Positions 1-49,844 of a stretch of DNA of 49,844 nucleotides are shown in pieces. The stretch lies in NCBI GenBank assembly GCA_035517655.1, contig DATIYJ010000068.1, positions 1 to 49,844 on the forward strand, written 5' to 3'. This stretch comes from Nitrospiria bacterium (GTDB lineage: Bacteria; Nitrospirota; Nitrospiria; JACQBZ01). The notes beneath the pieces were generated by a model, which saw only the letters and a list, made by a program, of their open reading frames with translations, was not told the DNA's origin and did not search any database. How positions within the stretch are numbered: position 1 is the stretch's first letter; every line of letters starts with the position of its first letter. Position numbers and translations under genes: made by a program.

Positions 1-1728
1 CTGCAGGCACCGCGCGATTTCGGGAAGTGCCTCCTTTGCATGAAGGTCCTTTAGCACGACCAGCATATTTCTGACGACATACCACTTTGGGTTCCTGAGT
101 CGTTTCACGGCCAAAGGGATCACCGCCGGTCCGCATTGGACGATCCATTCCAAAAGGCGTTTCCGTACCGACAAATTCTCTTCCGTCTCCAGAAGATCCA
201 GAAGCATGGGAATCACGTCGGCGCCGGCCAGGTCTCTCATGTGGCCGAAAAGGTCGGCGATCCGCTCGTCTCCCTGTGCATGGTAGCTCTGAAGTAGGCG
301 TGTGAGGACCTCCGGTTTAATGAAATTTTTTATTTCCTTTTGAAGAAACGAACGGCTTTCCGGATCGACCGATCCTATTTTTTGCGAAAGGAGAACCAGC
401 GTTTCCTGCAGCACGGCGTGGGTCTTATCACCCAGTCCGTCCGTCAGCAAGCGATTCATATGCCGGATCAGGGTTTGGTACTCCGGTTGAGTGTGAATGG
501 GCCCATCCAGGAGCTCAAGAATGACGAGGGCCAAGTGTTGATTGACCGCCTCCGGATCGACCGCGCTTATCTCGGGACAAGGAGAGGCTTGCTCGCCGGT
601 ATTTTTATGGGTCAGTTCCTGGTCCAGCAGGGACCGGTAAGACGAAGGATAATAGGCCCGATTCGCTCGATAGGTCAGGAGTTCCTGATACAGGTCTTGG
701 CGGTTCCCCAGCTTTGAGGCGAGCATTTCTTCGACCCGTTGGTTTTCAGCCGAGAGAACGGTAAATTTATTCAGCAGACTCAACATCGGAGCGGAGATGT
801 CCTGATTCGATAATTGGATCTGGTTCAACATTTCCAAGAGCGCGGGTTCGGGTAAGAAGTCCATCAACTCTTCCAACGGGGCTTCGCCGTTCTGCGTCTC
901 CTCCACCGAGATACGAAAAATCTGTTCTCTCACATCGGGCTCAAGGTTGGACAGCAACGTGGATAACTCTTGATTGAGATGGGTCCGTTGCTCGGCCGTG
1001 AGGACGTGATTTTCGGCCTGCTTGTTCAGGTATTTCACAATGGTCCGTTCATAACTTTGTGATCCTTCGCCGTGTGCGCGGCAGAGCCGATTGATGAGTT
1101 CCGCAAGATGGTCCGGATCGGCTTCTTCCTCCGAATCGGTGTTGAGGATCTGCTGGTCGGCCTCGGGGTTTTCCTCCATTAATTGTCTTACCAGACCGCG
1201 CCACACTTCTTTTCCCTCTTGCTCTGTTTTTTCTTGCTTGGCCTGATCGCCGGTTTCCTTGTGGCCTTTTAGAGCCTCGCCGAAGCGGATCAATTTTACC
1301 TGGATGGACGGGGCTTCCTTATGCAACTGGGACACCATCCGTTCCCGTTGCTCCGGGACCTGTCCACGACCTTCCACAAGCAGTCTCAAAAATTGGAGGA
1401 TCTCGTCTTTCGTGAGCCCCTTGAAAAAGGTTATCCCGGCCAGTCCAAACTGATTCAATCCCCGGGCCAGTTCATGGATCACTGGATTGCGGGTGGAGAG
1501 CGTGCTGCCCTGATAGAGAAGTTCGTGACGGGTGATACCAAACGTCACGACATCGACAAATTCGAAGAGAGCGTTGAAATGCTTCTCGAGGTTTTCTAAA
1601 AGACCGGGAACGATCGTATGTGAGAAGGAGTAGAGCGCCAGCTTTCGAATGGCCACCTGGAGCTCCATCAGGACGTTCACGATGTAGCGAGGATCGATGA
1701 CCGGCACCGATCGGGAGGATTCTTCCAA
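1..1728 (-). CDS. HEAT-repeat protein, partial (C-terminus beyond left edge)
   Basis: An uninterrupted reading frame of 576 codons runs from a TTG at 1728 to base 1, so the gene is cut by the window edge. An in-frame TAA lies just upstream of the TTG, and an AAGGAAG ribosome site sits 7 nt before it, which fixes the start. The N-terminal ~120 residues form a helical domain (DPRYIVNVLMEL...FFKGLTKDEILQFLRLL). A long charged middle follows, and the last ~100 visible residues are clear HEAT-type repeats (VIPMLLDLLETEENLSVRKRL, then VIPLAVKRLRNPKWYVVRNML). No signal peptide, so probably cytoplasmic. The N-terminal domain matches the gene starting at 49324 in spacing and key residues, so the two are probable paralogs. 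HEAT arrays usually bind proteins; the partner is unknown. Confidence 0.85.
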   Translation of the reverse strand, partial: MEESSRSVPVIDPRYIVNVLMELQVAIRKLALYSFSHTIVPGLLENLEKHFNALFEFVDVVTFGITRHELLYQGSTLSTRNPVIHELARGLNQFGLAGITFFKGLTKDEILQFLRLLVEGRGQVPEQRERMVSQLHKEAPSIQVKLIRFGEALKGHKETGDQAKQEKTEQEGKEVWRGLVRQLMEENPEADQQILNTDSEEEADPDHLAELINRLCRAHGEGSQSYERTIVKYLNKQAENHVLTAEQRTHLNQELSTLLSNLEPDVREQIFRISVEETQNGEAPLEELMDFLPEPALLEMLNQIQLSNQDISAPMLSLLNKFTVLSAENQRVEEMLASKLGNRQDLYQELLTYRANRAYYPSSYRSLLDQELTHKNTGEQASPCPEISAVDPEAVNQHLALVILELLDGPIHTQPEYQTLIRHMNRLLTDGLGDKTHAVLQETLVLLSQKIGSVDPESRSFLQKEIKNFIKPEVLTRLLQSYHAQGDERIADLFGHMRDLAGADVIPMLLDLLETEENLSVRKRLLEWIVQCGPAVIPLAVKRLRNPKWYVVRNMLVVLKDLHAKEALPEIARCLQ

Positions 1729-1773
1729 GGGCGTACTTCCTTAATTTATAGGTTTATCTTGAATCTATGAATA

Positions 1774-1801
1774 AGGATAGCGGAAATACAGGTACAGTCA
1801 A
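1774..1801 (-). promoter_or_regulatory. sigma70-type promoter of the HEAT-repeat gene
   Basis: On the minus strand TTGACT (1801-1796), a 16-nt spacer and TATCCT (1779-1774) precede the TTG start at 1728 by about 45 nt. That leaves a leader of about 40 nt containing the AAGGAAG ribosome site. Confidence 0.5.
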
Positions 1802-1941
1802 CTGGGACCATGTCTCAAGAATCAGTCAAAATGCGGCATTAGGAGATTCAGGCAATGGAATTTTTCGGAGACGGAGTGCCGAATTGACCGGAATGGACAT
1901 GCGCCGTGACTTGGCCCCGGGAAAGCGAGGCGGCGGTTAGA

Positions 1942-4350
1942 TCAATGCGCTGGGGCCGACCCTGTATCTGTACTGTGTCTGCCGCCTGTCCGGTCATCGT
2001 TTTTACGGCCCGGAAGTACGGGTTCTAATATTTTAAACGGGGCTCCGAGCGTCCGTTTCATGAGACCGGTCAGTTCTTTAGCGACCGCGTCGGGCGAAAC
2101 GGCCGTTACTTCCGGTTGGTCGATGGAGCCTGTGATGCGAATCGGGATACTGATCAACGAGCCGGCCAGGATGTCTTTGAGCAATGGAATTCTCTTGATC
2201 ACGACATCGGCCGTAGTGAACGGAGCGGCCAGCACTGTGAGATCCAGCGTCCTGTCTGATAGTCGAACGGAACCCCGTGCTGCGAGATTGACCACCGGAC
2301 TGACGAAGACGGCTTCGTCGAATGACAGAGTGCCCTTCTTTAGGGTCCCGCGAATCGCCAGCGACTTGTACGGGATGCCGTCGCGTTCCGGGCCGGGGAA
2401 TTTTCCTCGCAGGAGATCGGTGACGTTGAGGTACGTTAAGATCCGCACGACGACCGAATCCTGAAAGACGCGTCCATCCTTGGCCTTGATGGCTACGATT
2501 CCGTCGAGCGTGTCGAGCAGTGTCTGACCGAATCCCGATGCGCTCAGGGCGCCCGAAAGATTGAAGGTTCCCGCGATTCGGTGCTGCACGATCCCGAAGC
2601 ATGCCAGCGTCGATTCCAGGTTCTGACCGTCGGCCGACGGCTTGATTGCGATCCGCGTTTCGGTGGCCGCGATCGTAATCAATCCCGGAAGATTCACGCC
2701 GCAGACCACCGCTTCATGCAGGGCGATGCGGAGGGGAGTGGATCCCACCGAGATCTCCAAGCGGACCGGGGCCGCGGTCCAGTGTCCGATCGTAAAGGAA
2801 GAGGCCGCCAGGAGGACGGTCGCTCGGGGAAGGATCGGCTCCCGCACGGACGGCGGCGACCCGTTACGGTTGGCGTCCGACGCGAACAGCCGGGCCAATG
2901 GCTCCCAATCCAATCCATCGGACGTCAGATTCAACAGCCATTGGTCGGGGGCGGCTGTGATCTGGCCGCGCACGGTGTGCGGCGTCGCGCTCAGCCTAAC
3001 GACAACTGGATCCAGTGTCAGCGTTTTGTCTTCTGCTCGCAGGATGACATGGTCGATCAGCACAGGCACCCGAGTTTGAAACGGAAAAACAAGCCGCTCG
3101 CCCTCCAATCGGCCCTGCGCGGTGGAATCCCTGGGATGATCAAGCACGACTCGGGTTCGGAAATCACCTTTCAGCCAGCCGAACTCGACGCCCCGTCGTT
3201 CGAATAGACGACCCAGGGTCGCTTGCGCGAGATTTCCGGTAAAGGACAGGTCCAATACTTTGTGCCGAAAACTCAACGCGAGAAGCGCCTGCGAATCGTT
3301 GTCCCGCACACGCAACCCGTGGACGGTGAAATAATCCGGACCTCGTTCGAGGTTGAATGAAAGGGAAACATCATGCTGCAGGGAAGCCGAACCTTTGATC
3401 CGCGTTGATCCGCCGTATTGCCACAGCAGCCGGACCTGCGAGAGGAACACGGGGGCATGAATCACCCATTCCGCAGGCAGAGCAGCCGCGGTCCGAATCC
3501 ATTGCACCGTGTCGTAACCCACGGTACCGGCCATGATAACCTCGGCCGCGGGTTCCGCCGACAGGCCGTCCTGGATTCGGCCGGAAACGTTGACGGCCGC
3601 GTCCAACATCCGCACCTGACTGTCTGAAAACGATATCATCCGCGGGCGAGCATCGAAGGACCCGATTCGAATTCGAACCGGGCCGGGACCTGTCGCGTCA
3701 TCGGTAAGAACCGCCTCAACACTACCGGTGATCCGAAACGCCCGAGCCGTTTCGAACGCGTCCGAGCCCCCGGCGGGCGTTTCAATGGGCAAAAACACAA
3801 TCCGGCCATCGACGTCCCGAAGCGTTAAGAGAATCTGGCGGTTCTGGTTTATGGTAAACCTACCGTGCTGGATTTGAATCTCCAGGCTCGGAATTTCGGA
3901 AGCCACCACGCCCAGCAGGGTCGCGATGGATTGTTCCTCCGGGGCGCCGGCAGGTGTTTCGGTTCCGTTCGGGGATGGCCTCGGGGGTTTCAGGGCCAGC
4001 GTGATCTCGGGGCGGTCGAGCCGGACATTCTCGACCCGAGGTTGTCCTCTGAGCAACGGCCACAGCTCGAAATTAATGTCGATGGATCTCAACGTTGCGG
4101 AGAAGCTCCCGGGAATCGAAATCGATGGAGCCCGGATGACGACCCGCGGCCGTGGAAAGATCGAGAGTCGTACATCCTTATAATGCAGTTCACCGCCGAG
4201 TTTCTGCGATACCGTTGTTTCGATGTGGTTTTTTATTGCGTCTTGATTGATGATTCTCGTCGCAAAGAACTGCAGGGCCGCCAAGAGTAGCGGGAACAGG
4301 ATGAGGGAAATCAAAATCCAGAGGGCGATCCGTTTGAATGATCGACTCAC
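1942..4350 (-). CDS. AsmA family protein
   Basis: An 802-residue protein with one N-terminal membrane segment (residues ~8-30, IALWILISLILFPLLLAALQFF) followed by a long, beta-rich periplasmic part. The N-terminal block (LGGELHYKDVRLSIFPRPRVVI...FELWPLLRGQPRVENVRLDRPEI) and the C-terminal AsmA-like block (LDTLDGIVAIKAKDGRV..., then LAARGSVRLSDRTLDLTVLAAP...IPIRITGSIDQPEV) are both recognisable. AsmA-like proteins (AsmA, TamB, YhdP) span the periplasm as hydrophobic grooves and are linked to lipid transport to the outer membrane. Which subfamily this belongs to cannot be told by eye. No clear Shine-Dalgarno precedes the ATG at 4350. The start lies about 90 bp from the edge of the integrated element, so its original upstream region may have been altered by integration. 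Confidence 0.85.
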   Translation of the reverse strand: MSRSFKRIALWILISLILFPLLLAALQFFATRIINQDAIKNHIETTVSQKLGGELHYKDVRLSIFPRPRVVIRAPSISIPGSFSATLRSIDINFELWPLLRGQPRVENVRLDRPEITLALKPPRPSPNGTETPAGAPEEQSIATLLGVVASEIPSLEIQIQHGRFTINQNRQILLTLRDVDGRIVFLPIETPAGGSDAFETARAFRITGSVEAVLTDDATGPGPVRIRIGSFDARPRMISFSDSQVRMLDAAVNVSGRIQDGLSAEPAAEVIMAGTVGYDTVQWIRTAAALPAEWVIHAPVFLSQVRLLWQYGGSTRIKGSASLQHDVSLSFNLERGPDYFTVHGLRVRDNDSQALLALSFRHKVLDLSFTGNLAQATLGRLFERRGVEFGWLKGDFRTRVVLDHPRDSTAQGRLEGERLVFPFQTRVPVLIDHVILRAEDKTLTLDPVVVRLSATPHTVRGQITAAPDQWLLNLTSDGLDWEPLARLFASDANRNGSPPSVREPILPRATVLLAASSFTIGHWTAAPVRLEISVGSTPLRIALHEAVVCGVNLPGLITIAATETRIAIKPSADGQNLESTLACFGIVQHRIAGTFNLSGALSASGFGQTLLDTLDGIVAIKAKDGRVFQDSVVVRILTYLNVTDLLRGKFPGPERDGIPYKSLAIRGTLKKGTLSFDEAVFVSPVVNLAARGSVRLSDRTLDLTVLAAPFTTADVVIKRIPLLKDILAGSLISIPIRITGSIDQPEVTAVSPDAVAKELTGLMKRTLGAPFKILEPVLPGRKNDDRTGGRHSTDTGSAPAH

Positions 4351-4439
4351 GTCAACCCGATTTTGTCATGGGGGAGATCGACCTGGTCTTGTCCGGACCT
4401 CAGTGGATTACCCTGGCCCGGCGATCCGCGGGGTCGGGA

Positions 4440-4491
4440 TTGGGACCGTGAGTGAAGATAAGGTTGTTCGGGTGGAAATCTCACCACCGGC
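4440..4491 (+). pseudogene. Remnant of a second integrase gene tail, outside attL
   Basis: The 48 bases left of the 56-bp repeat align without gaps to the 48 bases left of its right-hand copy (4444-4491 against 10247-10294), with about 28 identities by hand count. Read in the integrase frame, the left copy gives TVSEDKVVRVEISPPAEKNW beside TVTDGKAEEVESSQPIEKNW in the intact integrase. The GACCGTGAG at 4444 sits at the same 48-bp distance from the core as the arm repeat at 10247. This is what the right end of a tandemly inserted, now deleted, related element would leave. Upstream of 4440 no further similarity to the integrase is visible. Confidence 0.55.
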
Positions 4492-4547
4492 TGAAAAGAA
4501 TTGGCTGGGGGACGAGGGGTCGAACCTCGATAGACAGAGTCAGAGTC
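4492..4547. repeat. attL: 56-bp direct repeat of the tRNA-Gln 3' half
   Basis: Identical over 56 bp to 10295-10350. It contains tRNA-Gln from the anticodon stem to the CCA end plus 10 bp of 3' flank. The sequence diverges on both sides (C against T at either border). It is a displaced tRNA fragment, not a functional tRNA, because the D-arm and the 5' acceptor strand are missing. Confidence 0.9.
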
Positions 4548-4665
4548 CCTCAAAGCCTCATAATGAATAAAAACGATTGAGTGTGATTGTATGCGATGCT
4601 TGCTTGAGGTGTCAAGGAGTTAGACCTTGCCCATTGACGACGGAGCGCGATTCTGTTATACCGGC

Positions 4666-4709
4666 AACCGTGACCAAAACCGTGACAGAACCGTGACTAA
4701 AACCGTGAC
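4666..4709 (+). repeat. Left arm-type integrase sites: four AACCGTGAC repeats
   Basis: AACCGTGAC occurs at 4666, 4678, 4689 and 4701, followed by a partial copy at 4713. The 11-12 bp period places all copies on one face of the helix. The same 9-mer occurs twice near the right end (10235 and 10247). Helically phased short repeats inside each end of an element are typical arm-binding sites of lambda-type integrases. They lie about 120 bp inside attL and upstream of the toxin-antitoxin pair, so they may also affect its transcription. Confidence 0.6.
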
Positions 4710-4780
4710 CAAAACCGGAACTGAAAACTTGACCTGGTGTGTCGTAAGTGTTACACTGAATTAAATGGAGGTTGCCAAAC

Positions 4781-5005
4781 ATGCCCACTAAGAATCCCCG
4801 GGTCAACGTCGTGCTGGAGAAGCCGCTCTATCGCCGGATTGAGCATCTGGCCAAACGGGATGGGATTTCCCTTTCCTTAAAGGTGCGGGATCTGGTCAAA
4901 GAGGCACTGGAGATCGAAGAGGATCTGGCCTTGTCCGTCCTGGCGGAGAAGCGGGAGAAGACCTTCCGCCGATCCACCGCGCTCAAGCACGATGAGGTCT
5001 GGTAG
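4781..5005 (+). CDS. RelB/RHH-type antitoxin
   Basis: A 74-residue protein beginning MPTKNPRVNVVLEKPLYRRI, a beta strand followed by helices (YRRIEHLAKRDGISLSLKVRDLVKEALE) as in ribbon-helix-helix antitoxins. The acidic C-terminal half (EIEEDLALSVLAEKREKTFRR) would wrap the toxin. The ATG at 4781 has TGGAGG 9 nt upstream; the in-frame TTG at 4772 directly abuts that site and is not used here. The toxin gene follows after 2 nt. Antitoxins of this kind usually repress their own operon, and the repeats at 4666-4709 lie where an operator could be. Confidence 0.75.
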   Translation: MPTKNPRVNVVLEKPLYRRIEHLAKRDGISLSLKVRDLVKEALEIEEDLALSVLAEKREKTFRRSTALKHDEVW

Positions 5006-5007
5006 AG

Positions 5008-5283
5008 GTGGCCTTCACCCTTCTCTACCATGCCGAGGTCAAAGAAGACACACGCCAGCTTGATGAACGGCTGAAAAAGCGCATCAAGACGGCTATCGAG
5101 AATCGCCTTACGACGGCTCCCCACCAATACGGAGAACCTCTGAGAAAGACCCTCAAAGGGTACTGGAAACTTCGAGTCGGTGATTATCGAGTCGTCTACA
5201 AGATCATGGGAAATGAGGTCTGGATTTTAGGTATCAGCCACCGCAAGGAAGTTTATGAGAAGATCGAAAAGAGGGTTGGATGA
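5008..5283 (+). CDS. RelE/ParE-family toxin
   Basis: A 91-residue protein with the compact RelE/ParE fold signature: FTLLYHAEVKEDTRQL at the start, the helix KKRIKTAIENRL, GEPLRKTLKGYWKLRVGDYRVVYKI and the closing strand WILGISHRKEVYEKI. The pattern L-x-G-x-W-K-L-R-V-G-D-Y-R-V is diagnostic. RelE members cleave mRNA on the ribosome and ParE members poison gyrase; the sequence alone does not decide. The start is a GTG at 5008, 2 nt after the antitoxin stop, indicating translational coupling. As cargo next to attL it could stabilise the element. Confidence 0.85.
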   Translation: MAFTLLYHAEVKEDTRQLDERLKKRIKTAIENRLTTAPHQYGEPLRKTLKGYWKLRVGDYRVVYKIMGNEVWILGISHRKEVYEKIEKRVG

Positions 5284-5480
5284 CGGACAAGATGAGCCGC
5301 GACGAAAAGAAAGCTGGTCTTAGATCAACCGTCCATCCATTTCGAACTTGTAGCGAAGTAGACAAGGGATTATTGATTCTCAACGATGACGGCGATATAC
5401 TCCTTACCGAACCCGCGCCGGAGCCAACTGCCTTTGCGCGCGGACCGCATCGGCCAGAAAGGAGCTCTCTCTATGCGTAA
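5280..5480 (+). CDS. Small ORF overlapping the toxin stop, doubtful
   Basis: A 66-codon frame opens with an ATG overlapping the toxin TGA (ATGA). The product (MTDKMSRDEKKAGLRSTVHP...) matches nothing I recognise, and its end overlaps the start of the lipoprotein gene. The overlap is the only argument for translation; it may be chance. Confidence 0.2.
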   Translation: MTDKMSRDEKKAGLRSTVHPFRTCSEVDKGLLILNDDGDILLTEPAPEPTAFARGPHRPERSSLYA

Positions 5481-5802
5481 TCTTGCTGTCCTGGTTGCCT
5501 TATTTTTAGTATCTTGTGCCGGTGCAGGTGGACTCAAACCATCTATCTATACTGCACCTCCAAGTTACCTGGAATCTTTTCCTCTCGGCTCGGTTACCGA
5601 GACAGAAATGACATTAAAGTCAGGCCCTCCTGATAAGATAATTGAGATTGAAGGGAAACGTGCCGTTGTTTACCAATTAGGTGAAGGACATGGGTTGAGG
5701 ACGTTTACTTATATCATTGAGGGGGGTGTTATCACTGACGTCCTTTACAATGATAACGGACCCTACAACGGCTCTACGGCTAAACAGATGCAGAAACGAT
5801 AG
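5473..5802 (+). CDS. Small lipoprotein, BamE/SmpA-like in size
   Basis: A 109-residue protein with a lipoprotein signal peptide MRNLAVLVALFLVSC (lipobox L-V-S-C, lipidated Cys15). The mature part contains PLGSVTETEMTLKSGPPDKIIEIEGKRAVVYQL and a strand pair ending GGVITDVLYNDNGPY, reminiscent of the small BamE/SmpA alpha-beta fold, in which a turn of the form G-x-T-x-x-x-V-x-x-x-x-G-x-P-x-x is usual. The ATG at 5473 has AAGGAG 8 nt upstream and is preferred to the in-frame ATG at 5386, which lacks a signal peptide. It is cargo of the element on the same strand as the toxin-antitoxin pair. Confidence 0.7.
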   Translation: MRNLAVLVALFLVSCAGAGGLKPSIYTAPPSYLESFPLGSVTETEMTLKSGPPDKIIEIEGKRAVVYQLGEGHGLRTFTYIIEGGVITDVLYNDNGPYNGSTAKQMQKR

Positions 5803-5810
5803 AAAAAATT

Positions 5811-5824
5811 CAATTCATGAATTG
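5811..5824. repeat. 14-bp perfect palindrome between convergent genes
   Basis: CAATTCATGAATTG lies 8 bp after the lipoprotein stop and before the 3' end of the TerS-like gene. It is too AT-rich and short to be a good intrinsic terminator, so a protein-binding site is possible. Confidence 0.3.
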
Positions 5825-5871
5825 TGGCCTTACCAGCTCCGAAAATAATAATCGTGGCCTCGTTGAACTTC

Positions 5872-6291
5872 CTAAAGGCTCCGGCCGGTGGTGGGGTGTA
5901 CTTGGTGAGTCGCGGTGTCTAATCCAAGATCAGACGCTTTGATAGCACCGCACTCGATGAGGATGAGTGCAATTTGGCGGAGCTCCTCAATTCGCTCTTG
6001 GATGGTGCGTTTGTCCACCGGAGGGGGAGGTGGGAGAGTAAGACCGCCGGAGTGTTCAACCGACTCTTTAGGCCTCCCCCAGATCCGGTCCGCTGCAAAG
6101 CGCAGCGCCGCCCCCGGATCTTCTTTGCGGAGTTTCTCGAAGTCATCGATGGCCGCCCCGGTTTCTTCCAAATAAGACCGGAGATAGCTCTTGAGCTTCT
6201 TGGCCTCTGGGGAGTCAGGAGGGCGTCCTGAGCTTTTAGGGGCTTCGCCCTTCTTCCAGTCCCGACCGCCTGTTTTCATTCCCTTTGCCAT
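5872..6291 (-). CDS. TerS/DUF5681-like phage protein
   Basis: A 139-residue protein. Its N-terminus GGRDWKKGEAPKSSGRPPDSPEAKKL matches the W-K-K-G...G-R-P pattern of DUF5681 proteins. The helical centre DFEKLRKEDPGAALRFAADRIWGRPKESVEHSGG resembles small terminase subunit-like proteins (DR-x-x-G-R-P-K-x-x-V-E). A proline run (PPPPPP) links to a C-terminal helix. Small terminase subunits recognise DNA for packaging; phage satellites use their own copy to divert helper packaging. That role is inference. No good ribosome site precedes the ATG at 6291, and a second ATG at 6279 is possible. Confidence 0.5.
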   Translation of the reverse strand: MAKGMKTGGRDWKKGEAPKSSGRPPDSPEAKKLKSYLRSYLEETGAAIDDFEKLRKEDPGAALRFAADRIWGRPKESVEHSGGLTLPPPPPVDKRTIQERIEELRQIALILIECGAIKASDLGLDTATHQVHPTTGRSL

Positions 6292-6333
6292 CGGCTTTTA
6301 TCGGCTTTTCTTCCGTCTGTTGTGAACCCCCGG

Positions 6334-6633
6334 TCAACATGTTCCGTAACGTCTCATCACTTCCGGCAGTGCATTTAGCTCCCGTAAGGTTTCCGCGATT
6401 GACTGTCCACCAGCCCACCAGTGAAAGCGGAGATCGGCATCAAATGGAATCACAAGATCATTGTTAGCCCTCAAGAATGGCATGGGGTGTTTAAGCGGTT
6501 GGATCAAGCCCAACCGAACAAATTCCATCGCCTTGGTCTCATCTTTGGGAATGAAAACGTCCCCTGGCCTAAATACCTTCGGCCCGGCGGGTGTCTTGAT
6601 CTTCAAGGTCCGAACGGCCATGAATTTGACCAT
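6334..6633 (-). CDS. Hypothetical phage-type protein
   Basis: A 99-residue protein. The N-terminal half (MAVRTLKIKTPAGPKVFRPGDVFIPKDETKAMEFVRLGLIQPL) looks like a small beta barrel. The C-terminal half (NNDLVIPFDADLRFHWWAGGQSIAETLREL) has the pattern LVIPFD-x-D-x-x-x-HWW-x-GGQS-x-x-ET, which I recall from uncharacterised phage and plasmid proteins near replication genes. The ATG at 6633 follows GGAGG at 9 nt spacing, and a second ATG at 6621 lacks a site. The function is unknown. Confidence 0.6.
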   Translation of the reverse strand: MVKFMAVRTLKIKTPAGPKVFRPGDVFIPKDETKAMEFVRLGLIQPLKHPMPFLRANNDLVIPFDADLRFHWWAGGQSIAETLRELNALPEVMRRYGTC

Positions 6634-6679
6634 CTTCTAAAACCTCCAAGTTCGTGTCTGTTAGATCTACCAGCTCGCT

Positions 6680-6795
6680 TTCGGGTTGTTTACCTTGTCC
6701 TACGCCCTGGGTAGGGGACAGGTTAAACAAGGTCCGGTTCGGGTTGTTTACCTTGTCCTACACCCTGGGTAGGGGACAGGTTAAACAAGGTCCGG
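6680..6795. repeat. Tandem 58-bp repeat with internal hairpin
   Basis: Two copies, 6680-6737 and 6738-6795, differ at one base (G at 6704, A at 6762). Each contains a long imperfect inverted repeat: TTGTTTACCTTGTCC on one side and GGACAGGTTAAACAA on the other, around CCTAC...GTAGG. The right-hand copy encodes the C-terminus of the RepA-like protein and contains its stop; the left-hand copy lies just beyond it. Candidate roles are a replication or packaging site, or a transcription stop (no T-run follows). Confidence 0.85.
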
Positions 6796-7811
6796 TAGAA
6801 CTTAGAACCCCGTTCGGCGTTGGATTTCCAAAAACCTCTTTCTTCTCCCTCTCGGAGAAGACCGAGAATAGCGTTACGGCCCAGACCGGTTTTATCCTTG
6901 ACCCGTTGAACTACATCCGACTGATTAGGCGTATTCCCGGTTTGTTCCATCTCCCGGATGATCTGCTGGACTTCGCTATATCTTGCGTTGTTTTCTTCCC
7001 GCTGGGAATTTTTGAGGTCCTGAGTGATGTCAGTAAATATCGGGCCGTCAGCCACCTTGAGAGTGAGTTTAAAATCCGAAAGCCACCGATGCTTTGTGGA
7101 CCGGATTTCCAAGATGGTGGTTTCCCCTTCCCGTTTCTTTTCCATGCTCAGAACAACGTCAACTCCTGCTCCAAGTTCGGACGACCCTCGGTAGTCCTTT
7201 GCGGTCTCCGCTTTGCCTCCGTGATGAAGAACCAAGACAGAAGCCCCGTGTTTCGTTAACGCCCGTAACTGCCCGGTGATTTCGGCCATATCTGCGGACG
7301 AGTTCTCGTCTCTTCCCTCCATAAACCGCTTGAGGGTATCAATCACAATCAGGTTAAATTCTTTAGAGGCCAATTCCATGAAAGGTCCGTTCAAAGCGAG
7401 AGGGGGTGGATCATGCCACCAACACCAGACATGGAGATTCTCGGACGACCCGATTGACCTAAGCCGCAAAGGTAACAGGTCCGGCGGGTTCTCAGCATCA
7501 ATGTATAAGACCGCTCCGGTTTCCGTCTCCCTGTTTAAAAATGGTTTTCCTTGCGCCACAGCAAAAGCGATGTTCAGGCTCAGGAACGTTTTATAAACTC
7601 CTTCACGAGCGCAGAGCATGACCACCGACGCCGTGGGGATTAGGCCGTGAACCTTCCAGGGGGTTTCATCTGGGGGCCTGAGTTTGTGAGATGGAACCCA
7701 AGGGACTGTTAGATTTCCCACGTCTTGAGGCTTTACGTGGTCCAAATACGTCTGCCGCTTTGCAGGTTTCTCCGGAAATAATCGCTCTGCGACTTCGCGC
7801 CGGTCGGTCAT
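6723..7811 (-). CDS. RepA-like AAA ATPase (AAA_25/RecA fold)
   Basis: A 362-residue protein. After a ~50-residue lead comes PWKVHGLIPTASVVMLCAREGVYKTFLSLNIAFAVAQG (Walker A region), GAVLYIDAENP (arm strand), FNLIVIDTLKRFM (Walker B), VLVLHHGGKAETAKDYRGSSELGAGVDVVL and a C-terminal winged-helix-like part (SEVQQIIREMEQTGNTPNQSDVVQRVKDKTGLG). This order is that of the hexameric RepA replicative-helicase family of plasmids and phage islands. The Walker A loop reads R-E-G-V-Y-K-T where G-x-x-G-x-G-K-T/S is usual, so its glycines are reduced although the Lys-Thr is kept. It overlaps the upstream gene by ATGA. The last ~16 residues are encoded by the 58-bp repeat. Confidence 0.75.
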   Translation of the reverse strand: MTDRREVAERLFPEKPAKRQTYLDHVKPQDVGNLTVPWVPSHKLRPPDETPWKVHGLIPTASVVMLCAREGVYKTFLSLNIAFAVAQGKPFLNRETETGAVLYIDAENPPDLLPLRLRSIGSSENLHVWCWWHDPPPLALNGPFMELASKEFNLIVIDTLKRFMEGRDENSSADMAEITGQLRALTKHGASVLVLHHGGKAETAKDYRGSSELGAGVDVVLSMEKKREGETTILEIRSTKHRWLSDFKLTLKVADGPIFTDITQDLKNSQREENNARYSEVQQIIREMEQTGNTPNQSDVVQRVKDKTGLGRNAILGLLREGEERGFWKSNAERGSKFYRTLFNLSPTQGVGQGKQPEPDLV

Positions 7812-8011
7812 CGAAGGGCCTCCTCGATCACTTCCAGCCGTTCTAACAACCAGTGATGGGGCCTGTCTTCAAGAATCAAGCGCATCCGTAGGCGCGCTCT
7901 TTCCCGCTCAAGCTCAGCGCGGGAGAGCGCAGCGAGATCCCGGTGCGTCCATTTGATCCAGTCCTCCTCGGACCGCAACGGGTTGGGGATCTTGTAGATC
8001 TCACCGATCAT
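7808..8011 (-). CDS. Small hypothetical protein in the excisionase-rep operon
   Basis: A 67-residue, strongly charged protein with a predicted two-helix C-terminus (SRAELERERARLRMRLILEDRPHHWLLERLEVIEEALR). It overlaps both neighbours by ATGA, so the three genes 8211 to 6723 are translationally coupled. I do not recognise the family. Confidence 0.6.
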   Translation of the reverse strand: MIGEIYKIPNPLRSEEDWIKWTHRDLAALSRAELERERARLRMRLILEDRPHHWLLERLEVIEEALR

Positions 8012-8211
8012 TTCCTATCCCCGGTCAATGCGGGGCGGTAGCCCTCTTTAACCAGCCGCTCTATCTCAGACAGGGGAATACGCACTGAGCGGCCGATTTT
8101 GACGAAGGCCACACGCCTCAGAAAAATGTCTTTCCTCCACGTAGCCGCCTTCCGGCCCGTCACCTCTTCAGCCTGAAAAACAGTCAACAACTTCTCATCA
8201 CTCTTAATCAT
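8008..8211 (-). CDS. Excisionase-like HTH protein (MerR/HTH_17 type)
   Basis: A 67-residue protein with a single winged helix-turn-helix of the excisionase/AlpA type: LLTVFQAEEVTGRKAATWRKDIFLRRVAFVKIGRSVRIPLSEIERLVKEG. The K-I-G-R-S-V-R-I-P...I-x-x-L-V-x-x-G ending is characteristic of HTH_17. Such proteins bend attachment-site DNA for excision or activate element genes. It is the first gene of the minus-strand operon and starts just below the divergent promoter region at 8236-8283. Confidence 0.75.
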   Translation of the reverse strand: MIKSDEKLLTVFQAEEVTGRKAATWRKDIFLRRVAFVKIGRSVRIPLSEIERLVKEGYRPALTGDRK

Positions 8212-8235
8212 CGCCGACCTCGCTTCAGTTTTTTC

Positions 8236-8283
8236 TTGATTTTTCCTAAAGGTGATCTTATACTATTTTTTGTTACCTGTCAA
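8236..8283. promoter_or_regulatory. Overlapping divergent promoters of the mobile element
   Basis: Plus strand: TTGATT (8236-8241), 17-nt spacer, TATACT (8259-8264), towards the zinc-finger and integrase genes. Minus strand: TTGACA (8283-8278), 15-nt spacer, TATAAG (8262-8257), towards the excisionase-rep operon. The two -10 boxes overlap, so polymerase binding in one direction should exclude the other. The minus-strand spacer is short, so that promoter is less certain. Confidence 0.5.
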
Positions 8284-8353
8284 AACTACATTATTAGTTT
8301 CATCGACGGTGGATGGAAGGCAAATTAAACCTTACTTGGTAACGGAGATTTTC

Positions 8354-9160
8354 ATGGCCCGGAAGAAAAAACCTGACAGGAGGCGTTTAGGGGCTCAGTA
8401 CCGGCTTAGCACTCCGTCGGTAGAGCTGCTGCGGTGTCTGAACGACGGGATAAGGTTTATTCATAAGGAAGACCCGCGACAGATTAAGCTAGTGACGGAT
8501 GGTAGATCTCGGGCTTATCTTCATGTCCCGGCGTACCAACCCTCCGGGACGGAGGAGAAACCCTTTCGGGAGGCGGTGAAGAAGATTGCTACGGCCCTGC
8601 GGCAAATTACAAGCCCCTCAGGCGTGCATTCTTTTTATGCTCTAATTAACCAGCATCTCCGGGACGCGGTTTTTCGGCTTGAGCCTCAGGCGGTCATGAG
8701 TGAGGAATTGCGTAAGAGGGTTCGTACCAAAGAGGGTCCTCTCGAAGATTATTTTCTTAAGCGGGGTTATACCGAAGAGAATTCTCGCAACAAGATGGTG
8801 GCTCTTCTCCGGAAGGGGGTCTATACCGAGGCGACCCTCCATTTCGCCCACAAAAGTTTCAGGAGCTTTCCGAGGCTTGAATGGGTCCCCGAGTTCAACC
8901 CGGACAGACCCGTCGGGTATCTCTGGGGATTGGCGGCGTGTCTGCTTCAGGACATATCCCAGCACCCAGAACGACTCAAATCATGCCAGCATTCGATTCG
9001 GGGAAAGCCTTGCTCCCGTCTCTTTTGGGATGAGGCCAAGAACAAGAGCCGGAAATTTTGTTACGACCCGGAGTGTTTGAAGGATTACAAGAGAGAGAAG
9101 GTCGAGCGATCAAGGAAGAAACCACACAAGGAGACTCAACATGGCAAGAGCAGGCGGTAA
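8354..9160 (+). CDS. CGNR-type zinc-finger protein upstream of integrase
   Basis: A 268-residue protein starting MARKKKPDRRRLGAQYRL. The ATG at 8354 has GGAG upstream; the longer frame from 8252 would begin before the promoter -10 box and is rejected. The N-terminal ~200 residues are unfamiliar. The C-terminus (RLKSCQHSIRGKPCSRLFWDEAKNKSRKFCYDPECLKDYKREK) follows the CGNR zinc-finger layout: Cys...Cys, then F-x-D-x-x-K-N-x-S-R-x-x-C, then C-x-x-x-x-K. CGNR fingers occur in transcription regulators, so DNA binding is likely. The gene overlaps the integrase start by 20 bp in another frame, suggesting coupled expression. Confidence 0.65.
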   Translation: MARKKKPDRRRLGAQYRLSTPSVELLRCLNDGIRFIHKEDPRQIKLVTDGRSRAYLHVPAYQPSGTEEKPFREAVKKIATALRQITSPSGVHSFYALINQHLRDAVFRLEPQAVMSEELRKRVRTKEGPLEDYFLKRGYTEENSRNKMVALLRKGVYTEATLHFAHKSFRSFPRLEWVPEFNPDRPVGYLWGLAACLLQDISQHPERLKSCQHSIRGKPCSRLFWDEAKNKSRKFCYDPECLKDYKREKVERSRKKPHKETQHGKSRR

Positions 9161-10367
9161 GGATCGGGGGATCTTGGAATGGCCCAAGGGGTCTGGTAAA
9201 TGGTGGGTAAGGATCTTCGTCAATGGCCGAGAGAAACGCTACAGGGCGGACAATAAGACTCAGGCCAAGGCTCTCTACGGTCGGCTGAGGGCCGAGATCC
9301 GTGAGGAAAGGTTCTTCCCGGAGAAGTTCTCTACGACAAAAGAAATCACCCTTCGGGCATGGATTGAACGATACCTCGAAGGTTCTACCAACCGAAGCCT
9401 TGTCAACGAAAAGCGATACGGCCGGTTCTGGTCCTTGCTCCTGGGTAAACGCACCCTGTCAAGCATCACGACAGATGATCTCCGGCGGATTCAAGCCAAG
9501 ATGAAAACCAGAGAATGGGTGAAGGTCAAGATGGCAGGCAAGGAGAAAGTTAAAATCGTCAAGAGGCATGCGCCAGCCACTATCAACCGTCAATTTTCAT
9601 TCCTTCGTCATGTGCTTCAGATTGCCGTGAGGGATGGGAAGATAGGCCGGAATCCCGTCAGCGGGGTGAAGTTCTTCCCGGAGTCGAACCGGACGCGGTT
9701 TCTCTCGGATGAGGAGGTTAAGAGCTTGAAGGCCGTCATGAACCCGGACAACTTCAAACGGGTTGCGTTTGCGATCAATACCGGGCTTCGACGGGAAGAA
9801 CAGTTCTCACTTCGATGGGATCAGGTCGGCTGGGAGAGCCGGACACTCACGATCCCGCTTCCCAAAGGCGGCAAGACCCGGCATGTTCCTTTGAGCGATG
9901 CTGCGCTTTCAATTCTCCGGTCCCTTGATACCCTGGACTCTCCGTGGGTCTTTCCGAGAGAGAGCAACCGGCTTTTACCCGGCTCTGCCGATTCTTTCGT
10001 CAATCGGAAGTATGCACCGGCTCTACGCAAAGCGGGGATCAAGGGGGCTTGCTGGCACACCTTGAGGCACACAGCGGCCAGTCGCCTTGTCATGGCTGGT
10101 GTGGACCTGTACGCGGTCAAGGAGATCCTCGGTCACCGGGACATAAAGACCACCCTTCGTTATGTCCACCTTGCGCCGGGATACCTCCATCAAGCGGTCA
10201 ATCGAATAGGGGCCGGGATGGAAAATCAGGATGGAACCGTGACTAAAACCGTGACTGACGGAAAGGCCGAGGAAGTTGAATCTTCACAACCCATTGAAAA
10301 GAATTGGCTGGGGGACGAGGGGTCGAACCTCGATAGACAGAGTCAGAGTCTGTCGTCCTGCCATTAG
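9141..10367 (+). CDS. Tyrosine recombinase / site-specific integrase
   Basis: A 408-residue integrase. Residues 1-60 form an AP2-like arm-binding domain (W-W-V-R-I-F-V-N-G-R-E-K-R-Y), ~70-170 a SAM-like core-binding domain, ~185-345 the catalytic domain. Catalytic residues visible: Arg217 (NTGLRREEQ), Lys near 242-245 (PKGGKTRHVPL), His306 and Arg309 (HTLRHTAASR), His332 (GHRDIKTTLRY), nucleophile Tyr341. AAGGAG lies 7 nt before the ATG. The C-terminal ~45 residues are unusual: TVTKTVT is encoded by the arm repeats, EKNWLGDEGSNLDRQSQS by the attachment repeat, and the stop lies inside the tRNA-Gln gene on the opposite strand. Confidence 0.95.
   Translation: MARAGGKDRGILEWPKGSGKWWVRIFVNGREKRYRADNKTQAKALYGRLRAEIREERFFPEKFSTTKEITLRAWIERYLEGSTNRSLVNEKRYGRFWSLLLGKRTLSSITTDDLRRIQAKMKTREWVKVKMAGKEKVKIVKRHAPATINRQFSFLRHVLQIAVRDGKIGRNPVSGVKFFPESNRTRFLSDEEVKSLKAVMNPDNFKRVAFAINTGLRREEQFSLRWDQVGWESRTLTIPLPKGGKTRHVPLSDAALSILRSLDTLDSPWVFPRESNRLLPGSADSFVNRKYAPALRKAGIKGACWHTLRHTAASRLVMAGVDLYAVKEILGHRDIKTTLRYVHLAPGYLHQAVNRIGAGMENQDGTVTKTVTDGKAEEVESSQPIEKNWLGDEGSNLDRQSQSLSSCH
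10235..10255 (+). repeat. Right arm-type integrase sites: two AACCGTGAC repeats
   Basis: AACCGTGAC at 10235 and 10247, 12 bp apart and in the same orientation as the four left-end copies. The last copy ends 39 bp before the attachment core. They lie inside the integrase coding region and encode part of its tail. Confidence 0.6.
10295..10350. repeat. attR: 56-bp direct repeat within tRNA-Gln
   Basis: Identical to 4492-4547. It extends from 10 bp beyond the CCA end to base 29 of the tRNA, so recombination within it regenerates a complete tRNA gene. Crossovers near the anticodon or T-loop are usual for tRNA-targeting tyrosine integrases. Confidence 0.9.
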
Positions 10368-10378
10368 ACGATCCCCCA
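10305..10378 (-). tRNA. tRNA-Gln (anticodon CUG)
   Basis: A 74-nt cloverleaf with encoded CCA. Acceptor strands TGGGGGA and TCCCCCA pair over 7 bp, followed by discriminator G and CCA. The D-arm is GTCTAATGGCAGGAC. Anticodon stem ACAGA/TCTGT surrounds loop CTCTGAC, giving anticodon CUG, which reads CAG. The T-arm is CGAGG TTCGACC CCTCG. The U1-A72 pair is a known tRNA-Gln identity feature. It lies 44 bp downstream of gltX on the same strand and is the integration target of the element. Confidence 0.95.
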
Positions 10379-10392
10379 ACCGTCTTACCTTA

Positions 10393-10398
10393 ATTATA
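10393..10398 (-). promoter_or_regulatory. Possible -10 box of tRNA-Gln
   Basis: TATAAT on the minus strand ends 14 bp before the tRNA 5' end. No good -35 hexamer is present at 16-18 bp, so transcription from gltX may also supply the tRNA. Confidence 0.3.
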
Positions 10399-10422
10399 AT
10401 AGAAATGGCAAAAATACGGGCT

Positions 10423-11856
10423 TCATTTTGAAGCATCGGGCGGGATCATGTCAATCGCTTTCTTGAGACGTTTGAGAGTGGTGTTTTTCCCGAGTATCTC
10501 CATCACCTCGTAAATTCCGGGACTGACGGTCTGGCCGGTCAGGGCCACGCGGACGGGCTGGGCCAGTTGGGCCAGCTTCAGTCCTTTCTGGTCCAGCAGT
10601 TCTTTAAAGGGTTTTTCCAACTCCGGCGCGGTGAAGGCCGTCACGGCCTCGAGCCGGTTCACGAGGTCGGTCAAAACCGGACGGATGTCCGGCGTTAAAA
10701 ATTTTGCCCGGGCCAGTTCATCAAAAGGTATCTCCTCTTTCAGGAAATACGCCGTTCCCTTCGCCAGCTCGATCAGCGTGCGCGCGCGCGATTTGACCGC
10801 GGTGACGACCTGATCCAATACGCGTTCCTCGATCGTTTCCACTGAAAGCCCTTGCCCTGACAGAAACGGTTTGAGCAGACTGGCCAGCCGCCGGCCGTCG
10901 GCCTGATGGATATAATGGCCGTTCAGCCAGAGCAGTTTTTCCGGATTGAAAACGGCCGGAGAAGAGACGACCTTTTCCAGGGAAAAATTTTCGATTAATT
11001 CCTCGCGGCTGAACACCTCCTGATCACCGTGCGACCAGCCCAGCCGCGCGAGATAATTGATGAGCGCTTCCGGGAGATAGCCCTGGTCATGATATTCCGT
11101 AACCGAGGTTGCGCCGTGACGTTTGGAGAGGCGGCTCTTATCCGGACCGAGGATCATCGACAGATGCGCGAATTTCGGCAGGGAATACCCCAGTGCATGA
11201 TAGATCTGGATCTGGCGCGGCGTGTTGTTGAGGTGATCGTCCCCCCGGATCACGTGCGTGATTTCCATCAACGTATCATCCACCACGACGCCGAAGTTGT
11301 AAGTCGGAACGCCGTCGGAGCGGAGCATGATCAGGTCGTCCATCTGCGCGTTGTCGAATTGAACGCGGCCCTTGACGAGGTCTTCCACAACGGTTTGTCC
11401 GGTTTGCGGGGCCTTAAAGCGGATCGCGGCCGGGAGGCCCGGAGGCGGGCCCTTGCGATCCCTGCACCGTCCGTCATAACGCGGAATGAGCTTCTTGGCC
11501 TGTGCTTCCTTCCGACGCGCTTCCAACTCCTCCGGCGTGCAATAGCAAAGATAGGCCTTGCCCTCTTTCAGGAGTCGTTCGGCATGCTCTTTATAGAGGG
11601 GAAGCCGGTCCATCTGCCGGATCGGGCCTTCATCCCAGTCCAGTCCCAGCCAGCGCATGCCGTCGAGAATCGCCTGGATGGATTCTTCCGTCGATCGCGA
11701 ACGGTCGGTGTCTTCGATCCGAAGAATCAACGTTCCCTTGTTGTGCCGCGCGAACAGCCAGTTGAAGAGCGCGGTGCGGACACCGCCGATATGGAGGTAG
11801 CCGGTCGGGCTGGGCGCAAACCGGACGCGGACTTTTTCGTTTTCCGTGATCGTCAT
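10423..11856 (-). CDS. gltX: Glutamyl-tRNA synthetase
   Basis: A 477-residue class I synthetase. PSPTGYLHIGGVRTALFNWLFAR contains the HIGH-type signature and DKSRLSKRHG the KMSKR-type signature. DDTLMEITHVIRGDDHLNNTPRQIQIYHALG is the usual tRNA-binding and active-site stretch. The start MTITENEKVRVRFAPSPTG at 11856 fits the family; the upstream in-frame extension to 12006 is of non-family composition. It attaches Glu to tRNA-Glu. In organisms lacking GlnRS it also charges tRNA-Gln for later GatCAB amidation; the tRNA-Gln gene 44 bp downstream on the same strand makes this plausible, but no glnS or gat genes are in view to test it. Confidence 0.95.
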   Translation of the reverse strand: MTITENEKVRVRFAPSPTGYLHIGGVRTALFNWLFARHNKGTLILRIEDTDRSRSTEESIQAILDGMRWLGLDWDEGPIRQMDRLPLYKEHAERLLKEGKAYLCYCTPEELEARRKEAQAKKLIPRYDGRCRDRKGPPPGLPAAIRFKAPQTGQTVVEDLVKGRVQFDNAQMDDLIMLRSDGVPTYNFGVVVDDTLMEITHVIRGDDHLNNTPRQIQIYHALGYSLPKFAHLSMILGPDKSRLSKRHGATSVTEYHDQGYLPEALINYLARLGWSHGDQEVFSREELIENFSLEKVVSSPAVFNPEKLLWLNGHYIHQADGRRLASLLKPFLSGQGLSVETIEERVLDQVVTAVKSRARTLIELAKGTAYFLKEEIPFDELARAKFLTPDIRPVLTDLVNRLEAVTAFTAPELEKPFKELLDQKGLKLAQLAQPVRVALTGQTVSPGIYEVMEILGKNTTLKRLKKAIDMIPPDASK

Positions 11857-11958
11857 ACGCCGGATTATGGCATGGTCGCTGGGATAAAGTAAAGATGAGC
11901 TGTGGCTCCGGACGATCCCGGGCCCGGTATTCGATGCGCGCGTCGCACAACTTGCACC

Positions 11959-11988
11959 TTGACAAGGTTCGACATTTCTGGTTAGATA
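11959..11988 (+). promoter_or_regulatory. sigma70-type promoter of the atp F0 operon
   Basis: TTGACA at 11959-11964 and TTAGAT at 11982-11987 (17-nt spacer) or TAGATA at 11983-11988 (18-nt spacer). The atpZ ATG follows about 28 nt after the expected start point. Confidence 0.6.
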
Positions 11989-12022
11989 ACAACTTTGTTT
12001 GCCCACGTTCGGTGGGGAAGCT

Positions 12023-12253
12023 ATGGCGGATCCGCAGGATCCATTTCGTCAGGGATTGTCCTTTGCGGCCCGGATCGGCGTCGAGTTGGTTGTCTCGACG
12101 GTGGTGGGCGCTTCTCTGGGGTACCTGTTGGACGCCTGGTTGGGAACGCGCCCCTGGATCATGGTTGTGGGTGTCTTCCTCGGGGCGGCGGCGGGGTTCC
12201 GCAGCATTTATCGAATGGCCACGACCGGCGATCGATCCGGAGATATGAAATAA
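12023..12253 (+). CDS. atpZ: AtpZ/AtpI family F0 accessory protein
   Basis: A 76-residue protein with two membrane segments (FAARIGVELVVSTVVGASLGYLLDAWLG and PWIMVVGVFLGAAAGFRSIYRM) joined by a short loop, the size and pattern of AtpZ/AtpI. These small proteins help c-ring assembly or act as Mg/Ca channels with the ATP synthase. The ATG at 12023 follows GGGGAAG; the longer frame from 11999 adds no conserved residues. It heads the F0 operon, 14 bp before atpB. Confidence 0.8.
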   Translation: MADPQDPFRQGLSFAARIGVELVVSTVVGASLGYLLDAWLGTRPWIMVVGVFLGAAAGFRSIYRMATTGDRSGDMK

Positions 12254-12267
12254 CGTTAGGCTGAACC

Positions 12268-13122
12268 ATGGAAAATCCGCTTGATCATTTTGTACTCCAC
12301 CCCTTGATCCCGATCCATCTCTTCGGGTTCGATCTCTCGATCAACCAGGCCGTGGTGATGATGTGGGTCGTGGTGGCGGCCGTTTTTCTTTTCTTCCAGA
12401 CGGCCGTTCGTTCCCGTCAATTCGTGCCCACGAAAGTTCAGGGCCTGGCGGAGATGAGCGTGGAGTTCCTGCGCGGTCTTGTTTTGGAAAATATGGGCGA
12501 GCAGGGGATGCGCTTCTTCCCGTTCATCGTGACGCTGTTCTTCTTTATCCTGTTCGCCAATCTGTTGGGACTGATTCCGGGCACTTATACGATTACCAGC
12601 CAGATCATGGTGACGGCGTTATTTGCGATCGTGGTCTACATCACCAGCTTGGTTGTGGGATTCATGGTACACGGCCTTCATTTTTTCAAGATCCTGGTGC
12701 CGCCCGGCACGCCGGGCTGGCTTCTCCCGTTGATGTTACCGATCGAGGTGGTAAGCCAACTGGCCCGGCCCTTGACTTTGGCCGTCCGGCTCTTTGCCAA
12801 CATGACGGCGGGGCATACGATTCTCATTGTACTTTTTGGGATGGTAGCCTCCATGAGTTTCGGGATCGGCTGGCTCCCCGTGGCTATGGCTATCGCAATT
12901 CTCATACTTTCCAAAAACATGGCACCAAAACAAAAAGTGATAACCTTGCTTGTTGGGTCGCTACTCACTATCGTATTGTCGATCTATTTCGGGAGCGGTT
13001 GGTTGCCTTTTATCGCTGCCGGTTTGGTCTACGCTCTTGAAGTGTTCATCGCGTTCATCCAGGCATATATTTTTACGATCTTGGCCACCGTGTATCTCGG
13101 CGATGCCATTAAACTTCACTGA
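12268..13122 (+). CDS. atpB: F0F1 ATP synthase subunit a
   Basis: A 284-residue polytopic membrane protein. The hallmark helix RPLTLAVRLFANMTAGHTIL contains the essential arginine (LAVR) of the proton path, and the last helix FIAFIQAYIFTILATVYLGDAI is typical. The N-terminus PLDHFVLHPLIPI is usual for subunit a. It forms the stator half-channels against the c-ring. Confidence 0.95.
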   Translation: MENPLDHFVLHPLIPIHLFGFDLSINQAVVMMWVVVAAVFLFFQTAVRSRQFVPTKVQGLAEMSVEFLRGLVLENMGEQGMRFFPFIVTLFFFILFANLLGLIPGTYTITSQIMVTALFAIVVYITSLVVGFMVHGLHFFKILVPPGTPGWLLPLMLPIEVVSQLARPLTLAVRLFANMTAGHTILIVLFGMVASMSFGIGWLPVAMAIAILILSKNMAPKQKVITLLVGSLLTIVLSIYFGSGWLPFIAAGLVYALEVFIAFIQAYIFTILATVYLGDAIKLH

Positions 13123-13142
13123 TTGAAAGGAGAGAAAATATC

Positions 13143-13373
13143 ATGGATGCAAACGCAGCAGCGTTGTTGGGAATGGGATTGGCCGCGGCCGGATTCGGCG
13201 GCGCGGGGGTCGGTATCGGGTACATCTTCGGTAAAATGATCGAGGCCGTGGCCCGGCAGCCCGAGGCCGAGGGCAAGGTCGGAAAATATATGTGGATCGG
13301 CTTCGCGCTGGTCGAGGCGATCGCGCTTTACGGTCTAGTGGTGGCCTTCATCATCTTAGGCTTGAGGAAATAA
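13143..13373 (+). CDS. atpE: F0F1 ATP synthase subunit c
   Basis: A 76-residue hairpin of two membrane helices. Helix 1 is glycine-rich (LGMGLAAAGFGGAGVGIGYIFG), the loop is ARQPEAEGK (conserved R-Q-P), and helix 2 carries the ion-binding glutamate in GFALVEAIALYGLVVAFII. The glutamate is followed by Ala, and helix 1 lacks the Gln ligand of sodium enzymes, so a proton-driven ring is expected. GAAAGGAGAGAA precedes the ATG. The gene lies 20 bp after atpB. Confidence 0.95.
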   Translation: MDANAAALLGMGLAAAGFGGAGVGIGYIFGKMIEAVARQPEAEGKVGKYMWIGFALVEAIALYGLVVAFIILGLRK

Positions 13374-13378
13374 GAGCC

Positions 13379-13882
13379 ATGCCGCAGTTTGACACGCATT
13401 TTCTGTCTTCCCTGCTTTTCTGGTCGGTGGTTTCCTTCGGGATCCTTCTTTTTCTGCTCCGGCGCTACGCGCTTCCCGAAATCGTTGAGATGCTGGAGAT
13501 GCGCGAGAAGAAAATCAAGGACAGCCTGGAGCAGGCCGAACGGCTCAAGCAGGAGGCTCAACAACTCCTCCAGCAGTACGAGGCCAAGCTAAAATCCGTT
13601 CATGCGGAGGGCCGGGAAATCCTGGAAACGGCCCGAAAGCAGGCCCAGCAGCAACTGGAGGAAAATGAACAACGGGTGGAGCAGGAAACCCGTCGGATGC
13701 TGGCCGAGGCCCGGTCCGAGATTCAACGGGAACAACAACAGGCCGTCCAGGAAATTCAGCGCACCGCGGTGGATCTGACTTTACTGGCGGCCGAAAAGGT
13801 CTTGGCCCGCAGTCTGACCGATGCGGACCACCGGCGGCTGGTCGAGGAGGCCTTGCGGGAAATCGCCCAGTCGTCGAAATGA
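13379..13882 (+). CDS. atpF: F0F1 ATP synthase subunit b
   Basis: A 167-residue protein with one N-terminal membrane helix (FLSSLLFWSVVSFGILLFLLRRYALP) followed by a long coiled coil rich in Glu, Gln, Lys and Ala, as in the b-subunit peripheral stalk. The ATG at 13379 lies 5 bp after the atpE stop; the frame extending back to 13292 is the shadow of atpE. The gene is followed by a convergent gene after 4 bp, so atpHAGDC are not here. Confidence 0.93.
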   Translation: MPQFDTHFLSSLLFWSVVSFGILLFLLRRYALPEIVEMLEMREKKIKDSLEQAERLKQEAQQLLQQYEAKLKSVHAEGREILETARKQAQQQLEENEQRVEQETRRMLAEARSEIQREQQQAVQEIQRTAVDLTLLAAEKVLARSLTDADHRRLVEEALREIAQSSK

Positions 13883-13886
13883 CAAT

Positions 13887-14558
13887 TCAGTACGGACTCA
13901 TGCTAACGAACCCCGATGGGGGCTGCAGAAGCACCAAGTCAACCTGTCCCACCTGAACGTCTTGAAGATCGATAACCGCGAGCGTGGAGTTGGGCTGATA
14001 GTAGGCCACGCGAAGCGGCTGTCCATTCAGATCCGGGGCTTCCCACAGCAAGGTATAATCCGAGCCGAGGTCGGTCCGGCCTTTGATCGAACGGACGAGC
14101 AGGACCAGATCGCAGGAGTGCCCATCAATGGTGTCCTCTCTCAGAAGAATTCGCGATTCGATAAGGTCCGGCCGTTTCTCCATGGGGATCAATCCCTCCC
14201 GCTGGGCCTTAAAGGACAAGCGGCTGGAAATCGGCGTCTCGAAATAGATCTTGTCCGCCGTGTAGATGCGATACTCCCTCATCTGTTTGTAATCCATGAT
14301 CCAGATCTCGGGGGGGTCGGTTTCGGTATGCTCATACCGAATGGCGCGTCCGACCCGATAAATTTTCACGGTGGAGAGCGAGCGGTGGCCGCTCCGGTCG
14401 ATCAAAACGGTTTGAAGTTTAGCGGAAAGATCGGGCAAGCCCGCGGCCGTCGGAGAAAGGGAGGCCGTTTCCGAGGCGGGCGCGATGGCGGGCATCCCAA
14501 CGGTCAAAACGACGGCGATCGTAAAGGCGATACGGGTATCGGTGATCGAAGACGTCAT
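13887..14558 (-). CDS. Exported LolA/DUF4412-like protein
   Basis: A 223-residue protein with a signal peptide (MTSSITDTRIAFTIAVVLTVGMPAIAPA). The mature part is beta-rich with repeated short strands (IYRVGRAIRYEHTETDPPEIWIMDYKQMREYRI...DTIDGHSCDLVLLV), like the half-barrel of LolA-like or DUF4412 proteins. The ATG at 14558 overlaps the larE stop (ATGA), so it is translated with larE. The 95 codons upstream in the same frame are the larE shadow. Function unknown; lipid or lipoprotein binding is inference from the fold pattern. Confidence 0.65.
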   Translation of the reverse strand: MTSSITDTRIAFTIAVVLTVGMPAIAPASETASLSPTAAGLPDLSAKLQTVLIDRSGHRSLSTVKIYRVGRAIRYEHTETDPPEIWIMDYKQMREYRIYTADKIYFETPISSRLSFKAQREGLIPMEKRPDLIESRILLREDTIDGHSCDLVLLVRSIKGRTDLGSDYTLLWEAPDLNGQPLRVAYYQPNSTLAVIDLQDVQVGQVDLVLLQPPSGFVSMSPY

Positions 14559-15370
14559 GGAAGCGCTTCCGGATTCAGGCCTCCTTGTCGGTAACCTTGG
14601 AGATCGAGCGTGACAAATCGGAAGCCGGTTTCCTTCACGGCGGCCACCACCCGTTCGCGAAGCGTTGCATCGAGGAGCCGGTCGAGATCCGCGGCCGACA
14701 ACTCGATCCGGGCCACCTCCCCATGATCGCGCACCCGGACCTGCCGGAACCCCTCTCTTTTTAGAGCCTCCTCCGCCCGTTCGATTCGACCCAAGCGTTC
14801 CACGGTGATCACCGTTCCAAAGGGCACGCGGGAGGACAGGCAAGCCTCGGCCGGTTTATCCCAATTGGGAAGCCCGATCGCCCGGCTCAAATGCCGGATC
14901 TGGATTTTATCCAGGCCGGCTTCGACCAGAGGGCTACGAACCCCGAACGCCTCGGCCGCCTCAAGCCCCGGTCGGAAATCCTTCAGGTCGTCCAGGTTGG
15001 TCCCGTTCGCCAGCCAGCGCAGGCCCAACTCTTTGGCCAGACGCGTTCCGTTCGAATAGAGGTCGTGTTTGCAAGCGTAGCATCTCCGCAAACCGTTCTG
15101 GTGGAATTCCGGATGCTCCATGGCCTTTGAAGAAATCAGGTGGTGCGACACGCCGATCTGACGCGTGATTTGTCGGCTGCTTTCCAATTCGGAAGCCGGC
15201 ACGGTGGGGGAGACGGAGGTCGCGGCGGCGGCCCGCGCGCCCAGAACGTCGTGGGCGATTTTCAAAACCAACGTGCTGTCGATTCCTCCGGAAAAGGCAA
15301 CCAGAACAGAATCCATCTTCTGAAAGATGTCCTGCAATCGCTCAAGGTTTTGGTGGGTCTGCGTGTCCAT
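14555..15370 (-). CDS. larE: LarE-type ATP-dependent sulfur transferase
   Basis: A 271-residue PP-loop protein. VLVAFSGGIDSTLVLKIA is the pyrophosphatase loop; RRCYACKHDLY and KPAEACLSSRVPFGT carry conserved cysteines. In LarE the cysteine of the latter motif donates sulfur to the nickel-pincer cofactor precursor of lactate racemase-type enzymes; the extra C-x-x-C suggests an iron-sulfur version. The ATG at 15370 gives the usual ~26 residues before the PP-loop; an in-frame GTG at 15424 is possible. No larA, larB or larC is in the window. Confidence 0.85.
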   Translation of the reverse strand: MDTQTHQNLERLQDIFQKMDSVLVAFSGGIDSTLVLKIAHDVLGARAAAATSVSPTVPASELESSRQITRQIGVSHHLISSKAMEHPEFHQNGLRRCYACKHDLYSNGTRLAKELGLRWLANGTNLDDLKDFRPGLEAAEAFGVRSPLVEAGLDKIQIRHLSRAIGLPNWDKPAEACLSSRVPFGTVITVERLGRIERAEEALKREGFRQVRVRDHGEVARIELSAADLDRLLDATLRERVVAAVKETGFRFVTLDLQGYRQGGLNPEALP

Positions 15371-15429
15371 ATTTATGGCGGAACTCGCGTCGGGATCGGC
15401 CGCAGGCATCAACGGAGGCGACACGAGGT

Positions 15430-16803
15430 CTAATTTTGCCGAATCTTGGCCTCATCCTGCTTGGCGACGACGACCAGCGCCAGATGATCCGGGTCGATGT
15501 ATTTTTGCGCCACCCGTTGAACATCCGTTTTGGTGACCGCCCGGATCAGTTTGGGATAGCGCTGGGCATAATCCAGCCCGAGGTTGTAAAACTCCGTCTG
15601 GGCGAGAAAGCCGGCGATTTTTTCACTGGTGTCGGTTCGAAGCGGAAAGTTGCCGATAAGAAAAGCCTTGGCATCTTCCAGCTCCCGATCGGTGACGGGC
15701 GCGGTCCGGATCTTCCGAAGCTCGGCCAGGACGCCGTCAATGGCCTGCTGAGCCGCCGCGTTCCGGGTCTGGAGGGAGACGGCAAAGCTTCCGGGGAACG
15801 CACGGGCGTCGAAACGGCTATAGATGCTGTAGGCGAGTCCTTGATTGTCGCGGATGTTGCTCATGATGCGCGACGAGAAGCCCCCCCCGCCCAGGATGTA
15901 GTTCATGACGGTCACGGCGTAGTAGTCCGGGTTTTTTCGGTCGATTCCAAGATGGCCCAGCATGATGTTGGCCTGCGTCAGATCTTTGTCGATCAGCTTG
16001 ACGACGGGTTTCTCCAGGCCGACGGCCGGGGAAACCGTCACGGCCGGGATCGGTCGCTGGGTCCAGGAGCCGAAATAGGTCTTGAGGAGGTCCAGAGCTT
16101 CCGATTCGGTGATGTCGCCCACGATGGTCATGATCGTGTTGTTCGGACGGTAGTACGCCTCGTAGAACCGGGAGACGTCGTCGCGGGAGATCGCCGGCAG
16201 CGTCTGTTCCGTGCCCTCGGCGGGACAGCGATAGGGATGCGCACCGAACACGATCTGATTGAAGGCCTTTTCGGCCACCACCTCGGGCTGATCTTTCTCG
16301 GAGAGGATTTCACCGAGAATTTCCTGACGCTCGCGGTCCAGCTCCGGCTCGGGAAAAGACGGGTGAACGAGAATGTCGGACAACAGGTCCAAGCCGGTGT
16401 TCAGATCCCTCTTCAACACCCGGAGCGAGGCGGTGGCGTAATCTTCACCGCCGCCGACGGAGAGGCCGGCCCCGATGAAATCGACCGCGTCCGCGATCTG
16501 GGTGGCGCTTCGCGTGGCGGTTCCTGCTTCCAAAAGCTCCGCCGTCAGATTGGCCAGGCCGGCCTTGTCTTCGGGGTCCAGAACGGAGCCGGCCTTGACG
16601 ATCATCTGGATGTTCACGATGGGAAGGGCGTGGGCTTCTTGGATGACGACGATCAGGCCGTTGTCGGTGACGACCCGTTTGGGCGAAAAATCTTCGGCCG
16701 GCGCGGCTTCGATCGAAACGGCCCGGCACAAAAATACGATCGTTCCCCAAAAAAACAACCGGACAAAAAGATCGGATGCGGCGCGGATTCGGGAATTGAC
16801 CAT
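15430..16803 (-). CDS. M16 family peptidase-like protein, non-catalytic subunit
   Basis: A 457-residue protein with an N-terminal signal or membrane segment (LFVRLFFWGTIVFLCRAVSIEAAPA). It has the M16 two-lobe architecture (DNGLIVVIQEAHALPIVNIQMIVKAGS; FYEAYYRPNNTIMTIVGDI), but where the zinc motif H-x-x-E-H should be it reads NLTAELL, so it cannot bind zinc. The C-terminal lobe keeps GGGFSSRIMSNIRDNQGLAYSIYS, the R/Y substrate pair region. It lies 7 bp after the active M16 gene, as in heterodimeric M16B peptidases resembling mitochondrial processing peptidase. Confidence 0.9.
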   Translation of the reverse strand: MVNSRIRAASDLFVRLFFWGTIVFLCRAVSIEAAPAEDFSPKRVVTDNGLIVVIQEAHALPIVNIQMIVKAGSVLDPEDKAGLANLTAELLEAGTATRSATQIADAVDFIGAGLSVGGGEDYATASLRVLKRDLNTGLDLLSDILVHPSFPEPELDRERQEILGEILSEKDQPEVVAEKAFNQIVFGAHPYRCPAEGTEQTLPAISRDDVSRFYEAYYRPNNTIMTIVGDITESEALDLLKTYFGSWTQRPIPAVTVSPAVGLEKPVVKLIDKDLTQANIMLGHLGIDRKNPDYYAVTVMNYILGGGGFSSRIMSNIRDNQGLAYSIYSRFDARAFPGSFAVSLQTRNAAAQQAIDGVLAELRKIRTAPVTDRELEDAKAFLIGNFPLRTDTSEKIAGFLAQTEFYNLGLDYAQRYPKLIRAVTKTDVQRVAQKYIDPDHLALVVVAKQDEAKIRQN

Positions 16804-16810
16804 AGGGAAT

Positions 16811-18130
16811 CTATTCCTTGTGAGGCTGAGGGATGAGAAGGCCCGCGGTCCGGTGATCCTCGATCAGATACGCCTTGGCGACGCGCATCACATCTTCCTG
16901 GGTGACCTTCCGGATGTTTTCGACATACGATTCCTGATAGGGATATCCCGCCCCCACCGCTTCCGCGCTCCCGATCTGCATGGCCTGATAGAAGTTGGAG
17001 TCCTGCCCCATGATGAAAGCGGCCTCGATCTGGTTCTTGGCCTTTTGGAGTTCCCGGTCGCTGACCGGTTCGGTCGTCATCCTTTGGATTTCGGCATACA
17101 CCGCTTTCTCCAGATCCTCCGCGCTTTTCCCGGGTTGAGGAATTCCGTAAACGTAAAACAGGTCGGGATTCGCCGACAAGTTCGGGTATTCCCCCCCGAC
17201 ATCGAGGGCGAGTTTCTGTTCGTAAACCAGGCTGCGGTAGAGGCGCGAACTTTTCCCGGTGAACAGGATATTGGCCAGGACACCCAGGGCATAATTGTCC
17301 GGAGCCGAAAAATTGGGAACGGGGTACCCGGCAAACACGAACGGCAGTTGGGCCTCCTTTTTGATCACGAAGCGCCGCTCGCCGTTTTGTTCCGGCTCGA
17401 CAATATGAAAAACCGGGGCCGGAAAGCCCTTCGGGACGCGGCCGAAAGTCTGCCGGATTCTGGGAAGCAGCTTGTCGGGGTCGATATCCCCCACGATGAC
17501 CAGAATCGCGTTGTTGGGCGAGTAATACCGTTTATAAAAGGCGGTGACGTCGTTTCGCTCCAGACTGTTCAGATCCGTCATCCATCCAAGAGTCGGGGCG
17601 TGGTACGGATGGACCAGAAACGCCATGGCGTACAGGTATTCAACGACCAGGCTTTGGGGGTCGTCGTCCGTCCGGAGCCGCCGCTCTTCCTCGACTACGG
17701 CTCGCTCGAGCTGAAACTCCCTGGCGTCGAGGAGGAGGTTCGTCATCCGGTCGGATTCGAGATTCAAGGCCAGCCCGATCTGGTCGGCCGACAGATTTTC
17801 GAAATAAGCGGTGTAGTCCTTTGAGGTGAAGGCGTTTTCGGTCCCGCCGACCTTGGCAATCATCCGTGAGAACTCCCCCTTGCCGTATTTGGGGGTGCCC
17901 TTGAACATCATGTGTTCCGTGAGATGGGCGAGCCCGGTTTTTCCGGTGACCTCGTTCCGCGAACCGGCCCGATACCAGATCTGGACCGTCACCACCGGGG
18001 CTTTGTGCTCTTCAACGAGGATGACCTTGAGCCCGTTTTCGAGGGTGTGGGTCTGAATCGTCCGGGCCCGGGCCGGAGAGGATGAAAAAACCAGAAGCAA
18101 CGTGAACAAGAAATAAAACAAGATCGGCAT
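16811..18130 (-). CDS. M16 family zinc metallopeptidase, catalytic subunit
   Basis: A 439-residue protein with a signal peptide (MPILFYFLFTLLLVFSSSPARA). The inverted zinc motif HLTEH is present, with the downstream glutamate in FQLERAVVEEERR. The second lobe holds KSSRLYRSLVYEQKLAL. The ATG at 18130 is chosen because AGGA lies 8 nt upstream and it gives a clean signal peptide. It and the next gene probably form a periplasmic heterodimer. Confidence 0.9.
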   Translation of the reverse strand: MPILFYFLFTLLLVFSSSPARARTIQTHTLENGLKVILVEEHKAPVVTVQIWYRAGSRNEVTGKTGLAHLTEHMMFKGTPKYGKGEFSRMIAKVGGTENAFTSKDYTAYFENLSADQIGLALNLESDRMTNLLLDAREFQLERAVVEEERRLRTDDDPQSLVVEYLYAMAFLVHPYHAPTLGWMTDLNSLERNDVTAFYKRYYSPNNAILVIVGDIDPDKLLPRIRQTFGRVPKGFPAPVFHIVEPEQNGERRFVIKKEAQLPFVFAGYPVPNFSAPDNYALGVLANILFTGKSSRLYRSLVYEQKLALDVGGEYPNLSANPDLFYVYGIPQPGKSAEDLEKAVYAEIQRMTTEPVSDRELQKAKNQIEAAFIMGQDSNFYQAMQIGSAEAVGAGYPYQESYVENIRKVTQEDVMRVAKAYLIEDHRTAGLLIPQPHKE

Positions 18131-18171
18131 ACGAACCATCCTAAACAAGAGTCTCGGGCGTTGTCAACTGG

Positions 18172-19233
18172 TTACGAGAGACTGTTGATGAGGGCCGGTG
18201 CGGCGGTCTCGGTGCGGAGTTGGCCGCAGGCGGCCAGAATGTCGCGGCCGCGGCTTTTTCGAATAAAGGCGGTGAGATGTCCTTCGATCAGAATGTTTTG
18301 AAAGCGCAATACGGTTTCGTCATCCGGTCGGCCGAAGGGGGACCCGGGATAGTCGTTGAAAGGGATCAAATTCACTTTACAGCGGATGCCCTTGAGCAGC
18401 CGGAGCAGCCGGTGGGCATCCGTGTCGGAATCGTTCACGCCTTTCAAGAGGACATACTCGAAAAATATCCGACGGCGGGGCGGGAGGGGATAATCCCGGC
18501 AGGCCCGGAGAAGCGTTTCCAGGGGATACTGTTTATTGACCGCCGGCATCAGTCGGTCGCGCACGGCATTGGTCGTGGCGTTGAGCGATATGGCCAGATT
18601 CACATTCAATCCGCTCTCGCCCAGCTTCTTTATCTGGGGAACGAGGCCGGAGGTCGAGAGCGTGATCCTTCGAGGAGAGAGGGCGACCATCTTGGGGTGC
18701 GTGAGGCGTTTCAAGGCTTCGATCACCTCGCGGTAATTGGCGAGGGGCTCACCCATCCCCATCAGGACGATATTCGTCAGGGGATTGTCCGATTCGAGGT
18801 GCCGGAGCACCCAGAGCACTTGGTCGACGATCTCGTGGGCTTTGAGATTGCGGATGAGGCCCATGGTGCCGGTGAGGCAAAAGGTGCAGTCGAGCGTGCA
18901 ACCGACCTGGGTCGAGATGCAGAGAGTGTTGCGATCTTCATCCGGGATCAAAACGGATTCGACCTCCTGACCGTCCGACAGGCGGAACAGAAACTTTTGC
19001 GTCCCGTCCGTCGAATGTTGTCGGCGGACCAACTGGGGTTCACCGACCCCGGCCCGCGCTTCAAGAAGGGCCCGATCCGATTTAGATAGATTGGTCATTT
19101 CATCAAAGCGAGAGACGCGTTTCTTATAGACCCAATCCAGAAGCTGTTGGGCGCGATACTTCGGCCAGCCCAATTCCCGCATAAAGTCCTCGAACTCGTC
19201 GAACGAAAACTGTTTAAGGTTTCTCTTTTGCAT
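18172..19233 (-). CDS. rlmN: Dual-specificity 23S rRNA/tRNA methyltransferase RlmN
   Basis: A 353-residue radical SAM enzyme. GCTLDCTFCLTG is the C-x3-C-x2-C cluster motif; ILAACGQLRT near the C-terminus carries the methyl-accepting cysteine. The start MQKRNLKQFSFDEFEDFMRELGWPKYRAQQLLDWVYKK matches the family. It methylates C2 of A2503 in 23S rRNA and A37 in some tRNAs. No Shine-Dalgarno precedes the ATG, and the promoter predicts transcription starting at the ATG itself. It probably heads an operon with the M16 pair, larE and the exported protein (gap to the next gene 41 bp). Confidence 0.95.
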   Translation of the reverse strand: MQKRNLKQFSFDEFEDFMRELGWPKYRAQQLLDWVYKKRVSRFDEMTNLSKSDRALLEARAGVGEPQLVRRQHSTDGTQKFLFRLSDGQEVESVLIPDEDRNTLCISTQVGCTLDCTFCLTGTMGLIRNLKAHEIVDQVLWVLRHLESDNPLTNIVLMGMGEPLANYREVIEALKRLTHPKMVALSPRRITLSTSGLVPQIKKLGESGLNVNLAISLNATTNAVRDRLMPAVNKQYPLETLLRACRDYPLPPRRRIFFEYVLLKGVNDSDTDAHRLLRLLKGIRCKVNLIPFNDYPGSPFGRPDDETVLRFQNILIEGHLTAFIRKSRGRDILAACGQLRTETAAPALINSLS

Positions 19234-19239
19234 GAGGGT

Positions 19240-19268
19240 AATGTAACACAGTTTGAATCGATGAACAA
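19240..19268 (-). promoter_or_regulatory. Extended -10 promoter of rlmN, leaderless
   Basis: TTGTTC (19268-19263), 17-nt spacer ending in TGT, then TACATT (19245-19240), with only 6 nt between the -10 box and the rlmN ATG. The predicted start point is at or next to the A of the start codon. Confidence 0.5.
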
Positions 19269-19290
19269 GGTGTCTTGATCGGAATGTCTG

Positions 19291-19299
19291 TGTTATAAT
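19291..19299 (+). promoter_or_regulatory. Extended -10 promoter at the transglycosylase start
   Basis: TGTTATAAT is a consensus extended -10 element without a good -35. Its last bases overlap the ATG at 19298, so a transcript from here could only be translated from the in-frame GTG at 19307, which would be leaderless. Confidence 0.4.
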
Positions 19300-21688
19300 G
19301 GAGAGCGTGAAGACGAATCGGTTCGATAAATGGACGGCGGCCGGTGCGTTACTGATCTTCGGTTGGGGTTGGCTTGCGGCCTGCTCCGCCCAAAAGCCGC
19401 TGATTGTGCCCACGACGCCTCCTTCCGAGCGAAACGAGAATCCCGGCCTGGACCAGCCGCTCTCCGCGCCTCAAAAGCCGACCGGCCCTCCGCAGGCCTG
19501 CGCGTCGGCGGAGGACTGCTTAAGCTCGGCGCTGAAAATGGCGGATACCGGGGATCGCGCGGCAGCCGCAACCGTCCTTCAGTCCCTTCGAGGCCGATAT
19601 CCGGATTCTCTCCAGTCGAAGCAAAGCGGTTTTCTTCTAGGGCGGTGGGCCGCCGAAAGCGGATCGCCCCAGGCGGAAGAGCTCCTGTCGCAAGCCATCG
19701 TGGATCTCCCCTCGCTCGAAGAATACGGCCTCTTTTACATGGCCGACGGGGAGATGCAACGGGGACAGTCGACACAGGCGGTTCAGACCTATGACCGCTT
19801 GCTCCGGAAATATCCGGAAAGTGTATTAAGCGCGCAGGCGACCTATCAGAAGGCGGATGCCTTGGTCCAATCCGGCGACTATAAGACCGCCGTGATCGTG
19901 TTCGACGAATTCGTGACACGATTTCCCAACGATTCGAATACCGCGAAGGCCTTGCTTCGCTTGGCCGACTGCGCCGTGAGACTCGGGGATTCGATCAGGG
20001 CCGTTTGGGCGCTGCAGCAAGTCTGGTTTTTTCACGCCGACAGTCCGGAAGCCCCGGAGGCCCAAAAGCGTCTTGAACAGCTGGGTGGATCGGGTGTCTC
20101 GATCCCGACTCCTTCCGCCGAGGCGCGATCTCAACGGGGCCGAACTCTTTTTGACGCCGCCCGATACGACGAGGCCGAGGTCGAATTCAAGGCGGTGCTG
20201 TCGGCCGGCGAACGGGGGAATCACGATGAAGTAAGTCTGAAATTAGGCGAAACCCTGATCCAGCTCAAACAATACGCTGACGCCGATCACGTTTTGGGAG
20301 ATCTGGCGCGCCGTACCGGACGTCCGGATCTTCTGACCGGCGCCCTCTTCTGGATGGGACGCGTGGCGATTCGTCAAGGTGAAGAAAGCCGGTTTCTCCA
20401 GATCGAGCGGCAAATGGCCGACCGCGTTCCAACCAGTCCGGATCGCGTGAAACTGCTCTTTATGATCGGCGATTATTATGAAGACCGTCACCAGCTCGAA
20501 CAGGCCCTGACGGTGTATCACCGGGTGATCGCAGAGGCCCCCGGCGATCCCTCCGCCGAGGACGCTGTTTGGCGGATCGGTTGGATCGCCTACAAAACCG
20601 GGAGATACAGCGACGCGATCCGAATCCTCGAAGACTATTTGCAACAGCATCCCGCCAGCCTTTCCGGGGGACAATTCGGGTACTGGATCGGACGCAGCGC
20701 GGAACAGATGAATCAGCCCGCCCAAGCCGTCCACGACTACCGGGACGTCTGCCGGGACTATCTGCGGAGTTTTTATTGTCAGCAGGCCCGGGTCCGACTG
20801 GCCGGTCTCCATTCCGCCGCGTCCGACCCCGGGAAAACGGATGGCCCGTCGGAGGCTCCCGCAGACATTTCGAATGCCGTTACGGTTCCGGTCGATGGGA
20901 ATACCGTTCGCTTGCCGGACGGAGCGGCCAATCCGGCATTGACGCACGATCGGCATTATTCGACTGCGGCGGAATTAATGGCCCTGCATCTCGAGCCGGA
21001 GGCCGCGCAGGAACTTTCCTACCTGACGGATCGGTATGCGACGGACAAGGCCACGGTATTAAGGCTGGCCGACCTCCTCTACGCGGCGGGGGATTATTAC
21101 CATAGTCTTCATCTCCTGCGGCTCTATTTTCAGGATGTCCTGGAAAAAGGAGGGGACGAGATCCCGAAAAGTTTCTGGGAACAGGCGTATCCGTATCATT
21201 TCGTGGAACGGATTCAGGGACAAAATTCCGCGGTGGGAACGGATCCTTATCTCGTCGCGGCCGTTACCCGCGAGGAAAGCGCGTTTGATTCGAAAGCCGT
21301 TTCCAAGGTGGGTGCCTTGGGCTTGATGCAACTCATGCCCTATACGGCGGAATGGGTGGCCAAACAGATCGGCCTGGACGGGTTCCGTCCGGAACTGCTG
21401 CTGGACGAGGCGACCAATATCCGACTGGGGGCATGGTATCTCGGACATCTGATCGAGCAGTTCAACGGAAACGTGGTTTTGGCCGTCGCCAGCTACAACG
21501 CCGGCCCGGAAGCGGTCGGCCGGTGGGCCGAGAAAGGCATGGGGGACCCGGATGAATTCATCGAATCCATTCCGTTTACCGAAACCCGATACTTCACCAA
21601 GAAAGTCCTCCGAAGCTACCGTGAATATCTCCGGATCGCGGGAGAAAATTCCGACCGACCGTTATCGGGAGCCCTGGTTTCGCCTTGA
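19298..21688 (+). CDS. TPR-containing lytic transglycosylase lipoprotein
   Basis: A 796-residue protein with a lipoprotein signal (AGALLIFGWGWLAAC, Cys near residue 30), a TPR/superhelical region over residues ~60-600 (for example QAVQTYDRLLRKYPESVLSAQATYQKADAL), then an Slt catalytic domain over ~640-790: AAVTREESAFDSKAVSKVGALGLMQLMPYTA contains the catalytic Glu (REES), and VLAVASYNAGPEAVGRW the substrate-binding motif. It cleaves peptidoglycan to 1,6-anhydro-muropeptides in the periplasm; anmK at 33860 can recycle the anhydro sugar. The start is ATG 19298 or GTG 19307 (see the promoter entry). Confidence 0.9.
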   Translation: MESVKTNRFDKWTAAGALLIFGWGWLAACSAQKPLIVPTTPPSERNENPGLDQPLSAPQKPTGPPQACASAEDCLSSALKMADTGDRAAAATVLQSLRGRYPDSLQSKQSGFLLGRWAAESGSPQAEELLSQAIVDLPSLEEYGLFYMADGEMQRGQSTQAVQTYDRLLRKYPESVLSAQATYQKADALVQSGDYKTAVIVFDEFVTRFPNDSNTAKALLRLADCAVRLGDSIRAVWALQQVWFFHADSPEAPEAQKRLEQLGGSGVSIPTPSAEARSQRGRTLFDAARYDEAEVEFKAVLSAGERGNHDEVSLKLGETLIQLKQYADADHVLGDLARRTGRPDLLTGALFWMGRVAIRQGEESRFLQIERQMADRVPTSPDRVKLLFMIGDYYEDRHQLEQALTVYHRVIAEAPGDPSAEDAVWRIGWIAYKTGRYSDAIRILEDYLQQHPASLSGGQFGYWIGRSAEQMNQPAQAVHDYRDVCRDYLRSFYCQQARVRLAGLHSAASDPGKTDGPSEAPADISNAVTVPVDGNTVRLPDGAANPALTHDRHYSTAAELMALHLEPEAAQELSYLTDRYATDKATVLRLADLLYAAGDYYHSLHLLRLYFQDVLEKGGDEIPKSFWEQAYPYHFVERIQGQNSAVGTDPYLVAAVTREESAFDSKAVSKVGALGLMQLMPYTAEWVAKQIGLDGFRPELLLDEATNIRLGAWYLGHLIEQFNGNVVLAVASYNAGPEAVGRWAEKGMGDPDEFIESIPFTETRYFTKKVLRSYREYLRIAGENSDRPLSGALVSP

Positions 21689-21714
21689 CAAGCGCACCGA
21701 GAAGGCGGTATAGT
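21685..21714 (+). promoter_or_regulatory. Strong sigma70-type promoter upstream of zapB-zapA
   Basis: A perfect TTGACA (21685-21690) overlapping the transglycosylase stop codon, an 18-nt spacer and TATAGT (21709-21714). Transcription would begin near 21721, about 345 nt before the zapB-like start codon. Confidence 0.65.
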
Positions 21715-21720
21715 GGGCTC

Positions 21721-22065
21721 AATTTTGAGGAGTTACGATCGTGATCTCTCCTCATCGGAAGGCCCGTGGTTCCGTCTCCCTCTCCAGGACGGCTTTTCCG
21801 CCGTCGGATGCATCCCATCCTTTTCGAATTAATCCATTCGACCCTCCGCGGCCGAGGCGTGTCGATCTACCCAGTGAGCACGGTGAACGAGAGGGGGAGG
21901 ACTTCGGCGAGCTCCGTCGAGCCGCTTTGCCGGTGAAGTAAGCGAGGAGCTGGCTCCGCCAGTCCGAGCGCGGGGTCTGGGGGCATCGGAGGAGCAACAG
22001 CACCGCACGGGCCCCCAGATCAGATCGGGGGCGACGCGAGCCACAATCATTGAGGAAGCATCGTC
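21721..22065 (+). ncRNA. Candidate structured leader or small RNA before zapB-zapA
   Basis: About 345 nt without a convincing gene. Visible hairpins: GAGGAG...CTCCTC at 21728-21755; GACGGC-TTTTCC-GCCGTC near 21790-21807; and GTCTGGGGGC...GCCCCCAGAT at about 21976-22019. The stretch is GC-rich with many short self-complementary blocks. A 66-codon frame from GTG 21741 has a GAGGAG site 8 nt upstream, but its Arg/Pro/Ser-rich product looks like noise. The paired GTCTGGGGGC/GCCCCCAGAT resembles palindromic intergenic repeats I recall from related genomes. No T-tract terminator is seen before zapB, so a long 5' leader is as likely as an independent RNA. Confidence 0.4.
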
Positions 22066-22344
22066 ATGCCCATCGATCAAATGACGCTGTTGGAAAAGCG
22101 CGTGCACCAGATCTTGGAATTGGTGAAGCGTTTGAGACAGGACAACGCTGTTTTAGAACAAAAGCTCAGGGCGATCTCTCAACGGTTGGCCAAGCGGGAG
22201 CGCGATACGCTTCGTTGGAACCATGACCGGGTTCGGTTACGCTCCCGGGTGAAACAAATCCTGTCCGAAATGGAGACCTGGTCGGGCCGTTTGGATCCGG
22301 CGGAACCGACCGATGCGAGGTCCAGAAAACGAGGGGAGACGTGA
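22066..22344 (+). CDS. ZapB-like coiled-coil cell-division protein
   Basis: A 92-residue protein whose first 70 residues form one continuous coiled coil (LLEKRVHQILELVKRLRQDNAVLEQKLRAISQRLAKRERDTL), as in ZapB. Its stop overlaps the zapA GTG start (GTGA), so the two are translated together, a common arrangement in which the ZapB-like protein binds ZapA at the FtsZ ring. GAGGAAG lies upstream of the ATG at 22066. Confidence 0.7.
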   Translation: MPIDQMTLLEKRVHQILELVKRLRQDNAVLEQKLRAISQRLAKRERDTLRWNHDRVRLRSRVKQILSEMETWSGRLDPAEPTDARSRKRGET

Positions 22345-22637
22345 AAAAACAGGTTGAGGTTGAAATCTACGGCCAGCGTTATACCATCGCGGGGGAGGCG
22401 GATGAGCAGTACGTCGGCAAATTGGCGCGCTACGTGGACGGAAAGATGCACGAGCTGGCCAAGACCGGCAAGAATTTTCCCGCCACCAAACTGGCCCTGC
22501 TGGCGGCCGTCAATATTACCCACGAGCTTTTTCAGCTGCGGCAGGATAAGCAGGTCAAAGAAAACTTGATCGAGAAAAAAGCCAAGGACCTCATCGAGAA
22601 TATCGAAGAGCAGTTCGGAGATCTCAAGTTGTATTAA
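22341..22637 (+). CDS. zapA: Cell division protein ZapA
   Basis: A 98-residue protein: VEVEIYGQRYTIAGEADEQYVGKLARYVDGKMHELAKTG is the conserved beta-alpha head, and LALLAAVNITHELFQLRQDKQ leads into the C-terminal coiled coil. ZapA tetramers cross-link FtsZ filaments. The start is a GTG overlapping the upstream stop. Confidence 0.9.
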   Translation: MKKQVEVEIYGQRYTIAGEADEQYVGKLARYVDGKMHELAKTGKNFPATKLALLAAVNITHELFQLRQDKQVKENLIEKKAKDLIENIEEQFGDLKLY

Positions 22638-22729
22638 TTTGATCCGCTTGGCCGGCGATTTGCAGGAGCCCTGCTTCCTTTGCCCCGTCCGTCAACGCTT
22701 CCTTCCCCAAAATAATCTTGAATAAAGAA

Positions 22730-25700
22730 CTAGGCCGTTGCCGTTGTGGAGGACTCGGTAGTCAGGGGGGAAGGGTCAAGTGCGGTGTGGCCGTTGCCGT
22801 TGGCTTCCAGCTTGATCGAGACCAGCTTGGAGACCCCGGCCTCTTCCATCGTGACCCCGTAGAGAAGATCGGCGTGTTCCATGGTCCGCTTGTTATGCGT
22901 GATGATCAGGAACTGGGAATGGTCCGTCATCTCGCGGAGCACCTTCAGGAATCGACGGATGTTCTCCTCGTCCAGGGGGGCGTCGATCTCATCCAGAATG
23001 CAGAAGGGACTGGGGTGGATCAGAAAACTGGCAAACAGCAGGGCGATTGCCGTGAGTGCCTTTTCTCCTCCGGATAGAAGGCTGATGCTCTTCAGGCGCT
23101 TCCCCGGCGGCTGGGCCACGATTTCGATCCCCGACTCCAGCGGATTGCTCTCATCAAGCAGGACCAGATCGGCCTGTCCGCCCACGAAGAAATTCTGGAA
23201 GACCTCCTTGAATTTCTCGCGCAGCGCCGAATAGGTCGAAAAAAACATCTCCTTGGTGGTCCGGTTGATCTTCGAGATGGCGGACTCCAAATCCTCAATC
23301 GACTGGGTGAGGTCGGTCTCCTGTGTCGTCAGAAACCGGTGCCGCTCATCCAGTTCTTTGTACTCATCGATGGCGGCCAGGTTTACGGGGCCCAACTCCT
23401 CCAACTTGGCCCGCAGCTCGTTCAATCGTTCCTGAACCGGGTTTGGATCGATCGGGTCCGTGACCCCTTCGGCCGCGTCTTCAAGAACGGTTTGGTGGAG
23501 ACTGGAGGCCTGCTCGACCAAGTGCTCGATCCGCAGTTTCAATTCGGTCTGTCGCACTTCCAGTTCGTTGTGAAGTTTTTCCACACGGCCCCGGTCGGCC
23601 CGGATCTGGCCCAGCTGGTCTTCCAACTGCTTGATCTGCCCCAGATCCGCCGTGTAGCCTTCGGTCTCGACCGACAGCCGCTGCTGTGTCTCGAAGAGTT
23701 GGGCACTTAACGCGCCGATGGCCTTTTCGGTTTCCTCAATGTCCTGGCGGGCGGCGAGGCTTTTCGATTCCAGAGTCGTCATTTCGGAAGCCTGCCGCTG
23801 TTGGTGTTCTTTTAACAAAGCTTGTTCTTCCCGCAGGCGGAGCCGCTCTTTGGACAGCGCCTCTTCCCGTTGAACCAGCGCCGAGACATCCACCTTCAGC
23901 TGGGTTACCTCGGAACGAAGAAGGTTCTGTCGCTCGGAGGAGGTTTTGGCTGTTTCTTGGAGACGAGCGAGTTCCGTCTCGATCCGTTCCTGCTCCTGCT
24001 GTCGAATGTCCAAGTGGCGTAAGGCCTCGGCCAGGGCCTGCTCCGCCGTGCCGGCTTCTTGGGCTTCCTGGGTGTGTTCGATCTGTAACAAACCTCGTCG
24101 CTCTTCCAAACGGATACGGTCCGCTTCCAGAAGCGCGATTTTCTGACGCTGCGATGCAAGGATTGATTCCTCTTGCTGCCGTTGTTCGAGTTGGTCCTGT
24201 TGTCGGTGTTGAACCCGCTCTAAATCCACGGCGAGCGCGGCTTTTTCAGCCTCGGACCGGACCAACTCGGTTTCGAGTTGCCTGATTTGGTCCTCCGCCT
24301 CCCGGATTTCCCGCCGGGTTAGGAGCAGTCCCTGCTGCGATCCGGTGCGCTGCCCGGCCCAAAGCAATCCGCTTGGGTAAAGAACTTCTCCTTCCAGGGT
24401 CACGATCGTATAGCCGATCCGAAGGCGGCTCCAAAGTCCGAAGGCGGCATCGAGATCCTGAACCAGAAGAACATCGCCCAAAAGGGCTTGGGCCGCGTCT
24501 TCAAAACCGGCTTTCACCTTAATTTGATACAACACCGGCCCGATGAAGCCCTCAAACGCTTCACCGGAGGAATGAACCTGGGCTGTGCGGGTCAGGCGCG
24601 GGAGCCGGGGCAGGAAAGCCCCGCGGCCGATTTGGGCCGATTTCATGGACTGAATAATTTTCCGGATGGTCGTGTGGTCATCCAAGAGCAGGCCCCGGAG
24701 TTGGTCGCCTAAAACGGCTTCGATGGCCGGTTCAAGGGCCTTTGGTACCTCGAAGAGGTCGGCCACAATACCGTGAAGACGGTTCCGGAGTTCGGGTCGT
24801 TCGGAAAGCCAGGCCAGGATCCCCGCCTGGGTCGTCATCATCGCTTTTTCGTTCTCCTTCAGCGAAGTGAGACGGGCCTGCGCGAGTGTCAGCGCCTCCC
24901 GCTGTCCTAAAATGGTCTCGGTTTGCGTCGCGAGTGCGGTTTGTTTTTGGGCAAACTCCTCGGCCAGACGGGTTCCTTCGGCCTGGATCCGGTTCAGTGC
25001 TTCTTGGAGGTCGGCCAAGCGGGATTGTTCCGCTCCCACGAGTTCCCGCATCTGATCGAGTTGTTGATTCACCGATGACAACTCGGACTGGCCCTTGTCT
25101 TGGATTCGTTGGATCTCCTTCTTGCGTGACTCGATCGAGGCCACGCGATTTTTGACCTCGGTCACCTCCGCCAGGGTCTCAAACAGCCGGGTCTTGTTGG
25201 CTTCAAGCGCGGCGTCCTGGACGGCGCGCTCCTCTTCCACCCCGACCAGCGAGGTTTCCCGGTCCGTCAATCGACCCTGCCGTTCCGATAGAGCCGTGGC
25301 CACTTCATGTTGTTGCCGTTCCGTCTCCTCCCCTTGTGTTACGGATTGCGTGACGGACTGTTCGAGGCGCGACCGTTCCTGAACAAGCTTGGCCCGCTGC
25401 TCTTCCCATGAATGGATCTGGCTCCGTAACAGCTCGATCCGGTTTTCTTGCCGATGGATCAGGGTTTGGGTGTCGTAGACGGCCTGTTTCAACGAAGAGA
25501 GGGCCGCCTCTTTTTGGAGGGCACCGGTTTTAATCGATTGCAGCTCGGCCTCGGTCCTGGACAGCGCGGCCAGGAGCGCGGATTCATTCGTCTTTAGATC
25601 GGCGATCTGGCGCAAGACTTCGTAGAGCGTCGTCAGACGATCCCGGTATTCCGAAACCAGAAGTTTCAGCTCCAAGTCTCGGGCCTCGGTCCGGAGGGTC

Positions 25701-26356
25701 TGGTAGATCTCCGCCTTCTTAACCTGCCGGTCAAGGGTGTTGGTCTGCCGTTTGACCTCGCCGATGATGTCCCGGACGCGGAGGAGGTTTTGCTGGGTGG
25801 CGTCCAACTTGCGTTCGGCTTCGGCCTTCCGTATTTTATATTTGGAGATGCCGGCCGTTTCCTCGATCAGTTCGCGACGCTCGAGCGGGGAGGCGTTTAA
25901 GAGCTGATCGACCTTTCCCTGTTCGATAATGGTATGACCTTTGTGACCTGCACCCGTGTCGATGAGAAGGTCGCGGATGTCTTTTAAGCGGCAGGGGGTC
26001 TTATTGATCAGGTATTCGCTCTCGCCGGTTCGGAATAATCGGCGACTAATCGCGATCTCCTGGTAATCTCCGAACTGGCCGGCGATTTCTCCGGTGACAT
26101 CGCCGACGGTCAGAATGACTTGTGAAAGGTTCAGGGGTCGGCGCGTTTCGCTGCCGTTAAAGATCACATCCTCCATCCGGTCGGAACGGAGAGCCTTGGT
26201 GCTCTGCTCTCCCAGGACCCAGAGCACGGCGTCTACGATGTTGCTCTTCCCGCAGCCATTCGGTCCCACGATCGCCGTGATCCCGGGTTGAAACGCCACC
26301 ACGGTCGCTTCGGCGAACGATTTGAACCCGATCAACTCCAGTTTTTTAAGGTACAT
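22730..26356 (-). CDS. smc: Chromosome segregation protein SMC
   Basis: A 1208-residue protein of standard SMC length. Head: MYLKKLELIGFKSFAEATVVAFQPGITAIVGPNGCGKSN (Walker A) and, near the C-terminus, LSGGEKALTAIALLFA (ABC signature) and FCILDEIDAPLDEEN (Walker B). Two long coiled coils flank a hinge at ~520-680 (LHGIVADLFEVPKALEPAIEAVLGDQLRGLLLDD, then LEGEVLYPSGLLWAGQ). The C-terminal tail (ANGNGHTALDPSPLTTESSTTATA) is low complexity. It compacts and segregates DNA with ScpAB, which are not in this window. The gene is convergent with zapA; the 92 bp between them hold only a weak hairpin (GCAGG/CCTGC). Confidence 0.97.
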   Translation of the reverse strand: MYLKKLELIGFKSFAEATVVAFQPGITAIVGPNGCGKSNIVDAVLWVLGEQSTKALRSDRMEDVIFNGSETRRPLNLSQVILTVGDVTGEIAGQFGDYQEIAISRRLFRTGESEYLINKTPCRLKDIRDLLIDTGAGHKGHTIIEQGKVDQLLNASPLERRELIEETAGISKYKIRKAEAERKLDATQQNLLRVRDIIGEVKRQTNTLDRQVKKAEIYQTLRTEARDLELKLLVSEYRDRLTTLYEVLRQIADLKTNESALLAALSRTEAELQSIKTGALQKEAALSSLKQAVYDTQTLIHRQENRIELLRSQIHSWEEQRAKLVQERSRLEQSVTQSVTQGEETERQQHEVATALSERQGRLTDRETSLVGVEEERAVQDAALEANKTRLFETLAEVTEVKNRVASIESRKKEIQRIQDKGQSELSSVNQQLDQMRELVGAEQSRLADLQEALNRIQAEGTRLAEEFAQKQTALATQTETILGQREALTLAQARLTSLKENEKAMMTTQAGILAWLSERPELRNRLHGIVADLFEVPKALEPAIEAVLGDQLRGLLLDDHTTIRKIIQSMKSAQIGRGAFLPRLPRLTRTAQVHSSGEAFEGFIGPVLYQIKVKAGFEDAAQALLGDVLLVQDLDAAFGLWSRLRIGYTIVTLEGEVLYPSGLLWAGQRTGSQQGLLLTRREIREAEDQIRQLETELVRSEAEKAALAVDLERVQHRQQDQLEQRQQEESILASQRQKIALLEADRIRLEERRGLLQIEHTQEAQEAGTAEQALAEALRHLDIRQQEQERIETELARLQETAKTSSERQNLLRSEVTQLKVDVSALVQREEALSKERLRLREEQALLKEHQQRQASEMTTLESKSLAARQDIEETEKAIGALSAQLFETQQRLSVETEGYTADLGQIKQLEDQLGQIRADRGRVEKLHNELEVRQTELKLRIEHLVEQASSLHQTVLEDAAEGVTDPIDPNPVQERLNELRAKLEELGPVNLAAIDEYKELDERHRFLTTQETDLTQSIEDLESAISKINRTTKEMFFSTYSALREKFKEVFQNFFVGGQADLVLLDESNPLESGIEIVAQPPGKRLKSISLLSGGEKALTAIALLFASFLIHPSPFCILDEIDAPLDEENIRRFLKVLREMTDHSQFLIITHNKRTMEHADLLYGVTMEEAGVSKLVSIKLEANGNGHTALDPSPLTTESSTTATA

Positions 26357-26514
26357 ATGCCTCCATGGTTATTCAGGTGGCAAAACCGGATCTGCTTGTC
26401 GCAGTTTGACAAAAACCTATAACATATCCAAATGATGAAGTAAAGAAAAAAATACAAGATTGAGTGGTTATGGACATCGGGTACTACAATATCCAGTGTG
26501 TATATCCCTATCGG

Positions 26515-26543
26515 TTGACGCGCTCGGTTCAATGGTGTTATCT
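26515..26543 (+). promoter_or_regulatory. sigma70-type promoter of the NYN-LOTUS gene
   Basis: TTGACG (26515-26520), 17-nt spacer, TTATCT (26538-26543). The leader to the ATG at 26568 is about 18 nt and contains GGGAGA. Confidence 0.55.
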
Positions 26544-26567
26544 TCATGTCGTGAAGGGAGACGACGG

Positions 26568-27332
26568 ATGGCGGTATCGGAAGAATCCAGGCTGGCGCTT
26601 TTCATTGATCTGGAAAACATCGCGCTCGGCGTGCGCGAGGCCAAGTATTCCAGCTTCGAAATCAGCAAGGTCTTGGCTCGCTTGGTGGAGAAGGGCAAGT
26701 TGATCGTCAAGAAGGCCTATGCCGACTGGGATGTTTATAAGGAATACAAGCGCGCCTTTCACGAGGCCGGCATCGAGCTGATCGATATTCCGCACAAACG
26801 CTACAGCGGGAAAAACAGCGCCGACATCAAGCTGGTCGTGGACGCGATGGAGTTGGCTGCCTCGAAAGAGCATGTCAACATCTTTGTGATCGCGTCCGGC
26901 GACAGCGATTTCACGCCGCTGGTCTCGAAGCTGAAGGAAAACGACAAGCATGTCATCGGGGTGGGCGTGAAGAATTCCACCTCGGTGCTGTTGTCCTCGA
27001 ACTGCGATGAATTTATCTACTACGAAGACCTCGTGCGCACCCCGAAGTCGAAGCCCAAGGCCGTCGCCCAGTTGCCGGAAAAGAAAAAGGAATGTTTTGA
27101 ACTTCTCCTCGAAACGATCGAAGCGCTGCAGAGGGAGGACAAGGAGGTGATCTGGGGTTCCATGGTGAAGCAGACCATGAAGCGCAAGCAGCCCTCGTTC
27201 AATGAATCCTACTACGGTTACAGCTCCTTCAGCAAGCTGCTTGAGGATGCGGCGAAGCATGAACTGATCAAGATCACCCACGACGCGAAAAGCCGTTCCT
27301 ACATCGTCACCCCCCTCATGGAAGCCCCATAA
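26568..27332 (+). CDS. NYN domain and OST-HTH/LOTUS protein
   Basis: A 254-residue protein. Residues ~1-145 are a NYN (PIN-like) nuclease domain: LALFIDLENIALGV with the first acidic residue, SADIKLVVDAMELA, and VNIFVIASGDSDFTPLVSKLKENDKHVIGVG with the D-S-D metal-binding site. Residues ~170-250 match OST-HTH/LOTUS: ECFELLLETIEALQ...QTMKRKQPSFNESYYGYSSFSKLLEDAAKHELIKIT. The family combines an RNA-processing nuclease with an RNA-binding winged helix (LabA/MARF1-like). The ATG at 26568 has GGGAGA upstream; the extension to 26460 precedes the promoter. Confidence 0.85.
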   Translation: MAVSEESRLALFIDLENIALGVREAKYSSFEISKVLARLVEKGKLIVKKAYADWDVYKEYKRAFHEAGIELIDIPHKRYSGKNSADIKLVVDAMELAASKEHVNIFVIASGDSDFTPLVSKLKENDKHVIGVGVKNSTSVLLSSNCDEFIYYEDLVRTPKSKPKAVAQLPEKKKECFELLLETIEALQREDKEVIWGSMVKQTMKRKQPSFNESYYGYSSFSKLLEDAAKHELIKITHDAKSRSYIVTPLMEAP

Positions 27333-27435
27333 ATCAACCGCCGGTCCGTTTGCGTCTCACGAGAATGGAATGCTATAGTACCGGTCGGAAAGTGCATCGC
27401 ATCCGGTTCAATTCTTCGTACGGAAGGAGTCGGTC

Positions 27436-27687
27436 ATGAAAAAGATCCTTGCGAGTCTGATCATAGTCTCTACGGTCGTATTCAGTTCCTGGGCGATGGC
27501 TCAGACGGGCGGCGGGTATATGATGAGTGATGAAGGCCGTCACTACGGTTTGATGGGCGGCTACTTTTGGTGGTGGGGACTGTACGGCCTGGTCAGGGCG
27601 GCGATCGTCCTGTTCGGCCTGTGGCTGCTTTATCGCATCACCGTCGCGGTCGAAAAGATCGCGGGTTCGAAGCTGAAAGGGGGATGA
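27436..27687 (+). CDS. Small exported or membrane protein
   Basis: An 83-residue protein with a signal peptide (MKKILASLIIVSTVVFSSWAMAQ) and one later hydrophobic helix (GLYGLVRAAIVLFGLWLLYRITVAV). Between them lies a Gly/Tyr/Trp/Met-rich stretch (GGGYMMSDEGRHYGLMGGYFWWW). GGAAGGAG lies before the ATG. It overlaps the next gene's first possible ATG, so the two are likely co-expressed. I do not recognise the family; Met and His residues could bind metal, but that is speculative. Confidence 0.7.
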   Translation: MKKILASLIIVSTVVFSSWAMAQTGGGYMMSDEGRHYGLMGGYFWWWGLYGLVRAAIVLFGLWLLYRITVAVEKIAGSKLKGG

Positions 27688-27689
27688 TG

Positions 27690-28127
27690 ATGGCCAACGA
27701 AGAGATGTGCGAACTGCCGGCCTACCGGGTTTCGGACGAGGAAGCCCGCAGGGTGATGGACCGATACAAAACGATCGCGGTGGTCGGTCTGTCCGGCAAT
27801 CCCGAAAAACCGAGTCACTATGTTCCGAAGTATCTTATAGAGCACGGCTACACCGTCATTCCGGTGAACCCGACGGCCAAGGGAGAAATCCTGGGTCAAA
27901 AAGTTTATGCCGGCCTGAAGGATGTTCCGCAGAAGATCGAGATCGTCGATATTTTCCGGCCGCCGAAAGATGTTCCTCCGATTGTGGAGGCCGCGATCGC
28001 CATCGGAGCGAAGGTGGTCTGGATGCAGGAGGGGATCGTGAACAACGCCGCGGCCGAGAGGGCCAAAGCCGCGGGCCTGACCGTCATCATGGACAAATGC
28101 ATGATGAAGGTCCATCGCATGCGTTAG
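27690..28127 (+). CDS. CoA-binding protein (YccU family)
   Basis: A 145-residue Rossmann-fold protein: YKTIAVVGLSGNPEKPSHYVPKYLIEHGYTVIPVNPTAKGEILGQKVYAGLKDVPQKIEIVDIFRPPKDVPPIVEAAIAIGAKVVWMQEGIVNNAAAERAKAAGLTVIMDKCMMKVH, the complete CoA_binding_2 pattern including the terminal M-D-K-C-M-x-x-x-H. The role is unproven in most bacteria. Three consecutive ATG codons (27684, 27687, 27690) follow GGGGG; the third has the best spacing. Confidence 0.85.
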   Translation: MANEEMCELPAYRVSDEEARRVMDRYKTIAVVGLSGNPEKPSHYVPKYLIEHGYTVIPVNPTAKGEILGQKVYAGLKDVPQKIEIVDIFRPPKDVPPIVEAAIAIGAKVVWMQEGIVNNAAAERAKAAGLTVIMDKCMMKVHRMR

Positions 28128-28171
28128 CGTGCGCAATGTGACGGGGCCGCAGCGCCACCCGTTCGGTTGAT

Positions 28172-30394
28172 TTATTTTCCGCGCCTCCTTTTTTGCCCCC
28201 TCTCTCGTCTCGGGGGCGCCGGTCTCTCGTTCGAAATTATTTTGCCGCCCTCATCCACCAGCCGGAAGTCGGCTTGGCGTTTGATCAGGTCCACTTTTTC
28301 GACCCGGACCTTGACGCGATCCGCGAGCCGGAAGATCCGTCGGCGACGGCGGCCTATCAGTCGGTGCTGCTTTTCTTCGTAGATGTAATAGTCGTCCGGG
28401 ATCGAACTGATATGGACCAGCCCTTCCACGAACATTTCTTCCAACTCGACGAAGAACCCGAACGCCGTCACGCCCGTGATGAAGCCGAAATACTCCTCGC
28501 CTTCCTTGTCCGACAGAAAACGGACCTTCTTTAAGTCCACCGCCTCGCGCTCGGCCTCCATCGACGCGCGTTCACGTTCCGAGCTGGTCTGTGCGATTTC
28601 GGGCAGGAGTTTTTGGAGCAGGTCCAGGCGATGGGCCGAAAATGCCTTCTGATGAAGCAGCTCTTTGACCAGACGATGGACGATCAGGTCTGGATACCGT
28701 CGGATCGGCGAGGTGAAGTGTGTATAGTCTTCGAACGCCAGGCCGAAATGGCCGACGTTTTGGGTCGAATATTTGGCCTGCTTCATCGATCGCAGCAGCA
28801 CATGATTGATCAGCCGTTCCTCGGGCCGCCCCTTGACCTGATCGAGAACGGATTGAAAGGCCTTCGGTCGGATTTTTCCGGCGTCCGATCCGGATTTAGG
28901 ATTTGCGAACCGCAATCCGAAGCTTCCGATGAACTGGACGAAGTCGTGGATCTTTTCGGGGTCCGGCACGTCATGAATGCGGTAGATGAACGGGATTTTC
29001 AGTTCCGTCATATGCTCGGCTACGGTCCGGTTGGCCGCCAGCATGAATTCCTCGATCATCCGGTGGGCGATATGGCGTTCCTCGCGGATGATGTCCGTGG
29101 TCTGGCCCTGGAGGTCCAAAATAATCTCCGGTTCGGGCAGGTCGAAATCGATGCTTCCGTTTTGCGCGCGGACCGCCATGAGCCGGCGACAGAGCTCTTC
29201 CATCAACTCAAAATCATGAAGGAGATAATCATACGTCCGGCGCAATTCCGGGTCCTTATCCACCAGGATCTTCTTGACGGCCGTGTAGGTCATCCGTTCG
29301 TTGCTCCGGATGACGCTTTCATAGATATCGTACTCCGCCCGTTGTCCTTGAGCGTCAAACACCATCTCCGCCGTCAGGGTGAGCCGGTCGACCTTGGGAT
29401 TGAGGCTGCAGATTCCGTTCGACAGTCGTTCGGGAAACATCGGAACGACCTGGTCGGGGAAATAGACGCTCGTGCCCCGGTGGCGGGCCTCCAGATCGAG
29501 CGGGGAATCCCAGGGGACGTAATGGCCGACATCGGCGATATGGACCCAGAGCCGGATCCGGCCGTGGGGCAGCCGTTGGACCGAAACGGCGTCGTCGAAA
29601 TCACGCGCCCGTTCGCCGTCAATCGTGACGGTGTTGAGATTCCGAAGATCTCGCCGGGTTCGGATGCCGTCGGCCGCGACCGTTTCTGGAACGGCCTCGG
29701 TGTCGAGGAGGACCTTCTTGGGAAACACCTTGGGAAGACCGAATTCGGCGATCACCATCTCGGTGTCGATCTTGGGATCGCCGGCCTGTCCCAGGACCTG
29801 AACGATTTTTCCTTCCGGGTTCCGGTTTTGGGTGGGGTAGGACACGATCTCGGCCACGACCAAGTCGCCGTCTTTCGCACCGGCGGCGCTGTCGGGGCTG
29901 ACATACACGTCCCGGCCGATCCGCTTTTCGGTGGGAACGATGAACCCGAACTCCCGGCCCGACTCAAACCGGCCGACGATCTGGGTCATCCCCCGTTCCA
30001 GGACGCGGATGATCCGTCCTTCCCGTCGGCCGTCCGCCTTGGTCGCCTCGATCCTCGCCACGACGCGGTCGCCGTGCATCGCCTCCAGCATATTTCGTCG
30101 GCCGATAAAGAGATCCGGCTCCCCGGTTTTCTCGGAGAGAACAAACCCGAATCCGTCCGGATGGCATTGAAGTCGGCCGGTCACCAGGTTCATCTTTCCG
30201 GGGAGGCCGTAGCGGTTGTCCTTGATCTCGACCAACTCGCCGTCTCGTATGATTTCCTGCAAACGTGCGAGAAACGCCGAGCGGTGTTTCTTCGGGATGC
30301 CGAGCGAGCGCATCAGTTCTCGGAGTAACATGGGATGCGCGGTCTGTTTCTCGATCCGTTTGAGGATTTCTTGGCGTGATGGAAAGATCGGAAT
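28172..30394 (-). CDS. rnr: Ribonuclease R, probable ATT start
   Basis: A 740-residue RNB-family exoribonuclease. Order: N-terminal winged helix (LKRIEKQTAHPMLLRELMRSLGIPKKHRSAFLARLQEI), cold-shock domains (MNLVTGRLQCHPDGFGFVLSE), RNB catalytic core (TVTIDGERARDFDDAVSVQRL, with the metal-binding aspartates) and C-terminal S1 domain (FGFITGVTAFGFFVELEEMFVEGLVHISSI). The first ATG (30331) would remove the first helix of the winged helix. Upstream, codon ATT at 30394 lies 8 nt after AGGAG and restores it; no ATG, GTG or TTG is available there. It degrades structured RNA. It lies 43 bp after fabH in the same operon. Confidence 0.85.
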   Translation of the reverse strand: MPIFPSRQEILKRIEKQTAHPMLLRELMRSLGIPKKHRSAFLARLQEIIRDGELVEIKDNRYGLPGKMNLVTGRLQCHPDGFGFVLSEKTGEPDLFIGRRNMLEAMHGDRVVARIEATKADGRREGRIIRVLERGMTQIVGRFESGREFGFIVPTEKRIGRDVYVSPDSAAGAKDGDLVVAEIVSYPTQNRNPEGKIVQVLGQAGDPKIDTEMVIAEFGLPKVFPKKVLLDTEAVPETVAADGIRTRRDLRNLNTVTIDGERARDFDDAVSVQRLPHGRIRLWVHIADVGHYVPWDSPLDLEARHRGTSVYFPDQVVPMFPERLSNGICSLNPKVDRLTLTAEMVFDAQGQRAEYDIYESVIRSNERMTYTAVKKILVDKDPELRRTYDYLLHDFELMEELCRRLMAVRAQNGSIDFDLPEPEIILDLQGQTTDIIREERHIAHRMIEEFMLAANRTVAEHMTELKIPFIYRIHDVPDPEKIHDFVQFIGSFGLRFANPKSGSDAGKIRPKAFQSVLDQVKGRPEERLINHVLLRSMKQAKYSTQNVGHFGLAFEDYTHFTSPIRRYPDLIVHRLVKELLHQKAFSAHRLDLLQKLLPEIAQTSSERERASMEAEREAVDLKKVRFLSDKEGEEYFGFITGVTAFGFFVELEEMFVEGLVHISSIPDDYYIYEEKQHRLIGRRRRRIFRLADRVKVRVEKVDLIKRQADFRLVDEGGKIISNERPAPPRRERGQKRRRGK

Positions 30395-30437
30395 CGAAGG
30401 ATCTCCTAAGAACGTTTTATGATTTGAGCGACCCTAT

Positions 30438-31415
30438 CTACCAGCGGACGAGGGCTCCGCCCCAGTTCAAACCGCCGCCGAACGCGCCGAGGTAGATCCA
30501 ATCTCCGGGCCGGACGCGTCGGCTCCGGATGAGATGATCCAGCGCCATGGGAAGCGAAGCGGAGGAGGTATTGCCGTACCGATCCAGCGTCATTACGAGC
30601 CGGTCCCGCGAAATGCAAAGCCGTTTGGCCACGGCCGAGAGAATCCGGGTGTTGGCCTGATGGAAGACAAAGTGGTGGATGTCCGAAGGCTGAAGACGAT
30701 GGGACTTTAGGATCTCGTGCGTCACAGCGGTCAGCCGCTGGACGGCGGCCTTGAAAAGCGACCCCCCCTTCATCCGGATAACGTGCTGCTCTTCGGCCAG
30801 GCTCCGCTTGCTGATCGGCCGCCTTGAACCCCCGGCCGGGATCTGGATCATCCCGGACCTTGAACCGTCCGAGTAGAGACGGATCGAGAGAAGGCCGGAT
30901 TCACCCTCGCTCGGCTTGAGAACGACCGCGCCCGCTCCGTCGCCAAAAAGGATGGCGGTCGCCGGATCGGACCGGTTCAAAAAACGGGACTTGACCTCGG
31001 CCGCAACGGCCGCTACGGTTTTCGCCCGTCCGGATCGAATGAACTGCTCCGCGACCGAGAGCGCGAACAGAAAACCGGAGCAGGATGCCGAGACGTCCAT
31101 GGCAAAGGCGTTTGGGGCATGAAGGTTTTTTTGAACAAGACAGGCGGTCGAGGGAAACCACATATCGGGCGAGGTGGTGGCCAGAATGATCGCTTCGAGA
31201 TCCATGGCCTCGCAGCCGGCTTGCTCCAACGCGGCCCGGACCGCCTCGGTCGCCAGATCGGAAGCGGCCTGATTCTTTCTGACCCACCGACGCTCCTGTA
31301 TGCCGGTGCGTTTTTGAATGCCGGCGTCGTCCAAATGAACCGAGACGGCCAGGTCCTGGTTCGTTACCCGACGCTCCGGGACGTAAAATCCGGTGCCGGC
31401 AATTTGTGCAATCAA
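30438..31415 (-). CDS. fabH: 3-oxoacyl-ACP synthase III
   Basis: A 325-residue thiolase-fold enzyme. Catalytic triad: Cys in DVSASCSGFLFAL, His in FVFHQANTRI, Asn in YGNTSSASLPMAL. GDGAGAVVLK and the glycine-rich end GGLNWGGALVRW are typical. It condenses acetyl-CoA with malonyl-ACP to start fatty acid synthesis. The start is a TTG with GGGAG 7-8 nt upstream. No other fab genes are adjacent, so it stands apart from the main cluster and may be a specialised KAS III. Confidence 0.92.
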   Translation of the reverse strand: MIAQIAGTGFYVPERRVTNQDLAVSVHLDDAGIQKRTGIQERRWVRKNQAASDLATEAVRAALEQAGCEAMDLEAIILATTSPDMWFPSTACLVQKNLHAPNAFAMDVSASCSGFLFALSVAEQFIRSGRAKTVAAVAAEVKSRFLNRSDPATAILFGDGAGAVVLKPSEGESGLLSIRLYSDGSRSGMIQIPAGGSRRPISKRSLAEEQHVIRMKGGSLFKAAVQRLTAVTHEILKSHRLQPSDIHHFVFHQANTRILSAVAKRLCISRDRLVMTLDRYGNTSSASLPMALDHLIRSRRVRPGDWIYLGAFGGGLNWGGALVRW

Positions 31416-31438
31416 AGTGAAGCTCCCTTTACAGGGGG

Positions 31439-31467
31439 ATTATAAGAGACGGCCTGCGGGAAGTCAA
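31439..31467 (-). promoter_or_regulatory. sigma70-type promoter of fabH-rnr
   Basis: TTGACT (31467-31462), 17-nt spacer, perfect TATAAT (31444-31439). The leader to the TTG start is about 17 nt. Confidence 0.65.
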
Positions 31468-31477
31468 CGAACGCGTC

Positions 31478-31506
31478 TTGCCATTTTAACCAAAATCTGA
31501 TATTCT
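31478..31506 (+). promoter_or_regulatory. sigma70-type promoter of bamD
   Basis: TTGCCA (31478-31483), 17-nt spacer, TATTCT (31501-31506), back to back with the fabH promoter. The first bamD ATG (31520) is only about 7 nt after the expected start point and has no ribosome site. Confidence 0.55.
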
Positions 31507-31519
31507 GACAAACGCTTTC

Positions 31520-32263
31520 ATGCCCATCCCGATGGAGAAAACAACTCGAAAAACGATGGTCGGTTTTGCCCTGGCCTTCTTTTTGGCGTCCGTCGGCTGT
31601 ACGACGCCGAACGATCCGCTGGGAGCCGATATCCGCAAAGAACTCGGCGTGACCAAGAACAGCGCCGAGGAGACGAAGGACGACGTCAAGCGGAACTATG
31701 ACCCCAAGGTGATTCTCAAACGGTCCGAGGCCCTTTATCAAGCGGGGGAGTACATCGAGGCCGCCGGTGAATACCAACACTTTCTGGATCTGCATCCTCT
31801 GCATCAATGGGCCGACTATGCGCAGTTGAAGTTGGGCATGAGCTACTTTCAGCAATTCACAACGATCGATCGGGACCCTGAACCTGCGCAGAAAGCTCTG
31901 GAGTCGTTTCAAAAATTGTTGTCCACGTATCCAAACACAAAATACGCCGATGAAGCCCGAAAACGAATCTCCATCTGCCAGGAACGACTGGCCCGGTACC
32001 AGTTCTATGTCGGTCATTTCTACTACAAGCAGGAAGCCTACCCGGCCGCGATCCGCCGGTTTGAGCAGATCCTGATCACGTATCCAAACGATCCGATCGT
32101 GATGGATACGCTGTATTACCTCGCCCTCTCTTACGGAGGGGAAGGAAAACCCGAGCAGGCCGTAGCCCGTCTTCAGGACCTGATCGTAAAATATCCCGCC
32201 AGCCCCTACCGTACCAAAGCCCGCCAACTCCTGGACCAGCTGAACAACAAGCCGCGGTCATGA
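31520..32263 (+). CDS. bamD: Outer membrane assembly lipoprotein BamD
   Basis: A 247-residue protein with a lipoprotein signal (MVGFALAFFLASVGC) and TPR-like helices with the BamD pattern: YDPKVILKRSEALYQAGEYIEAAGEYQHFLDLHPLHQWADYAQLKLGMSYFQQFTTIDRDPEPAQKALESFQKLLSTYPNTKYADEARKRISICQERLARYQFYVGHFYYKQEAYPAAI. BamD works with BamA to insert beta-barrel proteins. The start is ATG 31520 or 31532; neither has a Shine-Dalgarno. Its stop overlaps the next gene's ATG (ATGA). Confidence 0.93.
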   Translation: MPIPMEKTTRKTMVGFALAFFLASVGCTTPNDPLGADIRKELGVTKNSAEETKDDVKRNYDPKVILKRSEALYQAGEYIEAAGEYQHFLDLHPLHQWADYAQLKLGMSYFQQFTTIDRDPEPAQKALESFQKLLSTYPNTKYADEARKRISICQERLARYQFYVGHFYYKQEAYPAAIRRFEQILITYPNDPIVMDTLYYLALSYGGEGKPEQAVARLQDLIVKYPASPYRTKARQLLDQLNNKPRS

Positions 32264-32910
32264 GGTATTTTCCGGCCCTTTTGGATCTCCGGAACAAACC
32301 CGTAGTTGTGATCGGCGGGGGCCGCGTGGCTGAACGAAAGGTGCTCACCTTACTGGCCTGTGGAGCGCAAGTCACGGTGATTAGCCCGACCTTGACCCGG
32401 AAACTGGCCTATCTTGCTCTCGCCGGCGCAATTCGCCGCCGTGCACGTCGCTGGCGTCCTGCGGATCTTCGAGAGGCCTTCTTAATCATGGCCACGACGA
32501 ACGATCGGAAGACCAATGCCGAAATCGCCCGCCGGGTCGATCCCGACGCTCGTCTGATCAACACGGCGGATGACCCCTCGCGATGCAACGTCATCTCCCC
32601 GGCGGTCATGACGCGAGGGGACCTGATTATCGCCGTTTCAACCAACGGAAAGAGCCCCGCCCTCGCCCGCCGGATCCGCATGGAGCTGGAACAGTCGTTC
32701 GGAGCGGAGTACGGAAAATTTCTCCGTCTGTTGGGTTCCATCCGTCAACAGGTTCAATCTCAGGTTCCCTTAATGGCGCGCCGCCGCCAAATCCTTCAAC
32801 GCCTCACCGCGTCCGATCTTCTTCCGCTGATACGGCAGGGCAAGAAGAGGCAAATACAAAAACGGATTCGAAAGATCGTGGGGTTGAAAGACCTGATCCT
32901 GAAGTTTTGA
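32260..32910 (+). CDS. Precorrin-2 dehydrogenase / sirohydrochlorin ferrochelatase (Met8/CysG-N type)
   Basis: A 216-residue protein: FPALLDLRNKPVVVIGGGRVAERKVLTLLACGAQVTVISPTL is the NAD-binding Rossmann start of the siroheme synthase N-terminal domain; FLIMATTNDRKTNAEIA...VDPDARLINTADDPSRCNVISPAVMTRGDLIIAVSTNGKSPALARRIR is the conserved rest. It oxidises precorrin-2 and inserts iron to make siroheme, the cofactor needed by the sulfite reductase at 39234-41660. Coupling to bamD by ATGA is unexpected functionally. The methyltransferase half of CysG is absent and must be encoded elsewhere. Confidence 0.9.
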   Translation: MRYFPALLDLRNKPVVVIGGGRVAERKVLTLLACGAQVTVISPTLTRKLAYLALAGAIRRRARRWRPADLREAFLIMATTNDRKTNAEIARRVDPDARLINTADDPSRCNVISPAVMTRGDLIIAVSTNGKSPALARRIRMELEQSFGAEYGKFLRLLGSIRQQVQSQVPLMARRRQILQRLTASDLLPLIRQGKKRQIQKRIRKIVGLKDLILKF

Positions 32911-32924
32911 CCGGGCGGGACGTA

Positions 32925-33659
32925 TTAACACACGTTTCGGGCTTCGTAAATCCTTAGCTCCCAGAGCCAGCGACTGCCTTTTTTGACGAGTCGAACGACG
33001 CCGTCCGAGAGCAATTGACGGAGCGGGAGACTCTCCGGGGAGATTGAAGCCGGCAGCGGCAGCCGTTTTTCGTACACCAGTCGGACTTCGTTAAACGTCT
33101 GTCGTGCGGCATCCAAAATGCGTTGCTCATTGGCCAGAGAAATGACGGGAAAGAGCAATCGCCCGTTCGGAACCAGATGCGATCGGACGGACCGGAACAT
33201 CCGGACGGTTGGGTCTGCGCCGTCCGGTCCACCCGTCGGGACCGGCTCCGGAAACCATCCGGTGCACCGCGCCACGGCCTCGGCCACGCCGGAGACATCG
33301 TTGATGATGGTATCCGCGACCAGCCCTTTGAGCGAGTCGAATAAATCCCCCTGTCGGCAATCGATGCGGTTGGATACGCCGTTCTTTTCGGCATTGCGTC
33401 GGGTGAGTTCGCAGGCCTCTTTGTGGAGATCCAGTGCGTAAACCTGCTTCGCCCCCATCTTTGCAGCCAGCACCGCAAAGAACCCGCTGCCGCATCCCAA
33501 ATCAATTACCGTTTCCCCGCTGCAACGGGAAATTTGATCGGCCATCAATTCGGATGTCGTGGTGGGAACGAAAACCCGCCCGGGCCATAATTCGAGATGG
33601 ATCGTGTGACCGTGAAAAGTCCATTTTTTAGTGATAACACTTGTGTCCTGGACAATCAA
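32925..33659 (-). CDS. Class I SAM-dependent methyltransferase (PrmA-like)
   Basis: A 244-residue protein with SAM motif I VIDLGCGSGFFAVLAAKMGAKQVYALDLHKEACELTRRNAEKNG, like PrmA/RsmC methyltransferases. At the substrate motif, where N-P-P-Y is frequent, it has N-D-V-S-G, so the target is unlikely to be a planar amino group and may be a carboxyl, small molecule or protein site. A TTG start at 33659 has GGAG 7 nt upstream. The substrate is unknown. Confidence 0.8.
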   Translation of the reverse strand: MIVQDTSVITKKWTFHGHTIHLELWPGRVFVPTTTSELMADQISRCSGETVIDLGCGSGFFAVLAAKMGAKQVYALDLHKEACELTRRNAEKNGVSNRIDCRQGDLFDSLKGLVADTIINDVSGVAEAVARCTGWFPEPVPTGGPDGADPTVRMFRSVRSHLVPNGRLLFPVISLANEQRILDAARQTFNEVRLVYEKRLPLPASISPESLPLRQLLSDGVVRLVKKGSRWLWELRIYEARNVC

Positions 33660-33822
33660 GAATCACTCCTTAGCAATGCTTCGGTCTGCCCAGGACAGAA
33701 TATGGGAAAGAGATAGTGAACAGGCTGGAATCGCAGACGAACATTAAAATAGCATTTTATCGGGAAAAAGTCAAACAGACCCATCCGGCTTCGGGTTTTC
33801 ACCGGGCGGTTCGAAATTTTTC

Positions 33823-33851
33823 TTGACGGTCTTTCCGTGTTGAAGTAGGCT
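33823..33851 (+). promoter_or_regulatory. sigma70-type promoter of anmK, near-leaderless
   Basis: TTGACG (33823-33828), 17-nt spacer, TAGGCT (33846-33851). The anmK ATG begins 9 nt after the -10 box, so the mRNA should begin at or within about 2 nt of the start codon; no ribosome site is present. Confidence 0.5.
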
Positions 33852-33859
33852 AACCGGCC

Positions 33860-35047
33860 ATGAAGGTGATCGGGTTGATTTCAGGGACTTCCACGGACGG
33901 CATTGACTCTGCCTTGGTGGAGATCGCCGGTCGGGGGCTGGAAAGCCGACTGAGGTTGCTCCGCTTTGCGACCTATCCTTATCCTCGCGCATTACGTGCC
34001 CGGCTCGTTCGCTTGACCCATGACGGCCGGGTCGAGGATCTCAGTCGTCTGAATGTCCATGTGGGAGAATTGTTTGCCAAGGCGGCGATACGGATCGCGC
34101 GGGAAGCCGGCATACCGTTGAACGAGATTGATCTGATCGGATCTCACGGGCAAACGATCTGTCATCAACCGGTTCCGTTCAAAGTAAGCGGAGCAAAAAT
34201 TCGTTCGACGCTCCAGATCGGCGAGCCGTCCATCATCGCCGAGCGAACCGGTGTGACTACCGTGGCCGATTTCCGTCATCGGGACATGGCGGCCGGCGGG
34301 GAAGGCGCGCCGCTGACACCCTATCTCCACTACATCCTTTTTCACCATGCGCAACGCCCGCGCCTCGTCGTCAACATCGGCGGGATCAGCAATCTCACCT
34401 ATTTGCCTTCCCAGGGCGGTCTCTCGGACATTGTGGCGTTCGACGCCGGCCCCGGTAATATGTTGATGGATGGCATCATCCAACACCGAACGAACGGTCA
34501 CAGGACGATGGACGGGGACGGGGCGCTGGCCCGGCGTGGGAAAGTCCATGAAAAGCTCATAAGCGAGTTGCTTCGGCATCCGTTTTTGAGTCGGAAGCCC
34601 CCGAAGACGACGGGGCGCGAGGCTTTTGGGCGAGCCATGATCCGGTGGTTAATCGGACGGGCCAACGGCTTGAAATTAAATCATCAGGATTTAATGGCTA
34701 CCGCAACGGCCTTTACAGCCCGGTCGATCGCCCAGGCGTACAAACGGTTCATTCTGCCCAGCGGGGGCGTCGAAGAAGTGATCGTTGGCGGTGGCGGGAC
34801 CCGAAACTCGACCTTGATGCAGTTTCTTCAGCAGGCCTTCGGCCCGGTTCCGGTTTTCACCTTTGAGAAGTTTGACCTGGACAGCCGAGCGCTTGAGGCG
34901 ATGGCTTTTGCCTTGTTCGCCTACGGGGCGATTCAGGGCGAGCCGAACAACGTTCCATCCGCCACCGGTGCCCGACGAGCGGTTGTGATGGGGAAAATCG
35001 TTCCCGGACGGCTTACATTCCCACTTTTTCCCGATACTCGTCCATAA
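33860..35047 (+). CDS. anmK: Anhydro-N-acetylmuramic acid kinase
   Basis: A 395-residue ASKHA-fold kinase: MKVIGLISGTSTDGIDSALVEI (phosphate loop; S-G-T-S-M/T-D-G-I-D), LIGSHGQTICHQP, IVAFDAGPGNMLMD and EVIVGGGGTRNSTLM are family signatures. It phosphorylates 1,6-anhydroMurNAc while opening the anhydro ring, recycling cell-wall sugar released by lytic transglycosylases such as the one at 19298-21688. The motif begins at residue 3, so the ATG at 33860 must be the start. Its 3' end overlaps the convergent PCP_red gene by 35 bp. Confidence 0.95.
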   Translation: MKVIGLISGTSTDGIDSALVEIAGRGLESRLRLLRFATYPYPRALRARLVRLTHDGRVEDLSRLNVHVGELFAKAAIRIAREAGIPLNEIDLIGSHGQTICHQPVPFKVSGAKIRSTLQIGEPSIIAERTGVTTVADFRHRDMAAGGEGAPLTPYLHYILFHHAQRPRLVVNIGGISNLTYLPSQGGLSDIVAFDAGPGNMLMDGIIQHRTNGHRTMDGDGALARRGKVHEKLISELLRHPFLSRKPPKTTGREAFGRAMIRWLIGRANGLKLNHQDLMATATAFTARSIAQAYKRFILPSGGVEEVIVGGGGTRNSTLMQFLQQAFGPVPVFTFEKFDLDSRALEAMAFALFAYGAIQGEPNNVPSATGARRAVVMGKIVPGRLTFPLFPDTRP

Positions 35048-35528
35048 CCCGGTCATTCACTTCCGTAAACCCATTCTCTCTCGCATACTGCTCGATGCCG
35101 GCCCGGGCCAGAGTCCGGACGAAGGACGGAACGTTTTGAAGCCGCTGTTCGGCATTCGATGTCCACGGAACGGACGCTTTGGAGTCCTGTCCGGACAGGC
35201 CGGCCGCGATTCCGGTGTCTTTGAACCCCGATCCGGCCAGCATGCCCGGGAAGGGACATTTGCCCATATCGGCCGTCATCGTCGCGGTGGGCTGGCCCTC
35301 CGGCTTGATGGCCTCGCGGGTGAATTCCATCGGCTCGGCCGGAACGGTGCGGCCGCCGATCTTGACGCCCAGCCCGCTGACCAGCTGCGTCTCGCCCGGA
35401 TTCGTAACCATTGCGACTTTGTATCCGCATTGCGTGCAGGCAAAGGTAATGCCGAGGCGGAGCGTGTCCACCTGCTCCTTGGATTCGTAATCCATAAAGT
35501 TGTTGCATTTGATGCACAGAAATTTCAT
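35013..35528 (-). CDS. Zinc-ribbon protein with PCP_red domain
   Basis: A 171-residue protein. N-terminus: CIKCNNFMDYESKEQVDTLRLGITFACTQCGYKVAMVTNPGE, a four-cysteine ribbon (C-x-x-C...C-x-x-C). C-terminus: VPWTSNAEQRLQNVPSFVRTLARAGIEQYARENGFTEVNDRVMDEYREKVGM, matching the domain found at the end of light-independent protochlorophyllide reductase ChlB/BchB (PCP_red, W-x-x-x-A-x-x-R-L-x-x-V-P-x-F-V-R). No chlorophyll genes are near, so here it is an accessory domain. It overlaps the mrp stop (ATGA). A role with Mrp in iron-sulfur or metal delivery is inference. Confidence 0.8.
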   Translation of the reverse strand: MKFLCIKCNNFMDYESKEQVDTLRLGITFACTQCGYKVAMVTNPGETQLVSGLGVKIGGRTVPAEPMEFTREAIKPEGQPTATMTADMGKCPFPGMLAGSGFKDTGIAAGLSGQDSKASVPWTSNAEQRLQNVPSFVRTLARAGIEQYARENGFTEVNDRVMDEYREKVGM

Positions 35529-36475
35529 GACGTTCTCCTTGATTCGATATGCTGTTGTAACGAATCGGTGATGATCCGGAAGGCCTGCGCGGCCGGCGTG
35601 AGCGCGTGTTCGTCTATAAACGAGCGGCCGTGATCCGCACAGCTTGCGATCCGTCGGTCAAACGGCACCCGGCCCAATAGTGGAAGGCCCATTTTCTGAA
35701 GCGGACTTTCCCCGTGGGACGCGTCTTCAAAAAGTTCCAGCGCCTCGCCGCAATGCGGGCAGATCGCGCCGCTCATGTTCTCGATCAGTCCGATGATGGG
35801 GATATGAAGCTCCCGGTTCAGAAACACGACCGATTTTTTGACGATAAATTGTGAAATTTCGGAAGGGATCGTCACGATCACCGCGCCGTCCAGGTCCGGA
35901 ATCATCTGAGCGATGATCGGCGGTTTGTCGGAGGAGGCCGGGGGCATGTCGATCAGCAGGAGGTCCAGAGGCCCCCAATTCACGTCGCTGATGAATTCGC
36001 GGATGACGCTCATCTCGACCGTCCCGCGCCAGACGGCAGAATCTTCCCAGAGGCCTTTCCACATTACGGGGCTGCCTTCGCTGGGCAGCATCAATTCCAT
36101 TGAGGCGACCTTGATCCCGTTGACGCCGACGGCGGGCTGGGCTCCTTCGGGTGTGATCTTGAGCGCCCGCTCGCGAACGCCCATCATCTTCGGGATGCAT
36201 GGTCCGCTTAAGTCCACATCCAAGATGCCGACTTTGTAGCCGCGCGAGGCAAAGCTGTTGGCGAGATTGACCGTCACGGAACTCTTGCCGACCCCGCCCT
36301 TCCCGCTCATGACCGCGATCTTGTGTTTGATCCGGCCCATCCGTGTCTGAACGGCCGCGACCTGTTCCATAACTTGTTGAACAATGGGATTAACCACCTT
36401 GGTCTTCTTTTGCTGCTCTTCCAAGTCTTTGACCATCTCGGTGATGGTCCGACCCTCTGATCCTTCTTGCTTCAT
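35525..36475 (-). CDS. Mrp/NBP35-type iron-sulfur carrier ATPase
   Basis: A 316-residue P-loop protein: KIAVMSGKGGVGKSSVTVNLANSFASRGYKVGILDVDLSGP is the deviant Walker A with its switch region, LLLIDMPPASSDKPPI follows, and ENMSGAICPHCGEALELF carries the C-x-x-C that binds a bridging Fe-S cluster. A ~40-residue N-terminal helical lead (ITEMVKDLEEQQKK...) replaces the DUF59 domain of longer Mrp proteins. The ATG at 36475 has GGAGA upstream. It delivers Fe-S clusters to target enzymes; nearby Fe-S proteins (AprB, sulfite reductase, the SufR-like regulator) are plausible clients. Confidence 0.9.
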   Translation of the reverse strand: MKQEGSEGRTITEMVKDLEEQQKKTKVVNPIVQQVMEQVAAVQTRMGRIKHKIAVMSGKGGVGKSSVTVNLANSFASRGYKVGILDVDLSGPCIPKMMGVRERALKITPEGAQPAVGVNGIKVASMELMLPSEGSPVMWKGLWEDSAVWRGTVEMSVIREFISDVNWGPLDLLLIDMPPASSDKPPIIAQMIPDLDGAVIVTIPSEISQFIVKKSVVFLNRELHIPIIGLIENMSGAICPHCGEALELFEDASHGESPLQKMGLPLLGRVPFDRRIASCADHGRSFIDEHALTPAAQAFRIITDSLQQHIESRRTS

Positions 36476-36499
36476 GGCGATTCTCCAAAAAGAGAGTTT

Positions 36500-36529
36500 A
36501 CTATATGTCACAAGGGTTAAAGTTGTCAA
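36500..36529 (-). promoter_or_regulatory. sigma70-type promoter of the mrp-PCP_red operon
   Basis: TTGACA (36529-36524), 18-nt spacer, TATAGT (36505-36500). A second TTGACA lies just upstream (about 36540-36535). Confidence 0.6.
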
Positions 36530-36549
36530 TAGTTTGTCAAATGCCCTGT

Positions 36550-37230
36550 CTATAGGAAGGTGATACGATCCAGGGCTTCCATAAGCAAATAGCGGGCATC
36601 CAGAGAGCGCCTCGCCCCTTCCCGGACAAAGGCCTGATGTTCGGGAGATTCCAGTTCCGGTCGTATTGCCGCCTCCATCAGGCTTGAGTGGATCTCATCG
36701 ATGGGCATGTGTTCGAGGAAAAACTCCAATGCGTCATCGGATATCCCGTGAAGTCGAAAACCAGGGACAAGTTTTTCGTATAAAAACGGGATCGGATATT
36801 CCATCGCCAAACCTACAACCCCCAGTCCTACGTGAAAATCGTAATCCTGGCAAAGACGCAAATGGACATCCCGATAGGCCTCAAATTCAGGTAGAGGGGT
36901 TACCGTGTTCCAGTCGTGTTCCTGAAGGTCCAAGGCGCACAAAAATTTTCGGAACTGGGCTGGGTGTGTTCTTTCCGGATTGCCGCGACCGTATTCATCC
37001 CAGAGAATCGAGGCGAGGGCGGCCTGGATCGCTTCTGAAGGCGTGCGCGCCAACACCATAGCATCGTAAAGGCGGGTCTGCAATACATGGAGGTAATAAT
37101 GAAGAGAGAATCGTTTAAGGCCCTCCATCGTAAACGCACCCTTCTCAAACCGATTCCAAAAACGGTGCGTCATCACAGGGTGGGTCAAAATCTCTTCCTT
37201 TATCGTTTTCAAAAAAACATCTGTCTCCAT
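36550..37230 (-). CDS. TENA/PqqC-like, haem-oxygenase-fold diiron protein
   Basis: A 226-residue all-helical protein: FLKTIKEEILTHPVMTHRFWNRFEKGAFTMEGLKRFSLHYYLHVLQTRLYDAMVL, then ASILWDEYGRGNPERTHPAQFRKFL, then HMPIDEIHSSLMEAAI. The pattern W-D-E-x-G-x-G-x-x-x-x-x-H is typical of the iron-containing redox enzyme group within the haem-oxygenase-like diiron oxidase fold. Family members cleave or oxidise small molecules with a diiron site; the substrate here is unknown. The ATG at 37230 is preferred over TTG 37266. It is divergent from the SufR-like regulator with shared promoter DNA. Confidence 0.75.
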   Translation of the reverse strand: METDVFLKTIKEEILTHPVMTHRFWNRFEKGAFTMEGLKRFSLHYYLHVLQTRLYDAMVLARTPSEAIQAALASILWDEYGRGNPERTHPAQFRKFLCALDLQEHDWNTVTPLPEFEAYRDVHLRLCQDYDFHVGLGVVGLAMEYPIPFLYEKLVPGFRLHGISDDALEFFLEHMPIDEIHSSLMEAAIRPELESPEHQAFVREGARRSLDARYLLMEALDRITFL

Positions 37231-37271
37231 TGTCGCCCACCCCGTTTCATGAAGTAATTTGATCAATAAGT

Positions 37272-37285
37272 ACAGTATTTACTGT
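37272..37285. promoter_or_regulatory. Palindromic operator candidate ACAGTA-TT-TACTGT
   Basis: A perfect 6+2+6 palindrome 9 bp upstream of the -35 box of the regulator gene and just downstream of the TENA-like gene's -10 box. A dimeric HTH protein such as the adjacent regulator would fit. A further ACTGT half-site lies at about 37290. Confidence 0.5.
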
Positions 37286-37294
37286 TAAAACTGT

Positions 37295-37328
37295 TTGACA
37301 TTATAGACAGCGCTATGTTATGAGTCAA
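37295..37328. promoter_or_regulatory. Face-to-face overlapping divergent promoters
   Basis: Plus strand: TTGACA (37295-37300), 17 nt, TTATGA (37318-37323). Minus strand: TTGACT (37328-37323), 17 nt, perfect TATAAT (37305-37300). The two promoters occupy the same 34 bp, so only one polymerase can bind at a time. The centre contains AGCGCT. Confidence 0.65.
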
Positions 37329-37346
37329 CAAAAAATGGAGTGATAC

Positions 37347-38045
37347 ATGCAAGGTAATCTATTAAAAACCAGCAAGGCTTTGGCGGATGAGACGCGCTTT
37401 GCGATTATTCAATATATGGAAAGAAAGCATCGAGCGGTTTCGATCAAGGAACTGGCCCAACGTTTTCATCTTCATCCCAGCGCAATCCGCCAACACCTCT
37501 CAAAGTTATCGGAAGCCCAGTTGGTTTCATCCATTGCCATGAAGACGGGCGTCTCGGGCCGACCCCGGCGTGTGTACCGGAAGGTCCGGCCCGTAGTCGG
37601 ACTCGAACTGCTTCCGCGAGACTACCGCCTGCTCTCTGAAATGCTTTTGGGTCTGTTGGCGCTCAAGGGGGTGTCTCCGGATGAAATTAAGACTTTTGGA
37701 CGGCAATGGGGTGAGGGCCTTGCAAAGAAATTATCCGGCGGGCAGACGGTCGAACGGTCGGCCGAAACAATCGCTCGATTTTTAGCGGATCAGTTTGGGG
37801 CTTGGGGTTTTGAACCCCGGGTTGAAGGGGCGGCTGGCCAGCAAGTGAAGATCCAACTGCATAATTGCATCTTCAAAGAGGTTGTGGAGTTCAACCCGGA
37901 AATCGTCTGCCCGCTCTTGCACGGGGTGCTGGAAGGATTACTGACCCCGTTCGTCGGGCCGTACAGGTCATCCTTGCAAAACGGCATCGCGCATGGGGAG
38001 GAATCCTGTCTTGTCCATGTGCAACTTAAACCCGCCGCCGTTTAA
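37347..38045 (+). CDS. SufR-like HTH regulator with probable Fe-S site
   Basis: A 232-residue regulator. N-terminal winged helix: [73 protein letters not shown]-terminal sensor: [33 protein letters not shown]...[12 protein letters not shown], the arrangement of three conserved cysteines (HNC, VC, SC) seen in SufR-type proteins that hold an Fe-S cluster. It would switch DNA binding with Fe-S or oxidative status. GGAG lies 6 nt before the ATG. Its stop overlaps that of sat on the other strand. Likely targets are itself and the divergent diiron gene. Confidence 0.8.
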
Positions 38046-39220
38046 CGCCCGCTCTTCATCGCTTCGATCAGGATCTTGGCCACTTCGGGACGTGAGAATT
38101 CGGGCGGGGGTGGAATTCCGGCTCGGAGCATCTCACGAACCTTCGTGCCGGAAAGACTGATATGTTCGGTTTTATCATGAGGACAAGTTTTGACCGAAGC
38201 CATGCTCCCGCAGGCCTTGCAATAAAAAGTGTTGTCGAAAAAGAGCGGCGTAATGCCCAGTTCTCCGGGGGCAAATTCGTTGAAGATATGGTGGGCGTCA
38301 AACGAGCCGTAGAAACTGCCGACGCCGGCATGATCGCGTCCGACGATGAAATGGGTGCAGCCGTAGTTTTTCCGGACGATCGCATGATGAATCGCCTCCC
38401 GGGGGCCGGCATATCGCATCGGCGCGGGAAGCACCGAGAGCACGACGCGGTCCTTGGGATAATACTTCTCCAATAATACCTCGTAGCATTTCATTCGAAC
38501 ATCCGCTGGAATGTCGTCGCTCTTCGTCTCGCCGATCAGGGGGTGGAGCAGAAGCCCGTCCACGATCTCCAGCGCACATTTTTGGATATATTCATGGGCC
38601 CGGTGAACCGGGTTACGGGTTTGGAAACCGACAACGGTTTTCCAACCGCGGTCTTTGAAAATTTGGCGGGTCTCGAGCGGTGTGAGACGGTAGGGGAGAA
38701 ACTCGCGGTTATCCGGCAACTGCAGCACGCTGATCTTACCTCCCAACAGCACATCTCCGCGTTTGTAAAGAATATCGACGCCCGGATGCTCGGGGCTGTC
38801 GGTTCCGTAGACCGCTTTTGCGGCGACTTTTTTGTCGTGATCGAATTTTTCCTCAAGATGCAAGATCGCCAGGACGGCTTGGCGTTCGTCCGTTAGAGCG
38901 ATTTCCTGACCTTCGCGGATCGACGCGGCCGTTTTATGATCAACCCGGAAGGTGATCGGAATGCTCCAGGGAAGTCCGCTCGATAAGCGCATCTCGGCGA
39001 CGACGCGTTCATAATCCTTCCGACCCATGTAGCCTTCGAGCGGACTGTAAGCGCCCACGGCGAGCATTTCCAGGTCGCATAGTTTACGCCGTGTGAGCGG
39101 AATTTTTTTCATCTCATTCGCCTTATTGATCAGTCGCTCACGTTCGGCTCCCCGAACAATGCGGTCGATCAAGCGGCCACCGTGCGCCGGGATTTCTTCA
39201 TGGGGCGTGTTCGTCGTCAT
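38042..39220 (-). CDS. sat: Sulfate adenylyltransferase (ATP sulfurylase)
   Basis: A 392-residue homo-oligomer type Sat: [19 protein letters not shown] (Q-T-R-N-P-x-H-x-x-H), [15 protein letters not shown] (G-R-D-H-A-G), the zinc motif [16 protein letters not shown] and [15 protein letters not shown]. It makes APS from sulfate and ATP or runs in reverse. The enzyme is of the kind found in dissimilatory and archaeal pathways, not CysDN. GGAGA precedes the ATG. It is the last gene of the sulfur operon, 13 bp after the sulfite reductase fusion. Confidence 0.96.
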
Positions 39221-39233
39221 TTGATTCTCCGAT

Positions 39234-41660
39234 TTAGAAAACTTTTTCTACCAGAAGACGGTAATGGTGATCGTCCGCTTTCTCTTGGGACAGAATTTTC
39301 TGCCCGTCGCCCAGGAGACTCTTCGGAACGTTTCGAATCGGCTCACCCTCGTCCAGAATCACCTCGAGTCGCTGACCGATCTCCAACTCCTCCAGTTTCA
39401 GCTTGGTTTTCACATAATTGATCGGGCAGGCGACGCCGCTCAGGTCGAGCAGGACGGCCGGAACCGTTTTCGCCGGCGCTTTCTCGGCAGGTCGCCCGGC
39501 CGCCTCCGGTGCTACGGCAGCGGCATGGGTCTTCCCTTGTTTAAGCGTGCGGCCGTGCTTGTCGAAGGCCGAATGACTGGCCTCGACAAACGATTTGGCA
39601 TAAGCGATCTTTTCTTGTGTAAATTCCACCGTGGGCGACTTCGGTCCAAGATCCTTGACCTGATCGGTCAGGCGGGCAAACGTCCTGGGCAGGATTTCTT
39701 TTCCAACCAGTAGCGTTTCGGCTTTGAATAGAATCTCGGAATCAATGGAGGAATCGATTCCTTCCAGGACCAAAAGACCCTTCGCGGCGGCCACAATCGC
39801 TCGATAAGCCTTGTTCACTGCATGTCCGGTCTGTCCCTTTTCGACCATGACGCTAGCCAAATGAAGCTCCTGATCGGCCTCGAAAAGGAAGCCCTCCATC
39901 ATTTCGTAGGCCCCTCCGGCGCATTCGCCCGGGCCTAGATCCTCCGTTGTAAAATCCTTTTCATCCCCCCAATCGACGTAGAAGCTGCGATCCTCTTGGT
40001 AGGCCGGAAGGAACGTGAAGGGCATCAGCCTTTCTTTGAGGTTGTCTTTGCCTATACGCCGCACGAACCGTTCGAAAGTCTCGCCCCCTTGTCGGTCGGT
40101 TCGATACCACTGGACCAGGTGTTTGACCGCGTCCAAAATCCGCTTGGCCGGGATTTTTAAGACCTGCAACCCGATCTGTGTATGCGACCCTCCGAGATGC
40201 AATTCATAGAAAGGCGCGGTGTGACCACCCACCTTTTTTCCAACACCTTGAAAACCGATCGAGGCCAGTTGGTGCTGCGCACAGGCATTCTGACAGCCGG
40301 AAACCTTTAGCGACATTCCGGCGAGATCATCGTTGACCGGATCCCCCGGTGGAAACGGACCGGACAGGGCCCGCGCCAGACCTTTGGACGATGTGATCGA
40401 AAGGCCGCAGGAATCCGTTCCGGGACAAGAGACGATGTTCTCGATCCGATCCGATCCGGCCTCGGCCAGTCCGGTCTTCACCAAGGCATCGTGCACGGCC
40501 GGGAGATCGGCTTCATGGACCCAACGCATCGCGAAGTTCTGCTGGACCGTGACCCGAATGTATCCGTCAGAGAACCGCTCACAGATGTCCGCCACGGCGC
40601 GAAGCGGGGCGCTCTTGATGTCCCCCAGTGGAATCTTGATCGTGACGAGGTTGTAACCCGGTTGCTTTTGCCGCAAGACATTGTACTTCAACCAGGTCGC
40701 AAACGGACCGGCCGCCATTTCCCGATTCCAGGCTCGGGGAGAGGCCGGTTGCTTTAACGGGACCTCTTCAATTGCCGGAAGAGTGTAGTGGCCGTTTTGC
40801 GACTTAACCAGATCGAGTTCGGTCTTCCAGAGCTGATAGAATTTTTCAAACCCCAGCTTTTCAACCAGGAACTTCATGCGGGCCTTGTACCGGTTCTGAC
40901 GCTGGCCGTGTCGGTCGAAGACTCGGATGATCGCTTCGCAGATCGCGACCAGGTCTTCGGGCGGCGCGAACTCGTCCAGAACGTTTGCCGTCCGCGGCGT
41001 AGAGCCCAGCCCGCCTCCCACCACGATGCGAAAGCGCAGTTGTCCGTCTCGCTTCCGGGCCGTGACCCCAATATCATGCACTGCGGTGGCGGCGTGATCC
41101 TGGTCGGTGCAGCCCTCAAGGGCGATCTTGAATTTCCGAGGCAGCTTCTGACAGATCGGATTACGCAGAAAGTGTTGTGTGATCGCAAGCCCGTACGGGG
41201 TGACATCCACCACTTCGGTGGGGCTGATGCCGGCCATCGGACAGGCTGTGACGTTGCGGACGGTATCGGCGCAGGCCTCGCGCGTCGTCAGTCCGACCTC
41301 GGCGATCAGCCGCATCATGGTCGAGACGCTTTCGATCATGGCGAAGTGCATCTGGATGTTCTGGCGAGTGGAAAGATGGCAGACACCGGAAGCATAGGTC
41401 TCGGCCACGTCCGCCAACCGCCTCAGCTGTGCCGGGTTCAGTCGTCCCAGTGGAATCTTGACCCGGAACATCTGAACGCCCGGTTGCCGTTGCCCATACA
41501 CCCCGTGCTGCAGACGAAACGGCTTGAATTGATCCGCCGTGATCTCGCCCCGTTTCAGACGGGCGACTTCGCCTTCGAAGATCTCGATCTCTTTCAAAAC
41601 CTCGGCTGGGATCTTGGAAAGATCCACAGTCAATTTCTGTGGAGAGATTGTTGTTCCCAT
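39234..41660 (-). CDS. Siroheme sulfite/nitrite reductase fused to HEPN-like and TusA domains
   Basis: An 808-residue fusion. Residues ~1-545 form a complete NirA/SirA-type reductase with two ferrite-like repeats ([51 protein letters not shown]) and [4Fe-4S]-siroheme ligands Cys412, Cys418 (SCPGTDSC) and Cys456, Cys460 (GCQNAC). Residues ~575-660 form a HEPN-like helical bundle ([37 protein letters not shown]). Residues ~735-808 are TusA-like ([38 protein letters not shown]) with Cys745 in C-P-I-N. Reduction of sulfite with direct hand-over of sulfide sulfur to TusA is inferred. The ATG at 41660 follows GGAGG. Confidence 0.92.
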
Positions 41661-41699
41661 GATGCTACCTCCCATCCGTTCATCCCCAAAAGGATCGAA

Positions 41700-42080
41700 T
41701 CAAATCGAAAAATCGGGCGGTCCTGATCCTTCGACCTTTTCATCTAACGCAACCGGGAGGACCTTGGTCGGAATGGTAAAGGTCTCTTTATGGCCGCGGC
41801 TGTCGACCGCTTCCCATGTGATCACGTTCTGTGTGGTATGCACATGTGGCTGGAGGCTCGCGTTGGGAAAGCCCAGTTGGAATGAGAGCCGGAACAGAAT
41901 GGCCTCTTCCGGGCAGGCCTTCACGCAGGCAAGACAATCCCAGCAGTCCTGATACTTGAGATAAGCCTTGTTCGTTCCTAGGTCCTTCACGATAAGGTCG
42001 CCCGGGCACATTCGAACACAGGGTGGTTGAACAGAATTTCCGCAGCCGTCACATTTTACTGGGTCAACAATAACAGGCAT
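41700..42080 (-). CDS. aprB: APS reductase beta subunit, ferredoxin-like
   Basis: A 126-residue protein with two [4Fe-4S] motifs: VKCDGCGNSVQPPCVRMCPGDLI and YQDCWDCLACVKACPEEAI. The beta-rich tail ITWEAVDSRGHKETFTIPTKV is as in AprB, where it wraps AprA. It passes electrons to the FAD of AprA. AAGGA precedes the ATG, 29 bp after aprA. Confidence 0.93.
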   Translation of the reverse strand: MPVIVDPVKCDGCGNSVQPPCVRMCPGDLIVKDLGTNKAYLKYQDCWDCLACVKACPEEAILFRLSFQLGFPNASLQPHVHTTQNVITWEAVDSRGHKETFTIPTKVLPVALDEKVEGSGPPDFSI

Positions 42081-42109
42081 AAAGCATCCTTATCTAATCA
42101 GTCGGTCTT

Positions 42110-43873
42110 TTAGGGTTTGTATCGGTCTCCTGGAACCAATTGTTCATACGGTCGTTCAAGCATCGTAATGGCTCCCGTATTTGGATTCCGTCGGGAGTTG
42201 ACAAACTTCAACCAGTTTTGATCATCTCGCTCCGCATAGTCCATCCGGGTCTGATAGGCTGGCCAGCGGGTTTCTCGTCTATGGAGCAGGTGTTCGACCA
42301 AAACTTGTGCCACATCGATCCGGTCCAAGATTTCATGAACCTTCATCAGATCATGGAGTTCTTCGGCAACGAGGAGGTCCAGCTGATTCGGGAGTTGGGC
42401 AAGGTGTTTTCGTGCCACAAGGAGCTGCGCCTCGTTCATTTCGTAATATCGAGAAGCACCCCCGGCGTATTCCTCCATGATTTTTTGCAGTCTCGACTCT
42501 ACCTCGTCGGCCCGGATCCCGGCAAAAATTCTGCCATGCTGATGCAGCGGCTGAAAGACCCGTCCCTGCTCACGGTTGATCCAGTCGTCATCGGGCTCGG
42601 CCCGCTGAACTTGGTCGACGTACTTTCCCGCCGCACGGGCCGCGATGACCCCTTCGGCCCAACAACCGCTGACGAACTTGAACGGCGCGCCTCCGGCGAC
42701 ATCCCCGGCGGCATAAAGTCCTTCTAGGGTTGTTCGACGATCGATATCGATCCAATAACCGGCCTGACAATGTCCCCCGACGATATAGGGTTCGGTCAAC
42801 TGAACTTCAACCGGTTCTTTGCTCGGGTCAATATCGTTCGAAAGCCAGTAGAGAACCTGGGAGGGATACATATCTAGAAAGGCGGCCTTCAGATTCTTAA
42901 CCTGTTCGTCGTTGATATGACGTGTGTCTAGATAAACCGGTCCCCGCCCCTCTTTTAACTCCATGATGGGTCCGTAAGCCCGATACGGCGTTGGTGCGCT
43001 GTCGCCACCCAAATGGGTGTAGCGCGTCGCCATGAATTTTTCGCCTTTGCCATTGATTTGGGGCGCGTTGACCCCGAGGGCGATCGTGCCGGTCGGCGCG
43101 ATGGCATCCTTGGTCCTCAAAGCGATGTAGCGCATTTCAAAGCTGGTCATCTCGGCCCCGGCACGAATCCCCATGGCGTAACCGGCCCCGGTGTTGTAGG
43201 GAGAGTACCAGGTCTTATGTTGAGCATCATGGGTGTTGTTGGGTCGGTAAAGACCCGCGGCGCCACCGGTGGCCACGATCACGGCCTTTGCCTTTATAAT
43301 ATAAAATTTGCCGTTGCGGATGCTGAAGCCGGTGGCGCCGATAATGCGTCGTTCCCGGCGTAAAAAATTTGTTGCAACCGTCCAGTTTAATATCTGGACG
43401 CCAGCGTCCCGGACCGCTTTGGCCAGGATGGGTTTTAAGGATTCGCCGTTAATTTTGATATTCCATCGTCCACGGGGAAGGTAGTTGCCTTTTTCATCGC
43501 TCAGAATCGGCAGACCCCACCGCTCGACTTTTTTGACGCAATATTCGAACAACTCCGACTGACTCTTAACCAAATCCTCGCGGATCAGGCCGCAGGAATC
43601 AAATCGCACATACTTTACGAAACTCTCCGGTGTCTCTCCCGGATTCAGATAGGCATTGATGGCGTTCATCCCGCCGGCCAGACACCCGCTTCGGTCGATA
43701 TGGGCTTTTTCCAAGATCGTTACTTTAAGATGCGGATATCGTTCACGTAGCTCGGTGGCAGCGAGGCAACCGGCCGTTCCGCCGCCGATAATGAGGACAT
43801 CGGTTTCCACCGTCTGTCGATTGACGGTATGCCCGAGGCTGACTTTTGGCGCGGAAGAGAACTCTCTATTCAT
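42110..43873 (-). CDS. aprA: APS reductase alpha subunit, FAD-binding
   Basis: A 587-residue flavoprotein: TDVLIIGGGTAGCLAATELRERYPHLKVTILEKAHIDRSGCLAGGMNAINAYL (FAD Rossmann), VRFDSCGLIREDLVKSQSELFEYC, FEMRYIALRTKD and PYIVGGHCQAGYWIDIDRRTTLEGLYAAGDVAGGAPFKFVSGCWAEG. The Arg and His in the latter motifs correspond to APS-binding residues of the family. It is shorter than the ~660 residues of typical sulfate-reducer AprA. It interconverts APS and sulfite plus AMP. No qmoABC or aprM follows. The gene lies 14 bp after the TSUP transporter. Confidence 0.94.
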   Translation of the reverse strand: MNREFSSAPKVSLGHTVNRQTVETDVLIIGGGTAGCLAATELRERYPHLKVTILEKAHIDRSGCLAGGMNAINAYLNPGETPESFVKYVRFDSCGLIREDLVKSQSELFEYCVKKVERWGLPILSDEKGNYLPRGRWNIKINGESLKPILAKAVRDAGVQILNWTVATNFLRRERRIIGATGFSIRNGKFYIIKAKAVIVATGGAAGLYRPNNTHDAQHKTWYSPYNTGAGYAMGIRAGAEMTSFEMRYIALRTKDAIAPTGTIALGVNAPQINGKGEKFMATRYTHLGGDSAPTPYRAYGPIMELKEGRGPVYLDTRHINDEQVKNLKAAFLDMYPSQVLYWLSNDIDPSKEPVEVQLTEPYIVGGHCQAGYWIDIDRRTTLEGLYAAGDVAGGAPFKFVSGCWAEGVIAARAAGKYVDQVQRAEPDDDWINREQGRVFQPLHQHGRIFAGIRADEVESRLQKIMEEYAGGASRYYEMNEAQLLVARKHLAQLPNQLDLLVAEELHDLMKVHEILDRIDVAQVLVEHLLHRRETRWPAYQTRMDYAERDDQNWLKFVNSRRNPNTGAITMLERPYEQLVPGDRYKP

Positions 43874-43887
43874 GCGATCACCCCAAT

Positions 43888-44757
43888 CTAAACGGTTTTC
43901 ACCTTCTGGGATTGATAGAGTTTACCTTTTGTGAAAAATTGATAGAGAAGAAACGTGTCAACAGCGATGACAAAGCACCAGAGCAGATACGCCGATGGAC
44001 TGGTTACCAGATTAAGCTCGATTAAAACTCTGGAAAGTCCGAACCCAACGACCCAGGCGTCAAAGCTCATGCAAAGTCTCCGGAAGGTTTCCGGATTAAG
44101 CCGGTGGATTACAAAAGCGCCCAGAGGAACGCCGATCAAAACACTCGGCGCGATCGATACAAAGATCCCCCCGCTTTGAACGCTGTATAGACCCAGGAAG
44201 TAGTACGCACTCGCGGTAAGCAGAGCTTCGGTTACACGGATGAGACCCAGAGCCGCCCGGAATTCTTCTTTCACAAGGCCTTGGTTGTTGAACATGAGGG
44301 CCAGCGGAGGGCCCGAAACGGTGGTGACGGAATAAAGAAAACCGACACCGGTACCGAAAGGTAGGCCCACGGCCTGTTCGGAATTGATGGGCTTGCGCAC
44401 GCCGGCTGCTTGAGAGAGAATTAAAGGGAGAAGAACGGCGAAGGTCGTGAATTTGATCCAGCCGGGATGTACGTACGACAGGACATAACTGCCGAAGATG
44501 ATGCCAGGTACCATCCCGATCAGGATGGGGATGACACGTCTCCAAACCTTCGACAGGCCTTTCCGGTTAATCAGTAAGATGTAACTGTTAATGAAGATTT
44601 CGACCAAAACCAGGGCAGGGTTCAAAATCCGATTGGTATAGAACAGTAGCGCGACCGGTACGGTGATGGACGAAAAACCATGCCCCAGCCCTCCGTTGAC
44701 GAATGCGGCAAAAAGAGTGATCGATATCAGTATAATCAAGTCCGACTGGGTGCTCAT
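43888..44757 (-). CDS. TSUP (TauE/SafE) family transporter
   Basis: A 289-residue protein with about eight membrane helices in two repeats, starting LIILISITLFAAFVNGGLGHGFSSITVPVALLFYTN and with GLPFGTGVGFLYSVTTVSGPPLALMFNNQGLVKEEFRA, the TSUP motifs. Members export sulfite or organosulfonates, or import sulfate or sulfite. Its place between the Rrf2 regulator and aprA points to a sulfur oxyanion substrate; the direction of transport is not visible. Confidence 0.88.
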   Translation of the reverse strand: MSTQSDLIILISITLFAAFVNGGLGHGFSSITVPVALLFYTNRILNPALVLVEIFINSYILLINRKGLSKVWRRVIPILIGMVPGIIFGSYVLSYVHPGWIKFTTFAVLLPLILSQAAGVRKPINSEQAVGLPFGTGVGFLYSVTTVSGPPLALMFNNQGLVKEEFRAALGLIRVTEALLTASAYYFLGLYSVQSGGIFVSIAPSVLIGVPLGAFVIHRLNPETFRRLCMSFDAWVVGFGLSRVLIELNLVTSPSAYLLWCFVIAVDTFLLYQFFTKGKLYQSQKVKTV

Positions 44758-44775
44758 CGCTTCACAAAACTCGCA

Positions 44776-45237
44776 TCATATATGGTACATCAAAACTTTC
44801 TGTCGTTCCCTTTCCTGCTTTCGTTCACATAGATTTTGTATCGTAATGGAATCCAGAACCTCCATCACGGCCGTTCGAGCTTCTTCCCAAATTGGTTTTA
44901 GAATATCATCACCGCTGTCCATTCCCTCATACGGTCGGTAACGGTCGGCGTTTCCGGACGCGCGGTTGGATGGATTAATCGGACCTTCAATCGCTTCTAA
45001 AACATCGCTAATTCGAATCTCGGAGGGCGGCCGGCTCAATGAATATCCGCCTTGTGCACCCCGCACACTTTCAATTAGACCGGCTTTTCGAAGGCTGCTT
45101 AAAACCTGTTCCAAAAAGCGAAGCGGGATCCGCTGGTTCTTCGCGATTGTCTTAGCTTGGAAAGGAGTTTCTTGCGCATGGTTGGCCAGTTCAAATACAG
45201 CCAATACCCCATATTCTCCCTTTGCTGAAAAGCGCAC
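44776..45237 (-). CDS. Rrf2-family regulator, CymR-like
   Basis: A 153-residue Rrf2 protein: MRFSAKGEYGVLAVFELANHAQETPFQAKTIAKNQRIPLRFLEQVLSSLRKAGLIESVRGAQGGYSLSRPPSEIRISDVLEAIEGP. The IscR/NsrR cluster cysteines are absent from the region after EAIEGP (only a late Cys in NLCER), so it resembles CymR, which senses cysteine status through CysK. A GTG start at 45237 has AAAGGTGGG upstream and is preferred to TTG 45258. It is the first gene of the sulfur operon, 18 bp before TSUP, so autoregulation of all six genes is likely. Confidence 0.85.
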   Translation of the reverse strand: MRFSAKGEYGVLAVFELANHAQETPFQAKTIAKNQRIPLRFLEQVLSSLRKAGLIESVRGAQGGYSLSRPPSEIRISDVLEAIEGPINPSNRASGNADRYRPYEGMDSGDDILKPIWEEARTAVMEVLDSITIQNLCERKQERERQKVLMYHI

Positions 45238-45270
45238 AATTCCCACCTTTCCGATCAAATTTATGTATTA

Positions 45271-45298
45271 TATATATGATTTGTGACTGTGATGTCAA
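45271..45298 (-). promoter_or_regulatory. sigma70-type promoter of the sulfur operon
   Basis: TTGACA (45298-45293), 16-nt spacer, TATATA (45276-45271) within an AT-rich run that also allows an 18-nt spacer. The leader to the Rrf2 GTG start is about 30 nt. Confidence 0.6.
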
Positions 45299-45349
45299 TA
45301 ATTTTTTATAAAATTAAAAAAATAAAATAAAATCAATGTATTGCTAAAT

Positions 45350-45382
45350 ATACCGTCTTGCCAATATACAATACCGTCTTGC
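45350..45382. repeat. Direct repeat ATACCGTCTTGC, candidate operator
   Basis: ATACCGTCTTGC occurs at 45350-45361 and 45371-45382, 21 bp apart (two helical turns), each followed by (C)AAT. The copies lie between the sulfur operon and the CNNM gene; the second overlaps the -35 of the latter's promoter. Tandem sites are common for Rrf2 proteins. Confidence 0.5.
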
Positions 45383-45407
45383 AATTTAATCTATTTTATG
45401 TTATCGT
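45379..45407 (+). promoter_or_regulatory. Promoter of the CNNM/CorC gene
   Basis: TTGCAA (45379-45384), 17-nt spacer, TATCGT (45402-45407), about 35 nt before the TTG start at 45442. Confidence 0.45.
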
Positions 45408-45441
45408 CGCACTCGTTTTATTGAATAAATAAGGACGCCAT

Positions 45442-46755
45442 TTGACTCATACTTGGGTAGAAATAGTTTCAATTTTCTTGCTTATTTTGTTGAACGGATT
45501 CTTCGCGTGTTCCGAGATCGCGATTATTGCAGTTCGCCGAAGTCGGATCAAGCAGCTACTTGAGCAAGGCAATCGTCGGGCGGTTTTTGTCCATCAACTT
45601 CAGGAAGATACCGAGCGCTTTTTGGCAACGATTCAAATCGGTATAACACTGGTGAGTTCCTTGGCTGCGGCCGTGGGTGGCGTCATTGCAGTGGAAACAT
45701 TAAAACCCGCTATCCAGCTGATCCCGAATGAAACGGTCCAAAAGGCCAGTGAAGCTCTGGCGGTTGGAAGTGTCGTGCTTGTGATTTCCTATCTTTCGCT
45801 CATCATGGGGGAACTGGTTCCAAAGTCCCTCGCACTTAAATATTCGGAATACATTGCGCTTCGCGTGGCTCTTCCGATCGTTTGGATGTCAAAAATTACT
45901 TCGAGGTTTATCAAAATCCTGACCATTTCAAGCCGACTGTTGCTTCGTTTATTTAAAGGACCAACTTCGCATGAGAAAACCTTTGTCTCGGAAGAGGAAA
46001 TAAAAATCCTGATCCGTGAAGGGCGCGAAAAGGGAATTTTTGACCAGACCGAGCAAGATTTAATACACAGCGTGTTTGAATTTACGGATATTTCGGTCAA
46101 GGAAGTGATGATTCCTCGCCCGAAAATTCATGCTCTACAGATCGATACGGCAGCGGATGACCTATTGAAGATTGTGTCCACCCATAAATTTTCTCGTTAC
46201 CCGGTCTATCGCAGAGGGGTTAATGAAATCGTGGGAATTCTGTACTACAAGGATCTCATGAGTCAATTAGTCAGCAAAGAACCGGTTGTCTTAAAGGATC
46301 TTATTCGACCCGTTTATTTCGTTCCGGAAACGATGAAAGTGAGCCATCTATTAAAAGAGCTTCAGCGCCGACGAATTCAGATGGCCATTGTTGTTAATGA
46401 ATACGGTAGTGTTGAAGGCCTGGTTACGTTGGAAGATCTTGTCGAAGAAATTGTTGGTGAAATCCAGGATGAGGTAGACCGGAGCGAACGCCCCGTCGAA
46501 CGGTTAAAGGATGGGTCCATGGTGGTGGATGCCTCGATGTCAATCCGTGATCTTCATGATGATTACGGTCTATCTCTGCCTGAATCTTCAGAGTACGAAA
46601 CATTGGGCGGGTTTTTTCTTTCACAGATCCAGAGTATTCCCCGCGGCGGCGAGATTATTCAGCATGGAAAATATAAGTTTACAGTTGTTGACATGGCGGA
46701 CCGACGAATCGCCAAGATCAAGATCGAGAAAATCCCTGAGAAGGTTTCTTCTTAG
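45442..46755 (+). CDS. CNNM/CorC (hemolysin C) family protein
   Basis: A 437-residue protein. Residues ~1-190 form the CNNM (DUF21) membrane domain with about four helices, including EIVSIFLLILLNGFFACSEIAIIAVRRSRI and GELVPKSLALKYSE. Residues ~210-340 are a CBS pair (VMIPRPKIHALQIDTAADDLLKIVSTHKFSRYPVYRRGVNEIVGILYYKDL; VNEYGSVEGLVTLEDLVEEIVGEIQDE). The C-terminal ~85 residues are the CorC_HlyC domain. Members move Mg2+ or other divalent ions. The start is TTG with AAGGA 8-9 nt upstream. Confidence 0.93.
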   Translation: MTHTWVEIVSIFLLILLNGFFACSEIAIIAVRRSRIKQLLEQGNRRAVFVHQLQEDTERFLATIQIGITLVSSLAAAVGGVIAVETLKPAIQLIPNETVQKASEALAVGSVVLVISYLSLIMGELVPKSLALKYSEYIALRVALPIVWMSKITSRFIKILTISSRLLLRLFKGPTSHEKTFVSEEEIKILIREGREKGIFDQTEQDLIHSVFEFTDISVKEVMIPRPKIHALQIDTAADDLLKIVSTHKFSRYPVYRRGVNEIVGILYYKDLMSQLVSKEPVVLKDLIRPVYFVPETMKVSHLLKELQRRRIQMAIVVNEYGSVEGLVTLEDLVEEIVGEIQDEVDRSERPVERLKDGSMVVDASMSIRDLHDDYGLSLPESSEYETLGGFFLSQIQSIPRGGEIIQHGKYKFTVVDMADRRIAKIKIEKIPEKVSS

Positions 46756-46797
46756 ATGGAGATCTCATTAGCGAGTGCCCCCCTTCGTTAATACACG

Positions 46798-47685
46798 TCA
46801 TTTAGCTCTAGAAGGCCTCATCCGAATTTGACATTCGCGTCGAACGGTTTTTCGATACAATTCCTGTAAAAGACGAGTAATAGGACCGGGTTTTCCGCCC
46901 CCGATCGTGAATCCGTCGGCCTTTACAACAGGCATGACTTCCATAGAAGTGTTGGTCAGAAAACACTCATCCGCATTGTAAAGGTCAGAAGGTCTAAGAC
47001 GGGTTTCTTTCACAGGAATGCCAGACTCCTTGGCCAAATCGACGACGAGCCCACGCGTGATGCCTGGTAAAATGTCCAAATTGACCCCCGGTGTATAAAG
47101 ACGGCCTCGCTTCACGATAAAAAAATTGCTGATACTACCTTCGGTTAAATGACCGTTAACAGAGAGCATCAGCCCTTCGTGCGAATGGTTTCGTTTGGCC
47201 TGGATTTTGGCTAGAATATTGTTGAGGAAATTGGACGATTTAATCTTGGGATCCAAGGCCTGACGAGGGGTCCTGCGCACCGAGACCACGGTTATTTCTA
47301 AACCGTTATGGTATTTATGGGGGCCATAGCCATTGAAGACCCTTGGAATAATTACAAACGTGGGCTTTCGACAGAGAGCAGGATCCAAACCAATCGGTCC
47401 ACGACCGCGAGAAACGCAGACTCGAAGCAACGCATTTTCGAGATGGTTAACGGACAGGGTTTGATAGAGGAGGCGACCTAATACCGGGAAAGTGTGAGGA
47501 AGGGAGATTTCAAGTCCTTGCGCCGATTCTTTTAGCCGTCGCAGGTGTTGGCGGAGCCGAAAGAGCCTGCCGCCATAAGCCCGAAGGGTTTCAAACGCGC
47601 CGTCTCCGTAAAGAAAACCATGGTCGAATACGGAGATGACGGCGTTCTGTTCGCTCACAAAGTTGTTGTTGAGGTAGATGCGCAT
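46798..47685 (-). CDS. pabC: Class IV aminotransferase / aminodeoxychorismate lyase
   Basis: A 295-residue fold-type IV PLP enzyme: ISVFDHGFLYGDGAFETLRAYGGRLFRLRQHLRRL, IKSSNFLNNILAK with the PLP lysine, GHLTEGSISNFFIVK with the catalytic Glu, and FLTNTSMEVMPVV. The family includes 4-amino-4-deoxychorismate lyase (PabC), IlvE and D-amino acid aminotransferase. Its position 6 bp after a chorismate-utilising synthase gene favours PabC, the last step to 4-aminobenzoate. The C-terminus is arginine-rich (VRRECQIRMRPSRAK). Confidence 0.75.
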   Translation of the reverse strand: MRIYLNNNFVSEQNAVISVFDHGFLYGDGAFETLRAYGGRLFRLRQHLRRLKESAQGLEISLPHTFPVLGRLLYQTLSVNHLENALLRVCVSRGRGPIGLDPALCRKPTFVIIPRVFNGYGPHKYHNGLEITVVSVRRTPRQALDPKIKSSNFLNNILAKIQAKRNHSHEGLMLSVNGHLTEGSISNFFIVKRGRLYTPGVNLDILPGITRGLVVDLAKESGIPVKETRLRPSDLYNADECFLTNTSMEVMPVVKADGFTIGGGKPGPITRLLQELYRKTVRRECQIRMRPSRAK

Positions 47686-47691
47686 TGTCCC

Positions 47692-49167
47692 TTAACGCAA
47701 ATGATTCAGAGCACGAAGCAAGGCCTCAGCCTTGTAAAGAGTTTCTCCATATTCGCGTTCAGGTTCCGAATCGGCGACAATGCCGCCCCCAACCTGGATA
47801 TAAGCGCGGTTATTTTTAATCACAAACGTCCTGATAATCAGATTGAGGTCCATTTCATTCGCAAAGCTGATGTATCCGAAGGAGCCTGTATACGGACCTC
47901 GCACCACCGGCTCCAATTCCTCGATGATCTCCATGCAACGGATCTTGGGCACGCCAGTAATGGTTCCGCCCGGAAAGACGGATCGGATGACATCGAGAAG
48001 ATGCGTGCCGGGTGAAAGGGTCCCCCGGATATTGGAAACGATGTGCATTACATGTGAGTAACGTTCGGCTACCATGAACTCATCGACTTGGACGCTTCCG
48101 TAACGACAGACTTTGCCAAGATCATTCCGCTCAAGATCAACCAGCATTAGATGCTCCGCCCGCTCTTTCGCACTGGAAAAAAGCTCCGTGCGCATAGCCC
48201 GGTCTTCGTCGGAGGTTTTCCCTCGGGGTCGAGTGCCTGCGATCGGTCGAGTTTCAAGAAAGTCGCCTTGCCGCCGGATAAGACGCTCGGGAGAGGCACT
48301 AACCAGATAAAGGTCTTCCATGTGGAGAAAGCCAGCAAAAGGAGAGGGGTTGATTTTGCGCAGGACTTTATACAACAACCAAGGGTCCTGATCAAAGGAA
48401 GCCGAAAAGCGCTGTGAAAGATTGGCCTGATATATGTCACCCGCGGCGATGTATTCTTTGCATCGCAGAACCATTTTAATGTATTGTTCCTTCGTGAAGT
48501 TCGAATCTGGACGACCCGCCGGAGTCGAACGGCGTTTGGAAAAACGACATTGGATTGGACCTGTCAGTTTTTCCTCAATCTGTGAAATCTTCCATAGGCC
48601 CTTTTCCAGCAGGGTCTTCCGGTCCGTGTTCACAACATGACTTTTAGGAGGTGTGTAAATAATCTGGATGGTTTTTTGCTCATGATCGAAAGCGATGACG
48701 GTATCCGTGAACATGAGCAAAAGATCCGGCCAACCGGGGTGCTCCAGACTTAGCCGAGGAAGTTTTTCAAACAAACGGACGAGGTCGTAACTGAAGAACC
48801 CGACGGCACCCCCAGGAAAACAGGGTAATCCCTCCGACCGGGGTACCCAAAAGTCATCAAGCAGGGTTTTCAGAATCGTTAACGGAGACTCTTGGATGAC
48901 TTGACGAGAACCTGACCGATGAATCTCTGCCTGCAGACCCTTCGTCCTCAAAACGAGGAAAGGCTCACCTCCTACAAATGAATAGCGTGCGGTTGTCTTC
49001 GATCCCTTCACGCTTTCCAACAGGAAACTATACGGACCGGTTGCGATGCGTTCGTATGCTGCAACCGGTGTTATGGTATTCCAAGATACCTTTTTAATCA
49101 GTGAACCGGGAAGGGGATTGTTTAGAAAGCGTTCTCTGGTATGGATATCCATTGGAAGAGGTTTCAT
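47692..49167 (-). CDS. Anthranilate / aminodeoxychorismate synthase component I
   Basis: A 491-residue chorismate-utilising enzyme: KEYIAAGDIYQANLSQRFSA, ETRPIAGTRPRGKTSDEDRAMRTELFSSAKERAEHLMLVDLERNDLGKVC, VDEFMVAERYSHVMHIVSNIRGTLSPG and FPGGTITGVPKIRCMEIIEELEP. The P-I-A-G-T motif (Ala, not the Lys of E. coli PabB) and N-terminal FLLESVKGSKTTARYSFVG (an L-L-E-S motif as in tryptophan-inhibited TrpE) point to TrpE, whereas the downstream PabC-like gene points to PabB. No glutamine amidotransferase partner gene is adjacent. The ATG at 49167 has GGGA 6 nt upstream. Confidence 0.88.
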   Translation of the reverse strand: MKPLPMDIHTRERFLNNPLPGSLIKKVSWNTITPVAAYERIATGPYSFLLESVKGSKTTARYSFVGGEPFLVLRTKGLQAEIHRSGSRQVIQESPLTILKTLLDDFWVPRSEGLPCFPGGAVGFFSYDLVRLFEKLPRLSLEHPGWPDLLLMFTDTVIAFDHEQKTIQIIYTPPKSHVVNTDRKTLLEKGLWKISQIEEKLTGPIQCRFSKRRSTPAGRPDSNFTKEQYIKMVLRCKEYIAAGDIYQANLSQRFSASFDQDPWLLYKVLRKINPSPFAGFLHMEDLYLVSASPERLIRRQGDFLETRPIAGTRPRGKTSDEDRAMRTELFSSAKERAEHLMLVDLERNDLGKVCRYGSVQVDEFMVAERYSHVMHIVSNIRGTLSPGTHLLDVIRSVFPGGTITGVPKIRCMEIIEELEPVVRGPYTGSFGYISFANEMDLNLIIRTFVIKNNRAYIQVGGGIVADSEPEREYGETLYKAEALLRALNHLR

Positions 49168-49210
49168 TAGTTTTCCCAATCGTGAAATGTTGCCGTGTCA
49201 AACGGGTTTC

Positions 49211-49238
49211 ATCATACCTTAATCCACTGGCTTGTCAA
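49211..49238 (-). promoter_or_regulatory. Promoter of the trpE/pabB-pabC operon
   Basis: Perfect TTGACA (49238-49233), 16-nt spacer, TATGAT (49216-49211), leader of about 37 nt. Confidence 0.6.
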
Positions 49239-49271
49239 GCCGTTATGCAGACATATCCGCAAAAAACGATT

Positions 49272-49300
49272 TTGACATTCAGACGGTCCGCATCTATAAT
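49272..49300 (+). promoter_or_regulatory. Full-consensus sigma70 promoter of the right-edge gene
   Basis: TTGACA (49272-49277), 17-nt spacer, TATAAT (49295-49300), the only complete consensus match found in the window. The start point would be near 49307 and the ATG is at 49324. Confidence 0.7.
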
Positions 49301-49323
49301 TAATCACAAACAAGAGTTCAGAG

Positions 49324-49844
49324 ATGGATACGAAACTCCCAGAACCGGTTAAAAGTTCAGACCCTGATTCTAAAATCGATGCGGATGGCGAGATTGATAA
49401 AGAAGAGCTCAAGTCGGTCAAAGACGTTCTACTCCAACTGACCAAAACGGCCAAAACCCTTAAAATCTATCTTCCCAATAATCCCGTCTACCAAAAATTC
49501 CTTCAAGAACTTCAAAATCGGTTCGATACTCATCTTCGTGAATATGAGACGTTAAAGCTGAAAATCAAGCAATACGCCGTTTACTATAAGGGGCAGGTTG
49601 TGTACGAGAACACGAACAGGCTGGAAAGCTTGGCATTCAAGCTCTTCGTGGACGGGGTTCGAGAGGTAACTTTCCATGAAGGCATTGATAAAGACGAGAT
49701 TACGAGTTTATTGGAGATCGTCGGGAGAGAATATGATCCAAGTAATCCGGATGACGATATGGTGACGCTATTGTGGGAAAGACATTTTATCCACGTTAAC
49801 TATTTGGTGACCAGTGATTTTATACGTGAAACCATAACGCCGAT
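49324..49844 (+). CDS. Paralog of the left-edge HEAT-type protein, partial
   Basis: An ATG followed by 173 open codons to the window end. After an acidic, disordered lead of ~30 residues comes LKSVKDVLLQLTKTAKTLKIYLPNNPVYQKFLQELQNRFDTHLREYETLKLKIKQYAVYYKGQVVYENTNRLESLAFKLFVDGVREVTFHEGIDKDEITSLLEIVGREY. This follows the same plan as residues ~13-120 of the left-edge protein: helix, a Pro/Leu-rich turn, L-x-x-L-x-x-x-F, a pair of short strands around x-Y-x-G, L-x-x-x-L, the G-x-x-x-x-x-F-x-x-G-x-x-K-D-E-I motif and L-L. HEAT repeats, if present, would lie beyond the edge. Confidence 0.75.
   Translation, partial: MDTKLPEPVKSSDPDSKIDADGEIDKEELKSVKDVLLQLTKTAKTLKIYLPNNPVYQKFLQELQNRFDTHLREYETLKLKIKQYAVYYKGQVVYENTNRLESLAFKLFVDGVREVTFHEGIDKDEITSLLEIVGREYDPSNPDDDMVTLLWERHFIHVNYLVTSDFIRETITP

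Follow-up and report, generated by a model that had tools for sequence, protein, structure and literature searches.

A 47-bp integrase-like tail outside attL points to a second, related element at the tRNA-Gln gene of a Nitrospiria bacterium

The window, the whole stretch of 49,844 bp that was analysed, is one complete contig (C68) of a 2.65-Mb Nitrospiria genome in 71 contigs. At its tRNA-Gln gene lies an integrase-bearing element between direct repeats. A perfect 56-bp repeat (4492-4547 and 10295-10350, offset 5803) spans the tRNA from the anticodon stem-loop to 9 bp beyond its 3' end, and the tail of the integrase runs through attR into tRNA-Gln. The features of the locus are the following.

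1942-4350, minus strand: AsmA-family gene adjoining the footprint, not syntenic with tRNA-Gln in sister genome G002
4445-4491, plus strand: the footprint, very probably the diverged C-terminal tail (P-arm end) of the integrase of a second element, in the GTVSEDKVVRVEISPPA frame
4445-4452, plus strand: ACCGTGAG, putative arm-type site at -57 from the core, in the same place as the ACCGTGAC at 10248-10255
4492-4547, plus strand: attL core, a 56-bp copy of the tRNA-Gln 3' half and 9 bp downstream, with the GGGGTCG T-loop variant
4548-10350: resident element of about 5.8 kb, with att pair and integrase
4667, 4679, 4690 and 4702 (4667-4709), plus strand: four ACCGTGAC repeats, putative left-arm sites, at +165, +177, +188 and +200 inside attL
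9141-10367, plus strand: tyrosine integrase of the resident element (Phage_integrase, PF00589, 5.5e-26)
10236-10255, plus strand: two ACCGTGAC repeats in the integrase tail, at -69 and -57, encoding TVTKTVT
10295-10350, plus strand: attR core, exact repeat of the attL core
10305-10378, minus strand: tRNA-Gln (CTG), identified by ARAGORN, the target gene
10423-12006: gltX-like gene (class I glutamyl/glutaminyl-tRNA synthetase family), beyond tRNA-Gln

The resident integrase belongs to a family with relatives in 68 of the 270 genomes of the class, many of them at tRNA-Gln and tRNA-Arg with tails that read into the tRNA, and the layout of the element recurs in G121, G100, G351 and G135. As is general for integrases that target tRNA genes, crossover would take place at the anticodon-stem-loop end of the core, and the resident element is assumed to have provided the 3' half of tRNA-Gln. 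The T-loop reads GGATTCG in G002, G003, G005 and G006, and among these sequences GGGGTCG occurs only in the two window copies. This difference fits a 3' half brought in by an element; a change of the host tRNA before insertion is the alternative. The cargo of the resident element comprises an RHH-like protein with a ParE-type toxin, an AAA_25 helicase/primase-like protein, a small HTH protein and a protein with a sub-threshold match to the CGNR zinc finger. At 6669-6784 a 58-bp unit stands twice, side by side, with 90% identity.

Eight copies of ACCGTGAC are present in the window, and six of the eight fall within the two arms of the resident element. The spacing is about 12 bp, both in the integrase tail and again at the other end of the element. 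Related elements carry the repeats at +164/+176 or +188 and at -80/-92 or -81/-93, and the repeat in the tail is found in many related integrases, including those at tRNA-Gln and tRNA-Arg. From this arrangement we infer that the repeats are arm-type integrase sites, which suggests that such sites are double-coded in the integrase protein.

Directly outside attL, positions 4445-4491 match the integrase tail before attR (10248-10294) at 28 of 47 positions, ungapped and in a fixed register. The sequence-only reading had described about 28 ungapped matches over 48 bp from position 4440; the count was confirmed, but the maximal extension of the similarity is exactly 47 bp from 4445. In the same register, 4351-4444 shows 22 matches in 94 positions, the level of chance. 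Counted over both strands, the window contains 99,594 47-mers, for which the expectation is 11.8 +/- 3.0 matches; the next best of them scores 25 or 26, depending on which copy serves as query. The significance calculation that had been proposed for the alignment came out strongly, as none of 200,000 mononucleotide shuffles was as good and the maximum was 25, likewise the maximum of 50,000 dinucleotide shuffles.

The translation originally given for the footprint, TVSEDKVVRVEISPPAEKNW, is correct and lies in the integrase frame, with 13, 8 and 7 matches at integrase codon positions 1, 2 and 3; the peptide read from it as the tail of the lost integrase is GTVSEDKVVRVEISPPAEKNW. Compared with the family tails at the protein level alone, this peptide is only weakly similar (p about 0.03), and a profile HMM did not set the footprint frame apart from shuffles. 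The footprint and the resident integrase tail both have an ACCGTGA(G/C) repeat at exactly 57 bp from the core. The resident integrase has a tail that carries ACCGTGAC and reads into the tRNA 3' end; the footprint holds one near-copy of the repeat, without the catalytic part. A match of at least 6 of 8 to the repeat at -57 was found in none of 42 other tRNA-Gln flanks. Thus the frame, the 28 matches and the position of ACCGTGAG bear out the proposal that the flank is a diverged integrase tail. To the left of 4445, where the frame reads RFCHGGDRPGLVRTSVD and recalls the catalytic-tyrosine region RYAHLAPGHLRDAVN, an extension of the homology is no more than a candidate (p 0.02-0.04 at the protein and 0.037 at the DNA level, without HMM support).

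The flanks of other tRNA-Gln sites served as controls. When 42 tRNA-Gln-type flanks of the class were aligned on the tRNA, they matched at 11.8 of 47 positions on average (sd 2.4, maximum 17), and the footprint was the best of the 43 in the same register. A comparison with att regions of related elements had also been suggested. Five such elements at tRNA-Gln have att pairs whose cores of 45-54 bp stop in the same region of the tRNA. Compared with the sequence that precedes the attR of the same element, the outer flanks score 13 (G295), 10 (G135), 17 (G121), 15 (G100) and 14 (G351) matches in 47 positions. These values are at chance, so a clean single insertion does not yield the likeness seen in the window. 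By eye, the outer flanks of G121 and G351 resemble a gene end that elsewhere in the class is also found downstream of tRNA-Gln.

It is therefore very likely that 4445-4491 is the tail of a second, related element that lay in tandem at tRNA-Gln and has since been mostly deleted. The sequence, its frame and register, the position of the repeat and the clean controls are observed, as is the lack of any further part of a second integrase of the resident family: the other matches in the genome are 28-36% identical and cover parts of the protein only. The insertions, the crossover position and the deletion are inferred. Two related elements, whose tyrosine integrases would have their crossover in the anticodon stem-loop of tRNA-Gln(CTG), may have inserted at one tRNA and come to lie in tandem, each supplying a replacement tRNA 3' half and bringing its own integrase tail against the tRNA. 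The tRNA-proximal element (4548-10350) would have stayed whole. Of the distal one, the deletion would have spared only the final 47 bp of the integrase gene, including one arm-type repeat, and a tRNA 3' fragment that the resident element would now use as its attL.

What lies immediately beyond the distal att copy, at 4445-4491, resembles the integrase tail expected of a second element, with controls at chance. A third copy of the core should mark the opposite boundary of the lost element, but two copies were found in the genome and no third. Its absence is expected if the deletion removed that end, and the tandem is thus deduced from one end only; together with the lack of a second integrase of the family it indicates that the second element has lost its far end. 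The order of the insertions cannot be read from the map, which would look the same whether the later element entered the tRNA itself or the displaced 3' fragment. Our guess is that the distal element is the older; its decay favours this, as does the fact that the intact tRNA offers the full target. Several points count against the tandem reading: the shortness of the footprint, 47 bp only, the weak similarity at the protein level, the missing third core copy, and the lack of an intact tandem pair or a closer relative of the tail in the genomes searched.

An intact carrier of the footprint tail was not found in viral contigs, searched with the peptide and two DNA patterns; the phage and plasmid records among the matches listed were about 30-32% identical. 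In the genome contigs one distant relative was found, at tRNA-Lys, and no closer relative in the genomes searched. An intact tandem pair at tRNA-Gln, which the sequence-only reading had proposed to seek in sister genomes, was likewise not found in the genomes searched.

The first alternative, which we consider improbable, is that 4445-4491 is native DNA downstream of tRNA-Gln and that the match arose by chance or through capture of host sequence in the attP of the element, in which case the homology of attP and attB would merely reach past the tRNA. The DNA downstream of tRNA-Gln in sister G002 is unrelated to the footprint (13 of 47), and native occurrence of 4440-4491 at an uninterrupted site, named beforehand as the decisive counter-observation, was not seen there. 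G002 is the only sister with a usable tRNA-Gln site and is a different species, from which the lineage of the window genome (G000) could differ; moreover, the outer flank of G295 also reads TTGAAAAGTAATTGG, close to the 9 bp beside the tRNA in the window. Yet 28 of 47 was never reached by shuffles or by the 42 other flanks, and the frame and arm-repeat position are those of an integrase tail, with a repeat common to integrases at other tRNAs. The proposals of a second related element in tandem and of a tRNA site used at least twice by related integrases thus hold against chance, sister DNA, the 42 flanks, the five att pairs and the arm-repeat position.

An assembly misjoin at the 56-bp repeat, in which a contig end with another integrase tail and tRNA was fused with the left side of the resident element, is very improbable. 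In its favour, the window makes up one entire contig out of 71 and the join would fall on a short repeat. Against it, only two copies of the core were found in the assembly, from which the genuine neighbours of both halves would then have to be absent; moreover, a misjoin would still leave a real second, related integrase tail at tRNA-Gln. Duplication of one element in tandem, with decay of one copy, is likewise very improbable. It would explain the identity of the cores at 56 of 56 positions, but right beside them stand 19 differences in 47 bases, which are not to be expected if an identical copy decayed.

The claim that all but about 50 bp of the older element was lost is likely for the integrase; that the element was the older and that the loss was total are not established. 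The AsmA gene is out of synteny and, like other material, is potential cargo of the lost element. AsmA was matched in only two of seven genomes of the order, and its homologue in G002 lies on another contig with 46% identity; either the lost element or a rearrangement may have brought the gene to its present place. A pgm-malQ-pgi-gnd-pgl block (names assigned by eye from translations) comes after tRNA-Gln in G002. The G001 genome gave no match to tRNA-Gln, and its pgm contig starts just upstream of pgm; on C19 (L092) the gene at window 1-1728 has a homologue, with 79% DNA identity up to window 1844, that comes after a pgm-pgi-gnd-pgl block. In the window only the resident element, the footprint and AsmA separate tRNA-Gln from that gene. 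The pgm-pgi-gnd-pgl block of the sisters (G001 C19; G002 C25, L033) is absent from window 1-4350, and AsmA and the element stand in its place. The pgm and gnd homologues of the window genome are on other contigs, with 65% and 57% identity to G002, against 88% and 84% between G001 and G002. Either the deletion that removed the second element also took the pgm block, or the block entered the sister lineage. On the other side, about 5 kb lie between gltX and tRNA-Gln in G002 (L033:3090-8271), with lipoproteins, a sensor kinase and response regulators by eye; in the window the two genes adjoin.

The element in G295 suggests that loss of an integrase with survival of its last ~50 bp occurs elsewhere at the tRNA-Gln site. 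On contig C35 (L126), at about 1783-14161, a 12.3-kb region has both cores beside tRNA-Gln and keeps the left-arm ACCGTGAC repeats; of the integrase only the tail EDSSQSIDNKKESNWLGDEGSN is left, directly behind a transposase fragment (HTH_Tnp_1, 3.6e-9), and no other match to the resident integrase was found in the element. Like the footprint, it keeps a related integrase tail at tRNA-Gln without any other integrase match; unlike in the lost element, the rest (12.3 kb) and both cores remain and the tail adjoins a transposase fragment. In G003 (L034:7295-7861) another, unlike reading frame, truncated where the contig stops, enters the same tRNA-Gln. By eye it had been taken for a serine recombinase, a reading that was dropped after Pfam returned nothing and PHROGs a weak integrase match only (phrog_95, 0.0034); it is suggestive of a possible second recombinase type at tRNA-Gln.

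Tandem accretion of ICEs and IMEs with decayed elements (CIMEs) has been described (PMC5704250). A CIME lacks an integrase and keeps both attL and attR; the lost element is represented by a terminal tail and one core copy, its far att copy was not found in the genome, and it could not be mobile as a unit, so it is not classed as a CIME. The Islander database (PMC4383910) catalogues tandem islands at one tRNA gene, with 125 tandems of two or more among 3919 islands, which share with the window the same type of target and displaced 3' fragments. Islander counts an array member only if it has both a tDNA fragment and an integrase gene, and a lost element without integrase would go uncounted. There is a very slight probability that the footprint, with its one arm repeat, and the perfect core still act as an att half-site for the resident integrase; if so, the adjacent chromosomal DNA (AsmA and beyond) would be movable with the element. 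The window is a fresh instance of well-documented tandem accretion with decay, notable only for its small remnant, and its impact on general understanding is modest because both processes are already established. It illustrates that the outer flank of attL can reveal a vanished occupant of a tRNA site from ~50 bp, without integrase gene or far att. Such stubs escape island finders that depend on an integrase, and repeated use of tRNA sites may be undercounted.

Follow-up and report, generated by a model that had tools for sequence, protein, structure and literature searches.

Among the known oxygen- or Fe-S-sensing switches, SufR and MsvR come closest to the locus studied here. For SufR, the cysteine triad C203-x12-C216-x27-C244 of the M. 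tuberculosis protein (Rv1460) is reported to be needed for function, and the Synechocystis protein, whose gene lies divergent from its target sufBCDS, is described as a repressor and autoregulator (PMC6034842). MsvR is described as an ArsR-type HTH joined to a V4R domain, with conserved cysteines C206, C232 and C240 (spaced x25 and x7), and cysteines modulate its redox-dependent binding; in Methanothermobacter its gene is divergent, with overlapping promoters, from the oxidative-stress operon fpaA with an O2-reducing F420H2 oxidase, and its site is the inverted repeat TTCGTA-N4-TACGAA, with three binding boxes (PMC3729527). Regarding the enzymes, the heme-oxygenase-like diiron oxidases UndA, BesC, SznF, HrmI and CADD are reported to hold their metals by 3-His/3-carboxylate ligands (PMC13108848). 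As for promoter architecture, the bidirectional promoters of E. coli are reported to be single stretches of DNA which bind RNA polymerase both ways, one event excluding the other, with competition arising only where one of the two directions is highly active (PMC12825309).

Here we analyse a pair of divergent genes in a Nitrospiria genome, namely a SufR-like regulator (REG) and a heme-oxygenase-like diiron oxidase (HDO), which face each other across two interlocked promoters. A first-pass annotation of this locus, made from the sequence alone, knew of no described system with such a pair. As regards the arrangement this is too strong, since in MsvR/fpaA a V4R regulator is already described as divergent, via overlapping promoters, from the operon of an O2-reducing enzyme (PMC3729527). 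For the REG/HDO pair itself, nothing was found in the literature on SufR, on heme-oxygenase-like diiron proteins, or on protochlorophyllide reductase, Mrp or iron-sulfur in Nitrospira.

Results

The window analysed, a stretch of 49,844 bp, is one contig of a 2.65-Mb genome (G000). REG (37347-38045, + strand) encodes a regulator of 232 aa, characterized by Pfam, profile models, fold match and cysteines, and HDO (36550-37230, - strand) encodes a TENA-like protein of 226 aa, assigned from Pfam, ligand columns and HDO relatives in the PDB; aligned relatives put the HDO start codon at 37230, which corrects the region given in the first-pass annotation. The pair is flanked on one side by Mrp and a PCP_red protein and on the other by a sulfate-assimilation operon. 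The gene 3' of HDO (35525-36484, - strand) encodes an Mrp/ApbC-type P-loop Fe-S carrier (Pfam ParA/NUBPL, 1.3e-77) that scores 276 bits with the MrpORP model, below the cut-off of 450, and overlaps by 4 bp the gene of a CxxC-containing protein with a PCP_red domain (35013-35528, - strand; Pfam PCP_red, 8.8e-14). On the other side the ends of REG and sat overlap by 4 bp as well. The sulfate-assimilation operon (38042-45258, - strand) comprises an Rrf2-type regulator, TauE, an APS-reductase-type AprA and AprB, a sulfite-reductase-type/TusA fusion and sat; its Rrf2-type regulator is closest to CymR (119 vs 195 bits), and the product of 39234-41675 is a sulfite/nitrite-reductase-type protein with a TusA sulfurtransferase domain at its C-terminus.

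Between the two genes, two opposed sigma-70-type promoters together span only 34 bp, 37295-37328. The HDO promoter (TTGACT-17-TATAAT; 37300-37328, - strand) has its -35 at 37328-37323 and its -10 at 37305-37300, and agrees with the consensus at 11/12 positions, while the REG promoter (TTGACA-18-TATGAG; 37295-37324, + strand), with its -35 at 37295-37300 and its -10 at 37319-37324, agrees at 10/12. Each promoter's -35 runs into the opposing -10, sharing 1 bp with it at one end (37300) and 2 bp at the other (37323-37324), and the elements of both are kept in the related genomes G005 and G006. The first-pass annotation had described exactly this, two divergent promoters within one 34-bp stretch with each -35 touching the other's -10, and this is confirmed. 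It had also called both promoters near consensus, which fits the HDO promoter and is slightly generous for the REG promoter, where the -10 is without its final T, so that a pattern scan requiring that T did not list it. This final T is usually critical; the REG promoter has an extended -10, with TG at 37316-37317. When 37231-37346 was shuffled 5000 times with its dinucleotides preserved, no shuffle (0/5000) gave two opposed, overlapping promoters that each reached 10/12 or better, by a criterion chosen after the site was seen, and in the whole window the REG/HDO promoters are the sole pair that satisfies it. The overlap is not chance. As to the exclusive promoter use that the first-pass annotation thought likely, the geometry does forbid simultaneous binding, but for competition between the bidirectional promoters of E. 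coli strong activity in one direction is reported to be required (PMC12825309).

Conservation was surveyed in seven genomes of the window family (G000-G006). HDO is present in four of them (G000, G004, G005 and G006) and REG in three (G000, G005 and G006), always facing HDO. The intergenic region of these three contains a conserved 67-bp regulatory block (37263-37329) with 59 of 67 positions identical in all; compared with the window, the block is identical at 64/67 positions in G005 and 61/67 in G006. Within the alignment the promoter stretch 37295-37328 is identical at 34/34 and 33/34 positions, respectively, and the stretch 37263-37285 at 21/23 and 20/23, whereas the 29 bp at 37234-37262 agree at 13/29 and 8/29, and identity is only 49-68% at fourfold-degenerate sites in HDO, Mrp and REG. 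As a separate observation, 13 bp are inserted into the REG leader of G005 (L007:1026-1154); they duplicate some of the promoter region and create another TTGACT, which lies upstream of the HDO promoter.

Beside the promoters, at 37272-37285, lies the perfect 14-bp palindrome ACAGTATTTACTGT (ACAGTA-TT-TACTGT), exactly as first annotated, which by sequence and alignment is the putative operator of REG. It ends 9 bp before the REG -35; with start sites inferred from the hexamers, about 7 nt beyond each -10, it spans approximately positions +9 to +22 in the HDO transcript, its centre being near -52 of the REG start. Since palindromes with 6-bp arms and a loop of at most 2 occur in 484 of 5000 dinucleotide shuffles, this one is significant only through its conservation. 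Its core TACAGTNNNNACTGTTA is found exactly and once each in the REG-bearing genomes G000, G005 and G006, every one of which has the adjoining HDO, and not at all in G001-G004, the four genomes without REG. The site therefore goes with the regulator, and the question raised in the first-pass annotation, whether relatives conserve pair and palindrome, can be answered positively for all three genomes that have REG. In G000 no other site lies within one mismatch of the palindrome, and matches to TACAGTNNNNACTGTTA at up to two mismatches are rarer than those to the reversed control pattern (9 vs 38 in G000). A wider REG regulon was considered and rejected, a second exact TACAGTNNNNACTGTTA being absent from all seven family genomes; control by REG looks local, as far as such sites indicate it. 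A direct repeat ACTGTTAAAACTGT adjoining the palindrome was also dropped, being kept neither in G005 nor in G006.

In G004, regulator and site seem to have gone together, with HDO retained. HDO comes directly after sat there, with about 70 bp between them, and this gap, once reverse-complemented, can be aligned to the REG 3' end, where its codons give GEEFCSVNVQLKPSVS-stop, apparently the last 16 of REG; the remnant was recognized by local alignment and by codons read by eye, and blastn-short gave no match there. The simplest account would be that REG was deleted along with the promoters and the palindrome, after which HDO stood within the sat operon. In G001, G002 and G003 there is no HDO, no REG and, by blastn-short, no trace of them at the locus. 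Where the window has REG and HDO, G002 (L066:5384-6030) has a DUF433/DUF5615 pair, which we take to be toxin-antitoxin-like and which adjoins what looks, read by eye, like a second copy of part of the sat 3' end.

In REG, residues 12-62 constitute an ArsR-type winged helix (Pfam HTH_20, 4.2e-10; HTH_5, 1.8e-7), and the C-terminal part has no clear Pfam domain; the V4R Pfam model does not match REG and matches two of four outside homologues marginally. A single-sequence AlphaFold2 model (mean pLDDT 59) finds its best C-terminal matches in Bet3/TRAPPC3 (Z up to 11.2; residues 90-229, 135 residues, rmsd 3.3), with further matches to H-NOX, to MopR with o-cresol and to an M. jannaschii V4R (vinyl-4-reductase)-family protein at Z of about 7-8, so that a Bet3/V4R-like C-terminal domain may be taken as a lead only. 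The Bet3/V4R fold serves thiol sensing in MsvR and aromatic sensing in MopR. REG has exactly three cysteines, Cys174-x13-Cys188-x32-Cys221, which fall into the alignment columns of the SufR C-x12-C-x27-C triad, the longer spacing arising through insertions; the likeness to SufR that was first noted for these conserved cysteines is thereby borne out. All 11 covering rows keep the three columns (REG, its G005 orthologue and nine outside homologues), a tally which leaves out L092, with no usable open frame, and L004, where the contig ends before the cysteines; the G006 contig ends inside REG, and hence the triad is seen in two of the three family genomes. An extra cysteine seven residues before the last one occurs in 8/9 outside homologues, and neither in REG (Gly213) nor in the G005 orthologue.

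REG scores 28 bits with the SufR model TIGR02702, not reaching the cut-off of 178.8, and 24.5 bits with the MsvR model (cut-off 220); the SufR model gives 74-95 bits to each of the four outside homologues tested. In none of 21 genomes is the SufR cut-off passed, and REG is the sole match in G000 at E <= 0.001. It does not stand beside suf genes, its neighbours being HDO and sat, and has one exact site in the genome. On these profile scores and cysteine columns, REG is SufR-like and not SufR. Homologues at E <= 1e-6 occur in 11/295 genomes of the phylum, its own genome included, and among 12 loci outside the window with REG or a homologue, HDO is nearby in only the two family ones.

HDO matches Pfam Haem_oxygenas_2 with 3.9e-32 and 111.9 bits, against a gathering score of 28.9. 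The six ligands of the 3-His/3-carboxylate set are E79, H89, E144, H174, D178 and H181, in columns kept by 25-27 of the 27 rows, which comprise the window and those 26 of 29 loci that aligned, one of them a fragment; the structure prediction (pLDDT 40.5) was too poor for use. With the full ligand set kept, the first assignment of the partner to the diiron-fold oxidases is confirmed at this level, and HDO is, by its sequence, a member of the heme-oxygenase-like diiron oxidase/oxygenase superfamily, for which iron binding and O2 activation are predicted.

A separate promoter precedes Mrp (TTGACA-18-TATAGT, 11/12; 36500-36529, - strand) and is present in 7/7 family genomes. Because Mrp has this conserved promoter of its own, REG most likely governs HDO alone. 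The idea that REG rules all of the HDO-Mrp-PCP_red operon, and hence Fe-S delivery, is weakened by the same promoter; its conservation speaks against control of the Fe-S carrier by REG, and any Fe-S link of REG control would be indirect. Outside the family, the genes occur in the order Mrp, CxxC/PCP_red protein and HDO on one strand in 11/11 fetched Nitrospiria loci with HDO (L072-L082), a part of the 33/58 genomes with an HDO match; unlike this order, HDO comes before Mrp in the window family. A REG homologue was found at none of these 11 loci, and therefore HDO appears widely tied to Mrp and the PCP_red protein, with the regulator a local addition. Near the cassette of L073 lie genes of an AhbD/NirJ2-like radical SAM/SPASM protein with a C-terminal PCP_red domain (L073:385-1704) and of a protein with four PCP_red stretches (L073:3633-4559); these PCP_red proteins are hinting at tetrapyrrole chemistry.

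Discussion

We propose that REG is dedicated to HDO and represses it from a single site, the palindrome, by a cysteine-based (Fe-S or thiol) mechanism, a reading that we hold to be somewhat probable; the either-or behaviour of the two promoters, which may accompany it, we hold less probable than the repressor itself. REG would sense redox or Fe-S status via the three cysteines of its Bet3/V4R-like domain. In the binding state, presumably cluster-bound or reduced, a dimer bound to the palindrome, about +9 to +22 within the HDO unit, would overlap the RNA-polymerase footprint and shut the HDO promoter. The core promoter of REG begins just past the palindrome and would stay open, and might even be favoured once the competition for the 34 bp ends; silencing one promoter may help the other because the polymerase cannot occupy both at once. 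Under oxidative or iron stress, loss of the cluster or oxidation of the thiols would release REG from the DNA, and the stronger HDO promoter would take the shared DNA, so that HDO is made and REG synthesis drops. We infer the binding of REG to the palindrome and its effect there as repression rather than activation; the signal sensed, the reverse response of the REG promoter and the reaction of HDO are put forward conditionally in the same way.

A variant with the same sensor, possible though on balance rather unlikely, would have REG repress both promoters from the palindrome and so regulate itself, the overlap merely compacting the region with no opposite regulation. It has precedents, in that Synechocystis SufR is described as repressing its target and itself, and MthMsvR as repressing fpaA and msvR (PMC6034842, PMC3729527), and a dimer bound 9 bp upstream of the REG -35 could still hinder the polymerase. 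However, a palindrome centred near -52 is outside the core promoter of REG, yet inside the initial transcribed region of HDO, and this position speaks against the variant.

Less likely still, REG would be a small-molecule sensor whose Bet3/V4R-like pocket binds the substrate or product of HDO, the cysteines holding a structural metal, e.g. zinc, and HDO being substrate-induced. Such an account would suit the fold matches of the REG model to MopR with o-cresol and to the M. jannaschii vinyl-4-reductase-family protein (Z of about 7), as well as the layout of one enzyme with its own regulator and a single exact site in the genome, which is usual for substrate induction. It agrees poorly with the retention of the SufR-type triad in 11/11 covering rows, and with the four outside homologues tested, all of which reach 74-95 bits with the SufR model while their V4R matches are only marginal; moreover, the fold matches come from a model with a pLDDT of 59.

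That REG activates HDO, or itself, seems improbable. Activators can touch the polymerase from positions near -52, and the site, centred there with respect to the REG start, is near such positions; but the 11/12 promoter of HDO would need no activator, and a site downstream of the HDO start is the position of a repressor. Finally, the identity of HDO as a self-sacrificing p-aminobenzoate synthase of CADD/NePabS type, which the best solved relative (4-aminobenzoate synthase, 9pj4, E 1.3e-11) and 69 bits with the CADD model TIGR04305 could suggest, is rejected as very improbable, because the score is far below the cut-off of 200, the sacrificial Tyr and the Lys donor align with Trp25 and Leu154 of HDO, and a chorismate-based route seems present in the pabB-type gene 47695-49179 (333 vs 328 bits cut-off) and the adjoining gene of a PabC-like class IV aminotransferase.

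Returning to the proposed repressor, REG/HDO offers a compact and testable case of two full promoters not occupiable at once, together with one cysteine-bearing regulator. If REG is an Fe-S sensor, SufR-type control would reach past cluster assembly to an O2-using enzyme. The locus also draws attention to an uncharacterised diiron oxidase which, in many Nitrospiria, accompanies a PCP_red protein and an Fe-S carrier; some members of this class are nitrite oxidisers. This Mrp-PCP_red-HDO module may be a more interesting question than the REG switch. A speculative and rather doubtful extension would be that the module, class-wide in Nitrospiria, serves to make or repair an O2-sensitive cofactor of Fe-S or tetrapyrrole type, that HDO either consumes O2 in this process or oxidises an intermediate of it, and that in the window family HDO moved beside sulfate reduction under its own SufR-like sensor, the interlocked promoters serving as an either-or switch. 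If this were true, there would be no earlier case, as far as the literature searched goes, of an HDO controlled directly through cysteines or Fe-S, nor of an interlocked promoter pair that a SufR-like protein reads.

Compared with the known systems, the arrangement resembles oxygen- or Fe-S-sensing switches with another enzyme under control. REG/HDO shares with MsvR/fpaA the ArsR-type HTH, the divergent, overlapping promoters, an inverted-repeat site and the place of the regulator next to the gene of an enzyme known (there) or predicted (here) to use O2, but the promoters there are archaeal, the enzyme is of another class and there are three binding boxes; in addition, REG has no cysteine seven residues before Cys221 and fails the MsvR cysteine pattern. 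With SufR it shares the winged helix, the three-cysteine C-terminal motif and the divergent placement beside the presumably controlled gene, whereas REG is below the SufR cut-off, has longer cysteine spacers and faces HDO instead of suf genes. SufR and MsvR, as these systems are described, repress both divergent promoters, whereas REG is proposed to repress one only, a difference that counts against the proposal. The characterised HDOs belong to natural-product or folate routes, whereas the window HDO stands beside Mrp, a PCP_red protein and sulfate-assimilation genes. Lastly, while the E. coli bidirectional promoters share a single -10, REG and HDO have two full promoters, with a -35 laid over a -10 at both ends.
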